Of a DNA stretch of 64,000 bases, positions 1 through 64,000 are shown piece by piece. The stretch is taken from NCBI GenBank assembly GCA_027490755.1, contig JAIXXL010000003.1:62001-126000 (forward strand), read 5' to 3'. The notes beneath the pieces are model-generated. The model made no database searches. It was given only the letters and a program-made list of their open reading frames with translations, and was not told where the DNA came from. Every line of letters starts with the position of its first letter. Position 1 is the stretch's first letter. Made by a program: the position numbers and the translations under genes. The DNA comes from Betaproteobacteria bacterium. Its GTDB lineage: Bacteria; Pseudomonadota; Gammaproteobacteria; Burkholderiales; UBA3065.

Positions 1-239
1 CGGCCCGGGTCACGCTCGAGCGTGATGGCGCGGTCGCGGCACTCGGAGACGTAGTGCTCGTCGATGTCGAAGGTGTGCTCATAGACCGAACCCGGCTTGC
101 CACCGGCGTGGGGCTCGATGTTGACCGAGTACATGTACTCGTCCTGGCCGAACGGGAACGGGAAGCGGCGCACCGCTTCGTCTGAGTTGCGGTAGGTGTA
201 ATCGTCCCGGAAGGTCTCGTCGTGGAAGGCGATGGCCAT
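1..239 (-). CDS. dmmD: Haem-dependent oxidative N-demethylase (DUF3445), DmmD-like, N-terminal part
   Basis: Only the first 79 codons lie in the window; the rest continues past base 1. The N-terminus has RRFPFPF and, about 30 residues on, DIDEHY. Both also occur in the complete DUF3445 protein at 13319-14332, so the family call rests on a direct in-window comparison. DUF3445 proteins are the haem subunit of dimethylamine monooxygenase, which oxidatively N-demethylates dimethylamine to methylamine and formaldehyde. The gene follows the reductase by 21 bases and is the last visible gene of the gcvT-dmmA-reductase-dmmD unit. Start ATG is at 239. The amine substrate is inferred from its place next to tmm and tdm. 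Confidence 0.8.
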   Translation of the reverse strand, partial: MAIAFHDETFRDDYTYRNSDEAVRRFPFPFGQDEYMYSVNIEPHAGGKPGSVYEHTFDIDEHYVSECRDRAITLERDPG

Positions 240-260
240 CGTGTACCTCGCGTGTACCTG

Positions 261-1217
261 TTACAGGTTGATGGTGATGCAGCCGCCGGAGAGGCGCGAT
301 ACGCAGGGCATGATCTTGCGGCCCGAGTCGCGCTCTGCCTGGCTGAGGAAGAGATCGTTGTGCTGGATCGTCGAGTCGCAGGCGACGACCTCGGTCTCGC
401 ACTGCCCGCAGGCACCACCACGGCACAGGAACGGCGGTTCGGTGCCGGCGGCCTCGAGCGCCTCGAGCATGCTCTGGTCGCTTTTGACAACCAGCTCGCG
501 CGCGCTGCGGGCGAGCCTGACGGTGAAGGCTTCGCCGGGCGGCGGTGCGAGGAAGCGCTCGCTGTGCACGTGGGTGTCTGGCCAGCCCATGTCACGAGCG
601 GTCTTGTGGAAGTCTTCGACCATACCTTGCGGACCACACAGGTAGGCGTGCGTGCCGAGCGGGCGGCCATTCAGCAGTTCGCGAAAGTCGATCGTCTCGT
701 TACGCGAGGCGACATAGCAGTAAAGGTCTGAACCGGCCAGCTGGCGCAGCTCATTGGTCAGCACGCCGAACTCCGGTGCGCGGTGCGCGTAGTGCACCTC
801 GAAGCTCTCGCCTAGGCGTGCCAGCTCGCGCGCGTGGGAGACGATCGGCGTGACGCCGATGCCGCCCGCGACCAGGATGTGGTGCCGGGCGAGGCGTGCC
901 ATCGGGAACAGGTTGGCCGGCATCGACACCTTGATGGACTGACCCTCGCGGGCGCTTTCGTGCAACCACGCCGAGCCGCCGCGCGATTGCTCCTGCCGAC
1001 GCACGGCGATGCGCCATTTCTGGTGATCGTTGGGGTCGCCGACCAGCGAGTAGGGGTTGCGGCGGATGCCGCCGGGCAGCGGCAGCGAGAGGACGATGTG
1101 GCTGCCGCCCGAGTAGGCAGGCAGTTCGCCACCATCCTCGCGCGTCAACCAGAATTCGCGGATGCCGGGCGCCAACTCGACGATCCGGCTCAAGACCAGA
1201 GCGATCTCGGCGTTCAT
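261..1217 (-). CDS. dmmB: Dimethylamine monooxygenase reductase subunit (FMN/NAD/2Fe-2S), copy 1
   Basis: A 318-residue reductase of the phthalate dioxygenase reductase/vanillate demethylase B type. It has a flavin-binding RNPYSL at about 53-58, a pyridine-nucleotide motif AGGIGVTP at 117-124, a CGP motif near 195, and a C-terminal plant-type 2Fe-2S domain with Cys265, Cys270, Cys273 and Cys305. It should pass electrons from NAD(P)H through flavin and the iron-sulfur centre to the haem subunit encoded just downstream. Its start codon overlaps the dmmA stop by four bases (ATGA), so the two are translationally coupled. The family is certain; the dmmB name is by analogy with the described dmmDABC operons and the letter assignment may differ. 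Confidence 0.82.
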   Translation of the reverse strand: MNAEIALVLSRIVELAPGIREFWLTREDGGELPAYSGGSHIVLSLPLPGGIRRNPYSLVGDPNDHQKWRIAVRRQEQSRGGSAWLHESAREGQSIKVSMPANLFPMARLARHHILVAGGIGVTPIVSHARELARLGESFEVHYAHRAPEFGVLTNELRQLAGSDLYCYVASRNETIDFRELLNGRPLGTHAYLCGPQGMVEDFHKTARDMGWPDTHVHSERFLAPPPGEAFTVRLARSARELVVKSDQSMLEALEAAGTEPPFLCRGGACGQCETEVVACDSTIQHNDLFLSQAERDSGRKIMPCVSRLSGGCITINL

Positions 1218-1804
1218 GGGTATGCAACCTCCACCGGGGGTTTGACGCCGGGTTCCTCGGCGTCGATCTGGAAGCCCATGTAAGCACCCAGACGTCGCGA
1301 GAAGTGGTCACGTACGAACAGCGTCCGGCCACATCCGCTGCAATCGACCAGGTTGGTCCGCACGCCCCGCGTCATCGCGCGGCAGTGCACGCAGAACACC
1401 GGACGTGCCTTGGTGCCGGTCTGGAATAGGCGGATCTCGGGCGAGAGCATGCCGTACCGGGCGGCGATGCCCGCGGCCTGCCAGATGGCATCCTCGGGAC
1501 CGACCAGGTACAGGCGCAGACCCATGTGCGCCTTTTGAACGATCGATTCCAGCGATTTCAGCCCATCACTCAGGTCGTGCCTCAGCACCATTTGTGCTGC
1601 AGCGGTCGTTTTACCCAACCGCTCAGCCGCTATCGGGTCGGCGACCACCACGGCAAGTTCACCGTGTGGCGGGGCGGCCAGCAGTCGGTCAAGCAGTGGC
1701 CGATCGTCGGCCGCCACGAACAGCAGGTGGCTGGCACCGGCGGTGTCCCACTCCAGCGGGCGGTAGACGGGTTGGCTCTTGATCGAGGGTGCTGCAGCGC
1801 TCAT
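1214..1804 (-). CDS. dmmA: Dimethylamine monooxygenase subunit DmmA family protein, copy 1
   Basis: A 196-residue soluble protein. The C-terminal third has two CxxC pairs (Cys138/141 and Cys155/158), which look like a rubredoxin- or zinc-ribbon-type metal site, followed by VRDHFSR and DAEEPG. The same layout is found in the copy-2 protein at 11750-12352. DmmA-family proteins are small subunits of the multi-component dimethylamine monooxygenase. Whether the four cysteines carry zinc or iron for electron transfer cannot be told from sequence. It sits between the GcvT-like gene (37-base gap) and the reductase (4-base overlap). No strong ribosome-binding site is seen before ATG 1804. Confidence 0.75.
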   Translation of the reverse strand: MSAAAPSIKSQPVYRPLEWDTAGASHLLFVAADDRPLLDRLLAAPPHGELAVVVADPIAAERLGKTTAAAQMVLRHDLSDGLKSLESIVQKAHMGLRLYLVGPEDAIWQAAGIAARYGMLSPEIRLFQTGTKARPVFCVHCRAMTRGVRTNLVDCSGCGRTLFVRDHFSRRLGAYMGFQIDAEEPGVKPPVEVAYP

Positions 1805-1841
1805 GGTTCAGGTGTAGATCGGGTTCAGTCTTCTATGTCGT

Positions 1842-2948
1842 TCAGCCGTGCGTACGCTTGCGAAGAGGGTCGTAGAACGGCGTCGGCACCACCAGTGCCG
1901 AGAACTCGCCGTCCTTGCTGTGGATGGTGTAGGTGCGCCCGATAACGGCGTTGGCCTTGTTGAGGTGCACCATGGCCAGCGACTGCATGAGCAGACGGCT
2001 GTAGGAGGCGGTGGTGACGACACCGACCTTGTCCTTGCCGTCATAGATCGGCGCACCCGCCTCGACCGCGGCGTCGTGGCGAACCAGCATGCCGGCCTGC
2101 TTGACCCGCTCCTTGCCCTTGGCGGCCAGCACCGCAGCCTTGCCGATGTAGTCGCCCTTCTTGTCGAGGTCGACCGCCCAGTCCATGTTGACCTCCCACG
2201 GCGTGGTATCGCCCTCTGGCATCTCGAACGGGAAGAACAGCAGCCCGGCTTCGACGCGGGTCAGGTCCAACGTGTTCCAAGAGCAGGCGATGACGCCGTG
2301 GGGCTTGCCGGCTTCCAGGATCGAGTCCCACAGTGACACGGCATCTGCCGCCTTGCACCAGACTTCGTAGCCGAGTTCGCCGGAGTAGCCGCCGCGGCCG
2401 ATGGCCACCTTCTTGCCGAAAAGTGTCGCCTCGGCGTGGTGGAAGTAGGCGATGTCACCCAGTTTGACGCTGGCGTGCGGCTGCAGCACCTTGGCCGAGA
2501 GCGGGCCCTGTAGCGAAAGGATGTGCACGTCCTGGTCCGACTCGACCTTGACGTTGCGGCCGGCTGCCAGTTTGGCCAACGTGCTGGGCGTGGCGCCACT
2601 GCCGTGCGACAGGCGGAAACGGTCGGCGGCGTCGCGGATGACCATGATGTCGTCGACCAACGCGCCGGACTCGTTGACCTCCGCCGCCAGGCGGGCGCTG
2701 CCCGGCTTGAGGCGGGTCATGTCGATGGATACCAGCTGGTCGATCACCGATTCGGCGTCGGGGCCGCTGACGTTGACGATGTTCAGCGCCGAGACGTCGT
2801 ACAGGCCGGCGCGAGTGCGGGTGACCACCACCTCTTCGTGCGGGTCGGTGTTGTAGCTCCACGGGATCGGCATGTTGTTCCAGGTGTCGCCATCGAGCTT
2901 CGAGCCAAGTTGGCGGTGGCGTTCGTTGAGGATCGAGTTGCGTTGCAT
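1842..2948 (-). CDS. GcvT-like (aminomethyltransferase family) protein of the methylated-amine cluster
   Basis: A 368-residue stand-alone GcvT/glycine-cleavage T-type protein, normal length for the family. It shares with the C-terminal half of Tdm the tract G(Y)SGELGYEVWC, and it has the tetrahydrofolate-domain barrel pattern (VSGPDAES; SLQGP; RVEAGLLFF). The start at 2948 is fixed by AGGAGG six bases upstream; a longer frame to 2996 lacks such support. Family members transfer one-carbon units to tetrahydrofolate, so a likely role is capturing formaldehyde or a methylene group released by the demethylases. It lies 128 bases behind tdm with its own candidate operator (3037-3048) and leads the first dmm operon. 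A glycine-cleavage role is unlikely because no gcvH or gcvP is nearby. The substrate is unproven. Confidence 0.75.
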   Translation of the reverse strand: MQRNSILNERHRQLGSKLDGDTWNNMPIPWSYNTDPHEEVVVTRTRAGLYDVSALNIVNVSGPDAESVIDQLVSIDMTRLKPGSARLAAEVNESGALVDDIMVIRDAADRFRLSHGSGATPSTLAKLAAGRNVKVESDQDVHILSLQGPLSAKVLQPHASVKLGDIAYFHHAEATLFGKKVAIGRGGYSGELGYEVWCKAADAVSLWDSILEAGKPHGVIACSWNTLDLTRVEAGLLFFPFEMPEGDTTPWEVNMDWAVDLDKKGDYIGKAAVLAAKGKERVKQAGMLVRHDAAVEAGAPIYDGKDKVGVVTTASYSRLLMQSLAMVHLNKANAVIGRTYTIHSKDGEFSALVVPTPFYDPLRKRTHG

Positions 2949-3036
2949 GGACTGCCTCCTGTGGGTACCGCGTCTCTCGACGTCTTGATGTGGCAAGGAT
3001 TCTGTTGAGGCCGGGCGCCTCGGGCAATCGCCCTGT

Positions 3037-3048
3037 GGGGTTACCCCC
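3037..3048. promoter_or_regulatory. Candidate operator GGGGTTACCCCC before the gcvT-dmm operon
   Basis: GGGGTTACCCCC, itself nearly palindromic, lies about 89-100 bases upstream of the gcvT-like start codon in the tdm-gcvT gap. It matches 11 of 12 bases of GGGGTTACTCCC at 6788-6799 in front of tmm. It is followed by CTACGGGTTA, which could be a second half-site. The binding protein is unknown. Confidence 0.5.
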
Positions 3049-3076
3049 TACGGGTTATCTCCGCTGAAACTGGGCG

Positions 3077-5302
3077 TCAGGCGCGCACCCGTGTCTTTTC
3101 GGGGTCGTAATGCGGGAAGCGGACGACGGTCGCGCTGATGCGTTTCTGCAGGCCGTCGAGCTTGCCGACCTCGACCTGCGTGCCGATGCCGCAGGCGCTG
3201 ATGTCGAGCCGGGCGAGCGCGATGTTGCGGTCGAGCACCGGCGAACGCGTCGCGCTGGTGACCTCGCCGATCTTGGCGCGCCCGATGTAGACCGGGTCGC
3301 CGTGGTGGATGCACTCGTGGCCCTCGATGTCGAGCCCGACCAGCGCCCGCATCGGCTGCGCCTTACGGCGCTCCAGCGCGGCCTTGCCCATGTAGTCGGC
3401 GGCCTTGTCGGCGGCCACGGCGAAGCCGATGCCGGCCTCGAACGGGTCGGTCTGGTCGCAGAAGTCGTAGCCGGCAAATACCAGGCCGGCCTCGATGCGG
3501 ACCATGTCGAGGGCTGAGAGCCCCATCGGCGCGATGCCGTGCGGCTCGCCGGCGGTCATCAGCGTGTTCCAGATCGCCACCGCATCGTCAGGGTGGCACC
3601 ACACCTCGTAGCCGAGCTCGCCGGTGTAGCCGGTGCGCGACACCACCACGGCGCGGTTGTCGATCTTGCCGACGGTGAAGCGGAACCACTTGAGTTCGTC
3701 GGCCGAGGCCTGATGCGGCGGCGTGACCAGCACCGTGCGCAGGATGTCGCGCGAGCGCGGGCCCTGCAGCGAGACGTTGTGCAGCTGGTCGGTGGAGCTG
3801 CGGACCCAGACCTTGAGCCCGAGCCGCTGCGCCAGCTCGCGCAGCCACGCGCCGACGTACTCGTCGCCGCAGACGACGCGGAAGTTGTTCTGGCAGAGAC
3901 GGAACACGGTGCCGTCGTCGAGCATGCCACCGTGCTCGTGGCAGAAGGCGGTGTAGACCACCTGGCCCACCGCCAGCTTGCGGATGTCGCGCGTCACCGC
4001 CGCCTGCACCAGCGCCTCGGCGTCCGGCCCGGTGACCTCGAACTTGCGCAGGGGCGACAGATCGACCAGTACGGCGCGCTCGCGGCAGGCCCAGTACTCG
4101 TCGATCGGGCCGTTGCCGGAGAACGATTCGGGCAACCAGAAGCCGCGGTATTCGACCATCCGCCGGGTCAGCGCGGTGGTGGCGGCGTGAAAGCCGGTCT
4201 CGCGGGTCATGCGGGGTTCGGAGTCGGGGCTCATGCGGAACGCGATGCCTTTGCTGAAGTTGCACGCGGCCGGGTAGGTGCGCACGTGGATGTCGGTCGG
4301 CTCCCAGCCGTTAGCGGGGTCGATGTCGTCGGGGCAGGCAGAGGACACGCACACCAGATCTTCAAGTGCCCTCAGCAGAACGTAGTCGCCCGGGCGCGAC
4401 CACGGCTCGTCGAGGGTGATGGTGTCGTCGGCCTGGTAGAGCGTGTTGTAGAAGAAGTTGATGGCTGGCCAGCCGGTTCGCGGCGCCACCCCGTGCGGTG
4501 CCAACGCGCGGTTGAAGTTCTCGCTGCAGTTTGGGTGACCGGGGTAGCCCATGTCGTCGTAGTACTTGGCGCTGCAGGCCAGCATGAAGGTGTCGTGGCG
4601 GCCCACCGTGTCGCGCACGACCTCGACCAAAGGCCGCTGGCGCAGGTCGAAGAAGCGTGAGTGCAGCCCGGGTCCGGGCGATGCCGTGCCCATAAGCGTG
4701 CGCGTGGTGGTGGGGTCGATGCCATATTCGCGGCCCGCCTCCAGGTCGCCGGCGTGGAAGGCCAGGAAGTCCGAGCATTGCCGACCATCGACGTCGATGA
4801 TCTGGATGTAGTCACCTGCGCGCACCATGTAAGCGGCGGCGGTGCCGGCGGCGATGCGCAGGTCGACCAGCGGCTCCGCCAGCGGTGCTGGTGCCAGCCC
4901 ACGCTGAGAACTGGCATGCAGGATCTCGGCCAGCAGGGCTGTGGCGGTGTCCTGGCTCTCCGGCGACATGCGGACGCCCGGCGCACGCAGCACGACCCGC
5001 GCCGGGCTGCTGAAGGCGATCTCGATGCTGCCGCCGGGCGCGGAATCCTGTCCGAACAGGCTGGCCTGGTAGAGCGCTGCGCCGGTCTGGGCCCGCAGCC
5101 ATGCTGGAACCTGGTCGCCGGCGCCCGTGAGGGCAGACCAGGCGAGGCCCTCGGGCGGGCTCCCGCTGGCGGCGATCAGCAGCTCGCCGGGCTGTCCGCC
5201 CTCCGGGTCGACCACCCGCAGGCGGTCGCCGGCGGCCAGTTCGAGGCATGTCTCTCCGCCACCCAGTGCAACGTGCCGCAGCCAGCCCTCTGCCGTACGC
5301 AT
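3077..5302 (-). CDS. tdm: Trimethylamine N-oxide demethylase (Tdm)
   Basis: 741 residues, the two-part architecture of bacterial Tdm. The N-terminal half carries a DUF1989 domain (about 150-345) with Cys243, Cys259 and Cys323, a C-x15-C-x63-C spacing suited to the zinc site of the demethylase domain. The C-terminal half (about 385-741) is a GcvT/tetrahydrofolate-binding domain with RTGYTGELGYEVWC. Known Tdm cleaves TMAO to dimethylamine and formaldehyde, with the C-terminal domain condensing formaldehyde with tetrahydrofolate. Residues 1-140 look like a degenerate partial copy of the DUF1989 fold. The start is six bases from the tmm stop, so both are cotranscribed. Function is strongly supported by family and context. 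Confidence 0.92.
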   Translation of the reverse strand: MRTAEGWLRHVALGGGETCLELAAGDRLRVVDPEGGQPGELLIAASGSPPEGLAWSALTGAGDQVPAWLRAQTGAALYQASLFGQDSAPGGSIEIAFSSPARVVLRAPGVRMSPESQDTATALLAEILHASSQRGLAPAPLAEPLVDLRIAAGTAAAYMVRAGDYIQIIDVDGRQCSDFLAFHAGDLEAGREYGIDPTTTRTLMGTASPGPGLHSRFFDLRQRPLVEVVRDTVGRHDTFMLACSAKYYDDMGYPGHPNCSENFNRALAPHGVAPRTGWPAINFFYNTLYQADDTITLDEPWSRPGDYVLLRALEDLVCVSSACPDDIDPANGWEPTDIHVRTYPAACNFSKGIAFRMSPDSEPRMTRETGFHAATTALTRRMVEYRGFWLPESFSGNGPIDEYWACRERAVLVDLSPLRKFEVTGPDAEALVQAAVTRDIRKLAVGQVVYTAFCHEHGGMLDDGTVFRLCQNNFRVVCGDEYVGAWLRELAQRLGLKVWVRSSTDQLHNVSLQGPRSRDILRTVLVTPPHQASADELKWFRFTVGKIDNRAVVVSRTGYTGELGYEVWCHPDDAVAIWNTLMTAGEPHGIAPMGLSALDMVRIEAGLVFAGYDFCDQTDPFEAGIGFAVAADKAADYMGKAALERRKAQPMRALVGLDIEGHECIHHGDPVYIGRAKIGEVTSATRSPVLDRNIALARLDISACGIGTQVEVGKLDGLQKRISATVVRFPHYDPEKTRVRA

Positions 5303-5308
5303 GCCGGG

Positions 5309-6661
5309 CTACTTGCCGCCAGGCGTGGTGAGGTAGGTCGCCAGCGAATCGTCCAGCGCCTCGAGCCAGGGCGTGTGGTGCGGGATCGCCATCGACCCGG
5401 TCATCACCGAGCGGTAGCACTTGTTGCGGTAGCCCATGATGTCCTCGGCCTTGTCGTGCTTCCACTGCAGGAAGGTCTCGTTGACGGCGTTGATGTCGAA
5501 GGTCGGGTAGTCGGTGGCCTCGATCAGCTGCCGGATGTACTCGCCCTGGTACTCGTACATCTCCTTGGCGGTCTCGAGTTTCAGTTCTTCCTCGCGCCAG
5601 CGCAGGTCCTCAGCGTGCATGGTGTCGTAGTCGGGCAACTTGATGCGGCCCAGCACCACGTCGCGTGCGTACCAAGCCTGCGCGTCGAACATGTTGAAGC
5701 TGTACCACTGGTCCTGCATGCCGACGTACATCATCTTCGGGTTCTTCTCCCAGAAGATGCCCTTGTAGAGGTCGAGCGGCCAGAGACGGTTGTTGGTCTT
5801 CAGGCGCAGGTCTTCGTCGATGTAGGGGAAGTGGTGCAGGTAGCCGGTGCACAGGATGATCGCGTCGATCTCCTTGCTGGTGCCGTCCTGGAAGAACACC
5901 CGCTTGCCCTCGACGTGGGTCATGTTGGGTTTCTCTTCCCAGTTCGCCGGCCAGTCGTAGCCCATCGGGTTGGTGCGGTAGCAACTGGTGATCGAGCGGG
6001 CGCCGTACTTGTAGCACTGCGAGCCGATGTCCTCGGCCGAGTAGCTGGCGCCGACGATCAGTACGTCCTTGTCCTTGAATTCCAGCGCGTCACGGAAATC
6101 GTGCGCGTGCAGCACGCGGCCGCCAAAGTGCGAGAAGCCGGGGAATTCGGGCACGTTCGGGATCGAGAAGTGGCCGGTCGCCACCACCACGTAGTCGAAC
6201 TCTTCGGAGTAGGTCAGGTTCTCGCTGTGATCGTGCACCGTGACGGTGAACTTGCCGGTCGACTGGTCGTACGAGACCCCGCGCGCCGGCGAGTTGAAGC
6301 GGATGTACTGGCGCACGCCAGCCTTCTCGACGCGGCCCTTGATGTAGTCGAACAGGACTTCGCGTGGCGGGTAGGAGCCCATCGGCCGGCCGAAATGCTC
6401 GTCGAAGGTGTAGTCGGCGAATTCCAGACACTCCTTGGGGCCGTTCGACCACAGGTAGCGGTACATGCTGCCGTGTACCGGCTCGCCGTGCTCGTCCAGG
6501 CCGGTGCGCCAGGTGTAGTTCCACAGGCCGCCCCAGTCGGTCTGCTTCTCGAAGCAGACCAGTTCGGGGATGTCGGCGCCCTTCTGGGCGGCAGACTGAA
6601 AAGCCCTGAGTTGTGCCAGACCGCTGGGTCCGGCTCCAAGGATCGCGACGCGTTTCTTCAT
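5309..6661 (-). CDS. tmm: Trimethylamine monooxygenase (flavin-containing, Tmm)
   Basis: 450 residues, the usual length of bacterial Tmm. An N-terminal FAD-binding GAGPSG is at residues 9-14, a class B flavoprotein monooxygenase tract beginning [11 protein letters not shown] at 179, an NADPH-binding VGASYSAED at 203-211, and a CTGY motif at 271. Tmm uses NADPH and oxygen to convert trimethylamine to TMAO; many homologues also oxidise other small tertiary amines and sulfides. Start ATG 6661 is preceded by GAGGAG eight bases away. The TMAO produced is the substrate of tdm immediately downstream. Two GGGRTTACTCCC repeats lie 77-139 bases upstream. Confidence 0.93.
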
Positions 6662-6737
6662 GCCTTTGCTCCTCGACGAACTGCACGCAAGTCGCAGGAT
6701 GGTGGCGATGCGCGCATCTGCATATCAATCGCCAGAA

Positions 6738-6749
6738 GGGATTACTCCC
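6738..6749. promoter_or_regulatory. Candidate operator GGGATTACTCCC before tmm (proximal site)
   Basis: A 12-base motif 77-88 bases upstream of tmm. It is 11/12 identical to the site at 6788-6799, exactly 50 bases away and so on the same DNA face. It is followed directly by TTGGGGGTA, giving the imperfect palindrome TACTCCCTTGGGGGTA at 6743-6758. Confidence 0.5.
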
Positions 6750-6787
6750 TTGGGGGTAGCCCGGCCTGATTTGCCCATTACTCCATT

Positions 6788-6799
6788 GGGGTTACTCCC
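6788..6799. promoter_or_regulatory. Candidate operator GGGGTTACTCCC before tmm (distal site)
   Basis: Second copy, 127-138 bases upstream of tmm, preceded by TTACTCCATT, so that TTACTCCATTGGGGTTA (6778-6794) aligns 15/17 with the 17-mer at 6742-6758. This is a divergent region, so it may also affect permease 1. Confidence 0.5.
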
Positions 6800-6861
6800 T
6801 TTTCACGATTGCAAAGGGTCCTGACGCATTCCAATCTCAAGGTGCGGACGTGTAGCCCGGT

Positions 6862-6886
6862 GGGCTGCACGCGTGGGTGCAAGCCC
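6862..6886. other. Imperfect inverted repeat in the tmm/permease gap
   Basis: GGGCTGCAC (6862-6870) faces GTGCAAGCCC (6877-6886), complementary except for one unpaired base. It lies about 66 bases before the permease 1 start. It could be a binding site or a leader hairpin; there is no T-run for termination. Confidence 0.3.
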
Positions 6887-6952
6887 TAGTACCGTGCAGT
6901 GCCTTTCTTTCTATGGGGCGGTTCGCGCCGCCCGAACATACCGGGGTATGGC

Positions 6953-8638
6953 ATGAGTGACGTTGCAGCAGGGAGCGCCGGCGGTCTGGCTGGCGGGGGA
7001 AGCAACACGCTTCAGCGCAAGATCGACTGGACTGGAGCCTTCTGGGTCGCCAGCGGGGTGCCGGCGCTGGTGCTGTTCTCGATCGGCGCCATTGCGGCCA
7101 CGGTGGGCAAACCGTCGTGGCTGGTGTGGACGCTGTCGATCAGCTTCGGCTTTATCCAGGCCTTTACCTACGCCGAGATCGCCGGGTTGTTCCCGCACAA
7201 GTCCGGGGGGGCCTCGGTCTATGGGGCGGTCGCCTGGGTGCGCTACAGCAAGTTCATCGCGCCCATATCCGTGTGGTGCAACTGGTTCGCCTGGTCGCCG
7301 GTGCTGGCCATCGGCTCGGGCCTTGCCAGTGGCTACATCCTCGGGGCGCTGTTCCCGGCCGATGCAGCGATAAATACCTGGCAGATCACCTTGATGGACC
7401 TCAGCTTCATCAAGGCTGGCTTGCTGTTGCGCATCAATTCCACCTTCGTTCTGGGCACCGTGATCCTGCTCGGTGTTTTCGCTGTGCAGCACGGCGGCAT
7501 CCTGCGCTCGGCGCGCACCACCATGATCCTCGGCATCACCGCGCTGATCCCGCTGATGCTGATCGCGCTGGTGCCGCTGCTCGGTGGCGGCCTGCCGACA
7601 GAACACTTCTCGCCGATGGTGCCGATCGCTCATGACGCCGCCGGAAACGTGATCGACGGCGAGTGGAACATGGCCGGCATCACGCTGATGGCTGGTGGCT
7701 TGTTTATCGCGGCGTGGTCGACCTACGGCTTCGAGACCGCGGTCTGCTACACCCGTGAGTTCCGCGATCCCAAGCGCGACACCTTCAAGGCGATCCTTTT
7801 CTGCGGCCTGTTGTGCATCGTCGTCTTCACGCTGGTGCCGTTGGCATTTCAGGGCCACCTCGGCCTCGGCAAGGTGGTGACCGCGGCGGTGCTGGATGAC
7901 GCTGGCGCAGTCGTGACCCCGGCTGTCTACGACGGCATGCTCGCGCCAGACATCTACAGCGGCATGGGCGTGGCAAGTGCGATGTCGCAGATGGTCGGTG
8001 GGGGCGAGGTGGTGGCCAACGTGCTGGTCGTCATGCTCGTGCTGGCCGTGCTGCTGTCGATCATGACGTCGATGTCGGGTTCTTCGCGCACCCTGTACCA
8101 GGCCTCGGCTGACGGATGGCTGCCGCGCTACCTCTCGCATGTGAACGAACACGGCGCACCGACCCGTGCCATGTGGACCGACCTCGGCTTCAACCTGATC
8201 CTGCTACTGCTGTCGGACTATGTGTTCGTCCTGGCGGCTTCCAACGTCGGCTACATCATCTTCAACTTCCTAAACCTGAACTCCGGCTGGATCCACCGCA
8301 TGGACCGTCCGAACTGGGTGCGGCCGTTCCGTGCACCGACCATCGTCCTTGCCATCGGCGCGCTGTTGAGCTTCGTCAACCTCATCCTGATGGGTCTGGG
8401 GGCCGACATCTACGGCGCTGGCACGCTGACCGCGGGGCTGGTGTTTGCAGCGCTGATCGTCCCGGTGTTCCTGTACCGGCACTATGTGCAGGACAAGGGC
8501 ATCTTCCCGGCGACCATGGTCGAAGACATGCACATGGGTGACGACGATGGCGCCAAGCGCGCCGGCGTGCTGCCCTACCTGGTGCTGGCAGCGGGCGTGG
8601 TCGTGGTAATCGTTGCGAACAGCATGGCCGTCTACTAG
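6953..8638 (+). CDS. APC-superfamily permease, paralogue 1 of 3
   Basis: 561 residues, a hydrophobic polytopic protein of the amino acid-polyamine-organocation type, with about 12 membrane segments expected. The N-terminal tract FWVASGVPALVLFSIG, the central FETAVCYTREF and the tract SSRTLYQAS..GWLPRYLSHVNEHGAPTRAMW are nearly repeated in the genes at 16319 and 18199, making the three clear paralogues. It is divergent from tmm across a 291-base regulatory gap and ends in a strong terminator. A methylated amine or its glutamate conjugate is a reasonable cargo from context, but APC specificity cannot be read from sequence. ATG 6953 is chosen because the frame upstream is proline/arginine-rich and not membrane-like; the ribosome site is weak. 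Confidence 0.8.
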   Translation: MSDVAAGSAGGLAGGGSNTLQRKIDWTGAFWVASGVPALVLFSIGAIAATVGKPSWLVWTLSISFGFIQAFTYAEIAGLFPHKSGGASVYGAVAWVRYSKFIAPISVWCNWFAWSPVLAIGSGLASGYILGALFPADAAINTWQITLMDLSFIKAGLLLRINSTFVLGTVILLGVFAVQHGGILRSARTTMILGITALIPLMLIALVPLLGGGLPTEHFSPMVPIAHDAAGNVIDGEWNMAGITLMAGGLFIAAWSTYGFETAVCYTREFRDPKRDTFKAILFCGLLCIVVFTLVPLAFQGHLGLGKVVTAAVLDDAGAVVTPAVYDGMLAPDIYSGMGVASAMSQMVGGGEVVANVLVVMLVLAVLLSIMTSMSGSSRTLYQASADGWLPRYLSHVNEHGAPTRAMWTDLGFNLILLLLSDYVFVLAASNVGYIIFNFLNLNSGWIHRMDRPNWVRPFRAPTIVLAIGALLSFVNLILMGLGADIYGAGTLTAGLVFAALIVPVFLYRHYVQDKGIFPATMVEDMHMGDDDGAKRAGVLPYLVLAAGVVVVIVANSMAVY

Positions 8639-8655
8639 GCACGGTATCTTTGAGC

Positions 8656-8691
8656 GGGCCCGGCGATCGCCATCGCCGGGCCCTTTTGTTT
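8656..8691 (+). terminator. Rho-independent terminator after permease 1
   Basis: A perfect 12-base-pair stem GGGCCCGGCGAT / ATCGCCGGGCCC with a CGCC loop, followed by TTTTGTTT. It starts 17 bases after the permease stop. Confidence 0.9.
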
Positions 8692-8725
8692 CGTGCGGGG
8701 CTGCACCGAGCCCCTGGAGGACGCT

Positions 8726-9277
8726 GTGAGTACCTTGCGCCAACTTGTCACCCATTTCGGCAGGCCAGGCCGGGTGGACGCCATCCTGCTGCGCCCGGCG
8801 CGTGGCCAGCGAGCGGTGCTGGCCGATCGTGCCGAGGCACGGGTGGGGCTGGGTCTGGTTGGCGATCGCTCGGCGGCGGCCCGGCAGGCCGACCCCAAGC
8901 GGCGGCGTCAGGTCACGCTGATCCAGGCCGAGCACCTCGCCGTGGTCGCAGCACTGCTTGGCAAGACCGGCATAGACCCAGCTGGGTTGCGGCGCAATCT
9001 GGTGGTTTCGGGGGTGAACCTGATCGCGACACGCTCTCTGCTCAAGGGGCAGGTTCTGTGCCTGGTATTCGGCAACGACCCCGGCGCAGCAGACACTGCC
9101 ATGTTCGAGGTGAGCGGCAACTGCGATCCCTGTTCTGCCATGGAGGCCGAGCTCGGCTTCGGTGGCTACAACGCCATGCGCGGGCATGGTGGCGTGACCG
9201 CGCGCGTGGTCCGCGAGGGCTGGATCGAGAGTGGCATGCCGGTGTGGGTGGTGGAGAGGCCCGAAGGCGAGGGCTGA
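8726..9277 (+). CDS. MOSC domain protein
   Basis: 183 residues with the MOSC fold signature: GLVGDR near the start of the domain, RRNLVVSG in the middle, and GNCDPCSAMEAEL with the conserved cysteine towards the end. MOSC proteins handle molybdenum-cofactor-bound sulfur or, in YiiM/YcbX types, help reduce N-hydroxylated compounds. A small single-domain MOSC beside N-oxide chemistry is suggestive, but its substrate is unknown. GTG 8726 is preceded by CTGGAGG at ideal spacing, which decides the start. It is probably a separate unit, with a terminator before it and a 113-base gap after it. Confidence 0.8.
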   Translation: MSTLRQLVTHFGRPGRVDAILLRPARGQRAVLADRAEARVGLGLVGDRSAAARQADPKRRRQVTLIQAEHLAVVAALLGKTGIDPAGLRRNLVVSGVNLIATRSLLKGQVLCLVFGNDPGAADTAMFEVSGNCDPCSAMEAELGFGGYNAMRGHGGVTARVVREGWIESGMPVWVVERPEGEG

Positions 9278-9313
9278 GAACGGCTTTTGTCGGTGCCGCC
9301 CATGCTGCGCGTC

Positions 9314-9336
9314 AGGGTGCACCGGCGTTGCACCCT
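9314..9336. promoter_or_regulatory. Perfect inverted repeat before the FAD oxidase gene
   Basis: AGGGTGCA and TGCACCCT flank a 7-base centre. The repeat overlaps a possible -35 TTGCAC (9328-9333) with a weak -10 about 17 bases on. It may be a regulator site for the oxidase-ridA pair; a hairpin terminator is less likely without a T-run. Confidence 0.4.
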
Positions 9337-9390
9337 GTGCAATTAGGTTGTACGTTGAGCAATCACTGGCAGACCACGCACGCAAACCAC

Positions 9391-10734
9391 ATGTCATCCA
9401 CCGGCCTACTCCTGTCGACGCTCTGCAAGGGCCTGCTCGATGGCCCCGACGGAGCGATGGCGAACCGGCCTTACTGGTGGGATGCCGCCCCGCCTCAGGC
9501 CGACCTGTTCGACTTGCCGCGCCAGATCGACGTTGCCGTTGTCGGCTCCGGGTTCACCGGGCTGTCTGCCGCACTCGCCCTGCTGCGCCGAGGCCGCAGC
9601 GTCGCCGTCTTTGATCGTGGCGTCCCCGGCTTTGGCGCCAGTACCCGCAATGGCGGGCAGGTTGGCAGCGGCAACCAGAAGTTCCGGGTACGCAGTCTCA
9701 TCGAGATGCGCGGAGAGGCCAAGGCTGTCGCCCTGCTGCGCGAGGGTGTCGCCATGCTCGACCACATCGAGCAGCTGGTCGCTGGCGAGGGGATCGACTG
9801 CCACTTCTCGCGCTGCGGACGTTTCCGCGGCGCGATGCGGCCCGAGCACTACGATTCGATGGCGCGCGACCTGGACGACCTGCGGCGCCATGTCGGTGTG
9901 GAGTCGATCGTGGTGCCGCGTGCCGAGCAACACCGCGAGATCGCCAGTGATCTGTTCCACGGCGGTACTGTCTTGCCGCACGATGCGGCTGTTCACCCAG
10001 GCCTGTACCACGCTGGCCTGCTGCGCCGGGTCCGCGAAGCCGGTGGCGTGATCCTCGGGCTGACGCCGGTTGACTCGAGCGCCGCACAAGGTGCCGGCTT
10101 CAGCGTCAGGACCCCTCGCGGTGAGGTGATGGCGCGAGACGTCATCGTTGCCACCAACGGCTACACGCAGAACATGCACAGCCACCTCGACCAGCGCATC
10201 GTGCCGGTGGGTTCGGCGGTGATCGCGACCGAGCCGCTGGCGCCCGGGCTCATTCAGCAGCTGATGCCGGGCCGACGGATGTACGGCAACACCAACCGGG
10301 TCTTCTCTTATTTCCGGGCGGCGCCGGATCAGGACCGGATCGTCTGGGGCGGTCGGGTAGGGCGTGGGTTCGCGCCGGATTCGCCGTTCGCCTTCGCGCA
10401 TCTGGCCCGCGACCTGCGCAGGACTTTCCCGCAGCTGGGCGACGTGCGCATCACCCACGGCTGGAGCGGACAGATCGGCTACACCTTCGACAGCCTGCCG
10501 CACCTGGGCAAGACACCCGACGGCATCCACTACGCCATGGGCTACTGTGGGACGGGCGTATCCCGGTCGACATGGTTCGGGCACAAGATCGCGCTCAAGC
10601 TGCTGGGTGACGCCGAGGGTGCTACGGCTTTCGACGACATCGCCTTCCCGACCCATCCGTTCCATGCGCTGGCTCCGAGCATGGTCCCGGCCTATGAGGC
10701 CTGGTACCGGATGCGTGATGCCCTCGATTTCTGA
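9391..10734 (+). CDS. FAD-dependent amine oxidase, DadA/PuuB (gamma-glutamylputrescine oxidase) type
   Basis: 447 residues. A dinucleotide-binding GSGFTG sits about 50 residues from the start within DVAVVGSGFTGLSAALALLRR, followed by the STRNGGQVGSGN tract typical of PuuB- and sarcosine-oxidase-like flavoproteins. A C-terminal GYCGTGVSRSTWFG completes the FAD site. These enzymes oxidise secondary or primary amines to imines, yielding an aldehyde and peroxide. The gene is 24 bases before ridA, whose product hydrolyses reactive enamines/imines, so the pairing is chemically sensible. An N-methylated amino acid or gamma-glutamyl-alkylamide is a guess at the substrate. ATG 9391 lacks a good ribosome site; ATG 9457 is the alternative. 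Confidence 0.75.
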   Translation: MSSTGLLLSTLCKGLLDGPDGAMANRPYWWDAAPPQADLFDLPRQIDVAVVGSGFTGLSAALALLRRGRSVAVFDRGVPGFGASTRNGGQVGSGNQKFRVRSLIEMRGEAKAVALLREGVAMLDHIEQLVAGEGIDCHFSRCGRFRGAMRPEHYDSMARDLDDLRRHVGVESIVVPRAEQHREIASDLFHGGTVLPHDAAVHPGLYHAGLLRRVREAGGVILGLTPVDSSAAQGAGFSVRTPRGEVMARDVIVATNGYTQNMHSHLDQRIVPVGSAVIATEPLAPGLIQQLMPGRRMYGNTNRVFSYFRAAPDQDRIVWGGRVGRGFAPDSPFAFAHLARDLRRTFPQLGDVRITHGWSGQIGYTFDSLPHLGKTPDGIHYAMGYCGTGVSRSTWFGHKIALKLLGDAEGATAFDDIAFPTHPFHALAPSMVPAYEAWYRMRDALDF

Positions 10735-10758
10735 GCCAAGAATCAAACCGGAGGATCC

Positions 10759-11148
10759 ATGAGCAAGTCGACACGCCAGAACATCTCGTCGGGTGGCGCC
10801 TATGAGGCCGTATTCGGATACTCCCGCGCGGTGAGGGTGGATCGCCATATCCACGTCTCGGGCACCTGCGCGCCCGCTGGCCACGAGAAGAGCGATGCCA
10901 AGACCCAGACTCTTGCTGCGCTCGACATCATCGGCCGTGCGCTCAAGGAGGCTGGTGCCGATTGGTCGGACGTTGTACGCACCGTGGTTTACGTGAAGGA
11001 CATGAATGAGGCCGAGAACGTCGCCGAGGCGCACGTGAGCATCTTTGGCGATATCCGTCCGGCCAGCACGCTGGTCCAGGTGGATAGCTTCATGCGGGTC
11101 TGGCAGAAGGTCGAGATCGAGGCCTACGCCATCCTCCCGGCTGGCTGA
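10759..11148 (+). CDS. RidA family enamine/imine deaminase
   Basis: 129 residues, full RidA/YjgF/UK114 length. It has the conserved Arg100 in the tract GDIRPAS and the VEIEA tract (119-122). RidA proteins hydrolyse reactive enamine/imine intermediates to the keto compound and ammonia. It follows the FAD oxidase by 24 bases with a GGAGG ribosome site, so both are cotranscribed and the oxidase product is the likely substrate. Confidence 0.88.
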   Translation: MSKSTRQNISSGGAYEAVFGYSRAVRVDRHIHVSGTCAPAGHEKSDAKTQTLAALDIIGRALKEAGADWSDVVRTVVYVKDMNEAENVAEAHVSIFGDIRPASTLVQVDSFMRVWQKVEIEAYAILPAG

Positions 11149-11176
11149 GCTCACGGCGCCCCCGCATGGTGAACGC

Positions 11177-11204
11177 TTGCATTCCGTCACGTGACGGGTA
11201 TCAT
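11177..11204 (+). promoter_or_regulatory. Promoter of the cupin-dmm2 operon with a 14-base perfect palindrome in its spacer
   Basis: TTGCAT (-35, 11177-11182) and TATCAT (-10, 11199-11204) are separated by 16 bases. The perfect palindrome CCGTCACGTGACGG (11184-11197) fills the spacer, the classic place for repressor occlusion. The same palindrome with one changed base recurs at 16239-16252. The TetR gene at 14351-15049 lies between them. Confidence 0.6.
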
Positions 11205-11293
11205 GGTCCCGGAGCCGCTGCGATGCCCGACAGGTGGTTTTCGCATCGTGGCGTGCCCAGCCAATACAACCGCAACTTCAGGAGGGGGTCACG

Positions 11294-11644
11294 ATGAAGG
11301 TTTACAAGCGCGGCATGCCGACCGAGGGGCTCGCACCGGCAGGGTTTCTTCGGGCAGCCAACGCAAAGATCTACGGTGCCGAACCCAAGGATTCCATCCG
11401 CATCGACTCTGGCAGCCTCGAGGGCCCGTATGCGGTTGGTGTCTGGTCCGTCGAGAAAGGTGAGTTCGACCTGCCCTACGGGGGTACGGAGTTCGTCACG
11501 ATCCTCGAAGGCCGCGTGGTGGTGACACACGGTGGCCAGAGCCATGAACTTGGCCCCGGCGATACCTTCTTCACGCCGAAGGGCGAGACCGTTCACTGGA
11601 AAGTTCTCGAGAACCTCAAGAAGGCCTTCATCGTCATCTTATGA
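11294..11644 (+). CDS. Small single-domain cupin protein
   Basis: 116 residues forming one cupin barrel, with a glycine-rich GGTEFVTILEGRVVVTHGG stretch and a second motif PGDTFFTPKGETVHWKV. It resembles the DUF861/EutQ-like cupins. The role is unknown; possibilities are a metal-dependent hydrolase or isomerase acting on the amine-derived product, or a ligand-binding accessory. Start ATG 11294 follows AGGAGGGGG at ideal spacing. It is the first gene of the second dmm operon (about 100 bases before dmmA2) and is absent from the first dmm cluster. Confidence 0.8.
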   Translation: MKVYKRGMPTEGLAPAGFLRAANAKIYGAEPKDSIRIDSGSLEGPYAVGVWSVEKGEFDLPYGGTEFVTILEGRVVVTHGGQSHELGPGDTFFTPKGETVHWKVLENLKKAFIVIL

Positions 11645-11749
11645 CGAGTGCCAGCGGGCACTTCTGGTGGAGTGCCCGTCGGAGCCGTCGGTGTCTGGAC
11701 AAGAGGCCGGCGGCTAGCAGATGGTTTCAGAGAAGAACGGTTGGTGAAC

Positions 11750-12352
11750 ATGCTGATCACTGGCATCAAAAGCAGACCCATATACGACACCCTGCATCCA
11801 CTCCCCAGGGCCTGCCGCCACATCGTTGCCGCGCAGGGCACCGGTGGCGAGGCGGTGATGAGGCTGCTCGAACCCATGGGCGGTCTGCGCAGCAGCGTCG
11901 AGTTGCTCTATTCATCCGAGTCATTCAGCGGCAACGACCTCAGCGATCGCCTCAAAGGCCTCGATTGCGGCAGCGCGGAGTTCTTTCCCGCCAATGATGA
12001 TCTGGTCCGGCGCCTGTCTTCCCTCCTGGCCTCGGCAAAGATCGGTACCGCCTTGTATCTGGCTGGCTCGGAGACGTTCATCGGCCGTGCGATGCAAGTC
12101 GCCACCGATCACGACCTGCGCAGCGACCAGGTTCTGCGGGAGCACTGCGGTACGCTCGCCCGCCGCGTGATCTGCATGCACTGCGGCGAGTACAACGAGG
12201 ACATCGCGAAACGCGTATTCCGCTGCCAGGCGTGCCGTGAGCACCTCGTGGTACGCGACCACTATTCAAGGCACTGGGCTGCATTCATGGGCGTCAAGGC
12301 AGATGCCGAGACCCCAGGGACCATCCCCCCCAACGAGGATCTCGACACATGA
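11750..12352 (+). CDS. Dimethylamine monooxygenase subunit DmmA family protein, copy 2
   Basis: 200 residues, clearly homologous to the 1214-1804 protein. Two CxxC pairs (Cys142/145 and Cys159/162) are followed by VVRDHYSR and DAETPG. The N-terminal half is much more diverged, so this is an old duplication or a separate acquisition, not a recent copy. The frame stays open upstream to 11648. ATG 11750, or GTG 11744 six bases earlier, is favoured because copy 1 also begins near this point and the upstream residues look random. The stop overlaps the reductase start (ATGA). Confidence 0.72.
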   Translation: MLITGIKSRPIYDTLHPLPRACRHIVAAQGTGGEAVMRLLEPMGGLRSSVELLYSSESFSGNDLSDRLKGLDCGSAEFFPANDDLVRRLSSLLASAKIGTALYLAGSETFIGRAMQVATDHDLRSDQVLREHCGTLARRVICMHCGEYNEDIAKRVFRCQACREHLVVRDHYSRHWAAFMGVKADAETPGTIPPNEDLDT

Positions 12353-13314
12353 GGGCCAAGCACGGGACTTTTGCGGTCGTTGTCGATGCCATCGAGAGCG
12401 TTACGCCGCTCATCAAGACCTTTCGCCTCGTCGATCCTGATGGCGAGCCGCTGCCGGGCTTCTCGGGCGGGAGCCATGTCATCGTCATCGTCGGCGATGG
12501 GGAGAGGGTCTACCGGAATCCCTACTCGCTGATCGGCTCGCCTTTTGATACGCGTTCGTATGAGATCGCGGTGGGGTTCGACGCCAACGGGCGGGGTGGA
12601 TCGGCGACGATGCACCATCGGGTGAAGGTGGGGGACCGCCTGGAGATCACCTACCCGGCCAACCAGTTTCCGCTCGACAGACTCGCCAAGAAGCATGTCC
12701 TTATCGCGGGTGGTGTCGGTATCACTCCGTTCCTTGCGCACCTGCATGAGCTCGCGGTGGCCACTACGCCGTTCGAGCTGCATTACGGTGTCCGTAGCCA
12801 AGCCCACGCGGGTCTTGTCGGGCGCATCGCACCAGACTTGCGAAAGCATTCGCGCATCTATCCTAGCGACGAACTAGGGCGTCCTGACTTCGCCTCGATC
12901 CTTTCCGGGCAGCCGGTGGGAGCCCATGTCTACATCTGTGGCCCTCGGGGCATGCTCGACGCCGCGAGGGCAGAGGCTGAACGCGCCGGGTGGCCTGATA
13001 GCCATATCCACTTTGAGCTGTTCGATCAGCAGACCACTGGTCAGCCCTTCAGCGTTTTCTTGGCCGCCAGTGACATGCAGGTCGATGTGCCGCCAGAGAT
13101 GAGCCTCCTTGAGGCTGCCGAGGCGAAGGGCATCTCGATCCCCTACCTCTGTCGCGGCGGTGCTTGCGGGTACTGTGAGACCGAGGTGATCGCATGCGAG
13201 GGTGAACTTATCCACCGCGATATCTGGCTCTCGGCCGCAGATCGGCAGGCGAACAAGAAATTCATGCCCTGCGTTTCGCGGGCGCTCTGCAGCAAACTCA
13301 TCCTCAACGCGTGA
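12349..13314 (+). CDS. Dimethylamine-monooxygenase-type reductase (FMN/NAD/2Fe-2S), copy 2
   Basis: 321 residues with the same architecture as copy 1. RNPYSL is at 56-61, AGGVGITP at 120-127 and CGP at 197, with a C-terminal 2Fe-2S domain having Cys268, Cys273, Cys276 and Cys308. It should feed electrons from NAD(P)H to the haem subunit 4 bases downstream. Overlap with dmmA2 implies coupled translation. It keeps all cofactor residues, so this copy is functional rather than a relic. Partner choice and substrate are inferred from operon position. Confidence 0.85.
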   Translation: MRAKHGTFAVVVDAIESVTPLIKTFRLVDPDGEPLPGFSGGSHVIVIVGDGERVYRNPYSLIGSPFDTRSYEIAVGFDANGRGGSATMHHRVKVGDRLEITYPANQFPLDRLAKKHVLIAGGVGITPFLAHLHELAVATTPFELHYGVRSQAHAGLVGRIAPDLRKHSRIYPSDELGRPDFASILSGQPVGAHVYICGPRGMLDAARAEAERAGWPDSHIHFELFDQQTTGQPFSVFLAASDMQVDVPPEMSLLEAAEAKGISIPYLCRGGACGYCETEVIACEGELIHRDIWLSAADRQANKKFMPCVSRALCSKLILNA

Positions 13315-13318
13315 CGCC

Positions 13319-14332
13319 ATGACCATCAACTTCAAGACGGACGAGTCCTACCGCGAGCCGTTCAATTTCTACAACAGTGCCGCATCCATCCGGCGCTTCC
13401 CGTTCCCGTTCAAATCGGACGAGTTCAACTACACCACCAACCTGGAGCCTCACGTTCCTGGCGACGGCATCTTCGAGAACCTTCTCGACATCGATGAGCA
13501 TTACATCGGCGAGATGCAGGAGCGACGGGCGATGCTCCGTGACAACCCGGACCAGCACTTCGTCTCGTTGCCGCAATCCATCCCGTCTCAGTGGGAGTTT
13601 CTCGAACTCATCATGGAGTCCTACTCGCAGGACTTCCCGGAGTACTTCTCGCTCAAGCGGGATGGTCCGCGATGGACCTGGATCAACCGCATCCTCGGCA
13701 TCGAAGACACCTTCACCTTCGGTGATGTGAGGTCGCTTCGGGAGGAACCACTCAAGTACATCGGCATGCAGGCCCAGGGTGACTGGATCCTCCTGGAGGA
13801 GCGGGACGGGAACCTGTTCTGGTCGGCTGGGCTTGCCACATCAAGGGCCGGTTACTCGCTCAAGTTCAACATCGGGATGAACTTCACCGAGTTCCACGGC
13901 CCCGTGCCGCTGGCGCACGAGTCTGGTGTGTTCGATCGCGCCATGAAATTCCTGATTCGGCTCAAGCCGGGCCACCCCTTCCGCCGAACGAACTGGAACC
14001 TGACTGTCCACCCGCGCCACGACATCTCGGTTGAAGCGACCCCCCGCTGGGCGAACGACTGGAGCCACGTCACCCGCGAGAACGTTGGGGAGATCGTGCA
14101 CCTGCGGATCGAGGTGCAGCCACTGTTCCGACTTCCCCGCACCAACGCCATCGCGTTCCCGGTCCGCACATATTTCGCGACGCTGCAGGAGATCGCGACC
14201 AACCGGGACTGGGCCAGACGTTTGCACCGCGTGGTCAAGACCTGCCCGCAGGACATCGTCGATTACAAGGGTTTCACGAGGTTCCAGCACCTCGTCGTCG
14301 ACTACCTCGCGGTCTTTGACGACAGCAACTGA
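13319..14332 (+). CDS. Haem-dependent oxidative N-demethylase (DUF3445), complete copy 2
   Basis: 337 residues, a full-length DUF3445 protein. RRFPFPF is at 25-31 and DIDEHY at 57-62, and conserved histidine/arginine-rich tracts lie later (e.g. HPRHDISVEATPRW). The family uses haem and oxygen to remove a methyl group from small secondary amines as formaldehyde. Compared with the truncated copy at 1-239 the two share motifs but differ at most positions in the first 78 residues, so substrate preference may differ. It is the last gene of the cupin-dmmA-reductase-DUF3445 operon and converges on the tetR gene with an 18-base gap. Confidence 0.85.
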   Translation: MTINFKTDESYREPFNFYNSAASIRRFPFPFKSDEFNYTTNLEPHVPGDGIFENLLDIDEHYIGEMQERRAMLRDNPDQHFVSLPQSIPSQWEFLELIMESYSQDFPEYFSLKRDGPRWTWINRILGIEDTFTFGDVRSLREEPLKYIGMQAQGDWILLEERDGNLFWSAGLATSRAGYSLKFNIGMNFTEFHGPVPLAHESGVFDRAMKFLIRLKPGHPFRRTNWNLTVHPRHDISVEATPRWANDWSHVTRENVGEIVHLRIEVQPLFRLPRTNAIAFPVRTYFATLQEIATNRDWARRLHRVVKTCPQDIVDYKGFTRFQHLVVDYLAVFDDSN

Positions 14333-14350
14333 GCGTGTGCTAGCGGGCCA

Positions 14351-15049
14351 TCAGGCCGTACGCGAGCCGCTCACCTCGCCCTCCACGTGGCTTGCGGGGG
14401 GCATGCCGTTGCGGCTGAATCCGGCGATGTCGCAGATGGTGTCGGTCACCGAAGCTCTCAGGCCCTCATATTGGGGGTGTTTGGGCTTGCCGTGCCCCAT
14501 GATGAGGAGCAACCCCTCTATGAGCATGCCGATAATCGCAGCGCGATGCGATACCTTGGCCATGGGGAGCTTTGGTTCGATCGAGCGGATCATCTCTTCG
14601 ATGCTGGCCAGGTGACGCAGGTAGAAGATGTCGAGTACTTCGGCGACTTCAGGGTCGTGGCTGGCCAGCGCCCATAGTTCCGGGAACAATCTTGCGGTGA
14701 AGGGTTGCTTGAGGTCGTCGAGCAGGTACTCGATCATGACTCGGAACTTCTCTTCCGAAGTCTGCGCGCCCAATTTGGCGAACAGCACCTGATAGGGATG
14801 GAAGTAGTAGTTCTCGATGGTGTAGTTGACGACGTCGATGAGCAGCTGCTTTTTGGTCGGGAAGTAGTACTGCAGTGACTTCAGATGCATGCCCGCGCGC
14901 GTCGCTGTGGCTCGCAGAGAGAACTTGTAATAGCCGTCATCGGCGATGATGTGCCGGGCGGCCTCCAATATGGAGATCTCGGTATCCGACCAATGCGGGT
15001 CATCGCCCCCTGCGGGACGCGTCACCTTGCCTTTGGATCTCGGGGGCAT
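14351..15049 (-). CDS. TetR-family transcriptional regulator
   Basis: 232 residues. An N-terminal helix-turn-helix at about 40-75 contains LRATATRAGM and LQYYFPTKKQLL, the standard TetR recognition layout. A helical C-terminal ligand domain follows (about 80-210). It is the best candidate for the CCGTCACGTGACGG palindromes at 11184 and 16239, which bracket the gene; TetR proteins bind such operators as dimers and release them on ligand binding. A separate inverted repeat, GGCACT...GGTGCC at 15065-15084, lies just upstream of its own start. The ligand may be a methylated amine, by context only. Confidence 0.85.
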   Translation of the reverse strand: MPPRSKGKVTRPAGGDDPHWSDTEISILEAARHIIADDGYYKFSLRATATRAGMHLKSLQYYFPTKKQLLIDVVNYTIENYYFHPYQVLFAKLGAQTSEEKFRVMIEYLLDDLKQPFTARLFPELWALASHDPEVAEVLDIFYLRHLASIEEMIRSIEPKLPMAKVSHRAAIIGMLIEGLLLIMGHGKPKHPQYEGLRASVTDTICDIAGFSRNGMPPASHVEGEVSGSRTA

Positions 15050-15221
15050 GGGGTCTGTTTTCTCGGCACTTACCGGAGGGTGCCATCACATCGGGCAGGA
15101 TAGCGATGATACCGCCTTGGGACTGGGCATCACGCCTAGCAGCTCCCTGTCTTGCCGGCGACCACTCAGCGAGAAGCGCGCTCGGCCGTCGCGGTTTTGC
15201 CGATCGATACGACCAGACAAT

Positions 15222-15249
15222 AAAGATGGCAGCTTGCGCTGCCATCTTT
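15222..15249. terminator. Hairpin terminator downstream of the TorF-type porin
   Basis: A perfect 12-base-pair stem AAAGATGGCAGC / GCTGCCATCTTT with a 4-base loop, 26 bases after the porin stop. In the porin direction the stem ends in ATCTTTATTGT, giving a short U-rich tail. It may also stop leftward read-through into tetR. Confidence 0.75.
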
Positions 15250-15274
15250 AACCGAGAGTCTGAACCTGAATGGT

Positions 15275-16084
15275 TTAGAACACCCGCTTAACCATCACTT
15301 GGTAATGAAGGTCTTGGTAAGACTCCGCAACTCCAGTTGCTTGGTTTCGCAGGAATCCGTAATCCGTAAGGAAGTCTTTCCTTTGGGCGTCGACGGCGAT
15401 TCCGGCTGCGCTAAGTTGCCACCCACCCTCGAAAGCCTTGGTCACGCCGAAGCGAAAGTCAGAAAAGCTCGACCCAACTATGTTGTTAACGTTTTGGTGG
15501 CCGGCGTGAAGGTTGAGTGTCCAACTCGGAAGAAACTCGTAGTTGACGTTCGCTTCGATATATCCGGAATTCTTCGTGTCTTTGAGGCCAAAGTAATCCG
15601 TCACAGTGTGAGAGTACTTGACGTTCAGGATTTCCCAAGTAAGCGAAAGGTAAAGTTCCGTGGTGTTGGCGGAGGAGCCCACCGAGTCACCGGTGCCAAA
15701 GTCCGCACCGAGCGGCAACTTGCTGCCCGGGAACAGGAACTGCAGCACACCGACGTCGGCGGTGATCGGGCCTATCGCCTGCGCGTAGCCGCCGTAGACG
15801 TCGATCTCAACAGTGGCATCAGGTACCGCGTCCTTGTCGACGTTACTACCCCACACGCCGGCGTAGAAGCCGCTCGCGTGGGCGACGTCAAAACCACCTT
15901 GAACCGCAGGCTTTTCGCGCGTGTAGTTGAGGCCACGGAAGAAGTAGGCATTCGTTAGACCGATATTACTGGTCACAGTCCATGTCGGCGTCTCCGCCTT
16001 CGCGGGTCCCTCTGCGGCGATGACGGGTGTGGCGAACGGTAGTGCGATTATCGCTGTGCCTAAAAATCTGATTCCCTTGAACAT
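15275..16084 (-). CDS. TorF/TIGR02001-family putative outer-membrane porin
   Basis: 269 residues. A signal peptide (positively charged start, hydrophobic core about 8-22, cleavage near VIAAEG) is followed by alternating polar/hydrophobic beta strands, ending in ...MVKRVF with a C-terminal phenylalanine, the usual outer-membrane barrel ending. The tracts NIGLTNAYFFRGLNYTREKPAVQGG and DVYGGYA match the Gcw_chp/TorF family. Start 16084 is set by AGGGGGAG upstream. It is less GC-rich than its neighbours. In this island it may admit methylated amines or TMAO through the outer membrane; substrate not shown. Confidence 0.82.
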   Translation of the reverse strand: MFKGIRFLGTAIIALPFATPVIAAEGPAKAETPTWTVTSNIGLTNAYFFRGLNYTREKPAVQGGFDVAHASGFYAGVWGSNVDKDAVPDATVEIDVYGGYAQAIGPITADVGVLQFLFPGSKLPLGADFGTGDSVGSSANTTELYLSLTWEILNVKYSHTVTDYFGLKDTKNSGYIEANVNYEFLPSWTLNLHAGHQNVNNIVGSSFSDFRFGVTKAFEGGWQLSAAGIAVDAQRKDFLTDYGFLRNQATGVAESYQDLHYQVMVKRVF

Positions 16085-16238
16085 GTCTCCCCCTGAAAAG
16101 TGTGCATCGCCCGGAAGGGCGTTGTCGTAAACAGCCACATCCTCGTTCTGTCCTTAGGGGCTGCCTATCTGCTCAAAGGAGGTCGGCAGGTGGTGAACTG
16201 GAAACATTCCCAAACACAAAACGATTCGGCTATTCTAA

Positions 16239-16252
16239 CCGTCAGGTGACGG
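16239..16252. promoter_or_regulatory. Second copy of the TetR-type palindrome, between porin and permease 2
   Basis: CCGTCAGGTGACGG matches 13/14 bases of the perfect palindrome at 11184-11197. It lies 66 bases before permease 2 and 154 bases before the porin start. A TAGAAT (minus strand, 16232-16237) abuts it and could be the porin -10. Binding could couple permease, porin and the second dmm operon. Confidence 0.55.
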
Positions 16253-16318
16253 GTTCTGGGGTGCTTCGTTGCCTGGAATGGTTGATGCGCGCACTCCGCA
16301 TAAAAGCTGGAGGATGTG

Positions 16319-18109
16319 ATGTCGAGTCACCAAGGTTCGATCGCAGGCTCGCAAGAGGGGGGCGCGGGCGCTCAGTTGCACAGGGCGCTTGATTGGCGAG
16401 GGGCATTCTGGATCGCGAGCGGTGTGCCCGCGCTCGTGTTGTTCTCCATCGGCGGGATCGCCGGTACCACGGGCAATGTGGCCTTCATGATCTGGACGGT
16501 CTCCATGATCATCGGTCTCTTCATGTCGTTCACGTTTGCCGAGCTCGCGGGGCTGTTCCCTAACAAGTCTGGCGGGGCGTCGGTCTACGGCGCGGCAGCT
16601 TGGGTCAAGTACTCCAAACTGGTTGCACCGCTGACTGTCTGGTGCAACTGGGTCGCCTGGACCCCGGCGATCGCGCTTGGCTGTTCCATCGCAGCAGCCT
16701 ACGTGCTGAACGCCGTCGTACCCATGGCTGCACCCGATTCGCCAGAGGTTCTCGCCTGGGTGCAGGCGAATGCGTCGAGCATCGCACCCGATTCGGCAAG
16801 AGTGACCGAGTGGCTGGCTGCCAACGCCGGCAAGACGCCGGATGATGCGATCGGTGCGCTATTGGTCTTGGATGGTGTAAGCGCCCTGAGTCCCGCCATC
16901 CGAGGCTGGAGCCTTTTTTCCGCGCAGTTGGGGCCGGTGCATGTGTCGCTCAATGCCACCTTCTTCATAGGCGCGGCATTGCTCCTGATCGCATTCCTCA
17001 TCCAGGATCGAGGTGTGTTGAGCACGGCGCGCGTGCAAAAAGCGATCGGCTTGGTGGTCGTGGTGCCGATGGCTGTGGTCGCCCTGGTCCCCATCTTGAC
17101 CGGCCAGATCACCTGGGACCATTTCTCGCCCTTCGTTCCTCTGGCTGTTCCCTACGTCCCCGGCGCTGGTGAGTGGAATATCGGCGGATGGACCTTGGTG
17201 CTGGGCGGGATGTTCATTGCGGCTTGGTCCACTTATGGATTTGAGACCGCGGTCTGTTACACCCGCGAGTTCAAGAACCCGGCTTCGGATACGCCAAAGG
17301 CCATCTTCTACTCCGGCCTGTTGTGTCTCGCGCTCTTCTCGTTGGTGCCGTTCACGTTCCAGGGCGTGCTTGGACTCGAGGGGATGCTCGCGCCGGCGAT
17401 CGTCGACGGATCGGGTGTGGCCGAGGCCATGGGCAAGATGCTTGGCGGCAATATCATCATCACCAACATCTTTGTGGTTCTGATGATCCTTGCCTTGATG
17501 TGCTTCCTGATGACCGCGATGGCCGGCTCATCGAGGACGCTCTATCAGGCTTCGACCGATGGCTGGTTGCCGCGCTACCTCAGCCACGTCAACGAGCACG
17601 GCGCACCGACCAGGGCGATGTGGACCGACTTCGTGGTCAACCTTCTCATCCTCTCCATTGCGTCGGCGGATGCGACGAGCTTTTTCTTCATCCTCGCCGT
17701 TTCAAACGTCTGCTACCTGCTCTGCACGTTCCTCTACATGAACGCGGGCTGGATCCACCGCATCGACAGCGGTCACATCCAGAGGCCCTACAAGGCACCT
17801 ACCATCATGTTGGCACTGGGTGTCGTCCTGGCCTTCATCAACATCGGTCTGGTGGGGGCGGGTGCCAAGGTGTGGAACCCGGTAGCGCTATGGGCGGGGC
17901 TGACGACCGCGGCGTTGATCATCCCGGTGTTCCTCTACCGCCACTACGTGCAGGATGGGGGGGTATTTCCCCGGCACATGCTCGAGGACCTGAACCTCGA
18001 CGAGAACTACGCGTCTTCGCGAAAGGCGGGTGTATTGCCGTACATCACTCTGCTGGCTGGGCTGGCGGTCATGCTTGCGGCGAACTGGTTCTTTACTTTG
18101 CCGGCTTGA
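16319..18109 (+). CDS. APC-superfamily permease, paralogue 2 of 3
   Basis: 596 residues, the longest of the three paralogous permeases. Compared with paralogue 1 it has an extra hydrophilic segment of about 60 residues (roughly 125-185, rich in Ala, Ser and Asp) between early membrane segments, also present in shorter form in paralogue 3. It shares FETAVCYTREF, SSRTLYQAS and FLYRHYVQD with its relatives. ATG 16319 is chosen over GTG 16316 because GGAGG (16309-16313) has better spacing to it. A CCGTCAGGTGACGG site lies 66 bases upstream. Cargo is unknown. Confidence 0.8.
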   Translation: MSSHQGSIAGSQEGGAGAQLHRALDWRGAFWIASGVPALVLFSIGGIAGTTGNVAFMIWTVSMIIGLFMSFTFAELAGLFPNKSGGASVYGAAAWVKYSKLVAPLTVWCNWVAWTPAIALGCSIAAAYVLNAVVPMAAPDSPEVLAWVQANASSIAPDSARVTEWLAANAGKTPDDAIGALLVLDGVSALSPAIRGWSLFSAQLGPVHVSLNATFFIGAALLLIAFLIQDRGVLSTARVQKAIGLVVVVPMAVVALVPILTGQITWDHFSPFVPLAVPYVPGAGEWNIGGWTLVLGGMFIAAWSTYGFETAVCYTREFKNPASDTPKAIFYSGLLCLALFSLVPFTFQGVLGLEGMLAPAIVDGSGVAEAMGKMLGGNIIITNIFVVLMILALMCFLMTAMAGSSRTLYQASTDGWLPRYLSHVNEHGAPTRAMWTDFVVNLLILSIASADATSFFFILAVSNVCYLLCTFLYMNAGWIHRIDSGHIQRPYKAPTIMLALGVVLAFINIGLVGAGAKVWNPVALWAGLTTAALIIPVFLYRHYVQDGGVFPRHMLEDLNLDENYASSRKAGVLPYITLLAGLAVMLAANWFFTLPA

Positions 18110-18145
18110 CGGCATCGGCCGGGGCGCCCCGCGCCCCCTTCAAGT

Positions 18146-18178
18146 AGATCGGCCCGCTCTTGCGGGCCGATCTCTTTT
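18146..18178 (+). terminator. Rho-independent terminator after permease 2
   Basis: A 12-base-pair perfect stem AGATCGGCCCGC / GCGGGCCGATCT with a TCTT loop, followed by CTTTT. It lies between two convergent permease genes and may serve both. Confidence 0.88.
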
Positions 18179-18198
18179 CGAGTGAGGAACAGGATTTG

Positions 18199-19929
18199 TC
18201 AGGGGGCCGGCAGCTGGAAGTAGCTGTCGGCCACCAGAACGACCACCAGACCGGCCGCCAACGCCAGGTAGGGCAGGAAGCCGGCCTTGCGCTCGCCCAG
18301 CGACCCACGGCTGATGCCGAGGTCCTCGAGCATGCGGTCCGGGAACATGCCCTTGTCCTGCACGTAGTGGCGGAACACGAACACCGGGATGATGAGCAGC
18401 GCAAAGCCGACCCCGTACATCAGTGCATTGGGGTTGCCCCAGACCTTGGCGCCAGCACCCATCAGCGCCAGGTTGACGAAGCCCAGCAGGGCCCCAAGCA
18501 CCAGCAGCGCGGTCGGCGCCCGGTAGGGCCGCTCTGCGTTCGGGCTGTCGATGCGGTGGATCCAGGTCGACTGCAGGTTGAGGAAGATGAAGATCATGTA
18601 CCCGACATTCGAGACCGACAGGACCAGGTAGTAAGCCGTGGCGTCGGAGGCTGCGATGGTCAGCAGACCGAGATTGAAGACAAGGTCGGTCCACATCGCA
18701 CGGGTCGGGGCGCCGTGCTCGTTCACGTGGCTGAGGTAGCGCGGCAGCCAGCCATCCACCGAGCCCTGGTAGAGCGTCCGCGACGACCCGGCCATGGCCA
18801 TCATGATGGCGAGCATCAGCGCGAGGATCATCATCATCTCGAGCAGATGGACAACGAAACCGGACCCGCCGCCGACCATCTCGCCCATGGCTTGGGCCAC
18901 GCCGGTGCCATCGACGATGCCCGGAGCGGTCATGCCCTCCACGCCCAGGTGGCCCTGGAACGCCGCGGCGACAAGGCAGTACAGCACGACGCAGACCACC
19001 CCCGACCAGAGGATGGCCTTGAAGGTGTCGGTTGCCGGGTTCTTGAACTCGCGGGTGTAGCAGACCGCCGTCTCGAACGCGTAGGTGGACCAGCCGGCGA
19101 TGAACAGGGCGCCAAGGAAGACGGTCCAGCCGCCGTTATCCCAGGCCCCGCCGGGTGGCACCAGGGGCGAGAAGTTGCTGGCCGCGACACCGCCATTGAA
19201 GAAAGGCGCGATACCCACGATCGCCATCGGGATCAGCACGATCAGGCCGATGTACATCTGGATCTTGGCGGTGCCCAGTACGCCGCGATGCTGGATGGCG
19301 AAGGCCACCAGCATGAGGATCGCACCGATGAAGAAGGTGGCGCCGATCTCGACCTGCACCACACCGAACAGCGAGAAGCTGGCCACTTTGAAGGCGCGGA
19401 TCCATGGGGTGCCGGCCTCGGTGAGTGCGGCAACGGCGAGCTTGGCAGCCTCTTCAGGCGTCTGACCGGCGATCGCTGCCGCGTTGGCAGCATCTGCGAT
19501 CCACGCCTGGACTGCCGGGGATGCCGGGTCGATGACCGGCAGGGGCGCGACGGCGTTCAGGATGTAACCGGCAGCGATGGCGCAACCCAGCGACAGCACC
19601 GGTGTCCAGGCGTACCAGTTGCACCACACGGATAGGGGCGCGATGAACTTGCTGTAGCGCAACCACGCGGCAGCGCCGTAAACGGCCGCGCCGCCGGATT
19701 TGTTCTTGAACAGGCCGGCGATCTCGGCATAGCTGAAGGACTGTATGAAGCCCATCAGCACCGAGATGGTCCAGGCGACGAAGGCCAACTTGCCGGCCGT
19801 CGCGCCCATGCCGCCGATCGAGATAAGGACCAGCGCCGGGACGCCGCTGGCGATCCAGAAAGCGCCCTTCCAATCGATGGTGCGAAGCAATCCTTGCTGC
19901 CCTGAACCGCTATTCGTGGCTTGCGTCAT
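18199..19929 (-). CDS. APC-superfamily permease, paralogue 3 of 3
   Basis: 576 residues, a polytopic membrane protein with the same core tracts as the other two (FWIASGVPALVLISIGG, FETAVCYTREF, SSRTLYQGS). Start ATG 19929 has AAGGGGGGG just upstream. It is convergent with permease 2 and divergent from an XRE-cupin regulator across a 184-base AT-rich gap, so that regulator is its likely controller. A partial GGGTTACT on the minus strand near 19987-19994 faintly echoes the tmm motif. Cargo unknown; an amine or amine-derived amino acid is plausible. Confidence 0.8.
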   Translation of the reverse strand: MTQATNSGSGQQGLLRTIDWKGAFWIASGVPALVLISIGGMGATAGKLAFVAWTISVLMGFIQSFSYAEIAGLFKNKSGGAAVYGAAAWLRYSKFIAPLSVWCNWYAWTPVLSLGCAIAAGYILNAVAPLPVIDPASPAVQAWIADAANAAAIAGQTPEEAAKLAVAALTEAGTPWIRAFKVASFSLFGVVQVEIGATFFIGAILMLVAFAIQHRGVLGTAKIQMYIGLIVLIPMAIVGIAPFFNGGVAASNFSPLVPPGGAWDNGGWTVFLGALFIAGWSTYAFETAVCYTREFKNPATDTFKAILWSGVVCVVLYCLVAAAFQGHLGVEGMTAPGIVDGTGVAQAMGEMVGGGSGFVVHLLEMMMILALMLAIMMAMAGSSRTLYQGSVDGWLPRYLSHVNEHGAPTRAMWTDLVFNLGLLTIAASDATAYYLVLSVSNVGYMIFIFLNLQSTWIHRIDSPNAERPYRAPTALLVLGALLGFVNLALMGAGAKVWGNPNALMYGVGFALLIIPVFVFRHYVQDKGMFPDRMLEDLGISRGSLGERKAGFLPYLALAAGLVVVLVADSYFQLPAP

Positions 19930-20098
19930 GACCCCCCCTTGTCCAAGTGAAGCGCTGCGAAGCCCAAGCTTGAGCCCACTCGGAAAAGTAACCCAGAGTT
20001 TGCAAGATGTGCAACGAGCTTGCGTCTGAGTAAACTTATTAGAGATAACGCAAATCAGATGATGGCGACGATGCTAATGTAGCCCAGATAAAGCATAC

Positions 20099-20120
20099 TA
20101 ATCATCTATAATAATGATTA
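20099..20120. promoter_or_regulatory. AT-rich inverted repeat and TATAAT over the regulator start
   Basis: TAATCAT and ATGATTA flank CTATAATA, overlapping the ATG at 20114. A perfect TATAAT is at 20107-20112, only one base before that ATG. Either the repeat is an autoregulatory operator or the true start codon is downstream (GTG 20141). Confidence 0.45.
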
Positions 20121-20755
20121 ATATATCTACTTCCGAGGGCGTGAGGGCGGATGACGATGCCGAGTCCGCCGGGCTGGGCACGCCGGTGATCCCGATCGAG
20201 CAGAAGATCGGCGCCGTGATCCGTCAGCAGCGCCTCGCCAACGGACTCACGCTCAGCGATGTCGCCTCCGGAGCCGGCCTGTCGCGGGGCATGCTCAGCC
20301 GTGTCGAGACCGGACGGGCGACCGCCAGCCTGGAGAAGCTGGAGCGCATCTGCCTCGCGCTTGGCATCAGCATGTCGGACGTCTTCCGTAGCATCGAGGG
20401 CAAGAGCGGTTTCGCCCAGCACATCAAGCGTAAGGACCACATGGAGGTGGTGCGCAGTGGCACCCGCCACGGACACGCTTACAAGCTCCTGTCATACGAG
20501 CGCGGTCCGAAGAAAGCGTTCGAGCCCTTCCTGATCGAGATGGACAAGTACAGCGATGTCTACCCGCGCTTCCACCACCCCGGTACCGAATTCCTCTACA
20601 TGCTCTCAGGCCGCATGAAGTACCGTCTCGGCGAGCACACCTACCTGCTCGAGCCCGGCGACACGCTGACCTTTTCCGGCGAGATCGAGCACGGGCCGGA
20701 GGCGCTGCTCGATGAGAAAGTGCAGTTCCTGGCGATCATGGTCTACGGCGACTAG
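20114..20755 (+). CDS. XRE-family regulator with C-terminal cupin domain
   Basis: 213 residues. A helix-turn-helix of the Cro/CI type lies at about 30-85 (IRQQRLANGLTLSDVASGAG, then SRVETGRATASLEKL), then a cupin sensor domain at about 130-213 with HHPGTEFLYMLSG and EPGDTLTFSGEIEHG. This is the PuuR-like architecture, where the cupin binds a small amine or amino-acid ligand and controls catabolic genes. It is divergent from permease 3. The first 28 residues before the HTH are not typical, and GTG 20141 is an alternative start. Confidence 0.85.
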   Translation: MINISTSEGVRADDDAESAGLGTPVIPIEQKIGAVIRQQRLANGLTLSDVASGAGLSRGMLSRVETGRATASLEKLERICLALGISMSDVFRSIEGKSGFAQHIKRKDHMEVVRSGTRHGHAYKLLSYERGPKKAFEPFLIEMDKYSDVYPRFHHPGTEFLYMLSGRMKYRLGEHTYLLEPGDTLTFSGEIEHGPEALLDEKVQFLAIMVYGD

Positions 20756-20760
20756 GGGCT

Positions 20761-21495
20761 CTAGCCGCCTTTCAAACCGGTGGCCCAGTGGCGGTAGATG
20801 TGATCGGTCAGCTGCCGCATGCGCGGCAGCCGTTCGGCGGTAAGCCCGAGCACCTGTCCAGCGGTCTGCACGCCACCCGGGCGCGGCCCGGCCAGTGCCT
20901 CCGCCACCTCCGGCGCGCCACCCTCGCACCACGTGGCGATGGTCGGCTCGTCCATCTCGATGTGGCACTGCATGCCGATGCTGGGGCCGATGGCGAACAT
21001 CTGGTTGTCGCAGAGGGTGCTGCTGGCCAGGCGCGTGGCGCCGGGCGGCAAGCTGAAGGTCTCGCCGTGCCACTGGAAGACGTCGAATGCGGTGGCCTCA
21101 CCCAGCCATGCTCGGGCCTCAGCGTTGGGCTCGGGCTGGATGTGGTGCCAGCCGATCTCCTTGGTCGGCTCGCCATCGCGGGTGTTGGTCCCCACCGTCC
21201 CGCCCAGCGCGCGGCTGAGCAACTGGCCCCCCAGACAGTGGCCGATCACCGGGATGCCACTGGCCTGGGCCTGGCGGATGAGCTCGAGCAGCGCTTCGAT
21301 CCACGGCAGCGGGTCGTTGACGCTCATCGGGCCGCCCATCATGCCGATGCCGCTGAAGCCTTCGGGCGAGGCTGGCACCGGCTCGCCGCGGTCGATACGC
21401 ACCTCGGTCCAGGCTATGCCCTGACTGGTCAGCCACTCGGCGAAGAATGCCGGGCCTTCGGAGGGCGCAAAGCGAAAGATGACGACGGGCTTCAT
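20761..21495 (-). CDS. Class I glutamine amidotransferase-like protein (GuaA-N type)
   Basis: 244 residues with an intact class I amidotransferase triad: nucleophile Cys87 in IGHCLGGQ, and His178 and Glu180 in MQCHIEMDEP. Such proteins hydrolyse the gamma-amide or gamma-glutamyl bond of glutamine or gamma-glutamyl compounds. In a methylated-amine island with a PuuR-like regulator and a PuuB-like oxidase, a gamma-glutamyl-amide hydrolase is an attractive idea but unproven. It converges on the XRE-cupin gene with a 5-base gap. ATG 21495 is favoured over the longer frame to 21564, whose extra residues are proline- and lysine-rich. Confidence 0.8.
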   Translation of the reverse strand: MKPVVIFRFAPSEGPAFFAEWLTSQGIAWTEVRIDRGEPVPASPEGFSGIGMMGGPMSVNDPLPWIEALLELIRQAQASGIPVIGHCLGGQLLSRALGGTVGTNTRDGEPTKEIGWHHIQPEPNAEARAWLGEATAFDVFQWHGETFSLPPGATRLASSTLCDNQMFAIGPSIGMQCHIEMDEPTIATWCEGGAPEVAEALAGPRPGGVQTAGQVLGLTAERLPRMRQLTDHIYRHWATGLKGG

Positions 21496-21517
21496 GGGGT
21501 CTTTCCTGTGTTGTTGT

Positions 21518-21799
21518 TCAGTTTTGCATGCCGGGCGTGGTGGCGCCGGAGTCGGCAGCGGCAAGCCACCGTCGCAGCGCCAGCGTCAGGTCCTTGCCGG
21601 AGAATCCGCAGGCCTCGCCGCTGAACCAGCGCGCGCTCTCCATACGCATCAGCAGGGCCTCGGCAGTCTCGGTCAGGTCCGCCGGCAGGGTGCCAGCCAT
21701 GTCTAGCAGGGCGCGCCGCCATTCCATGCAGAAGCGGTCGACGTCTACGCGTTCCGCCTCCAAGTCGTCGAGGGCGCTGCGCAACCGGGCGATGGACAT
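21518..21799 (-). CDS. Small conserved-looking protein of unknown function
   Basis: 93 residues, mostly helical in character (long runs of Leu/Glu/Arg/Ala), with no signal peptide or membrane segment. I do not recognise a family. ATG 21799 has AGGAGAAG upstream. It is divergent from the DUF721-like gene by 49 bases and stops 22 bases before the amidotransferase start, so the two could be cotranscribed. Confidence 0.6.
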   Translation of the reverse strand: MSIARLRSALDDLEAERVDVDRFCMEWRRALLDMAGTLPADLTETAEALLMRMESARWFSGEACGFSGKDLTLALRRWLAAADSGATTPGMQN

Positions 21800-21848
21800 T
21801 GATCTTCTCCTGGGCGGACGGGTGTGGACGGCGGCGTAAGATACGCCG

Positions 21849-22283
21849 ATGACGCGCACTTCGACACCGCAACTGGCCGCACGATTCCTTGGCGCCGAAG
21901 AGGTGCCCGCTGCGCTGCGCCGGCATGCGGCATCGCCCGCCTACCGCGACGCGCTCGATGCGCTGTTGCCGCTCGATCTGCTCACCGCCACGCACCTGAT
22001 GCGGGTGGATGGCGATGTGGTCTGGCTGCGTGCCGACTCCCCGGCGGTGGCGACGCGTCTGCGCCAGATCCAGGCGCGACTGCGGCGCGGTCTGCTGGAG
22101 CGCGGCCTGGCGGCGTCGGTGGTCAAGGTCAAGGTCGGGTCGCCACACTTTCGCCGTCGCGAGCCGGCACCGCCGGCCCGCCGCGAGCTGCCAGATGCGG
22201 CACGCAGCGCCCTGTCTCGGGTCGCCGAGCGCTTGCCTGAGGGCCCGCTGCGCGAGCGCATGCTGAGGCTCGCGCGGGTCTAG
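21849..22283 (+). CDS. DUF721/DciA-like protein
   Basis: 144 residues. The central tract LRADSPAVATRLRQIQARLRRGL resembles the DUF721 core, where a short beta strand and an arginine-rich helix bind nucleic acid. DciA-type DUF721 proteins load the replicative helicase; in many proteobacteria a DUF721 gene lies next to lpxC, which supports the call. The C-terminal 45 residues are Arg/Pro/Ala-rich and probably flexible. It converges on lpxC with a 22-base gap. Confidence 0.65.
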   Translation: MTRTSTPQLAARFLGAEEVPAALRRHAASPAYRDALDALLPLDLLTATHLMRVDGDVVWLRADSPAVATRLRQIQARLRRGLLERGLAASVVKVKVGSPHFRRREPAPPARRELPDAARSALSRVAERLPEGPLRERMLRLARV

Positions 22284-22305
22284 ATCGCAGACGCCTGATG
22301 GCCGC

Positions 22306-23235
22306 TCAGGCGGCCTGGACCAGCTCCTCGCCGGCGGGCAGGGGTGCAAATGCCGCCGGCAGGTCGTCGTCACGACCGAAGGTGACGATCTCGTGGCTCG
22401 CCGGGTCGGCCAGCAGGGCGCGCACCAGCGCGTTGTTGAGCGCGTGTCCGGACTTGTGGCCGGTAAAGGCGCCGATGATGGGGTGGCCGGCCAGGTAGAG
22501 GTCGCCGATGGCATCCAAGACCTTGTGTGTGACCAGTTCGTTGGGCGTCCGCAGACCGTCGCGGTTGAGCACGCGAAACTCGTCCATCACGATGGCGTTG
22601 TCCAGGCTGCCGCCCAGCGCCAGGCCATTGGCGCGAAGCGCCTCGACCTCGTGCATGAAGCCGAAGGTGCGGGCGCGGCTCACGTCGCGTACGTAGGACT
22701 GTTCGGCAAAGTCGATGGTCACCTGGCCGGCGCTGCCACGCGTGGCCGGGTGAGCGAAGTCGATCGAAAGCGTGATGCGGAAGCCGTCGTGCGGCTCCAG
22801 ACGCACCCACTTGTCGCCATCACTCAGCTCGACGGCGCGGGTGACGCGGATGAAACGCTTGTGCGCGTCCTGTTCGAGCAGTCCGGCGGATTGCAGCAGG
22901 AAGACGAAGGGCGCCGAGCTGCCGTCCATGATCGGCACCTCGGGCGCGGTGAGTTCGATCAGCAGGTTGTCGATGCCGAGGCCGGCGATGGCGCTGAGCA
23001 GGTGCTCGACGGTGCCGACGCGTGCGCCCTCACATTCGAGGGCGGTACACATGCGCGTGTCATGCACCAGCCGGGCATCCGCCGCGAAGCTGACCGGCGG
23101 GTCGAGATCGACGCGGCGGAAGACGATGCCGTGGTCGGCCGGTGCCGGTCGCAGGGTCAGTTCGACCTTGTTTCCGGAGTGCAGGCCGACGCCGGTGGCG
23201 CGGATGGTCTGGGCGAGGGTGCGCTGGAACAGCAT
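22306..23235 (-). CDS. lpxC: UDP-3-O-acyl-N-acetylglucosamine deacetylase
   Basis: 309 residues, full length. It has the zinc ligands His78 (TVEHLLSA), His237 and Asp241 ([10 protein letters not shown]) and catalytic His264 in [10 protein letters not shown]. It catalyses the committed step of lipid A synthesis in the cytoplasm. It is the last gene of the division/envelope cluster, 108 bases after ftsZ, and may have its own promoter in that gap. Confidence 0.97.
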
Positions 23236-23343
23236 GTCGTGTCGTGCCGGGGTGGGCTCAGGGCGTACGTTCAGGGGCGGATTGTAACCGTCCCGTCACG
23301 CGACGACGACCGTTGCTGTTGCAGCGCACCATGGTCCGTTCCC

Positions 23344-24534
23344 TCAGTCGGCCTGTCGGCGCAGGAAGGCCGGGATGTCGTACTGCTCGAGGTTCTGCTC
23401 GGTCAGCACCGGACGCGGGCCACCACGACCGCTGCGACCGCTGCCGAACACCGCAGGCGTCTCGCCGCTGTCCATCGGCGGCATGAAGCCGGTGGCGTCG
23501 TCGGTGCCGGTGCGTGCGCTCATCAGGTCGCTGGTGTCGATCACCTCCAGCACCGGACGGCTCGGGCGTGCGGCGGCCTGCGGCCGGCCGAGGCCGGTGG
23601 CGACCACGGTGACGCGCAGCGCGTCACCCATGTCCGCGTCGATGGCGGTACCGAAGATGACGGTGGCGTCCTCGGCGGTGTAGGCGCGGATGGTCTCCAT
23701 GATCTGGTTGATGTCGGACAGCTTGAGGCTGCCGTCGGCAGTGATATTGACCAGCACACCGCGCGCGCCGCGCAGTTCGACGTCTTCCAGCAGCGGGCTG
23801 GCGACGGCCGATTCGGCGGCGATGCGGGCGCGGTCGACGCCGCTGGCCGAGGCCGAACCCATCATCGCCAGGCCCATCTCGCCCATCACCGTCTTCACGT
23901 CGGCAAAGTCCACACCGATCATGCCCGGCGAGTTGATGACCTCGGCGATGCCGGCGACGGCGCCGTGCAGCACGTCGTTGGCGGCGGCGAAGGCCTCGAC
24001 CAGCGAGACGTCGCCGAGCTCGTCCATCAGCTTCTCGTTCGGGATGACGATGACCGAGTCGACGTGTTGCGCCAGTTCGGCGATGCCGCTGACCGCCGCC
24101 TCCATGCGCTTGCCCTCGAAGCTGAACGGCTTGGTCACCACGGCCACGGTCAGGATGCCGAGCTCGCGTGCCACCTGGGCCACGATCGGCGCGGCGCCGG
24201 TGCCGGTGCCGCCGCCCATGCCGGCGGTGATGAACAGCATGTCGGCGCCGGCCACGGCGTCCACCAGCTGCTCGCGGTCCTCGAGTGCGGCGCTGCGGCC
24301 GACCTCGGGGCGCGCGCCGGCGCCCAGACCCTTGGTGAGCTGCTGGCCGATCGGGATCTGCGTCGCCGCCTGCGTGCGCACCAGCGCCTTCTGGTCGGTA
24401 TTGGCGCAGATGAACTCGACCCCCTGCACCCCCCGGCTGATCATGTGGTCGACCGCATTGCCGCCGCAACCGCCGACGCCGATCACCTTGATGACTGCGC
24501 CTTGCTTCGGCGCTTCCATGACTTCGAACTTCAT
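23344..24534 (-). CDS. ftsZ: Cell division GTPase FtsZ
   Basis: 396 residues. The tubulin signature GGGTGTG is at 107-113 and the N-terminal IGVGGCGGNAV nucleotide site near 18-28. A variable linker is followed by the conserved C-terminal peptide YDIPAFLRRQ, which binds FtsA and other partners. It polymerises into the division ring. ATG 24534 is placed six bases after GGAG; a GTG two codons earlier is possible. It follows ftsA by 12 bases. Confidence 0.98.
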   Translation of the reverse strand: MKFEVMEAPKQGAVIKVIGVGGCGGNAVDHMISRGVQGVEFICANTDQKALVRTQAATQIPIGQQLTKGLGAGARPEVGRSAALEDREQLVDAVAGADMLFITAGMGGGTGTGAAPIVAQVARELGILTVAVVTKPFSFEGKRMEAAVSGIAELAQHVDSVIVIPNEKLMDELGDVSLVEAFAAANDVLHGAVAGIAEVINSPGMIGVDFADVKTVMGEMGLAMMGSASASGVDRARIAAESAVASPLLEDVELRGARGVLVNITADGSLKLSDINQIMETIRAYTAEDATVIFGTAIDADMGDALRVTVVATGLGRPQAAARPSRPVLEVIDTSDLMSARTGTDDATGFMPPMDSGETPAVFGSGRSGRGGPRPVLTEQNLEQYDIPAFLRRQAD

Positions 24535-24546
24535 GCCCACCTCCAG

Positions 24547-25785
24547 TTAGAAATTACCCTGCACCCAGGTCCTGACGTTGCGGAGTGCCGCCTTGAAGGG
24601 GCCCTCCTTGATACGTTCGATCTCAAGTCTCTGATGGCTCTCGAAGCCGGCTTGCACCAGCCCCACCGCGGTGGCGTAGCGCGGATGCCGCACGAACTCC
24701 GCCAGGGGTCCGGCGTAGTTGGGCTGGCCGATGCGAACCGGCATGTGGAAGACCTCCTCGCCGAGCTCAGCCATGCCCGGCATGGCGGCGCTGCCGCCGG
24801 TCAGCACGACACCGGATGACAGCCCCTCGGCAAAGCCGGCGCGGGCGATCTCCGCCTGCACCAGCGAGAACAGTTCTTCGACGCGCGGCTCGATGACATT
24901 GGCCAGCGTCTGCCGCGACGATTGCCGCGGCTGGCGGTCGCCGACGCCGGGCACCTCGATGCCGATCGTGCTGTCAGCCAGCTGTCGCAGCGCGTAGCCG
25001 TGCTGCTGCTTCAGCTCCTCGGCGTCCTTGGTCGGCGTGCGCAGCGCCATGGCGATGTCGTTGGTGATCTGGTCGCCGGCGATCGGCAGGATCGCGGTGT
25101 GACGGATGGCGCTGCCCGAGTAGACGGCGATGTCGGTGGTGCCGCCGCCGATGTCGACCATCACCACGCCCAGCTCGCGCTCGTCGTTGTGCAGCACAGT
25201 GATAGCCGAGGCGATCGGTTGCAGCACCAGCTCCTCGACCTCCAGGCCGCAGCGGCGCACGCACTTGACGATGTTCTCGGCGGCGCTGACGGCGCCGGTC
25301 ACCATGTGCACCTTCACTTCCAGGCGCACGCCACTCATGCCCTTGGGCTCCTTCACCTCGCCCTGGTCGTCGATGATGAATTCCTGGATCAGGGTGTGCA
25401 GGACGCGCTGGTCAGCGGGGATGTTCACCGCCTGCGCCGTGCGCAGCACGCTGTCGATGTCGTACTGGCTCACCTCGCGGTCGCGGATGGCGACCATGCC
25501 GTGCGAGTTGAAGCTCTTGATGTGGCTGCCGGCGATGCCCGCCCAGACGCGCGTGATCTTGCAGTTGGCCATCAGCTCGGCCTCGGCGATGGCGGCCTGG
25601 ATGGCGTTGACGGTGGCCTCGATGTTGACCACCACGCCACGCCGCAGCCCGGTCGAGGGGGCGCTGCCGAAACCGATCATCTCGAGCTGGTCGTCGGCGT
25701 TTACGATGGCGACTATCGCGACAACCTTCGAGGTGCCGATGTCGAGGCCGACGATGGGCGGGTTGGCATTGATGACGGGCTTCAT
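24547..25785 (-). CDS. ftsA: Cell division protein FtsA
   Basis: 412 residues, an actin-like ATPase with phosphate motifs GLDIGTSKV near 13-21 and VDIGGGTTDIAV near 205-216. The C-terminus has the short basic/hydrophobic amphipathic helix (VRTWVQGNF) that anchors FtsA to the inner membrane. It tethers FtsZ to the membrane. It is 25 bases downstream of ftsQ and 12 bases upstream of ftsZ. Confidence 0.97.
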   Translation of the reverse strand: MKPVINANPPIVGLDIGTSKVVAIVAIVNADDQLEMIGFGSAPSTGLRRGVVVNIEATVNAIQAAIAEAELMANCKITRVWAGIAGSHIKSFNSHGMVAIRDREVSQYDIDSVLRTAQAVNIPADQRVLHTLIQEFIIDDQGEVKEPKGMSGVRLEVKVHMVTGAVSAAENIVKCVRRCGLEVEELVLQPIASAITVLHNDERELGVVMVDIGGGTTDIAVYSGSAIRHTAILPIAGDQITNDIAMALRTPTKDAEELKQQHGYALRQLADSTIGIEVPGVGDRQPRQSSRQTLANVIEPRVEELFSLVQAEIARAGFAEGLSSGVVLTGGSAAMPGMAELGEEVFHMPVRIGQPNYAGPLAEFVRHPRYATAVGLVQAGFESHQRLEIERIKEGPFKAALRNVRTWVQGNF

Positions 25786-25810
25786 GGCGTAACGGGCTTC
25801 ATGGCTGGCT

Positions 25811-26626
25811 TCAGGTCTTGCGGGTGACTGCAGCGCCGGTGGGCGTGCGGCCGGGAGGGGGGATCGGCTTGCCGTCGCGGCTGCGCAGGGCGAAACCGTT
25901 GCGGTAGCGCAGGTCGATCTGGCTCAGGCGTGGCAGCAGCGGCTCGATCTGCTGCGGATAGGCGGCGACGAAACGTTGCAGGGTGGCGATGTCGCCGTTG
26001 CGGCCCAGCTCGATGCGTGTGCCGTTCTGCAGCTCGACGCTCCAGGCGTGGCGCGGCGAGAGCTGGATCGCGCGGGGTGCCAGGCCGACGTCGGCCAGCA
26101 CGCTGCGGATGCCGGCGTAGCGCTCGGCGACCAGCCTGCTGCTGCCGTCCGGCCCGGCAAACACTGGCAGCTCGGCATCGCTGGCGCCCTGGAACACGTC
26201 GCCCTCGCGGTTCACCAGGCCACCGTCCTGCCACACCGCCACCGCCTCCTGCTCGACGATGCGGACCGAGAGCGTGCCCGGCCAGTGGCGCTCCAGCGAG
26301 GCCTCGCGCACCCACGGCAGGCGGGCGAAGGCGCGCCGGGAGGCTTCGAGGTCGAGGGTGAAGAAGTTGCCGCGAAGCTCGCGGCGGACCACATCCTCGA
26401 CCTGGCGGCGTGTGACGTGGACCGGCGGCTCGGCCACCTTGACCAGGCTGATGCCGAACATGGGCCGGTGCACCAGCCAGTGGAGCGAGCCGTAGACCAC
26501 CAGCGCCACGCTGACCGCCAGCAGGCCCAGGCTGACGCGGTCGAGGCCGGCGGGGCTGTCCCAGAAGCGTCTCCCGGACGGGGTCTGGCCCGACATCGGC
26601 CGGTCGAGCGGGCGCTTATCCCACAT
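25811..26626 (-). CDS. ftsQ: Cell division protein FtsQ
   Basis: 271 residues: a short cytoplasmic N-terminus, one membrane segment at about 30-52, then a periplasmic POTRA domain starting near VKVAEPPVHVTRRQVEDVV and the FtsQ beta domain. It links FtsB/FtsL to the rest of the divisome. The start lies inside the end of ddlB (11-base overlap), the usual dense packing of this cluster. Confidence 0.95.
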   Translation of the reverse strand: MWDKRPLDRPMSGQTPSGRRFWDSPAGLDRVSLGLLAVSVALVVYGSLHWLVHRPMFGISLVKVAEPPVHVTRRQVEDVVRRELRGNFFTLDLEASRRAFARLPWVREASLERHWPGTLSVRIVEQEAVAVWQDGGLVNREGDVFQGASDAELPVFAGPDGSSRLVAERYAGIRSVLADVGLAPRAIQLSPRHAWSVELQNGTRIELGRNGDIATLQRFVAAYPQQIEPLLPRLSQIDLRYRNGFALRSRDGKPIPPPGRTPTGAAVTRKT

Positions 26627-27545
26627 GGGCCCGCTCCAGGATCTCGACCACCAGTTGCTCGAACGGGATGCCAGCGGCCTTCGCCGCCATCGGCACCAGC
26701 GAGTGCCCGGTCATGCCGGGGCTGGTGTTCATTTCGAGGAAGACCGGCTCGCCGGCCGCGGTCAGGATGATGTCGGCGCGGCCCCAGCCGCGGCAGTCGA
26801 GGGCACGGAAGGCGCGCAGCGTGAGCGCCTGGATGCGTGACTCCAGCGCCGGGTCCAGCCCGGCCGGGCAGAAGTACTGCGTGTCGTCGCTGAAGTACTT
26901 GTTCTGGTAGTCGTAGTTGCCCTGCGGCGGGACGATGCGCACCATCGGCAGGGCGCGTTCGCCGAGCACCGCGCAGGTGTACTCGCCGCCCTGCACGAAG
27001 CGCTCGGCCAGCACGATGCTGTCGTGGCGCAGGGCCTCGTCCCAGGCAGCGCGCACCGCGGCCGCATCGCCGCCGATGATCTTGGTGATGCCGATCGACG
27101 AGCCCTCGCGTGCGGCCTTGACCATCATGTCGGGGCCGAGGCGGTCGATGACATGCTGCGGGTTGACGTCCGGGGTCAGCGCCATGCCGTCGGCGACCGG
27201 GATGCCGGACTGCTGCCAGACCAGCTTGGTGCGCCATTTGTCCATCGCCAGAGCCGAGCCGAGCACGCCCGACCCGGTGTAGGGGATGCCGAACGCCTCG
27301 AGCGCGCCCTGCAGCGTGCCGTCCTCGCCAAAACGACCATGCAGCGCGATGAAGACGCGCGCGTAGCCTTCGTCGAGCAGCGCGGTGAGCGGCTTCTCGG
27401 CGGGGTCGAAGCGGTGCGCGTCGACGCCCTGCGACTGCAGCGCGGCCAGCACGGCGCTGCCGCTCATGATCGAGATCTCGCGCTCTGCCGAGGTGCCGCC
27501 GAACATGACGGCGACCTTGCCGAGGCCGGTGCGGGGCGCGCTCAT
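26616..27545 (-). CDS. ddlB: D-alanine-D-alanine ligase
   Basis: 309 residues, an ATP-grasp enzyme that joins two D-alanines for peptidoglycan. It has the N-terminal [13 protein letters not shown], the central [12 protein letters not shown]-binding loop, and the C-terminal [13 protein letters not shown] metal/substrate motif. The start overlaps the murC stop by four bases. Confidence 0.96.
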
Positions 27546-28942
27546 GCCGCCACCCCCTCGACCAGCTGCGTTGGCACCTGCCCCATCGAGCCGGCGCCCA
27601 TGGTGATCAGCACATCGCCGTCCTGCAGCTGGGCCAGCGCGGCCTGCGGCAGCTCGCTCACCTGCTCGACAAAGATCGGCTCGATGCGGCCCTGCACCCG
27701 CAGCGCTCGTGCCAGCGCGCGGCCATCGGCGGCGACGATCGGCGCCTCGCCGGCGGCGTAGACCTCGGTCAGCAGCACCGCGTCGGCCTCGCCCAGCACA
27801 CGCACGAAGTCCTCGAACAGGTCCCGGGTGCGCGTGTAGCGGTGCGGCTGGAAGGCCAGAACGATGCGCCGGCCAGGGAAGGCGCCGCGCGCGGCGGACA
27901 GTGTCGCGGCCATCTCCACCGGGTGGTGGCCGTAGTCGTCGATCAGCGTGAAGGCGCCGCCGCCGGCCAGGGCGATGTCGCCGTGGCGGGCAAAGCGACG
28001 GCCCACACCCTGGAACTCGGCCAGCGCGTGGACGATGGAGGCATCCGGCACGTCGAGCTCGGTGCCGACGGCGATCGCCGCCAGCGCATTGCGAACGTTG
28101 TGCTCGCCCGGCAGGTTGAGGGTGACCTCGAGGCTGGACAGCGGCGAGCCGTTGCGCCGCGTGGCGGTGAAGTGCATGCGGCCGTGGTCGTGGCGGACGT
28201 CGATGGCGCGGATCGCAGCGGCTTCGCTGAAGCCGTAGCGCACCACGGTCTTGCCCACCTGCGGCAGGATCTCCGCCACCACCGGGTCGTCGATGCAGGC
28301 CACCGCGACGCCATAGAACGGCATGCGCTGCAGGAAGTCGATGAAGGTCTGCTTGAGCCGGCCGAAGTCGTGGCCGTAGGTCTCCATGTGGTCCTGGTCG
28401 ATGTTGGTGACCACGCTGATGACGGGTGTCAGGTGCAGGAAGCTGGCGTCCGACTCGTCGGCTTCGGCGACGATGAAGTCGCCCTGGCCCAACTTTGCGT
28501 TGGCGTTGGCGGCGTTCAGCCGGCCACCGATGACGAAGGTGGGGTCGAGCCCGCCGGCGGCCAGCACGCTGGCGACGAGGCTGGTGGTGGTGGTCTTGCC
28601 GTGGGTGCCGGCCACGGCGATGCCCTGGCGCAGGCGCATCAGCTCGGCCAGCATCAGCGCGCGCGGCACCACCGGGATGCGCGCGGCGTGGGCGGCCACT
28701 ACCTCGGGGTTGTCGGCGGTGACGGCGGTCGAGGTGACCACCGCGTCGGCGCCGGCGATGTTGGCGGCGTCGTGGCCGATGGTGATGCGGGCGCCCAGCT
28801 GCGCTAGGCGGCGGGTGGCGGCACCGTTGGCGATGTCCGATCCGCTCACCTGGTAGCCCAGATTCAGCAGCACCTCGGCGATGCCGGACATGCCGGTGCC
28901 GCCGATGCCGACGAAGTGGATCTGGTTGATGCGGTGTCTCAT
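27542..28942 (-). CDS. murC: UDP-N-acetylmuramate-L-alanine ligase
   Basis: 466 residues. It has the N-terminal [12 protein letters not shown] nucleotide site, the P-loop [11 protein letters not shown], and conserved DDYGHHPVE near 345. It adds L-alanine to UDP-MurNAc. The open frame continues upstream to 29893 but the real start is ATG 28942, which overlaps the murG stop (ATGA); the upstream part is out-of-frame murG sequence. Confidence 0.96.
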
Positions 28943-30057
28943 GCCGCCAGCCCCGCGGTCTCGAGCGCGATCCGCGCCACGCTGGCGGTGGCGTCCGGCT
29001 TGGCCACCGTCTGCGCGCGCACCGCCATCTGCGCCAGCTCCTCGCGCGTCAACGATTGCAGCAGCGCGGCCAGGCCCTCGGGCGTCAGCTCTCGCTCCGG
29101 CAGCAGGCGCGCCGCGCCGGCGTCTACCAGCAACCTTGCATTCGCGGTCTGGTGGTCGTCGACGGCGTGCGGGAAGGGGATCAGCAGCGCACCTACGCCG
29201 ACCGTCGCCAGCTCGGCCACGGTCAGCGCGCCGGCGCGGCAGATGACCAGGTCGGCCATGGCGTACTGCATCGCCATGTCCTTGATGAAGGGCACGCATG
29301 AGGCCATCACGCCGACCTCGTCGTAGGCCTCGCGCAGGGCGTCGATGTGCTTCTCGCCGGCCTGGTGAAAGACGAACGGGCGCTCCAGTTTGGGGATGAG
29401 TGCCAGCGCCGCCGGCAGCGTGCGGTTGAGCGCCTGCGCGCCAAGGCTGCCGCCGACCACGAGGATGCGCAGGCGGCCGCCGCCGCGCTCCGCGAAGCGT
29501 TCGGCCGGGTCGCCCAGGCTGAGGATGGACGCGCGCACCGGGTTGCCGACCCACTCGGTGCGCGCCGGCGGGCGGCACCTCATGGCCAGCGCCGAGCTGC
29601 TCGGGGCCTCGAAGGCGCCGGGGAAGCCGGTCAGCACGCGGTCGGCGAACATCGCCAGCACGCGGTTGGTGAGGCCGGCCACGGCGTTCTGCTCGTGCAC
29701 CACCAGCCGGCGGCCGAGCAGCTTGCCGACCAGCGCGCCGGGGAAGGCCGCGTAGCCGCCAAAGCCCAGCACCACGCGCGGACGGTGACGCAGCACACCG
29801 AACAGCGCCTGTAGGCAGGCCAGCAGCAGCTTCAGCGGGAACATGGCGGTGGTGAGCGCGTTCTTGCCGCGCAGGCCACCCAGCGTGACCCACACGCCGG
29901 GGTAGCCGGCCTCGGCCACCAGCCGCTGCTCCATGCCGCCGCGGGTGCCCAGCCAGACCACCTCGTGGCCGCGCTCGCGCAGGGCGTTGGCCACCGCGAT
30001 GGCCGGGAACACATGCCCGCCGGTGCCGCCCGCCATGACCATGAACGGCGTGCTCAT
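28939..30057 (-). CDS. murG: UDP-GlcNAc:undecaprenyl-PP-MurNAc-pentapeptide GlcNAc transferase
   Basis: 372 residues. It has the N-terminal glycine loop [10 protein letters not shown], the second loop [12 protein letters not shown], and the donor-site tract [12 protein letters not shown]. It makes lipid II at the inner face of the membrane. ATG 30057 overlaps the ftsW stop; the longer open frame to 31419 is ftsW read in the wrong frame. Confidence 0.96.
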
Positions 30058-31220
30058 ACCGGCTTGCCCCGCATCAGCAGGCGGTTCTCGAAGTCGACGC
30101 GCAGCAGGATGGCCAGCGTCAGGCAGATGGTGATCAGCGCGCTGCCGCCAAAGCTCATCAGCGGCAGGGTCAGGCCCTTGGTCGGCAGTGCGCCCATGCT
30201 CACGCCGGCGTGCACCAGCGCCTGCGTGCCCAGCCACACGCCGATGCCCTGCGCCACCAGCGCCGAGTAGACGCGGTCGAGCGCGATCGCCTGGCGGCCG
30301 ATGAGGAAGGCGCGCCAGATCAGCCAGGCGAACAGCAGCATCACCGCCACCACGCCGATGAAGCCGAGCTCCTCGCCGATCACCGCCATCAGGAAGTCGT
30401 TGTGCGCCTCGGGCAGGTAGCCCTGCTTCTCCATGCCGGCACCCAGCCCGACGCCGAACCATTCGCCGCGGCCGAATGCCATCAGCGAGTGGGTGAGCTG
30501 GTAGCCGTCGGCCATCGGCTTGTTCCACGGGTCCATGAAGGTGACCAGACGCTGCAGGCGCCACGGCACGAACCAGATCAGTGCAAAGAACACCGCCGCC
30601 ACCGGCGCGATCAGCCCGAGGAAGATGCGCACGCGCATGCCGCCGAGCCAGAGGATGCCGGCAGTGATGGCGCACATCACCGCGAACGAGCCGAGGTCGG
30701 GCTGCACGATGACCAGCGAGCCGGCGAGGATGATCACCGCGGCGAGCGGGAACAGGCCCTTGGTCCAGCTGTGCATGAAGGCGGCCTTGCGCACCGTGTA
30801 GTCGGCCGCGTACAGCACCACCGCCAGCTTCATCAGTTCGGCCGGTTGCAGGCTGACCACCCCGAGCCGGATCCAGCGCCGCGCGCCGTTGATCTTGAGG
30901 CCGATGCCGGGAATCAGAACCAGCGCCAGCAACACGATGCCGCCAAAGAAGATCCACGGCGCCGCCTTCTGCCAGGTGCGCATCTCCACCGCGAAGACGC
31001 ACATGGCCAGCAGCACGCCGATGCCGAGGTAGATCAGGTGGCGCTTGAAGTAGAACAGCGAATCGAACTGCGTCTGACGGCTGAGTTCGGCGGTGGTGAT
31101 GGTGGCGGAGAAGACCATCACCAGGCCCATGGCGGCGATCATGGCGATGACGAACAGCAGCGCCTGGTCGTACATCGGCAGCAGCCGACGACCGTGGATG
31201 CCGGGTGCGGCGACCCTCAC
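30054..31220 (-). CDS. ftsW: Peptidoglycan glycosyltransferase FtsW
   Basis: 388 residues with about ten membrane segments, a SEDS-family protein. Conserved tracts include [12 protein letters not shown] near the C-terminus and [17 protein letters not shown] in the large periplasmic loop. It polymerises septal glycan with FtsI. It overlaps murD and murG by four bases each. Confidence 0.95.
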
Positions 31221-32596
31221 GCGTGGACTCCCGGCAGGCGCCGCACGGCGTCGATGAAGACCTCGGCACGGTGAGCGTAGTTGCGGAACATGTCGAGGCT
31301 GGCGCAGGCCGGCGACAGCAGCACAGCGTCACCCGACCGCGCCAGCGCGGCGCAGGCGCGCACCGCCTCCGGCAGGCTGTCGGCGCGCTCCAGCGGCACA
31401 CCGGTGCCGCGCAGGGCACCTTCGATGGCCGGCGCGTCGCGCCCGATCAGCACCACCGCCCGCGCGCGCTCGCGCACCGGGCCGGTGAGTGGCGAGAAGT
31501 CCTGTCCCTTGCCGTCGCCGCCGGCGATCAGCACCACCGGCCGGTCAAAGCCGTCGAGGGCGGCCACAGTGGCGCCGACGTTGGTGCCCTTGGAGTCGTC
31601 GTAGTAGGTCACTCCGGCGACCTCGGCGACGCGTTCGACGCGGTGGGCCAGGCCACGGAACTCGCGCAGCGCGCTGAGCAGCGGGCCCTCCGGCATGTCG
31701 AGCGCGCGGCACAGTGCCAGCGCCGCCAGCGCGTTGGTGGCGTTGTGCAGGCCGGTGACGCGCAGCTCGCCGGTGCGCATCAGCACCCGGCTGCCCTGCG
31801 CCAGCGCTGGCTCGCCATCCACCTCGACCAGGCCGAAATCGCTCGGCGACACCGGGTTATGCCGGCTGAAGGTCCAGACCCGCCGGCCGGACTCGCCCAT
31901 GCGGTCGACCATCGGGTCGTCGCGGTTGATCACCTGCACGCCCTCGCCGTTGAAGATGCGGGCCTTCACGGCGGCGTAGGCGGCGAGACCCGGATAGCGG
32001 TCCATGTGGTCCTCGGAGATATTGAGGACGGTCGCCGCGTCGGGGTACAGGTGGCGGGTGGTCTCGAGCTGGAAGCTCGACAGCTCGAGCACGAAGATGT
32101 CGGGCGTCTTGCCGCCGGCGATGGTCTTGGCCAGCGCGTCGAGCACCGGCAGGCCGATGTTGCCGGCCACCACGGTCTTGAAGCCGGCCTTGGCGCACAT
32201 CTCGCCGACCATGCTGGTGACCGTGCTCTTGCCGTTGGAGCCAGTGATGGCGATGCAGCGCACGCGCGGGAAGTACTTGTTCAAGGCGCGGGCGAATAGC
32301 TCGACGTCGCCGGTGACGGGGATGCCGCGGCGCACCGCGTCCTGCACCAGCGGCTCTGCCAGCGGCACGCCAGGGCTCAGCGCGATCAGGTCGATGCCCT
32401 CGAAGCTCGACTCGTGGAAGGGCCCGCAGTCGGTGCGGATGTCGGGGAACTCGGTCTGCAGTGTCCGCAGGTGCGGTGGGTCCTGACGGCTGTCGGCGAC
32501 CCGCACCGTGGCGCCGGCGCCACGCAGCCAGCGCACCATCGAGATGCCGGTGTCGCCAAGGCCAAGAACGAGGACGGTCTGTTCGCGCAGTGCCAT
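31217..32596 (-). CDS. murD: UDP-N-acetylmuramoylalanine-D-glutamate ligase
   Basis: 459 residues. N-terminal GLGDTGISMVRWL, P-loop ITGSNGKSTVTS, and a C-terminal LLSPACASLDMF motif define MurD. It adds D-glutamate to UDP-MurNAc-L-Ala. It starts 3 bases after the mraY stop. Confidence 0.96.
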   Translation of the reverse strand: MALREQTVLVLGLGDTGISMVRWLRGAGATVRVADSRQDPPHLRTLQTEFPDIRTDCGPFHESSFEGIDLIALSPGVPLAEPLVQDAVRRGIPVTGDVELFARALNKYFPRVRCIAITGSNGKSTVTSMVGEMCAKAGFKTVVAGNIGLPVLDALAKTIAGGKTPDIFVLELSSFQLETTRHLYPDAATVLNISEDHMDRYPGLAAYAAVKARIFNGEGVQVINRDDPMVDRMGESGRRVWTFSRHNPVSPSDFGLVEVDGEPALAQGSRVLMRTGELRVTGLHNATNALAALALCRALDMPEGPLLSALREFRGLAHRVERVAEVAGVTYYDDSKGTNVGATVAALDGFDRPVVLIAGGDGKGQDFSPLTGPVRERARAVVLIGRDAPAIEGALRGTGVPLERADSLPEAVRACAALARSGDAVLLSPACASLDMFRNYAHRAEVFIDAVRRLPGVHA

Positions 32597-32599
32597 GGT

Positions 32600-33685
32600 C
32601 TACCTCAGCTTGAGCGTAGAGAGGCCGACCAGCACCAGCATCATGGTGATGATCCAGAAGCGCACCACCACCTGCGTCTCCTTCCAGCCCTTGAGCTCGA
32701 AGTGGTGGTGGAGTGGCGCCATCCGGAACACCCGCTTGCCGGTCAGCTTGAAGGAGGCGACCTGAACGATGACCGATAAGGTCTCGACGACGAACACGCC
32801 ACCCATGATGAACAGCACGATCTCCTGGCGGACGATCACGGCGATGGTGCCGAGCATGGCGCCCAGCGCCAGCGCGCCCACGTCACCCATGAAGACCTCG
32901 GCCGGGTAGGCGTTGAACCAGAGGAAGCCCAAGCCCGCGCCGGCCATCGCCGCGCACAGCACCAGCAGCTCGCCGGCACCGGGGATGTACGGAAAACCAA
33001 GATATTTGGAGAAGACGGCGTTGCCGACGACGTAGGCGAACACGCCCAGCGCGCTGCCGACCATCACCGTCGGCATGATCGCCAAGCCATCAAGACCGTC
33101 GGTCAGGTTGACCGCATTGCTGGTGCCGACGATGACGAAGTAGGTGAGGATGAGGAAACCGATCGAGCCGAGCGGGAAGGCCACGGTCTTGAAGAACGGC
33201 ACGATGAACTCGGTCTGCGCCGGCAGCGTGGTGCTGAAGGCCAGGAACGCCGCAGCGGCCAGCCCGATCACGCTCTGCCAGAAGTACTTCCAGCGGCTCG
33301 CCAGGCCCTTGGGGTCGCGTCGGACCACCTTGCGGTAGTCGTCGACCCAGCCGACCACCCCAAAGCCGAGCGTGACAAGCAGCACGATCCAGACGAAGCG
33401 ATTGGAGAGGTCGCCCCACAGCAGCGTGGCACCGGCGATGGCGATGAGGATCAGCGCGCCGCCCATGGTCGGCGTGCCCTGCTTGACCAGGTGGGTCTGC
33501 GGGCCGTCGTCGCGCACCGCTTGGCCGAACTTCATCGCGGTCAGTTTGCGGATCACCGCCGGTCCGGCCCAGAAGCAGATCATCAGCGCGGTCATGCAGG
33601 CCAGCACGGCGCGCAGCGTGAGGTAACTGAAGACGCGGAAGGCGCCGACGTCCTCGGCCAGCCAGTGCGCCAGGATCAGCAGCAT
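32600..33685 (-). CDS. mraY: Phospho-MurNAc-pentapeptide translocase
   Basis: 361 residues with about ten membrane segments. Signatures include [12 protein letters not shown], the aspartates in [18 protein letters not shown] and the C-terminal [11 protein letters not shown]. It transfers the MurNAc-pentapeptide to undecaprenyl phosphate (lipid I). Its start overlaps the end of murF by 10 bases. Confidence 0.97.
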
Positions 33686-35115
33686 GCGGCGGCCTCCTTA
33701 CGGCTGACGCCGGGCGCCGCCGCGCCACCGCCGGCGGATGCGAGCAGCGCCTCGACCACCTGCTCCATGCGCATGAACCGCGAGCCCTTGACCAGCACCG
33801 TGCTGTCCGCTGCAAGCCTGCCGCGCAGCGCGACGATGAGGTCGGCGTGGCTGGCGAAGTGCTCGCCGCCGGCGCCGAAGCCCTCCACCGTCTGCCGCGA
33901 CAGTTCGCCGGTTGCGAGCAGGCACTCGAGGCCGGCGGCGCGTGCCACCTCGCCCACCTCGCGGTGCAGCGCGGGTGCATCAGGGCCCAGTTCGCCCATG
34001 TCGCCGAGCACCAGGATGCGAGGCTGCGCTGCGGCGGCGAGCACTGCGATGGCGGCCCTGGCCGAGTCGGGGTTGGCGTTGTAGGTGTCGTCGATCAGGG
34101 TGGCGCCGTTGCCGGCGCGCTTGACCTGCAGGCGGCCCTTGCTGCCACCGAAACCGTCCAGCGCGGCGGCAGCCCGCGCCAGAGGCACCCCGGCGGCGAT
34201 CGCGGCGGCGATGGCGGCGCAGGCGTTGTGGGCATTGTGCAGGCCCGGCACGGCGAGCCGGCAGGTGGCTGTGTTATCGCCGTGGCGCAGGGTCACCACG
34301 CCGTCGGCAGCGGCCTCGCCGGCCACCTCGGCGGCCGGGTCGAGGCCGAAACGCAGGCTCTGGCGGGCGCCGGCAAGCTGCTGCCAGAGCGGCAGCCAGC
34401 GGTCGGTCTGCGGCAGCACGGCGACACCGTCCGCGCGCAGGCCCTGCACGATCTCGCCCTTGGCGCGCGCGATGCCCTCGAGCGAGCCGAGGTTCTCCAG
34501 GTGCGCGGTGCCAGCGTTGTTGATGACGGCGATGTCGGGCTGGGCGACCTGGCACAGGTAGGCGATCTCGCCGGCGTGGTTCATGCCCATCTCGCAGACT
34601 GCGAAGCGGTGCTCAGGCTGCAGGCGCAGCAGCGTCAGCGGCAGCCCGATGTCGTTGTTGAGGTTGCCTTCGGTGGCCAGCACCGCCACCTCGCCGTGCA
34701 CGCCGCGCAGGATGGCGGCGAGCATCTCCTTGACCGTGGTCTTGCCGTTGCTGCCAGTCACCGCCAGCAGCCTGGGGGCGACACGCTGGCGGTGGGCGCG
34801 GGCGATCTGGCCGAGTGCGCGCCGGCTGTCCTCGACGACGATACCGCTGGCACCGGCCGGCAGCGCATCGGCGCGCTCAACCAGCGCGGCAGCCGCGCCC
34901 GCCGCCAGCGCATCGGCGGCGAATGCGTTGCCGTCGAAGCGCTCGCCGCGCAAGGCGACGAACAGGTCGCCGGCGCCGATGCTGCGGGTGTCGGTGTGCA
35001 CCCGCGCGATGTCGCGGTCGGCGCCAACCATTCGCCCGCCGCAGTCGGCGGCCAGCGTCGAGAGGCGGAAACGGGCGGCGGCCATGTGGTGCCGGGTCAT
35101 TTCACTGCCGGTCAT
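33676..35115 (-). CDS. murF: UDP-MurNAc-tripeptide D-alanyl-D-alanine ligase
   Basis: 479 residues. It has the P-loop [11 protein letters not shown], the central [16 protein letters not shown] tract and [11 protein letters not shown], typical of MurF. It completes the muramyl pentapeptide with the ddlB product. The start overlaps the murE stop (ATGA); an internal ATG five codons later is also possible. Confidence 0.95.
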
Positions 35116-36602
35116 GCGGCGCTCCTCTGCCAGCTGTCCAGCGCCATGCGCGCGTGGGCGACGTCGCTGAACGGGTACTTCTGGCCGGCGATCTCCTGCG
35201 TGGTCTCGTGGCCCTTGCCGGCCAGCAGCACGATGTCGCCCGCCCGGGCGCCGCCGACTGCCAGCGGGATGGCGCGGGCGCGGTCGGCCTCGACCACCAG
35301 CTCGCAGGCGCTGTCGATGCCGCGCCGGATGTCGTCGATGATGGCCGCCGGCTCCTCCGAGCGCGGGTTGTCGCTGGTCAGCACGACGCGGTCGGCCAGC
35401 CGTGCCGCCACCTCGCCCATCAGCGGGCGCTTGCCGGCATCGCGGTCGCCGCCGCAGCCGAACAGGCAGTGCAGCTGGCCGCGCTCGCCGAGGCCCGGGC
35501 GCAGGCTGCCGAGCGCCTGCTCCAGCGCGTCGGGTGTGTGCGCGTAGTCGATGACAACGGTCGGGCCGCCGGCGAGTCGCAGCACCTGCATGCGGCCGTC
35601 GACCGGCAGGAAATCTGCCGCCGCGGCAACCGCCTCTTCAAGCGGTACGCCTGACACCAACATGCTGGCCAGCACGCAGGACAGGTTGTCGACGTTGAAC
35701 AGGCCGACCACCGGGGCGTGGACCTCGGCGTTGCCCCACGGTGACGCCAGCTGGAACGACAGACCCTCGGCGGTGGCGCGCACGCCCTCCGGCCGCACAT
35801 CGCCGCGATGACCCACCGTCACCACCTCGGTGCGGCTGCGGTCGATGCTGTCGGCCAGTTGCGCGCCAAAGGTCTGGTTGGTCACGACCACCGCGTACTG
35901 CAACTCGTCCCAGTGGAACAGGCTCGCCTTGGCCGCACCGTAGGCCTCGATCGAGCCGTGGAAATCCAGATGGTCGCGGGTCAGGTTGGTGAAGACGGCG
36001 ACGTCGAACTCGACGCCGTGGACACGGCCCTGCGCCAGGCCGTGGCTCGACACCTCCATCGCCACCGCATCGGCGCCGGCGCCGCGCAACTCGCCCAGGA
36101 TGTCCTGCAGCACCACGCCATCCGGGGTGGTATTGGGCAGCGGCGTGAGCGTGTCGATGCCGTAGCCGAGCGTGCCGATGCGCCCGCATTGGCGCCCGGC
36201 GCGGTTGAGGCCGGCCGCCAGCCAGTGGCTGCAGGTGGTCTTGCCGTTGGTGCCGGTGATGCCGACCGTCCACAGCGGCCGGCCCGGGTGGCCGGCGATC
36301 TCGGCGGCGATCCAGCCGAGCCGCCATGCCAGGTCAGGCACTGCCTGATTGGGGACATCGATCTGCGGGGCCTCGCCACCGACCGGGTCCCACAGGACCG
36401 CCGACGCGCCGGCGGCCACCGCCGCATAGATGAAGGCGCGACCATCCACCCGGTGTCCTGGTACCGCGGCGAAGACGTCGCCCGGCTGCACCAGCCGGCT
36501 GTCGATGCGCAGCCGGCGTCCGGCCAGCCCCATGGCATGGACGAAGCCCCGATCGAAGTCGGGGCGTCCGCTCGGCTGGTTTCCGTGTCGCAGCGCGTTC
36601 AT
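35112..36602 (-). CDS. murE: UDP-MurNAc-tripeptide (meso-diaminopimelate) ligase
   Basis: 496 residues. It has the P-loop ITGTNGKTTCSHW and the motif TSDNPRSEEP, whose DNPR signature indicates meso-diaminopimelate as the added amino acid, as expected for a Gram-negative cell. It overlaps ftsI and murF by four bases each. Confidence 0.96.
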   Translation of the reverse strand: MNALRHGNQPSGRPDFDRGFVHAMGLAGRRLRIDSRLVQPGDVFAAVPGHRVDGRAFIYAAVAAGASAVLWDPVGGEAPQIDVPNQAVPDLAWRLGWIAAEIAGHPGRPLWTVGITGTNGKTTCSHWLAAGLNRAGRQCGRIGTLGYGIDTLTPLPNTTPDGVVLQDILGELRGAGADAVAMEVSSHGLAQGRVHGVEFDVAVFTNLTRDHLDFHGSIEAYGAAKASLFHWDELQYAVVVTNQTFGAQLADSIDRSRTEVVTVGHRGDVRPEGVRATAEGLSFQLASPWGNAEVHAPVVGLFNVDNLSCVLASMLVSGVPLEEAVAAAADFLPVDGRMQVLRLAGGPTVVIDYAHTPDALEQALGSLRPGLGERGQLHCLFGCGGDRDAGKRPLMGEVAARLADRVVLTSDNPRSEEPAAIIDDIRRGIDSACELVVEADRARAIPLAVGGARAGDIVLLAGKGHETTQEIAGQKYPFSDVAHARMALDSWQRSAA

Positions 36603-38404
36603 CTTGGCGGCTCGCGTCGGGGCGTGTCCTGTGCGGCCACGCGCACCGCGGCCGGCGGCGGCGCGGGGGCGGCCGGCGGTGGGGCCTGGCGATTGTCGAC
36701 CCAGACCGGCCCGGCCTGGTCGCGCGGCACGCCGTGCTGCCGGAGCGCCTCGCTCATCACCTTTGAGAACACCGGCGCAGCCACCGCGCCGCCGTAGATG
36801 GCGCCGGCGCCCGGCTCGTCGATCATCACGGCGAGCACGTAGCGCGGCGCGCTGGCGGGCGCGAAGCCGACGAACGATGCGATGTAGCTGTTGTGGGCGT
36901 AGCCGCCGCCGACGCGGATCTTGCGCGCGGTCCCGGTCTTGCCGGCCACGCGGTAGCCAGGGATGGCCGCAGCCTTGGCGGTGCCGCCGTCCTGGGTCAC
37001 CGACTCCAGCATGGCGCGAACCTGATGCGCGGTCTCGCTGGAGAGCACGCGCTCACCTTGCGGGTCCTCGCTGTCACGGGTCAGGCGGATCGGGATCATG
37101 TCGCCGTCGCGGGCGAACACCAGGTAGGCGCGCGCCATCTGCAGAAGGCTCACGGCCACACCGTTGCCGTAGGACATCACCGCCTGGTCGACCGGCTTCC
37201 AGTCCTTCCAGGGGCGCAGCAGACCGGCTGCCTCGCCGGGGAAGCCGGTGCCGGGTGCCACGCCGAAGCCGAAGCGGTGCAGGTACTCCCAGTGCCGCGA
37301 CGGCTGCACCTGCAGCGCCATCTTCAGCGACCCGACATTGCTCGAGTGCTGGATGATCTCGGTGACCGTCATGAAGCGGATGCTGTGGTGCGTGTCCTTG
37401 ATGGTGTGCTTGCCGATGCGGTAGCTGCCGTCGCCGGTGTCGATCTGCGTGTCCGGCTTCACCAGGCCCTCTTCCAGCGCCATCGCCGCGGTGAACGGCT
37501 TCATCGTCGAGCCCGGCTCGTAGAGGTCGATGACGGTGCGGTTGCGGGTGCGATCGGGGTCGGCCCGCTCGTCGTTGTTCGGGTTGTAGGCGGGGTAGTT
37601 GGCCATCGCCAGCACCTCGCCGGTGCGTACATCGAGCATGACGATGCCGCCGCCGCGGGCCTTGTGTTGGGTCACCGCCGCGCGCAACTCGCGGAAGGCC
37701 AGGTACTGCAGGTCACGGTCGATGGCCAGCGCGAGGTCGCGGCCGTGCTGCGGTGGCAGGGCGCTGCGCGCGTCGTCCACCATCTGCCCACGACTGTTGC
37801 GCAGGCCGACACGCTGCCCGTCGATGCCGCCGAGTTCGCGATCGAAGGCGCGCTCGATGCCGGCGCGGCCCACATCGTTGCGGCCGCCATCGCGGCCAGT
37901 GAAGCCCACCAGGTGGCCGGCTTCTTCAGCGGCAGGGTAGTAGCGGCGGAAGTCGGTCTCGAATCCCAACCCGGCGATGCGCAGGCTGCGGACATGGCCA
38001 GCTTGCTCGTCGGTGAGGTGGCGTCGCAGGTAGACGAAGCCCTGACGCGTGTCGGCAAGTTGCGCCTGCAGCCGTTCGGGCGGCATCTCCAGCGCCTTCG
38101 CCAGCGACTCCAGTTGGCCGGGCTTGAGGTTGATGTGGCGCGGGTCGGCGGTGACCGAGACCAGCGGCATACTCACCGCCAGCAGCGCGCCGCGGCGGTC
38201 GACGATCTTGCCGCGATGCGCCGGGATCGACTGCGCGGTCTGCACGCGGCGATCGGCCTGCGCCTGCAGAAAGTCGTTCTGCACGCTGGCCAGCCAGCCG
38301 GCGCGGACCACTAGACCCAGGGTCGCGGCGCCGAACAGGCCGAGGATGACGGTGGCCCGCCACGGCTTGAGTCGCAGGGCGAGGGCGGGGTGCGGGTTGC
38401 TCAC
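36599..38404 (-). CDS. ftsI: Septal transpeptidase FtsI (penicillin-binding protein 3)
   Basis: 601 residues, a class B penicillin-binding protein. One N-terminal membrane segment (about 17-38), a pedestal domain, then the transpeptidase with catalytic Ser299 in STMK (299-302), SSN (354-356) and KTGTA near 485. It cross-links septal peptidoglycan with FtsW. It overlaps ftsL and murE by four bases each. The C-terminus is a Pro/Ala-rich tail of about 40 residues. Confidence 0.96.
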   Translation of the reverse strand: MSNPHPALALRLKPWRATVILGLFGAATLGLVVRAGWLASVQNDFLQAQADRRVQTAQSIPAHRGKIVDRRGALLAVSMPLVSVTADPRHINLKPGQLESLAKALEMPPERLQAQLADTRQGFVYLRRHLTDEQAGHVRSLRIAGLGFETDFRRYYPAAEEAGHLVGFTGRDGGRNDVGRAGIERAFDRELGGIDGQRVGLRNSRGQMVDDARSALPPQHGRDLALAIDRDLQYLAFRELRAAVTQHKARGGGIVMLDVRTGEVLAMANYPAYNPNNDERADPDRTRNRTVIDLYEPGSTMKPFTAAMALEEGLVKPDTQIDTGDGSYRIGKHTIKDTHHSIRFMTVTEIIQHSSNVGSLKMALQVQPSRHWEYLHRFGFGVAPGTGFPGEAAGLLRPWKDWKPVDQAVMSYGNGVAVSLLQMARAYLVFARDGDMIPIRLTRDSEDPQGERVLSSETAHQVRAMLESVTQDGGTAKAAAIPGYRVAGKTGTARKIRVGGGYAHNSYIASFVGFAPASAPRYVLAVMIDEPGAGAIYGGAVAAPVFSKVMSEALRQHGVPRDQAGPVWVDNRQAPPPAAPAPPPAAVRVAAQDTPRREPPR

Positions 38405-38700
38405 GGGGCGGTCCCGGGTGCGGTGGTGGCGACGCTGGCCGGCTCGGGCAGCGCCTGCACCTGGGGGCCGACCGGGATCGCCATGCCGAGGCGCTCGCGC
38501 GCGACGGCCTCGACCCGGCCGTGGGCCGAGAGCGTGCTCTGCTCGAGTTGCAGCTCGGTCCGCTCCACCTCGAGCTTGCGTGTCTGCTCCTGCATCTCGT
38601 GCAGGCGGATGTAAAGGCTGCGTGCCTGATGCTGGGTCATGACGACGGCGATGGCGCTGCCCAGCAGCGCCACCAGCAGCCAGATGTGGCGGTTGCTCAC
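38401..38700 (-). CDS. ftsL: Cell division protein FtsL
   Basis: 99 residues: a short cytoplasmic start, one membrane segment at about 6-22, then a coiled-coil region (about 28-65) rich in Glu/Leu/Gln. It forms the FtsQLB complex that activates FtsWI. It is recognised from size, topology and position between rsmH and ftsI; the sequence itself is poorly conserved in the family. Confidence 0.9.
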
Positions 38701-39632
38701 GCCGGCACCCCGGGCACCCGCTCGGCGACGCGCATCACGGCGCTGCGGGCGCGCGGGTTGGCAGCGACCTCAGCCGCCGAGGGTTTGACGGCGCGGCCTA
38801 CCGCAGCCAGGGGGCGCGGCGGCAACTGGTCCTCGCGCAGCGGCAGCCGCGCGATGTCATCCGGCACCGTGCTGTGGCGACGGATGAACTGCTTCACGAG
38901 TCGATCTTCCAGCGAGTGGAACGCGATGGCCACCAGTCGTCCTCGAGGAGCAAGGTGTTGCAGGCCCTGCCCGAGTGCCGCTTCCAGTTCCTCGAGTTCG
39001 CGGTTGATGTGAATGCGAATGGCCTGAAAGGTGCGGGTGGCTGGGTCCTGGCCGGGCTCGCGCTTGCGTACCGCCGCAGCGACGACCTGCGCGAGCTGCC
39101 GGGTGCCTGTGAGCGGGCCCGCCTGGCGCGCCGTGACAATTGCGCGCGCAACCTGCTTAGCAAACCGCTCTTCTCCGTACTTGCGGATGATGTGTGCCAG
39201 CTCATCTTCGTCTACCTCCTCAAGCCACTGGGCTGCACTCGGCCCGCGCGTGGTGTCCATGCGCATGTCGAGTGGCCCGTCCTGGCGAAAGCTGAAACCC
39301 CGCTCCGGCTCGTCGATCTGCGGGGAGGAAACGCCGACGTCCAGCAGCAGGCCGTCGATGTGGGGGATGCCCTGTTCGTCGAGCACGCGCCCGAGGTGGG
39401 AGAACGGCGCGTGGACGATGCAGAAACGCGGGTCGGCAATGCCGCCTGCGGCTGCCACCGCGGTGGGGTCGCGGTCGAGGGCGAGCAGGCGACCGCGCGG
39501 GCCGAGGCGCTGCAGGATGGCGCGGCTGTGTCCGCCACGACCGAAGGTGGCGTCGACGTAGGTGCCGTCGGGGTCGATCCGCAGTGCGTCGGTGGCTTCT
39601 TCGAGGAGGACCGGGACATGCGCCGGGCTCAC
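38697..39632 (-). CDS. rsmH: 16S rRNA (cytosine-1402 N4) methyltransferase
   Basis: 311 residues. It has the N-terminal HVPVLLEEA, the SAM-binding [14 protein letters not shown], the tract [13 protein letters not shown] and C-terminal [11 protein letters not shown]. It methylates N4 of C1402; the gene for the 2'-O partner enzyme, rsmI, is also in this window. The start is GTG 39632, which overlaps the mraZ stop (GTGA); the open frame to 39917 overlaps mraZ and is not used. Confidence 0.94.
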
Positions 39633-40069
39633 AGGATGAAGTTCATGTCGGCCGGCCACTCGCTGACTGGCAGGGCGAGGGTGCGGTCGCGCTCCTCGGC
39701 CCACAGGCTGTCGGACCAGAGCTCCAGTTTGTTGCCTTGGCCGACCAGCATCACGGTCTTGTCCAGCTTGGCGATCTCGCGCAGGACGGGTGGCACGAGC
39801 ACGCGGCCGGCGCTGTCGATGTCGAGTTCCTCGGCGTGGCCGATGACCAGACGCTTGAGCGCGATCACCCGCGGGTCCATGCCGACCCGCTCGAACTGGG
39901 CCTCGACCGTCTTCCATTCGGGGATGGGGTACATCGCCAGGCAGCCGGCACGGTCCAGCGTGACCATCACGCGGCTCTCGAAACCTTCGGGCAAGGCGGC
40001 GCGATGCTTGGTCGGCATCACCAAACGCCCCTTGTTATCCAGATTGAGTTTCGTCAGACCGCGAAACAT
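39629..40069 (-). CDS. mraZ: Transcriptional regulator MraZ
   Basis: 146 residues with two SpoVT/AbrB-like swapped-hairpin domains: [19 protein letters not shown] at the start and a repeat near 85-110 with [16 protein letters not shown]. MraZ binds repeats in front of its own operon and represses the division cluster. ATG 40069 is the family start. Four boxes spaced ten bases lie upstream (40095-40129). Confidence 0.95.
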
Positions 40070-40094
40070 GGCACCCCCGACGCCGCCGAGATTT

Positions 40095-40129
40095 CCCACA
40101 AAATCCCACTGCACGCCACTTTTCCCCAC
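40095..40129 (-). promoter_or_regulatory. MraZ-binding repeats (four boxes)
   Basis: On the minus strand the sequence reads GTGGG, GTGGC, GTGGG, GTGGG with exactly 10-base periodicity (plus-strand CCCAC at 40095, 40105 and 40125, and GCCAC at 40115). This is the known MraZ operator pattern. The first box in transcription order touches the -10 element, so binding should block the promoter. Confidence 0.88.
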
Positions 40130-40157
40130 TATAAGGATGCGGCATGGCCAAGGTCAA
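40128..40157 (-). promoter_or_regulatory. Predicted sigma-70 promoter of the division cluster
   Basis: Reading on the minus strand: TTGACC (-35, 40152-40157), 18-base spacer, TATAGT (-10, 40128-40133). It lies about 60 bases upstream of mraZ and overlaps the MraZ boxes. Confidence 0.75.
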
Positions 40158-40311
40158 GGTTGTCAGAGGGTTTTTTGCGCGATGTCGTATCGCCCCGACG
40201 CGAATGCCGAAAAGCGTTTTCCATTCATGGGATTGGTGGGCCACGGCAGGGGCGCGGCAACGCGCCCGGTGAAGCCATTTCGGCTCACCGCGGCGGGTGC
40301 TGGAAGAAGGT

Positions 40312-40681
<370 letters not shown>

Positions 40682-40727
40682 CCGACCAGTCTATCAGTCC
40701 GCCCGGGGCGCCCCGGGTCAGTGCGTC

Positions 40728-41618
40728 TTATGGCTCGATGTCGATCAGGCTGCGGTCGAGGAAGTCGAGCGCCGCATCCACCGCGCCGCCGTCGAAAAGG
40801 AACGCCGCAATGTGCCCGCGGCCACGCTCCAGGTAGAGCTCGTTGCGCATCCCGGCGCGGTCTAGCGCTGCCTTGTAGTCGGTGGCGTGGTCGACCGGCA
40901 CCACCGTGTCCAGCGTGCCGTGGTACAGGAACACCGGCGGGTCGTCGGCGCTCACGTGGCGGATGGGCGATGCCGCGGCGTATCGCTCCGGCACCTCGTC
41001 AGGCCGGCCGCCGAGGTAGCGCACCACCAGCTTGCCGTTGGACCACTTCGCCAGTTCGGTCGGGGCGCCGCCAGCCACCACCGCCTGGATTCGCTGTCCG
41101 GCTGGCGCGTCCAGCGCGCCCAGCAGCGTCGCCAGGTGCCCGCCCGCCGAGTAGCCGAATGCGGCGACGCGGTCCGGGCGTGCGCCCAGATCGCCTGCCT
41201 GCGCACGCAACCACGTCAGCGCCTGGCGCAGGTCATCGACCGCCGCCGGGTGTTGGTGGCGGGGCGCCAGACGGTAGGTGGCATTCATCACCACGTAGCC
41301 GCGTGCGGCCAGCCGCTCGGCGATCGAGTCCATCTGCGAGCGGCGGTCGGGCGGCGCCCAGCCGCCGCCGTGGATCAGCAGCACCGCCGGACGCGGGCCA
41401 TCCGCCCCGGGCCGGTAGATGTCGGCGCGCAGCGTCTCCGGCCAGCCCGGCGGACTGTAGACGCGGTCGCGCTCGACGCTGAAGGTGGTGCGGACGGCGG
41501 GTATGGCCCGCGCCGGCTCAGGTTTGCCCAGATGCGTCGCGCAGCCGGCCAGCATTGCGGCCGCCAGCAGCGTGCCGAGCCGGGTACCCAACGCTCCGCG
41601 TCTTATTGCAGGCGCCAA
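40728..41618 (-). CDS. Alpha/beta-hydrolase fold lipoprotein (esterase/lipase-like)
   Basis: 296 residues. The N-terminal signal ends in a lipobox LAGC (Cys26), predicting a membrane-anchored lipoprotein. It has an oxyanion-hole motif HGGGW (83-87), nucleophile Ser157 in GYSAGG, a likely acid Asp in [10 protein letters not shown] and a histidine in RGRGH. It resembles the hormone-sensitive-lipase/BD-FAE type esterases. Its start lies 16 bases inside the end of pyrC, so it is cotranscribed. Substrate unknown. Confidence 0.85.
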
Positions 41619-42637
41619 GCCAGCGTCTCCCCCGCGCGGAAGGGGGTCAGCCGGTCTCCGCCGTAGGGCAGGTCGGCTGGCACCGAGAACGGCTCGCGGT
41701 GCAGGGTGACGCTGCCGGTGTTGCGCGGCAGCCGGTAGAAGTCGGGCCCGAAGTGGCTGGCAAAGCCCTCCAGCCGGTCCAGCGCGCCGGCCGCCTCGAA
41801 GGCCTCGGCGTACAGCTCCACTGCGGTGAGTGCGGTGTAGCAGCCGGCGCAGCCGCAGTCGGCTTCCTTGGTGTGGCGGGCGTGCGGGGCGCTGTCGGTG
41901 CCGAGGAAGAACTTGGGGTCGCCGCTGGTGGCGGCCTCTACCAGGGCCACGCGATGCACCTCGCGCTTGAGCACCGGCAGGCAGTAGTTGTGCGGCCGGA
42001 TACCGCCCTGGAACAGTGCGTTGCGGTTGTAGAGCAGGTGGTGCGCGGTGACGGTGGCGGCCACGTTCGGGCCGGCCTGCGCCACGAACTGGGCGGCGTC
42101 GCGCGTGGTGATGTGCTCAAAGACCACGCGCAGGGCCGGGTGGCGCTGCAGCAGCGGGCCGAGGATGCGGTCGATGAACACCGCCTCGCGGTCGAAGACG
42201 TCGATCTCGGCGTCGGTCACCTCGCCGTGGATCAGCAGCGGCATACCCAGCCGCGCCATCTCGGCAAGTGTGTCGTCGCAGCGGCGGATGTCGGTGACAC
42301 CCGAGTCGGAGTTGGTGGTGGCGCCAGCCGGGTACAGCTTGACGCCCTGGACGAAGCCGCTGGCTTTGGCGGCGGCGATCTCGGCCGGCGGCGTGGCGTC
42401 GGTGAGATACAGCGTCATCAGAGGCTGGAAATCGCTGCCTGCCGGCCGCGCGGCCAGGATGCGCTCGCGGTAGGCGCCCGCCAGCGCGGTGGTGGTCACC
42501 GGCGGCTTTAGGTTGGGCATGACGATGGCGCGGGCGAACTGGCGCGCGGTGTCGGGCAGCACCGCAGCCAGCGCGACACCATCGCGCAGGTGCAGGTGCC
42601 AGTCGTCGGGGCGGGTCAGGGTGAGGGTGTCTGTCAT
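41603..42637 (-). CDS. pyrC: Dihydroorotase, class II
   Basis: 344 residues. It has the metal-binding [10 protein letters not shown] near the start, the carboxylated-lysine region [27 protein letters not shown] and the [14 protein letters not shown] motif. It cyclises carbamoyl aspartate to dihydroorotate in pyrimidine synthesis. ATG 42637 matches the family start; a longer frame to 42709 is not supported. Confidence 0.96.
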
Positions 42638-42693
42638 GCCGAGGAGTTTAGCGCGGCGGCCGGGCCGGCCGGCGGAGGCGGTACGATGCGCCG

Positions 42694-43050
42694 ATGTCCG
42701 ATGAGCCATTGACCATCGCCTGCCTCTGCGCCGCCTGGTGTCGCACCTGCGATGCCTATCGCGAGGTGTTCGAGTCCGCCGCGGCCGAACTCCGCGCGGC
42801 TGGCCACACGGTCACGGCACACTGGATCGACATCGAGGATCAGGCCGACCTGGTCGGTGATCTGGATGTGGAGACCTTCCCGACGCTGCTGCTGGTGGTC
42901 GGTGGCGAGGTGCGTTTCTTCGGGCCGCTGGAGCCGCAGCCGGAGACCTTGCGGCGGATGCTGCGCGGGGCTCTGGAGGTGCGCGGTGGCGCGGGTGTCA
43001 TGGAGGCGCCCGCTGCGTTGGAGCGGATGCTTCGCGTGCTTGCCGGCTGA
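42694..43050 (+). CDS. Small thioredoxin-fold protein
   Basis: 118 residues with a CRTC active site (Cys16/Cys19) within [12 protein letters not shown] and a cis-proline FPTL near 71. It is shorter than typical secreted thioredoxins and has no signal peptide, so it is cytoplasmic. It is divergent from pyrC with a 56-base gap. The redox partner is unknown. Confidence 0.82.
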
Positions 43051-43058
43051 TGGGCAGA

Positions 43059-43088
43059 GGATCGGCCTTGGCCGAGTCCTTTACCTTT
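43059..43088 (+). terminator. Probable terminator after the thioredoxin-like gene
   Basis: GGATCGGCC and GGCCGAGTCC, separated by TT, pair with one bulge, followed by TTTACCTTT. A second short stem, CGGATC/GATCCG (43093-43110), lies between it and the convergent cysB stop. Confidence 0.5.
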
Positions 43089-43132
43089 CAGGCGGATCTG
43101 GTGTGATCCGGATTCTCGCCCCGGGGCTTGGC

Positions 43133-44065
43133 TCAGTCACCCCGTAACACGCTGGCCGCCGCCTTTACCGTCGCCTCGTCGGCGGTCTTCGAGCACAGCT
43201 CGATGAAGCGGTAGGCGAAGCCGCGCAGGTAGTGGCCGCGGCGCACGGCGATGCGTGTGACATTCGGCGGGAACAAGCCCGGCGGGTCGAGCAGCGCCAG
43301 CCCCGCGTCCTTGCGCGGGTGGTAGGCCATGGCGGCGACGATACCGACCCCCAGGCCCAGCTCCACGTAGGTCTTGATCACGTCCGCGTCCAGCGCCGAC
43401 ATGACGATGTCCGGCTGCAGGCCCGCCCCAGAAAAGGCGCGGTCGATGCTGGCGCGGCCGGTGTAGCCCTCGTGGTAAGTGATCAGCGGGTGCTCGGCGA
43501 GGTCCGCCAGTGTCAGGTCGCCACGACCTGCCAGCGCGTGGCCCTCGGGCACCACCACGGCGTGGTGCCAGCTGTAGAAGGGGAACGTCGCCAGGGTCGG
43601 CTCCGCGTCCAGCGCCTCGGTGGCGATGCCGATGTCGGCCTCGCCGCGGCGGAGCCGCTCGACGATCTCGCCCGGGCTCTCCTGGTGCAGCGCCAGATGC
43701 ACCTTGGGGAAGTCCTGCTTGAACCGCGCAACGATCTCCGGCAGGGCGTAGCGCGCCTGCGTGTGGGTGGTCACCACCGTCAGCTCGCCCTCGTCGCGGT
43801 TGGCGAACTGCGCCGCGACTCGGCGGATGTTGGCGGCGTCCATGAGCATGCGCTCGACGATGCCGACCAGCTCCTGGCCCGGCTCGGTCAGGCCGACCAG
43901 GCGCTTGCCCTTGCGGACGAACAGCTCCACGCCCAGCTCCTCCTCCAGGTCCTTGACGTGCTTGCTCACGCCGGACTGCGAGGTGAACAGCGCGTTGGCG
44001 ACCTCGGTGAAGTTGAAGTCGCGGCGGACCGTCTCGCGGATGATGCGCAGCTGCTGGAAGTTCAT
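43133..44065 (-). CDS. cysB: CysB-family LysR-type regulator
   Basis: 310 residues. The N-terminal winged HTH (about 1-60: [30 protein letters not shown]) and C-terminal periplasmic-binding-like effector domain are characteristic of CysB/Cbl. These activate sulfate uptake and assimilation genes, with N-acetylserine or sulfate/APS as signals. It overlaps cysA by four bases as the last gene of the transporter operon, giving feedback between transporter and regulator. CysB versus Cbl cannot be settled by eye. Confidence 0.88.
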
Positions 44066-45159
44066 CGCCGCGGTTCCGCTGCCGGGCGCTCCTCCGGCTT
44101 GGGGAAGACCTTGAGCCGCGAGGGCACCAGGCGCACGCTCTGGCCCTCTTGCAGGCCGATCCGCGTCACCTCCGCCCGTGTGAGTTCGACCTCGAAGTGC
44201 CGTCCGGTGGCGCCATTGGCACCGTCCAGCTCCACCCGTGCGGTGACGCCGAAACTCAGGATGCGGCTCACCCGTGCGGCCACACCCTCGGTGCTGCCGG
44301 TGTCGGTGATGATGTCCAGCTCGTGGGGGCGGGCAAAGGCCAGCACCTCGGCGCCATGCTCGAGGTCACTGTGGTCGTGCGGCAGCGCGTCTTCTCCGAC
44401 CCGCACCGCGCCGCCCTCGACCCGGCCGTGGAACAGGTTCACCGCGCCCAGGAAGCTGTAGCCGAACGGCGTCGAGGGGTGCCGGTAGACCTCCTCCGGC
44501 GCGCCCGCCTGCTCCACATGACCGTGGTTCATCAGCACCACGCGGTCGGCCACCTCCAGCGCCTCTTCCTGGTCGTGGGTCACAAAGATGCTGGTCACGT
44601 GCAGTTCGTCGTGCAGGCGCCGCAGCCAGCGGCGCAGCTCCTTGCGCACCTTGGCGTCGAGCGCGCCGAACGGCTCGTCGAGCAGCAGCACGCGCGGCTC
44701 CACAGCCAGCGCACGGGCCAGCGCGATGCGTTGCCGCTGACCGCCCGAGAGCTGCGAGGGGAAGCGGTCGGCCAACCAGTCCAGCTGGACCAGGTCGAGC
44801 AGTCGGTGCACCTTCTCGGCGATCTGCTGCTCCGACGGGCGCTCTGCCCGCGGCTTCATGCGCAGGCCGAAGGCGACGTTGTCGAACACGGTCATGTGCT
44901 TGAAAAGCGCGTAGTGCTGGAACACGAAGCCTACTTGCCGCTCGCGTACCGAGGCGCTGGACGCGTCCTCGCCCTCGAGCACCACGCGGCCGCTGTCTGC
45001 CGTCTCGAGGCCGGCGATGATGCGCAGCAGCGTGGTCTTGCCGCAGCCCGAGGGGCCGAGCAGGGCGGTCAGCTCGCCGGTGGGGAAGTCCAGCGACACA
45101 TTGTCCAGCGCAACAAAGCTGCCGAACTGTTTGCGGATGTTGTCTACGCGGATGCTCAT
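44062..45159 (-). CDS. cysA: Sulfate/thiosulfate ABC transporter ATP-binding protein
   Basis: 365 residues. Walker [10 protein letters not shown] (about 34-42), Q-loop FVFQHYALF, signature [10 protein letters not shown], Walker [12 protein letters not shown], and a C-terminal TOBE-like regulatory domain. It powers CysTW. ATG 45159 is chosen; 54 extra bases of open frame upstream lack family similarity. It starts 10 bases after the cysW stop. Confidence 0.95.
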
Positions 45160-45169
45160 GACGGGGTGC

Positions 45170-46084
45170 TCAGGTTGTGCTTGCCAGGGGTGCGGATTCC
45201 TGCGGCGGGACATCGTCGGCCGCCGCGCGGTGCTCGATCCAGGTCTTGATCACCAGGGTCACCAGCGCCAGCAGGGCGAGCAGCGAGGCGACGGCGAAGG
45301 CGGCAGCGAACTGGTACTCGTTGTAGAGGATCTCGACGTGCAGCGGCATGGTGTTGGTCTCGCCGCGGATGTGCCCGGAGACCACGCTCACCGCGCCGAA
45401 CTCGCCCATCGCGCGGGCGTTGCACAGCACCACGCCATAGAGCAGGCCCCACTTGATGTTCGGCAGCGTGACGTGCCAGAAGGTCTGCCAGCCGTTTGCG
45501 CCGAGCACGATGGCGGCCTCCTCCTCGTCGCGGCCCTGCGCCTGCATCAGCGGAATCAGCTCGCGCGCCACGAAGGGGAAGGTGACGAACAGGGTCGCCA
45601 GCACGATGCCCGGTACGGCAAAGATCACCTTGATGTCGTTGTCGATGAGCCACTCGCCGAACCAGCCGTGGGCGCCGAACACCAGCACGTAGATCAGGCC
45701 CGCGACCACCGGCGAGACCGAGAACGGCAGGTCGATGAGGGTGATCAGCAGGTGCTTGCCGCGGAAGTCGAACTTGGCGATGGCCCACGCCGCAGCCACG
45801 CCGAACACCAGGTTGAGCGGCACCGCGATGGCGGCGGCGGTCAGGGTCAGCTTGATCGCCGACAGCGCGTCGGGGTTGGTCAACGCTGCGAGGTAGGCGT
45901 CCCAGCCTTTCTTCAGCGCCTCGTGGAACACCGCGACCAGGGGCAGCAGCAGAAAGAGCGCAAAGAAGCTGAGCGACACGCCGATCAGCGCCCACTTGAC
46001 CCAGCCTGGCTCGCGGGTGGCGGCGCGCGACTCGAAGCGGGCAGCGCGGTCGGTGCCGGCATGCAGCGTGGTGGCTCCGGCCAT
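45170..46084 (-). CDS. cysW: Sulfate/thiosulfate ABC transporter permease CysW
   Basis: 304 residues with six membrane segments and the permease EAA loop ([23 protein letters not shown]) that docks on CysA. ATG 46084 overlaps the cysT stop by one base (TGATG). The 502-residue frame to 46678 is an artefact reading through cysT. Confidence 0.93.
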
Positions 46085-46917
46085 CAGCGATCCCTCCCGG
46101 TGACACGTTCGGTCCATGCCTGCAGCCCGTTGATGGCCAGCAGCAGGATGAAGGAGAAGACCAGCATCACCGCCGCGATGGCTGTGGCGCCGGCGTATTC
46201 GTACTGCTCGAGCTTGGTGATGATGAGCAGCGGCGTGATCTCGGAGACCAGCGGGATGTTGCCGGCGATGAAGATCACCGAGCCGTACTCGCCCACCGCG
46301 CGGGCGAAGGCCAGCGCGAAGCCGGTCAGCAGGGCCGGCGTGAGGATCGGCAGCAGCACGTGGCGGAACGTCGCCCAGCGACGCGCGCCCAGGCTGGCCG
46401 CCGCCTCCTCCAGTTCTGTCTCGATCTCCTCCAGCACCGGCTGCACCGTGCGCACCACAAAGGGCAGCCCGATAAAGGTCAGCGCCACCAGAATGCCGAG
46501 TGGGCCGAACGCGACCTTGATGCCCAGTTCGCCCTCGATCCACTGCCCGAGCCAGCCGTTCTTGGCATACAGCGCGGTCAGTGCGATGCCGGCTACCGCG
46601 GTGGGCAGCGCGAACGGCAGGTCGACCAGCGCATCGACGAGGCGCTTGCCGGGGAAGGTGTAGCGCACCAGCGTCCACGCCAGGATCAGGCCAAAGAACG
46701 CGTTGAGCGCCGCGGCCAGCAGCGAGAGGCCGAAGGAGATTCGGTACGAGGCGACCACGCGCGGCGAGGTGGCGACCTGCCAGAACTCGGCCGTGGAGAG
46801 TTCTGCCGTGCGGATGAACACCCCGGCCAGCGGGATGAGCACCAGCAGCGACAGGTACGCCAGGGTATAGCCGAGGGTGAGCTTGAAGCCGGGGAGGACG
46901 TGGGTCTTGCGGGCCAT
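46084..46917 (-). CDS. cysT: Sulfate/thiosulfate ABC transporter permease CysT
   Basis: 277 residues with six membrane segments and an EAA loop ([23 protein letters not shown]). First gene of the cysT-cysW-cysA-cysB operon. No binding-protein gene is in this operon; sbp lies 3.6 kb away, likewise on the minus strand. A shared upstream motif is at 46982-46999. Confidence 0.93.
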
Positions 46918-46981
46918 CGGGCGGTGCTGGGAGGAGACAGGCGACGCAGGTTAGGCCGGCATGCTAATCCACGGAAGTGAT

Positions 46982-46999
46982 AAAAACTGGATTACTTAT
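46982..46999 (-). promoter_or_regulatory. Candidate CysB-type site before cysT
   Basis: On the minus strand ATAAGTAATCCAGTTTTT, ending 65 bases before the cysT start. It matches ATAAGGAACTGAAGTTTTC before sbp apart from a one-base gap and scattered changes, at the same distance. Confidence 0.5.
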
Positions 47000-47008
47000 G
47001 AATAAAAT

Positions 47009-47037
47009 GAAAGAGCCGGCGCAGTGCCGGCTCTTTC
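47009..47037 (-). terminator. Rho-independent terminator after the peroxiredoxin gene
   Basis: A 12-base-pair perfect stem GAAAGAGCCGGC / GCCGGCTCTTTC; on the minus strand it is followed by ATTTTATT. It separates the peroxiredoxin from the cysT promoter region. Confidence 0.85.
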
Positions 47038-47082
47038 AACAGGTGGCGACCTGCTCGCAGCAGGCGTGCCTGGTGTGCGGAA

Positions 47083-47718
47083 TCACTTCGGCTGCGGCGT
47101 CATCCGCAGGTAGGGGCGGAGGGCGTTGTAGCCCGCCGGGAATCGCTTGGCGATCTCGGCCGGGTCCTGCAGCGAGGGCACGATCACCACGTCGTCGCCG
47201 TGCTTCCAGTTACCCGGGGTGGCTACCGCGTGCTGGTCGGTGAGCTGCAGCGAGTCGATAACGCGCAGCACCTCGTCGAAGTTGCGTCCGCAACTGGCGG
47301 GGTAGGTGATCATCAGCCGCACCTTCTTGTTCGGGTCGATGATGAACAGCGAGCGCACGGTGAGTGTGGCCAGAGCCTTGGGGTGGATCATGTCGTAGAG
47401 CTCGGCCACCGTGCGGTCAGGGTCGGCGATGATCGGGAAGCCCACCACGCAGTGCTGCGTGTCCTCGATGTCGGCGATCCACTTCTGGTGGGAGTCGACC
47501 GGGTCCACCGAGAGCGCGATGGCCTTCACATTGCGCTCCTCGAACTCGGCCTTGAGCTTGGCGGTGAGCCCGAGCTCGGTGGTGCACACCGGCGTGAAGT
47601 CGGCCGGGTGCGAGAACAGCACGCCCCAGCTGTCGCCCAGCCACTCGTGGAAGCGGATGCGGCCGATGGTCGAGTCCTGCTCGAAGTCGGGGGCGATGTC
47701 GCCGAGGTGGATGCTCAT
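47083..47718 (-). CDS. 1-Cys (Prx6-type) peroxiredoxin
   Basis: 211 residues with peroxidatic Cys45 in FTPVCTTE and the long C-terminal extension typical of Prx6-class enzymes. It reduces peroxides; such genes often sit near sulfur genes in this group. ATG 47718 has a GGAGAG ribosome site. It is monocistronic, with a terminator downstream. Confidence 0.92.
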   Translation of the reverse strand: MSIHLGDIAPDFEQDSTIGRIRFHEWLGDSWGVLFSHPADFTPVCTTELGLTAKLKAEFEERNVKAIALSVDPVDSHQKWIADIEDTQHCVVGFPIIADPDRTVAELYDMIHPKALATLTVRSLFIIDPNKKVRLMITYPASCGRNFDEVLRVIDSLQLTDQHAVATPGNWKHGDDVVIVPSLQDPAEIAKRFPAGYNALRPYLRMTPQPK

Positions 47719-47832
47719 GTGCTCTCCTTGGGTGCGGTTGTGCGTTCAGGCCAGCCTGGTACCGACTGGCCAAGCATCAGAGCCGCCGATGTTGGCCGCG
47801 ATCTGCCCCTGCGGCAAGCCCCCGCACGGTCC

Positions 47833-49374
47833 TCAGTACGCCACCTGGTAGCGGAAGGAGAGAAAGCGCTCCTTGTCGCCGCGAAGCACAGTCGGAGTCC
47901 CCGCGCCTCTGAGCACGTCGTCGAGGCTGGTGTCTTCGTAGTTGATCAGGAACTTGGAGTTCTCGTTGTGGTACCAGCTCAGGCCGACACCCCAGGTCCT
48001 CGCGCTGAGGCCGTAACCTGCGCGACCAGATGTCCCCGCGTTGTTGTCGGCGAAACGCGCTGCAGCACTGTCCAGATTGTTCTCCTGGTAGCGCAAGCCG
48101 ATCTCCCAGGCGCCCCAACCACTGGGCTCACCAAACTTGAACGGCTGGAAGGGTTTGACGCCCTTGAACGATGCGTCCTCGCCAGTGATAAGCCATGTCG
48201 CCGCAATCTGCCAGGCGTCGTTCTTGAGCTCGGTCGGCCCGATGGCAGCGACGGCGTTGGTCGCCGCGCCGGACGCTGCGGTCTCAGCGCGCTGCACGTC
48301 CTGTGTCACCTGTGCGTACTCCGCAATGATGCCCAAGGGCCCGTTGTAGTAATAGGCCTGAGGCGAGATGCGCGAGCGCGTGCCGGCGGCGGTGACAGTG
48401 CTTGCGTAGGCAAAGAATTGGTTCTGACCCGGCGTGCGGTAGCGCGGCAGCGCGTTGGTGTTGGAGTCGTTTGCCCAGGTGCCAGCCACACCGAAGCCCA
48501 ACCCCTCGAGGTTGCCGCCACTGCCGGCAAATGGGGTGGTGAAGAGGCGCGCTGCGAAGTCCTTGTCGGTGTTGTCATCGACGCTGGTGAAGTTGTCGCC
48601 GCCGTCGGCTACGCCGTTGAAGTAGCCCACCGCGTAGTTGAGCTTCTTGTCGAACGCGTCGCCGTGCAGCGAGACGCCGATGTCGCGGTTCGGCAGGATG
48701 TTGTTGCTCACGTAGGAGCGCTCGATGAACTTGATGTCGCTGCCGCTTTGCAGGCGCTCGAGGCCGACGAAGGGCTTGTGCTTGCCCAGCCGGAACTTGT
48801 AGGCATCGTTGGCGTTGACGTCGAAGTAGGCATCGACCACGCGGACCCGGTTGTTGCGGCGGTCGCCGCTGGCGGCCGCGCCACCATCACCGCTCTCGGC
48901 GAACTCCGGCGTAAACCGGAACCCGTACTTGCCGAGCAGCGTGCCCTCAAAGGTGGGGCGCAGGCGGCGAGCGAGGAAGCCGTCGGTAGCTACTGCGGTG
49001 TTGCCGGTAGTCTGCGCGTGGGCATCGCCGTCGTAGACCCGGTAGTCGATCTGGGCGAGACCACGCAGCTTGAACTCGAAATCCTTGTCGGCCGAGCGGA
49101 TGCTGAAGCCCTTGTTGCTGGCGGTCACGGTCGGTGCATCCTTTAGCTTCTTGGCCACGTCCTCATTGACCAGCTCCTGCTTGCGCTCGACGATCTTCAC
49201 CTTCTGCTCGACCGTCTGGTCGAGCTCTTCGAGGCGCTTTTGCAGTTCGCGGACAGTCTGCTTGAGGGTTTCGATCTCGTCCTGGGTGGCGGCCTGGGCC
49301 GGCAGGGCGATGCTGGCCAACCCGGCGAGGGCGAGCGCCCCCACCAGCGGCCGTAGAACGGCGCTGTAAGTCAT
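47833..49374 (-). CDS. OprP/OprO-type outer-membrane porin linked to sulfate uptake
   Basis: 513 residues. A signal peptide (cleavage near AQAATQ) is followed by a coiled coil (about 30-75, heptads of Leu/Val/Glu/Gln), then a 16-strand-type barrel ending in FRYQVAY. The phosphate-selective porin O/P family is indicated by the tracts KFRLGKHKPFVGLERLQSG and YFDVNANDAYK. Downstream of sbp in the same direction with a hairpin between; the likely cargo is sulfate or organosulfonates, not phosphate. Confidence 0.85.
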   Translation of the reverse strand: MTYSAVLRPLVGALALAGLASIALPAQAATQDEIETLKQTVRELQKRLEELDQTVEQKVKIVERKQELVNEDVAKKLKDAPTVTASNKGFSIRSADKDFEFKLRGLAQIDYRVYDGDAHAQTTGNTAVATDGFLARRLRPTFEGTLLGKYGFRFTPEFAESGDGGAAASGDRRNNRVRVVDAYFDVNANDAYKFRLGKHKPFVGLERLQSGSDIKFIERSYVSNNILPNRDIGVSLHGDAFDKKLNYAVGYFNGVADGGDNFTSVDDNTDKDFAARLFTTPFAGSGGNLEGLGFGVAGTWANDSNTNALPRYRTPGQNQFFAYASTVTAAGTRSRISPQAYYYNGPLGIIAEYAQVTQDVQRAETAASGAATNAVAAIGPTELKNDAWQIAATWLITGEDASFKGVKPFQPFKFGEPSGWGAWEIGLRYQENNLDSAAARFADNNAGTSGRAGYGLSARTWGVGLSWYHNENSKFLINYEDTSLDDVLRGAGTPTVLRGDKERFLSFRYQVAY

Positions 49375-49394
49375 GGTTTTTCCTTTTGTTTAAG

Positions 49395-49414
49395 GCACCC
49401 GCGGTGGCGGGTGC
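49395..49414 (-). other. Intercistronic hairpin between sbp and the porin
   Basis: A perfect 8-base-pair stem, GCACCCGC / GCGGGTGC, with a 4-base loop. There is no T-run, so it may be a partial terminator or an mRNA-stability hairpin that lets sbp be expressed at a different level from the porin. Confidence 0.6.
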
Positions 49415-49466
49415 GAGGGGTCTGGCTGTATATCTGCGACGCCGCAGATGACCACTGCAGCAGTTT

Positions 49467-50486
49467 TCAGCGGATCCCGTAGATCTGATCGAAGCTGCCG
49501 CCATCGGCGAAGTGCACCTTCTGTGCCTTCTGCCAGCCGCCAAACACCTCGTCGACCGAGATCAGCTTGGTCTTGGCGAATTGTTTCTCGTACTTCTTGG
49601 CCGCTTTCTCGCTGGTCGGGCGGTAGAAGTGCTTGCCGGCGATGTCCTGCCCCTCATCTGAGTACAGGTAGTTAAGGTAGGCCTCGGCCACCTTGCGCGT
49701 GCCGCGCCGGTTGGCAACCTTGTCGACCACGGTGACCGGCGGTTCGGCCAGGATGCTGGTGGCCGGCACGATGATGTCGAACTTGTCCGGTCCGAGTTCC
49801 TTGGTGGCCAGCAGGGCCTCGTTCTCCCATGTGATCAGAACGTCGCCGATGCCGCGTTCGATGAAGGTGGTGGTCGAGCCGCGCGCGCCGGAATCCAGCA
49901 CCGGCACGTTCTTGTAGACCTTGGTCAGCAGCTCCTGCGCGGTCTTGTCGTTGCCGCCGGGCTGCTGCAGGGCCCAGCCCCAGATGGCCAGATAGTTGTA
50001 GCGGGCGCCGCCCGAGGTCTTGGGGTTGGGCGTGATCACCGCGACGCCCGGCTTGGCCAGGTCACCCCAGTCCTTGATGTTCTTCGGGTTGCCCTTGCGC
50101 ACCAGCAGCACGATGGTCGAGGTGTAGGGCGAGCTGTTGTTGGGCAGGCGCTTCTGCCAGTCGGCCGGGATCAGCTTCCCCTTGGCGTGCAGCTCGTCGA
50201 TGTCATATGACAGCGCCAGCGTGACGACGTCGGCCTGCAGGCCGTCGATCACCGCGCGCGCCTGCTTGGCGGCACCACCGTGCGACTGCTTGACGGTCAC
50301 GGTCTCGCCGGTCTTTTCCTTCCAGTACTTGGCGAAGGCGGCGTTGTAGTCGACATACAACTCACGCGTCGGGTCGTACGACACATTGAGCAGCGTGGTC
50401 TCGGCGGCTGCCGGGCCGGCGATCGCAGCTGCGGCGAGGCCGAGGATCGCCGCGAGGGCCTTGAGCTTGGGGGTCTTGAATGCCAT
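49467..50486 (-). CDS. sbp: Periplasmic sulfate-binding protein
   Basis: 339 residues. Signal peptide with cleavage near AAAETT; the mature part has the sulfate-family tracts [25 protein letters not shown] and [14 protein letters not shown]. It delivers sulfate to CysTWA. The gene is transcribed ahead of the porin. A candidate CysB-type motif (50553-50571) lies 67-85 bases upstream. Confidence 0.95.
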
Positions 50487-50552
50487 GAGGATGCTCCGTC
50501 GTGTGGGTTTGACGAGCGCACTCTAGGCAGGCCCCCTTTTCAGGGGAACCAA

Positions 50553-50571
50553 GAAAACTTCAGTTCCTTAT
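50553..50571 (-). promoter_or_regulatory. Candidate CysB-type site before sbp
   Basis: On the minus strand ATAAGGAACTGAAGTTTTC, similar to the cysT site. Flanking GGAAC...GTTCC (50545-50567) forms a 5-base inverted repeat over the same stretch. Confidence 0.5.
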
Positions 50572-50662
50572 CAGGTGTGGGCGAATAAGCATCCGCAGGT
50601 GGCGGCGGCCGCCGGCCGCGGGCCCCGGGCGGGGCGATACCCGCACGCGGCAGATACGGCCC

Positions 50663-51061
50663 TCAGATCACCTGCGAGAGGTCGTAACCAGCGTTGCGGG
50701 CCGCCGCGACCATGGCCTCGCGGTCGCCGTGGTTGCGCTGCGACAGCGCCCACAGCGTGATCGAGCGCGTGCCCGAGCGGCAGTAGGCCAGCACCGGCTT
50801 GGGCAGGTCGGGCCAGGCCTTCTCCATCGCGTCCACATGAGCCTGCGTCATGCCGCCACCGGCCACCGGCAGGAACAGCGTGGCCAGCCCGGCGGCCTGC
50901 GCCGCAGCCTCGACCTCTGCAAAGGTGGGCTGGTCGAACGATTCACCGTCGGGCCGGTTGCAGACGATGCTGGCAAAGCCGGCGGCCTTGACCGCCTCGA
51001 TCTCCTCGGGGGCGATCTGCGGGCTGACGGCGAGGTCTGGGGTGACGCGGCGGATGTCCAT
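50663..51061 (-). CDS. TIGR01244-family phosphatase/sulfurtransferase-like protein
   Basis: 132 residues with a dual-specificity-phosphatase-like loop CRSGTR (Cys94-Arg99) and an N-terminal tract MDIRRVTPDLAVSPQI typical of the DUF442/TIGR01244 (Blh N-terminal) family. In some relatives it is tied to hydrogen-sulfide or persulfide metabolism. Neighbouring sulfate genes make a sulfur role possible, but it is separated by 176 bases from sbp. Confidence 0.82.
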   Translation of the reverse strand: MDIRRVTPDLAVSPQIAPEEIEAVKAAGFASIVCNRPDGESFDQPTFAEVEAAAQAAGLATLFLPVAGGGMTQAHVDAMEKAWPDLPKPVLAYCRSGTRSITLWALSQRNHGDREAMVAAARNAGYDLSQVI

Positions 51062-51137
51062 GCGGGCTTCTCCTGAGGGGCTATCGGTCGGCTGGCGGAT
51101 GCGCCCTTGCGAGCGACCGCCGATGATGAGTGCCGGA

Positions 51138-51998
51138 TTATCGGTCCGGTTTCAATTCCAGTGCGCGACGGTATAGCGTCTGCCGGTCGATCCCGGTCGC
51201 CTTGGCGGCCAGCCGCGCCGCCTGGTTGGGCGGCAGTTCCTCGAGGAGCACGCGCATCAAACCATCCGCCTGCGCTGTATCGGGTGCTGCCTCGCCGGCG
51301 GCGTCGATCAACAGCACGAACTCGCCGCGCAGGCGGTCGGGGTCGGCGCCCAGCCATGCCGCGGCCTCGGCCAGTGGCAGCCGGTGCAGGGTCTCGAAGC
51401 GCTTGGTCAGCTCGCGTGCTACCAGACACTGCCGCTGGCCGCCCAGCGCGGCGGCCATGTCGGCCACCGATTCGAGTACGCGATGCGGTGCCTCGTAGAA
51501 CACCAGCGCGCCCGGCACGGCTGCCAGCGCGGTCAGCGCCTTGCGCCGGGCTGCAGCCTTGGCCGGCAGGAAGCCGACGAAGGTCACCGGCCCGGGCGGC
51601 AGACCGCTGGCCGACAGCGCGCAGGCGAGCGCGCTGGGGCCGGGGATCGGCACCACCGCGAGGCCCGCCGCGCGCACCTCGGCGACGATCACCGCGCCGG
51701 GGTCCGACACCCCGGGCGTGCCGGCGTCGCTGATCAGGGCGATGCGCTGCCCCTGCTCGATCGCCTCGACGATGCGCGCCGCCGCGGCGGCCTCGTTGTG
51801 CATGTGCGCGGCGAACAGCGGCGTCGTGATGCCGTGGTGCAGCAGCAGCGGCCGCGAGTGCCGCGTGTCCTCGCAGGCGACGCGGTCGACGCCACGCAGC
51901 ACCTCAAGGGCGCGCAGGGTGATGTCGCCGAGGTTGCCGATCGGCGTCGCCACCACATAGAGCGCGGGCGGCAGCGGGGCGGTGTTGTCGCTGGACAT
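51138..51998 (-). CDS. rsmI: 16S rRNA (cytidine-1402-2'-O) methyltransferase
   Basis: 286 residues, a tetrapyrrole-methylase-fold protein with LYVVATPIGNLGDIT at the start, the ACEDTRHSR tract, and LISDAGTPGVSDPG. It methylates the ribose of C1402 next to the base modified by RsmH. It is divergent from yraN across 65 bases, the usual neighbour. Confidence 0.95.
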   Translation of the reverse strand: MSSDNTAPLPPALYVVATPIGNLGDITLRALEVLRGVDRVACEDTRHSRPLLLHHGITTPLFAAHMHNEAAAAARIVEAIEQGQRIALISDAGTPGVSDPGAVIVAEVRAAGLAVVPIPGPSALACALSASGLPPGPVTFVGFLPAKAAARRKALTALAAVPGALVFYEAPHRVLESVADMAAALGGQRQCLVARELTKRFETLHRLPLAEAAAWLGADPDRLRGEFVLLIDAAGEAAPDTAQADGLMRVLLEELPPNQAARLAAKATGIDRQTLYRRALELKPDR

Positions 51999-52063
51999 GG
52001 GCAGGCCTGGAGTGTGGGCCGACTATACGCCACGCCTGCAAGGCCGCCGGTGGGCCCGTCGCC

Positions 52064-52405
52064 GTGAACGATCGGGGCGCGGCGGCCGAGCGCCTGGCTG
52101 AACAGCACCTGTGCGCGGCGGGGTTGCGGGTGCTGGCGCGCAACTACCAGTGCCGCCTGGGCGAGATCGACCTGGTCTGCTCTGAGGGCGATGTGCTGGT
52201 CTTCGTCGAGGTGCGTCAGCGCCGCTCGGAACGCTACGGCGGTGCGGCCGGCAGCATCACCGCCGCCAAGCGCCTCCGCATCCTGTCTGCCGCGCGGCAT
52301 TACCTCATGAGGCTGGGCCGCGAGCCGGCCTGCCGCTTCGACGTCGTGCTGTTGCGCGGCGTCACCCGGCAGATCGAATGGATACGCAGCGCTTTCGAGG
52401 CATGA
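52064..52405 (+). CDS. yraN: YraN family (UPF0102) nuclease-like protein
   Basis: 113 residues with the restriction-endonuclease-like core GEIDLVCSEGDVLVFVEVRQR, which keeps the acidic/Gln-type active-site pattern E-x-D...E-x-R. Its cellular role is unclear. Starts GTG 52064. Confidence 0.9.
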   Translation: MNDRGAAAERLAEQHLCAAGLRVLARNYQCRLGEIDLVCSEGDVLVFVEVRQRRSERYGGAAGSITAAKRLRILSAARHYLMRLGREPACRFDVVLLRGVTRQIEWIRSAFEA

Positions 52406-52464
52406 AACAATATGACCGTAACACTGGTCATGTATGACTGAAACCTTACTCTCGCGGAGATTTC

Positions 52465-53043
52465 ATGCGCCTCGCCAAACTTGCCACCGTTGCCCTTGTC
52501 ACCGGACTCTCGGCCAGCCTGTCAGGCTGCTTCCCGATCGTGGCCGGGGGCGTCGGCGTTGGCGCCATGATGGCGGACGACCGTCGTACCAGCGGCATCT
52601 ACATCGAGGACGAGCGCGTCGAACTCCGCATCCTGGCGGATACGGCGAAGATGGGCGACAAGGTCCACATCAACGCCACCAGCTTCAACCGCTTGGTGCT
52701 GCTGACCGGCGAGGTGCCCGATGAGGCGACCAAGGCCAAGGTAGAAAAGCTCGCCGCCGATGTCGACAACGTCAAGCGCGTGCAGAACGAACTCGCCGTG
52801 GCGCGCCCTAGCACGCTTGGCGAACGCAGCAACGATGTTTACGTCACCACCCGCGTCAAGGCCCGCTTCCTGAGCGAGTCGAACAAGCGCTTCTCGCCCA
52901 ACCACGTCAAGGTCATCACCGAGATGGCGACCGTCTACCTGATGGGCTTGGTCAGCAAGGAAGAGGCCGCCGCCGCAGCCGAGATCGCCGCCAGCACCCC
53001 GGGCGTGAAGCGCGTGGTGAAGGTGCTCGAATACACCGAGTGA
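52465..53043 (+). CDS. BON-domain outer-membrane lipoprotein (DolP-like)
   Basis: 192 residues. The lipobox is LSGC near residue 22, followed by two BON domains (about 50-110 and 120-190: NRLVLLTGEVPDEA and TVYLMGLVSKEEA). Related DolP/OsmY proteins support outer-membrane integrity. The rsmI-yraN-BON order is common in betaproteobacteria, here without the usual gmhA-like gene between. Confidence 0.9.
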   Translation: MRLAKLATVALVTGLSASLSGCFPIVAGGVGVGAMMADDRRTSGIYIEDERVELRILADTAKMGDKVHINATSFNRLVLLTGEVPDEATKAKVEKLAADVDNVKRVQNELAVARPSTLGERSNDVYVTTRVKARFLSESNKRFSPNHVKVITEMATVYLMGLVSKEEAAAAAEIAASTPGVKRVVKVLEYTE

Positions 53044-53080
53044 GCCACCCTACAGCCCCCCTGAGTCTTGGACCGCAGTG

Positions 53081-53911
53081 ATGCTTTACCCGGATCTTTT
53101 CAAGTCGCTGGAGAAGGCCCGCTGGAACATGGCGGAAGACGTGCCGTGGGATGCCTTCGACGCCAGCCTGCTGAGTGACGAGCAGGCGCGTACCATCAAG
53201 TACAACGCCATCACCGAGTGGGCGGCATTGCCGGCCACCGAGATGTTCCTGCGCGACAACCGGCACGACTCCGACTTCTCGGCCTTCATGAGCATCTGGT
53301 TCTACGAGGAGCAGAAGCACTCCCTCGTGATGATGGAGTACCTGCGCCGCTTCAGGCCCGACCTGGCGCCGACCGAGGCTGAACTGCACGCGGTGCGCTT
53401 CGAGTTCGACCCGGCGCCGCCCTACGAGACGCTGATGCTGCACTTCTGCGGCGAGGTGCGGCTGACCCAGTGGTACCGTCGCGCTGCCGAGTGGCACACC
53501 GAGCCGGTGATCAAGCACATCTACGACCTGCTCTCGCGCGACGAGGCGCGTCACGGCGGTGCGTATCTCAAGTTCATGAAGCGGGCCATCGAGCGCGCCG
53601 GCAACGATGCGCGTGCGGCATTTGCCAAGATCGGCATGCTGATGGCCAGCCCGCGGCGCTCCGGCAAGCCGATGCATCCGACCAACCTGCACGTGAACGA
53701 GGCGCTGTTCCCCAACGACACGGTGCAGAGCCGGCTACCCGATCCGGAATGGCTGGAGCACTGGCTCGACGAGCAGATCCGCTTTGATGACGAGTGCGAG
53801 CGCCGTGTCACCGGCGGCATCCTGCGCAATCTCTCCAGCCTGTTCGAGCAGACCTTCGAGACCGTGCAGGACCTGAACCGCTACCGCAAGTCGCTGGCCG
53901 CAGCCGCTTAG
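53081..53911 (+). CDS. Ferritin-like di-iron-fold protein
   Basis: 276 residues, mostly helical. EEQKH near 80 and ERARH-like DEARHGG near 155 supply two E-x-x-H di-iron motifs, as in ferritin-like and acyl-ACP-desaturase-like proteins. Its substrate is not known. ATG 53081 is used; a GTG one codon earlier is equally possible. Its 3' end overlaps the ssb stop by four bases (convergent). Confidence 0.75.
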
Positions 53912-54387
53912 AACGGGACGTCGTCCTCGAAGCTGTCGTACGGATCGCCACCGGCCGCGGCAGGGGCGCCAGCCTTGGCCGCCGGCTTGGCGCTGCTGCG
54001 CGCCGGAGCCTCGCCGCCGTCATCACCGCTGCCACCCATGCCACCGCCCTCGCGGCTGCCGAGCATCTGCATCACGTCGCCACGCACCTCGGTGCTGTAG
54101 CGGTCGGCGCCGGTCTCCTTGTCCTGCCACTTGCGCGTCTGCAGGCGGCCCTCGATGTAGACCGAGCGGCCCTTGCGCAGGTACTCGCCGGCGATCTCGG
54201 CGAGCTTGTCGAACAGCACCACCGAGTGCCATTCGGTGACTTCCTTCTTCTCCCCGCTGGCCTTGTCCTTCCACGATTCGGTGGTGGCCAGGCGCAGGTT
54301 GCAGACGGCCGAGCCGCTGGGCAGGTAACGCACCTCGGGGTCGCGGCCAAGGTTGCCGATGAGGATCACTTTGTTGACGGAAGCCAT
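53908..54387 (-). CDS. ssb: Single-stranded DNA-binding protein
   Basis: 159 residues: an OB fold at 1-110 ([38 protein letters not shown]), a flexible Gly/Ala/Pro linker, and the acidic C-terminal tip DDVPF that binds repair and replication partners. Downstream of the MFS gene by 30 bases in the same direction. Confidence 0.97.
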
Positions 54388-54417
54388 GTCTGTCTCCAGT
54401 TGGATGAGGTTGCGGGC

Positions 54418-55674
54418 TCAGCCGGCGGGCTGCGTCCCGGACGGGTTTCGCGGCGGGGCGGCAGGCATGCCCAGTGCAGCGATGAGCCAGATACTAGTGA
54501 CTACCGAGCAGAACGCGAATACGGCAGATGACCCATGGTGCTCGTACAGCCAGCCGCCTATGGCGCCGCCGAGGAAGGTGCCGACGAACTGCAGCGTGGC
54601 GTAAAGCCCGCTGGCCGAGCCGCGTGCGCCGGCCGGGGCGAAGCGCGAGATCATCGACGGCAGCTGCGCCTCTAGGATGTTGAAGGCGACGAAGTAGGCC
54701 AGCAGCGCGCCGATGACCAGCGCCAGACCGGCGCCGGCAGCAAAACCCAGCACCACCTGTGTGGCCAGCAGCAGCGCGATGCCGCCCAGCATCACCGCCT
54801 TGCCCTTGCCGCGCTTCTCGGCCAGCACCAGCGCCGGGATCATCAGCACCACGGCGGCGATCATGGCGGCCAGGTAGACCTGCCAGTGGCGGTCCTCGCC
54901 CAGGCCGGCGTCGCGCATCATCAGCGGCACCACAACGAACAGCGCCATCAGCGTCAGGTGCAGGGCGAACACGCCCACGTTCAGCCGGTTCAGTGCCGGG
55001 ATGCGGATCACCTCGGCGAACGCCACCGGCGCCGGCCCACTGCGGTTGACCGCCGGCACCACGCGCCCCACCGCCAGCAGCGCGCCCACCGCGAGTACGC
55101 CAGTGAGGGCGAAGATGCCGGGCACGCCGATGCCGCGCTCGAGCACCGGCCCCAGCGCCAGCGAGCCGGCGAAGGTCAGCCCGATGCTTACGCCGATGAA
55201 GGCCATCGCCTTGCCGCGGTGTTGCTCGTCGATGACGTCGGCGACGCAGGCCAGCACCACGCCTGAGATGGCGCCGGCGCCCTGCAGGGCGCGGCCCACC
55301 GTGACCCAGAACAGGTCGGGTGCCCACGCAGCCAGCACACTGCCGAGGGCGAACACGGAGAGGCCGAAGTACAGCACCGGGCGCCGACCGATGCGGTCGG
55401 AGACCCAGCCGAAGGGGATCTGCAGCAGGCCCTGGGTGAGGCCGTAGATGCCCATCGCCAGGCCGACGCTGGCGTGGTCGCTGCCGCCCGGCAGGGTGGT
55501 GGCGTACAGGGCGAACACCGGCAGGATGACGAACAGCCCGAACAGGCGCAGCGCCGAGATCGATGCCAGCCACGCGGTGGCCTGCATCTCGGGGCGGCCC
55601 ATGCGCGGCACGGCGGCCGCTTCGGCGGTCGGCGACGGGGCGATGCCGGAAGAGAGGGCGCGTTCGGTGTCCAT
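54418..55674 (-). CDS. MFS transporter (YajR-like drug/sugar antiporter class)
   Basis: 418 residues with 12 predicted membrane segments and the motif A tract [13 protein letters not shown] after segment 2. The uvrA-MFS-ssb arrangement is recurrent in betaproteobacteria. Cargo unknown. ATG 55674 gives a 36-residue cytoplasmic start; no clear ribosome site is visible, and a start 17 codons earlier is possible. Confidence 0.85.
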
Positions 55675-55835
55675 GCTCGGGGGGCGATGCGTTGGTGGGG
55701 CGTGCGGCCCAGACAGCCTGGCCACACAACTGCGAGATCAAGAAAAACGGGGGTCTGGCCGGCGCGGACTACGCCGCCCTTGGGCCGACCGGTGGTCAGC
55801 GGCTAATATTAGCAGTTTGGGTTCGGCCTCCCTCC

Positions 55836-58655
<2,820 letters not shown>

Positions 58656-58703
58656 TTTCGGGTCCAGGTTCGGCTATTTGCGCCGATCTGGTGCGGGCCG
58701 GCC

Positions 58704-59249
58704 TCAGTCGGCCGGCTGCAGGCGCTTAAGGCAACCCTCGACGGTGGTGTCGCCCACCGCGAACCAGATCAGGCCGTCCTGCACCGTCACCTGGACCGCC
58801 ATGTTGCGGTTGGCGCAGGCGGCCAGCGCACGGCTGAATTCTTGCGGCACCTCGAGCACGCGCAGGTTGCCCAGGCGCGCCAGCGTGTCGCGGTTCTGTT
58901 GCCACCACACGCTCACCGCGCGGCCACCGTAGGCATAGAGCACCACCTCGCGCGCGCGACCACTCGCGCGGCGCAGCAGTCGCTCGTCGGGCAGACCCAC
59001 CTCGACCCAGAGCTGCAGGTTGCCAGAAAGGTCATGCTGCCAGACTGCTGCCTCGTCGTCGGAGGAGATGCCGCGACCGAAGGCCAGCCCCTCGCCGATG
59101 TGCAGGGCGTAGGCGAGCAGGCGCACCATCATGCGTTCCTCGGTCTCGGAGGGGTGCAGCGCCAACGCCAGCGGCTGCGATTCGAAGGCCTGGCGGTCGA
59201 GGTCGCTGACCTGCAGGTCGGTCTTGTAGACGGTGGAACGGAGAGCCAT
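58704..59249 (-). CDS. yaeQ: YaeQ family protein
   Basis: 181 residues with the conserved MALRSTVYKTDLQVSDLDR start and tracts HPSETEERMMVRLLAYAL and LPDERLLRRAS. YaeQ has a PD-(D/E)XK-like fold; no biochemical role is firmly known. A longer open frame to 59972 is overlap with the protease gene on the same strand. Confidence 0.92.
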   Translation of the reverse strand: MALRSTVYKTDLQVSDLDRQAFESQPLALALHPSETEERMMVRLLAYALHIGEGLAFGRGISSDDEAAVWQHDLSGNLQLWVEVGLPDERLLRRASGRAREVVLYAYGGRAVSVWWQQNRDTLARLGNLRVLEVPQEFSRALAACANRNMAVQVTVQDGLIWFAVGDTTVEGCLKRLQPAD

Positions 59250-59296
59250 GCCGGATGTTAGCCGGCGCAGCGTGCCTGCAGTTCGGTCGTGGCCCG

Positions 59297-60169
59297 CTAT
59301 TGCTTCGCGGCGACCCCTGCCAGGCTTGGCGCTACTGGCTCCGCCGCGAGCTGCGGCGGACGCAGCTGCTGCGCGACCTGCAGGCTCTGCCCAACCCGCG
59401 CGCTGAAGGCGTCCGACGACACCATGACGTTGCGGTGCTTGCTCATGTAGGCCGGCAAGGGCTCGTCCACCGGGTTGCTGCGGTAGCTGGCCAGACCCAC
59501 CACCGTCCAGTGACCGTCGATCAGCTCCAGCAAGGGCCCGCCCGAGGCGCCCTTCTCGAACGCGCAGTCGACGCCGACGATGGGGAAGACCGGGCCGTAA
59601 TCCCAAGCGTGGCAGCCGCGCTCGAAGGTCACACCGCCCAGCCCGCGGCGCGACTGCGGGTATCCGGCGAACAGCAGCTCGCCGTAGCCGTCGCGTGCCT
59701 TCTCGCCAGCGCCGGCGATCTGCGCGTAGCCGACCTCGCGGCCCAGGCAATCGTCCAGTTGCAGCAGCGCCCAATCCTCGGACTGGCCGCGCAGGGACCA
59801 GCGGCTGAACTCGCCCCAGGCCACCGGCCGCGCCAACGTGCTGCGGCGGAAGCTGCCAGGCTTGTTCGGGTCGGGGTCGAGCATGAAACGCGACACCACG
59901 TAGCCGGACGGCTTGTTGAGGTTGCCGTCGCGGCGGAAGAAGGTGGAGTGGTAGGCGCTGAGGATGTGGCACTCGCCTACGAGTACCGCGCTGCCGGTCT
60001 GGAACTCGTCGTTCTCGCTGTAGAGCTCGCCGACCCAGCGCAGCGGGTCGATGTCTGCTGCCGCCTGTTCCCGACGGTCCACCCCGAACACGTTGGCCGA
60101 CGCCAGCGCGGGCATCAGCGCAAGGGCGAGAACCAGCAATCTAGATCCGAGTGACTTGTCCACAGACAC
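59297..60169 (-). CDS. Secreted trypsin-like serine protease
   Basis: 290 residues. A signal peptide (cleavage near ASANVF) leads into a chymotrypsin-fold domain with His74 (SAYHS), Asp132 (SEDWALL) and Ser209 (KGASGGPL). Two cysteine-rich stretches may form disulfides. It is probably periplasmic or secreted; substrate unknown. Confidence 0.85.
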   Translation of the reverse strand: MSVDKSLGSRLLVLALALMPALASANVFGVDRREQAAADIDPLRWVGELYSENDEFQTGSAVLVGECHILSAYHSTFFRRDGNLNKPSGYVVSRFMLDPDPNKPGSFRRSTLARPVAWGEFSRWSLRGQSEDWALLQLDDCLGREVGYAQIAGAGEKARDGYGELLFAGYPQSRRGLGGVTFERGCHAWDYGPVFPIVGVDCAFEKGASGGPLLELIDGHWTVVGLASYRSNPVDEPLPAYMSKHRNVMVSSDAFSARVGQSLQVAQQLRPPQLAAEPVAPSLAGVAAKQ

Positions 60170-60271
60170 CCCCAGTCTTCGACAGGATGCGTCGATTCAG
60201 CATAGCCAAATCCGGGCCGTCTGCCATCCCCCTTGGGGCAAATTTGATCGGTGTCCTGATCGCCGTCCGGA

Positions 60272-61237
60272 TCAGACCGGCGATGGCATGTCGCCACCTG
60301 GTCGTGCGGCAACGAAGGCGCACAGGTCCTGCAGGACCGGAGCCAGCGGCCGCAAGGGCTGGCCGAAGGCGCCCACCACCGTGTAATGGTTGGCGCGCCG
60401 GTAGTAGCGCTCGGTCACCGGCACCTGCAGCGCGCGCAGGCGCTGGGCCAGGCCGCCAGTGTTCACCCCGGGGTAGACGATGTGGTCCTCGCGGGCGGCG
60501 ACCAGCAGCGCCGGTGGCGCCCCGGCGCTGGCGTAGAAGATGGGCTGGGTGTCGTCCGGCGTGGTCTCGGGGTCGTCCTGGGCGTTGAAGATCGCCATCA
60601 GCGCGCGGTCGATCAGCGGGCGGAAGTCGTAGGGCCCGGCGATACCCACCCAGCCGGCGATGGCCGCCTGCGGCTGCAGCCCGTGCGGCGCCAGCCAGCG
60701 TGCGTCCAGCGCCAGCATGGCGGCGTTGAAGGCCCCGGCGCTGTGACCGGCCACAAACACGCGGTCGACATCGCCGCCCCACTGAGGGGCCTCGCGCTTC
60801 AGCCACGCCAGGGCGGCGGCGCTGTCCTCCAGAACACCCTGGTAACGCACCTCGGGGTGCAGCCGGTAATCCGCCACCGCCGCCACCATGCCGTGTGCCG
60901 CCAGCGCCTCGCCCAGAAAGCGGTACTCGCTGCGGCTACCGCTCTGCCAGCTGCCACCATAGAAGAACAGCACCACCGGCCAGCCGGCGTCGGGGGCCTC
61001 TCCGAGCGGCAGGTAAAGGTCCAGCGCCTGGCGCGAGTGCGCGCCATATGACTGCCCTTCTACATACCGGTGGCTGTCTGCCGACGGGATCTGGTTCAGC
61101 GCCGCCAGCGGCGAGCAGCGGCGGCGGACGCTCTCCAGCCCCAGGCGGCCGAGGCAGCGCAGCGCGGCGAGTCGGGAGATGTCGGACACTTTGTGTTGGC
61201 GGGGGAGCAAAATCGGTAGCGCGCGGTCAGACCGCAT
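60272..61237 (-). CDS. Alpha/beta-hydrolase fold esterase
   Basis: 321 residues. FYGGSW oxyanion loop near 92, nucleophile Ser166 in GHSAGA, and a likely acid Asp in AREDHIVYP. Similar in type to the lipoprotein esterase at 40728 but without a lipobox; the first 45 residues may be a poor membrane anchor or a mis-chosen start. No clear partner genes. Confidence 0.78.
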   Translation of the reverse strand: MRSDRALPILLPRQHKVSDISRLAALRCLGRLGLESVRRRCSPLAALNQIPSADSHRYVEGQSYGAHSRQALDLYLPLGEAPDAGWPVVLFFYGGSWQSGSRSEYRFLGEALAAHGMVAAVADYRLHPEVRYQGVLEDSAAALAWLKREAPQWGGDVDRVFVAGHSAGAFNAAMLALDARWLAPHGLQPQAAIAGWVGIAGPYDFRPLIDRALMAIFNAQDDPETTPDDTQPIFYASAGAPPALLVAAREDHIVYPGVNTGGLAQRLRALQVPVTERYYRRANHYTVVGAFGQPLRPLAPVLQDLCAFVAARPGGDMPSPV

Positions 61238-61257
61238 GACCGCCGCGGAGTTTACCC

Positions 61258-61608
61258 ATGCCCTGTCTCGCCCGTATCCCCCTTGTCCTCGCGCTTTTCG
61301 CGCTGCCGCTGCTGGCCGTCCCTGTGCAGGCGGTTGCCGGGGACGACGACCCGCTGCAGTTCCTCGCCTTCAGCACCGACTTCGACTCCAAATGCGTGCA
61401 GCGCAACGGCGTGATGATCTACATCGCCAACAAGCACCCCAGCCGCAGCATGAAGCTGGTTCTGGAGCGCTGGTACATGGACAACCGCACCGCCGACCGC
61501 GGCAAGTCGCTGCTCAAGCCGGGCGAGGAGCCGGAGCCGCTGGGCTGCTCGAACATCGAGGGCGGCAAGCAGGAGTGGAAGGTCCTGAAGAGCGAGTGGG
61601 CGGACTGA
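61258..61608 (+). CDS. Small secreted protein of unknown function
   Basis: 116 residues with a clean signal peptide (hydrophobic core about 8-22, cleavage near VQAVAG) and two cysteines in the mature part that could form a disulfide. I do not recognise the family. ATG 61258 is divergent from the esterase by 20 bases and its stop is 10 bases from the convergent peptidase gene. Confidence 0.7.
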   Translation: MPCLARIPLVLALFALPLLAVPVQAVAGDDDPLQFLAFSTDFDSKCVQRNGVMIYIANKHPSRSMKLVLERWYMDNRTADRGKSLLKPGEEPEPLGCSNIEGGKQEWKVLKSEWAD

Positions 61609-61618
61609 TCCGCCGGCG

Positions 61619-63499
61619 CTAGGCGCCCAGCCAGCCCTTCCTTAGCGCCAACGCCGACTCGTCTGGAGATGCCGCCAGCTTGAGCACGCAGGTGTCGGGC
61701 TCCGGCGCCACCGGCACGATCTCGCTGGTACGCAGGCGGCCATCGCGTGCGCTGTGCAGGCTCACCGCCTGCCCGGGCGCCAGCGTCTTCAGCACCTCCG
61801 GCAGCGTGGCGGCGTCCACCCGCCAGCCATCCAGCGCCACCACCTCGTCGCCCGGGGCCAGGCCGGCGCGCTGCGCCGGGCCGCCCGGCAGCACGGTCTT
61901 CACGCGCGCCGCGCCGCGCTTCTCGAGGCGCGCGCCGAGCGTCACCTGGTCGGCCTTGTCGTCGGACTCGCCGACGCGCCACTGCCAGTCGATACCGAAT
62001 CCGGGCATCTGCTCGTGCAGCGGCAGTTCATCAGTGCCGCGCAGGGCACGTTCGAAGAAACCACCCAGCTCAACCCCGCTCACCGCCTCGGCCAGCGACT
62101 CGAAGTCGCCATCGTGCAGCGGGGCGTTGGCATGCTGCTGCCATAGGGCCTGCATCACCGTGTCCAGCGTCACCCTGCCAGCGGTGGCGTGGCGCAGGTG
62201 CAGGTCGAGCGAGAGCGCCACCAGCGCGCCCTTGGCGTAGTAGCTCACCGTGGTGTTGGGGCTGTTCTCGTCGGGGCGGTAGTACTTGATCCACGCGTCC
62301 AGGCTGGCGTCCTCCAGCGTCTGCACCCGGTGACCGGGCATGCCGTGGACGCGGCCGATGGTCTCGGCGACCAGCTTCAGATACGTTGGCGCGTCGATCA
62401 CGCCGGCGCGCAGCAACGCCAGATCGTCGTAGTAGGAGGTGAAGCCCTCGAACAGCCACAGTTGCCGGGTCAGGTTCTCGCGCGTCAGGTCGTAGGGTGC
62501 AAAATCGGCCGGCTTGATGCGCTTGACCAGCCAGCTGTGGAAGTACTCGTGGCTGAACAGGCCGAGCAGGGTGCGGTAGCCCTTCTCGTCATGGCCGCGG
62601 GCGCGTGGCAGGTGGTCGCGCTGCACGATCAGGCTGGTGCTGGCGCGATGCTCCAGGCCACCGTAGCCGCCGCGGGTGGCCAGCGTCAGGAAGTCGTAAT
62701 GGGCGAACGGCGCCTCGCCACCGAACAGGCCGATCTGCCAGGCGCACACCTTCTGCACATCAGCCGCCAGCCGCGCCAGGTCAGCGGCGTGCTCTCCACT
62801 CACGACGATACGGTGCTGCGTGCCGCAGGCCTCGAATCCCACCGCCTGCCACGCCGCGATCTCGACCGGGTGGTCGATGAGTTCGTCGTAGTCGGCGGCG
62901 ACGTAGGTGCCAAAGCCATCGGCGTCGACGTCTACTGCGGTCATCGCGGTGGCGACGCGCCAGCCGGCTGCGCAGGCGTCGTCGATGCGCTCGATGCGCA
63001 GTCGCTGCGGACCGCTCTCCATGCCCTCGGCCCACGGCAGCAAGGCCGCGCCGTTGAAGTAGGCGCGGCGGTCGTCGACCCAGGCGCCACGCACCGACTC
63101 GTCGTGCGCATACACGGTCAGCTCGAGGTGCAGCGGCCCGCTGCAGGGCGCGGCCTGCCAGGTCTGCTTGTCGATCTTGCTGACCGCCACCGGGCCCTCT
63201 GCGGAGTGAGCGCTCACGCTGACGACGTGCCGGGCGTACTCGCGCACCAGATAGCTGCCCGGGATCCACACCGGCAGGCGGAAGCGCTGGCCATCGGCGG
63301 CTGGTTGCTCTACGGTGACGATGACCTGCCACAGGTGCCGGCGGGGGTCGTCGCAACGGAGGGTGTAGATGGGGCTGCTCAAGGTCTGCTCTGCGCTGGC
63401 GGAAGGGTTGGTACACACGATCAGGGTCGCGGCAAAGGCTAGCACGCGTTCCGCGCACATGCCGGTGGTCCTCGCCTGCGGCGTGGTCATGGCTCTCAC
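61619..63499 (-). CDS. M61-family metallopeptidase with PDZ domain
   Basis: 626 residues. A signal peptide (core near 19-28, cleavage near SASAEQ), a glycyl-aminopeptidase-like domain with zinc motif HEYFH (317-321) and third ligand Glu351 in LFEGFTSYY, and a PDZ domain at about 505-590. GTG 63499 is chosen because GGAGG lies eight bases upstream; internal ATGs at 63490 and 63460 are alternatives. The first 41 bases overlap the divergent gene starting at 63459. Confidence 0.88.
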   Translation of the reverse strand: MRAMTTPQARTTGMCAERVLAFAATLIVCTNPSASAEQTLSSPIYTLRCDDPRRHLWQVIVTVEQPAADGQRFRLPVWIPGSYLVREYARHVVSVSAHSAEGPVAVSKIDKQTWQAAPCSGPLHLELTVYAHDESVRGAWVDDRRAYFNGAALLPWAEGMESGPQRLRIERIDDACAAGWRVATAMTAVDVDADGFGTYVAADYDELIDHPVEIAAWQAVGFEACGTQHRIVVSGEHAADLARLAADVQKVCAWQIGLFGGEAPFAHYDFLTLATRGGYGGLEHRASTSLIVQRDHLPRARGHDEKGYRTLLGLFSHEYFHSWLVKRIKPADFAPYDLTRENLTRQLWLFEGFTSYYDDLALLRAGVIDAPTYLKLVAETIGRVHGMPGHRVQTLEDASLDAWIKYYRPDENSPNTTVSYYAKGALVALSLDLHLRHATAGRVTLDTVMQALWQQHANAPLHDGDFESLAEAVSGVELGGFFERALRGTDELPLHEQMPGFGIDWQWRVGESDDKADQVTLGARLEKRGAARVKTVLPGGPAQRAGLAPGDEVVALDGWRVDAATLPEVLKTLAPGQAVSLHSARDGRLRTSEIVPVAPEPDTCVLKLAASPDESALALRKGWLGA

Positions 63500-64000
63500 C
63501 GCTAGCGCCTCCGGCGCGGCCGAGCCCGGGGAGGCCTCGCGCCTGCGCGTACCTCAGGGCTTCGCCATCGAGGTCTACGCCAGTGGCGTATCCAACGCGC
63601 GGCAGATGGCGCTGCTCCCTTCCGGCACTTTGCTGGTCGGTTCGCGCGACGCCGGCGTGGTCAGCGCCGTGCTGCCCGGCGCCTCAGTCGCCGAGCGCCG
63701 CGTGCTCACCCTGTTGGCGGGCCTCGAGATGCCGACCGGGATCGCCGCCCACGAGGGTGACCTCTACGTCGCCGACATCTCGCGCATCTACCGGGTGGCC
63801 GATGTCGAGGCGCGCATCGCCGAGGTGGCGCGCGGCGGCCCACGGGTGCGGCCAGAGACGTTGAACGACCGCCTGCCGGCCGACACCCACCACGGCTGGC
63901 GCTACCTGCGCGTCGACGAGCAGGGCCGGCTGATCGTGCCGATCGGCGCCCCGTGCAACGTCTGTGACCGCGATGCCGACGGCTACGCGCAGATCGTGCG
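63459..64000 (+). CDS. Secreted PQQ-type sugar (sorbosone) dehydrogenase-like protein, 5' part
   Basis: The open frame runs from ATG 63459 off the window end: 180 codons. It starts with a likely signal peptide (MPVVLACGVVMALTASASGA), then beta-propeller-like repeats of the L-sorbosone/glucose dehydrogenase type (FAIEVYASGVSNARQMAL, GTLLVGSRDAGVV, GLEMPTGIAAHEGDLYVADI, APCNVCDRD). The ATG sits inside the 5' end of the peptidase gene; ATG 63489 is an alternative. The 3' end is missing. Confidence 0.75.
   Translation, partial: MPVVLACGVVMALTASASGAAEPGEASRLRVPQGFAIEVYASGVSNARQMALLPSGTLLVGSRDAGVVSAVLPGASVAERRVLTLLAGLEMPTGIAAHEGDLYVADISRIYRVADVEARIAEVARGGPRVRPETLNDRLPADTHHGWRYLRVDEQGRLIVPIGAPCNVCDRDADGYAQIV

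Follow-up and report, generated by a model that had tools for sequence, protein, structure and literature searches.

The window considered here, the whole 64-kb stretch of DNA that was analysed, opens with genes of the TMA pathway, which fill its first 9.3 kb and include first-copy dmmA and reductase genes. They are followed by a segment of about 11.5 kb that carries a second set of dmm genes, a TetR-family regulator and two operator-like palindromes. The features bearing on the argument are these:

1842-2996, dmmD-like GcvT protein
3077-5302, TMAO demethylase
5309-6661, trimethylamine monooxygenase
6899-8638, TMAO permease (permease 1)
9278-20760, no strand, insertion of about 11.5 kb: both palindromes, TetR, cupin, dmm2, porin, permeases 2 and 3, XRE-cupin, FAD oxidoreductase, RidA
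11177-11204, plus strand, putative promoter 1: TTGCAT (3/6), 16 bp, TATCAT (5/6)
11184-11197, no strand, operator-like palindrome 1 (site 1), CCGTCACGTGACGG, in the spacer of the putative cupin-dmm2 promoter, with the core GTCRNNYGAC as in sites of the TetR's relatives
11294-11644, plus strand, Cupin_3 protein, first gene of the putative regulated operon
11750-12352, plus strand, DmmA-like subunit, second copy
12349-13314, plus strand, dimethylamine monooxygenase reductase subunit, second copy
13319-14332, plus strand, haem-dependent oxidative N-demethylase (HODM) alpha-like subunit, second copy, 47% identical to the first
14351-15049, minus strand, TetR-family regulator, 232 aa, recognition helix 56-62 (LKSLQYY), TetR_N and TetR_C_6 both over cut-off
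15275-16084, minus strand, TorF-family putative porin, divergent from permease 2
16239-16252, no strand, operator-like palindrome 2 (site 2), CCGTCAGGTGACGG, between porin and permease 2
16319-18109, plus strand, TMAO permease (permease 2), putative second target, 821 bits to NF053774 (cut-off 690)
20095-20124, no strand, AT-rich 30-bp palindrome, ATACTAATCATCTATAATAATGATTAATAT, 6-8-6 layout, overlapping the XRE-cupin start
20114-20755, plus strand, XRE-cupin regulator (HTH_3 and Cupin_2)

The 11.5 kb is an insertion relative to one genus-mate (G004, locus L062), because the counterparts of the flanking genes (8693-9277 and 20761-21564) lie just 37 bp apart there. GC content in the middle of the insertion, at 13-18 kb, is 0.57-0.61, against 0.65-0.70 outside. 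Four genus-mates lack such a TetR, and the same four have HODM/dmm in one copy. The Cupin_3 gene occupies the place taken by the dmmD-like GcvT gene in the first dmm copy; no dmmD for dmm2 was found within the insertion. Three TMAO permease paralogues lie within 13 kb (6899-8638, 16319-18109 and 18199-19929), all over the NF053774 cut-off. Upstream of the FAD oxidoreductase gene is an inverted repeat, CAGGGTGCACCGGCGTTGCACCCTG (9313-9337; 12-bp arms with one mismatch), a candidate terminator, operator or leader hairpin.

The original prediction was that a shared 14-base palindrome lies between -35 and -10 elements ahead of the second dmm operon and again between porin and permease 2, that no other copy of this quality exists in the window, and that the TetR gene sits between the two. 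Each of these statements agrees with the sequence: both palindromes are exactly at the coordinates given, and the TetR gene, on the minus strand, is bracketed by them, as are cupin-dmm2 and the porin gene. Site 1 occupies positions 2-15 of the 16-bp spacer from TTGCAT (11177-11182) to TATCAT (11199-11204), so the predicted geometry is right, though the -35 is weak: TATCAT matches TATAAT at five of six positions, TTGCAT matches TTGACA at only three. Site 2 lies 64 bp ahead of the start of permease 2 (GTG at 16316 or ATG at 16319) and 155 bp from the ATG (16084) of the divergent porin, and a weak -10-like TATTCT (16231-16236) directly precedes it. When 9 of 12 matches were required, a sigma-70 scan reported neither the promoter at site 1 nor that at site 2: promoter 1 is weak in its -35 element, promoter 2 in its -35 and its -10.

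Pattern searches of the genome assembly (2.06 Mb in 49 contigs, 79% complete) gave exactly two occurrences of CCGTCANNTGACGG, both in the window, where the next best sequence has two mismatches and is located elsewhere. The random scatter that would have told against a regulon was thus not seen. Among 60 genomes, this one included, the motif is sporadic: it occurs once or twice in 12 of them, which resembles a background of chance matches. The single match in another genus-mate (G002) is within an ftsI-like coding region and was discarded as a chance match. Repetition itself was dropped as proof, since first-order Markov simulation of the 64-kb window yields about one identical pair of palindromes with 6-bp arms and a 2-bp spacer per 64 kb; the window itself holds 12 families of repeated-arm palindromes with spacers of 0-4. 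Promoter position is better evidence than the repeat, but it is silent on which protein binds, and uniqueness together with position does not settle the identity of the binder.

One way to approach that identity is through the TetR protein. Its helix-turn-helix (TetR_N, PF00440) scores 34.9 bits against a cut-off of 24, and its TetR_C_6 ligand domain 28.9 against 27. The predicted model (pLDDT 75) has ten helices and helices only, and its top PDB structure matches are TetR structures. The protein reaches neither the curated cut-off of the BetI equivalog (41.7 bits vs 201.3) nor that of RutR (21.6 vs 368). No close orthologue was found among 84,980 species genomes, the best having 37% identity, and a search of genome contigs for close orthologues found two distant ones only.

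Distant relatives (25-37% identity), gathered from genomes and plasmids, are informative in another way: palindromes of the form T(A/T)GGTCRNNYGACC(A/T)A stand just upstream of their own genes. Between -300 and +60 of the tetR start, 8 of 34 relative loci hold 13 sites with the core GTCRNNYGAC; 127 other combinations of arm and centre average 0.8 in the same loci, and the core itself is found in none of 28 more distant TetR loci. When all 4-bp arms with spacers of 0-8 are ranked in the relative loci, GGTC-N4-GACC comes first. Twenty loci fetched after the hypothesis had been formed gave 8 core sites upstream of tetR where 0.56 were expected: 8 in 7.1 kb of upstream DNA vs 7 in 88.6 kb elsewhere (Poisson P ~1.5e-7). 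In Sinorhizobium (L057), ATTATAGGTCGCACGACCTATAAT and TAGGTCATGCGACCT lie ahead of tetR; in Oceanobacter (L046), TTGGTCACACGACCAA, TTGGTCAGTAGACCAA and TTTTGTCACATGACCAAA lie between tetR and a divergent amine-oxidase-like gene. Similar sites occur in L016, L087, L090 (two core sites near tetR), L093 and L097, and in L080 a site precedes a dioxygenase gene that is itself just upstream of tetR. In about three-quarters of the 34 relatives the surroundings of tetR lack a core site. The closest relative, L045 (37%), is one of these: its CTGTTCACGAACAG, 66 bp before tetR, falls within the reading frame ahead of the gene, lacks the GTC core and was not used. Neighbours of the relatives' tetR genes include amine oxidase, arginine/ornithine catabolism, dioxygenase and acyl-CoA dehydrogenase genes, which point to no particular ligand for the family.

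Both window sites contain this core, and the insertion's intergenic DNA has no other match to it, even allowing one mismatch. They differ from the relatives' sites in the flanks only (CC/GG): GTC is preceded by G in 28 of the relatives' 30 half-sites and by C in all four of the window. In the recognition helix (56-62 in the model), the window TetR has Lys57-Ser58. Aligned relatives carry Gly, Ser, Ala or Asn at the first of these positions and mostly Asn at the second; among the proteins aligned, Lys57 is found in the window protein only. This substitution would fit altered flank recognition, as a single case. One may suppose, at a little short of even confidence, that GTCRNNYGAC, most often in the form TAGGTC-N4-GACCTA, is the operator core of a broad TetR group whose recognition helix is of the (G/S)NLQYYFPTK type. 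The window protein would then be a variant in which flank preference went from GG to CC together with residues 57-58 (G/A-N to K-S) on coming to control the acquired dmm/TMAO module. The window's own tetR has no operator site upstream, which suggests that the protein is not autoregulated, unlike those relatives with sites, which look autoregulated. A perfect hairpin between porin and tetR, AAAGATGGCAGC-TTGC-GCTGCCATCTTT (15222-15249), probably ends porin transcription and leaves tetR with its own promoter.

Taken together, these comparisons make it probable that both palindromes are operators of the TetR protein encoded at 14351-15049, which would repress cupin-dmm2 and permease 2, and maybe also the porin. 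TetR is preferred as binder because the window sites contain the core of its relatives' sites, unique in the insertion's intergenic DNA, and also because both sites are intergenic, unique in the genome and located in the insertion that carries tetR. The suggestion of one TetR repressor for cupin-dmm2 and uptake genes has thus gained support, from the core upstream of the relatives' own tetR and from the different palindrome of the XRE-cupin regulator. The uptake gene that can be named is permease 2, which passes the curated TMAO permease cut-off.

A second perspective supposes that the XRE-cupin regulator, encoded within the same insertion, binds both palindromes and represses dmm2 and permease 2. 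Regulators of the XRE type, 39% identical to it, do adjoin dmm/TMAO clusters of Sinorhizobium and Shinella, in stretches without a window-type TetR, and the Sinorhizobium XRE gene has a single core match, GTCAAGTGAC, upstream; but this match has no flanking symmetry beside its core, core sites are entirely absent from the Shinella dmm cluster, and the CCGTCA site is not common to the dmm clusters of these related regulators. Moreover, the XRE-cupin gene has at its start a 30-bp AT-rich palindrome that is likely to be the regulator's own operator; at its centre, 6-base arms flank 8 bases, as they do in the DbuR footprint, AATTCTCATATATTAGAATT (PMC12724383). No CCGTCA-type site occurs between permease 3 and the XRE gene (19930-20113). 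With a palindrome of its own the XRE-cupin protein is the weaker candidate, and we consider it unlikely to be the binder. Binding sequences of three Pseudomonas XRE-cupin regulators are palindromic and quite unlike one another (PMC7901475).

A regulator encoded elsewhere in the genome might instead bind the sites; AraC-type TmaR and GntR-type TmoR, which control the TMA pathway in Ruegeria pomeroyi (PMC13390433), would be examples. This is quite unlikely: the sites are confined to the insertion, with none ahead of dmm1, tmm or permease 1; genus-mates with dmm1 have no site in the TMA cluster; and the core in the window matches the sites of TetR relatives. Least probable of all is a functionless chance repeat of short palindromes, for which the expectation of about one same-arm pair with a 2-bp spacer per 64 kb can be cited, but against which stand the position of both sites in promoter regions of one insertion, the absence of a third copy in 2 Mb, and a match to the relatives' operator core that coincidence would produce about once in 100 (an estimate from three fixed arm bases and a purine). 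The dmm clusters of rhizobia and Cupriavidus (52-53% HODM identity) were set aside as comparison, since their stretches hold neither a homologue of the window's TetR nor a conserved core site.

If TetR is the binder, a dimer would block RNA polymerase at both promoters: on the 14-bp site 1 it would sit inside the spacer of the cupin-dmmABC2 promoter, and on site 2 it would cover the point where transcription of permease 2 is predicted to begin. The porin may share operator 2 with permease 2 and be controlled together with it. Release would follow binding of a putative metabolite, plausibly an amine or a pathway intermediate; the methylated amines named in the original prediction are a guess. 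Repression, not activation, suits the positions of the sites and the established behaviour of the TetR family.

Control by a TetR-type repressor at a palindromic operator is ordinary gene control. In the open-access literature searched, with its incomplete journal coverage, neither a TetR regulator acting on dmm genes nor a GTCRNNYGAC operator was found described, the motif matching unrelated papers only; the TMA pathway regulators in it are of AraC and GntR type only. If true, the TetR reading would identify the regulator and operators of a second dimethylamine monooxygenase, apparently acquired, and of its TMAO uptake genes. It would also supply an operator code that can be tested across a broad set of TetR proteins, which is largely uncharacterised.

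Likenesses to known systems are of several kinds. Within its family the window protein is the orthologue of no named member, its BetI and RutR scores being below the cut-offs; it resembles KstR, EthR, Bacillus FadR and BetI in its N-terminal helix-turn-helix and its all-helical ligand domain, and would do so in its putative operators, palindromes lying in promoter regions. DbuR and PauR (PMC12724383, PMC7901475) are XRE-cupin repressors; the insertion encodes one such regulator, with a DbuR-like palindrome that is AT-rich and distinct from CCGTCANNTGACGG. TmaR and TmoR of Ruegeria pomeroyi are likewise local regulators of dmm and other TMA-pathway genes; they are of AraC and GntR type respectively, whereas the regulator in the window is of TetR type and stands beside a second dmm copy (PMC13390433).
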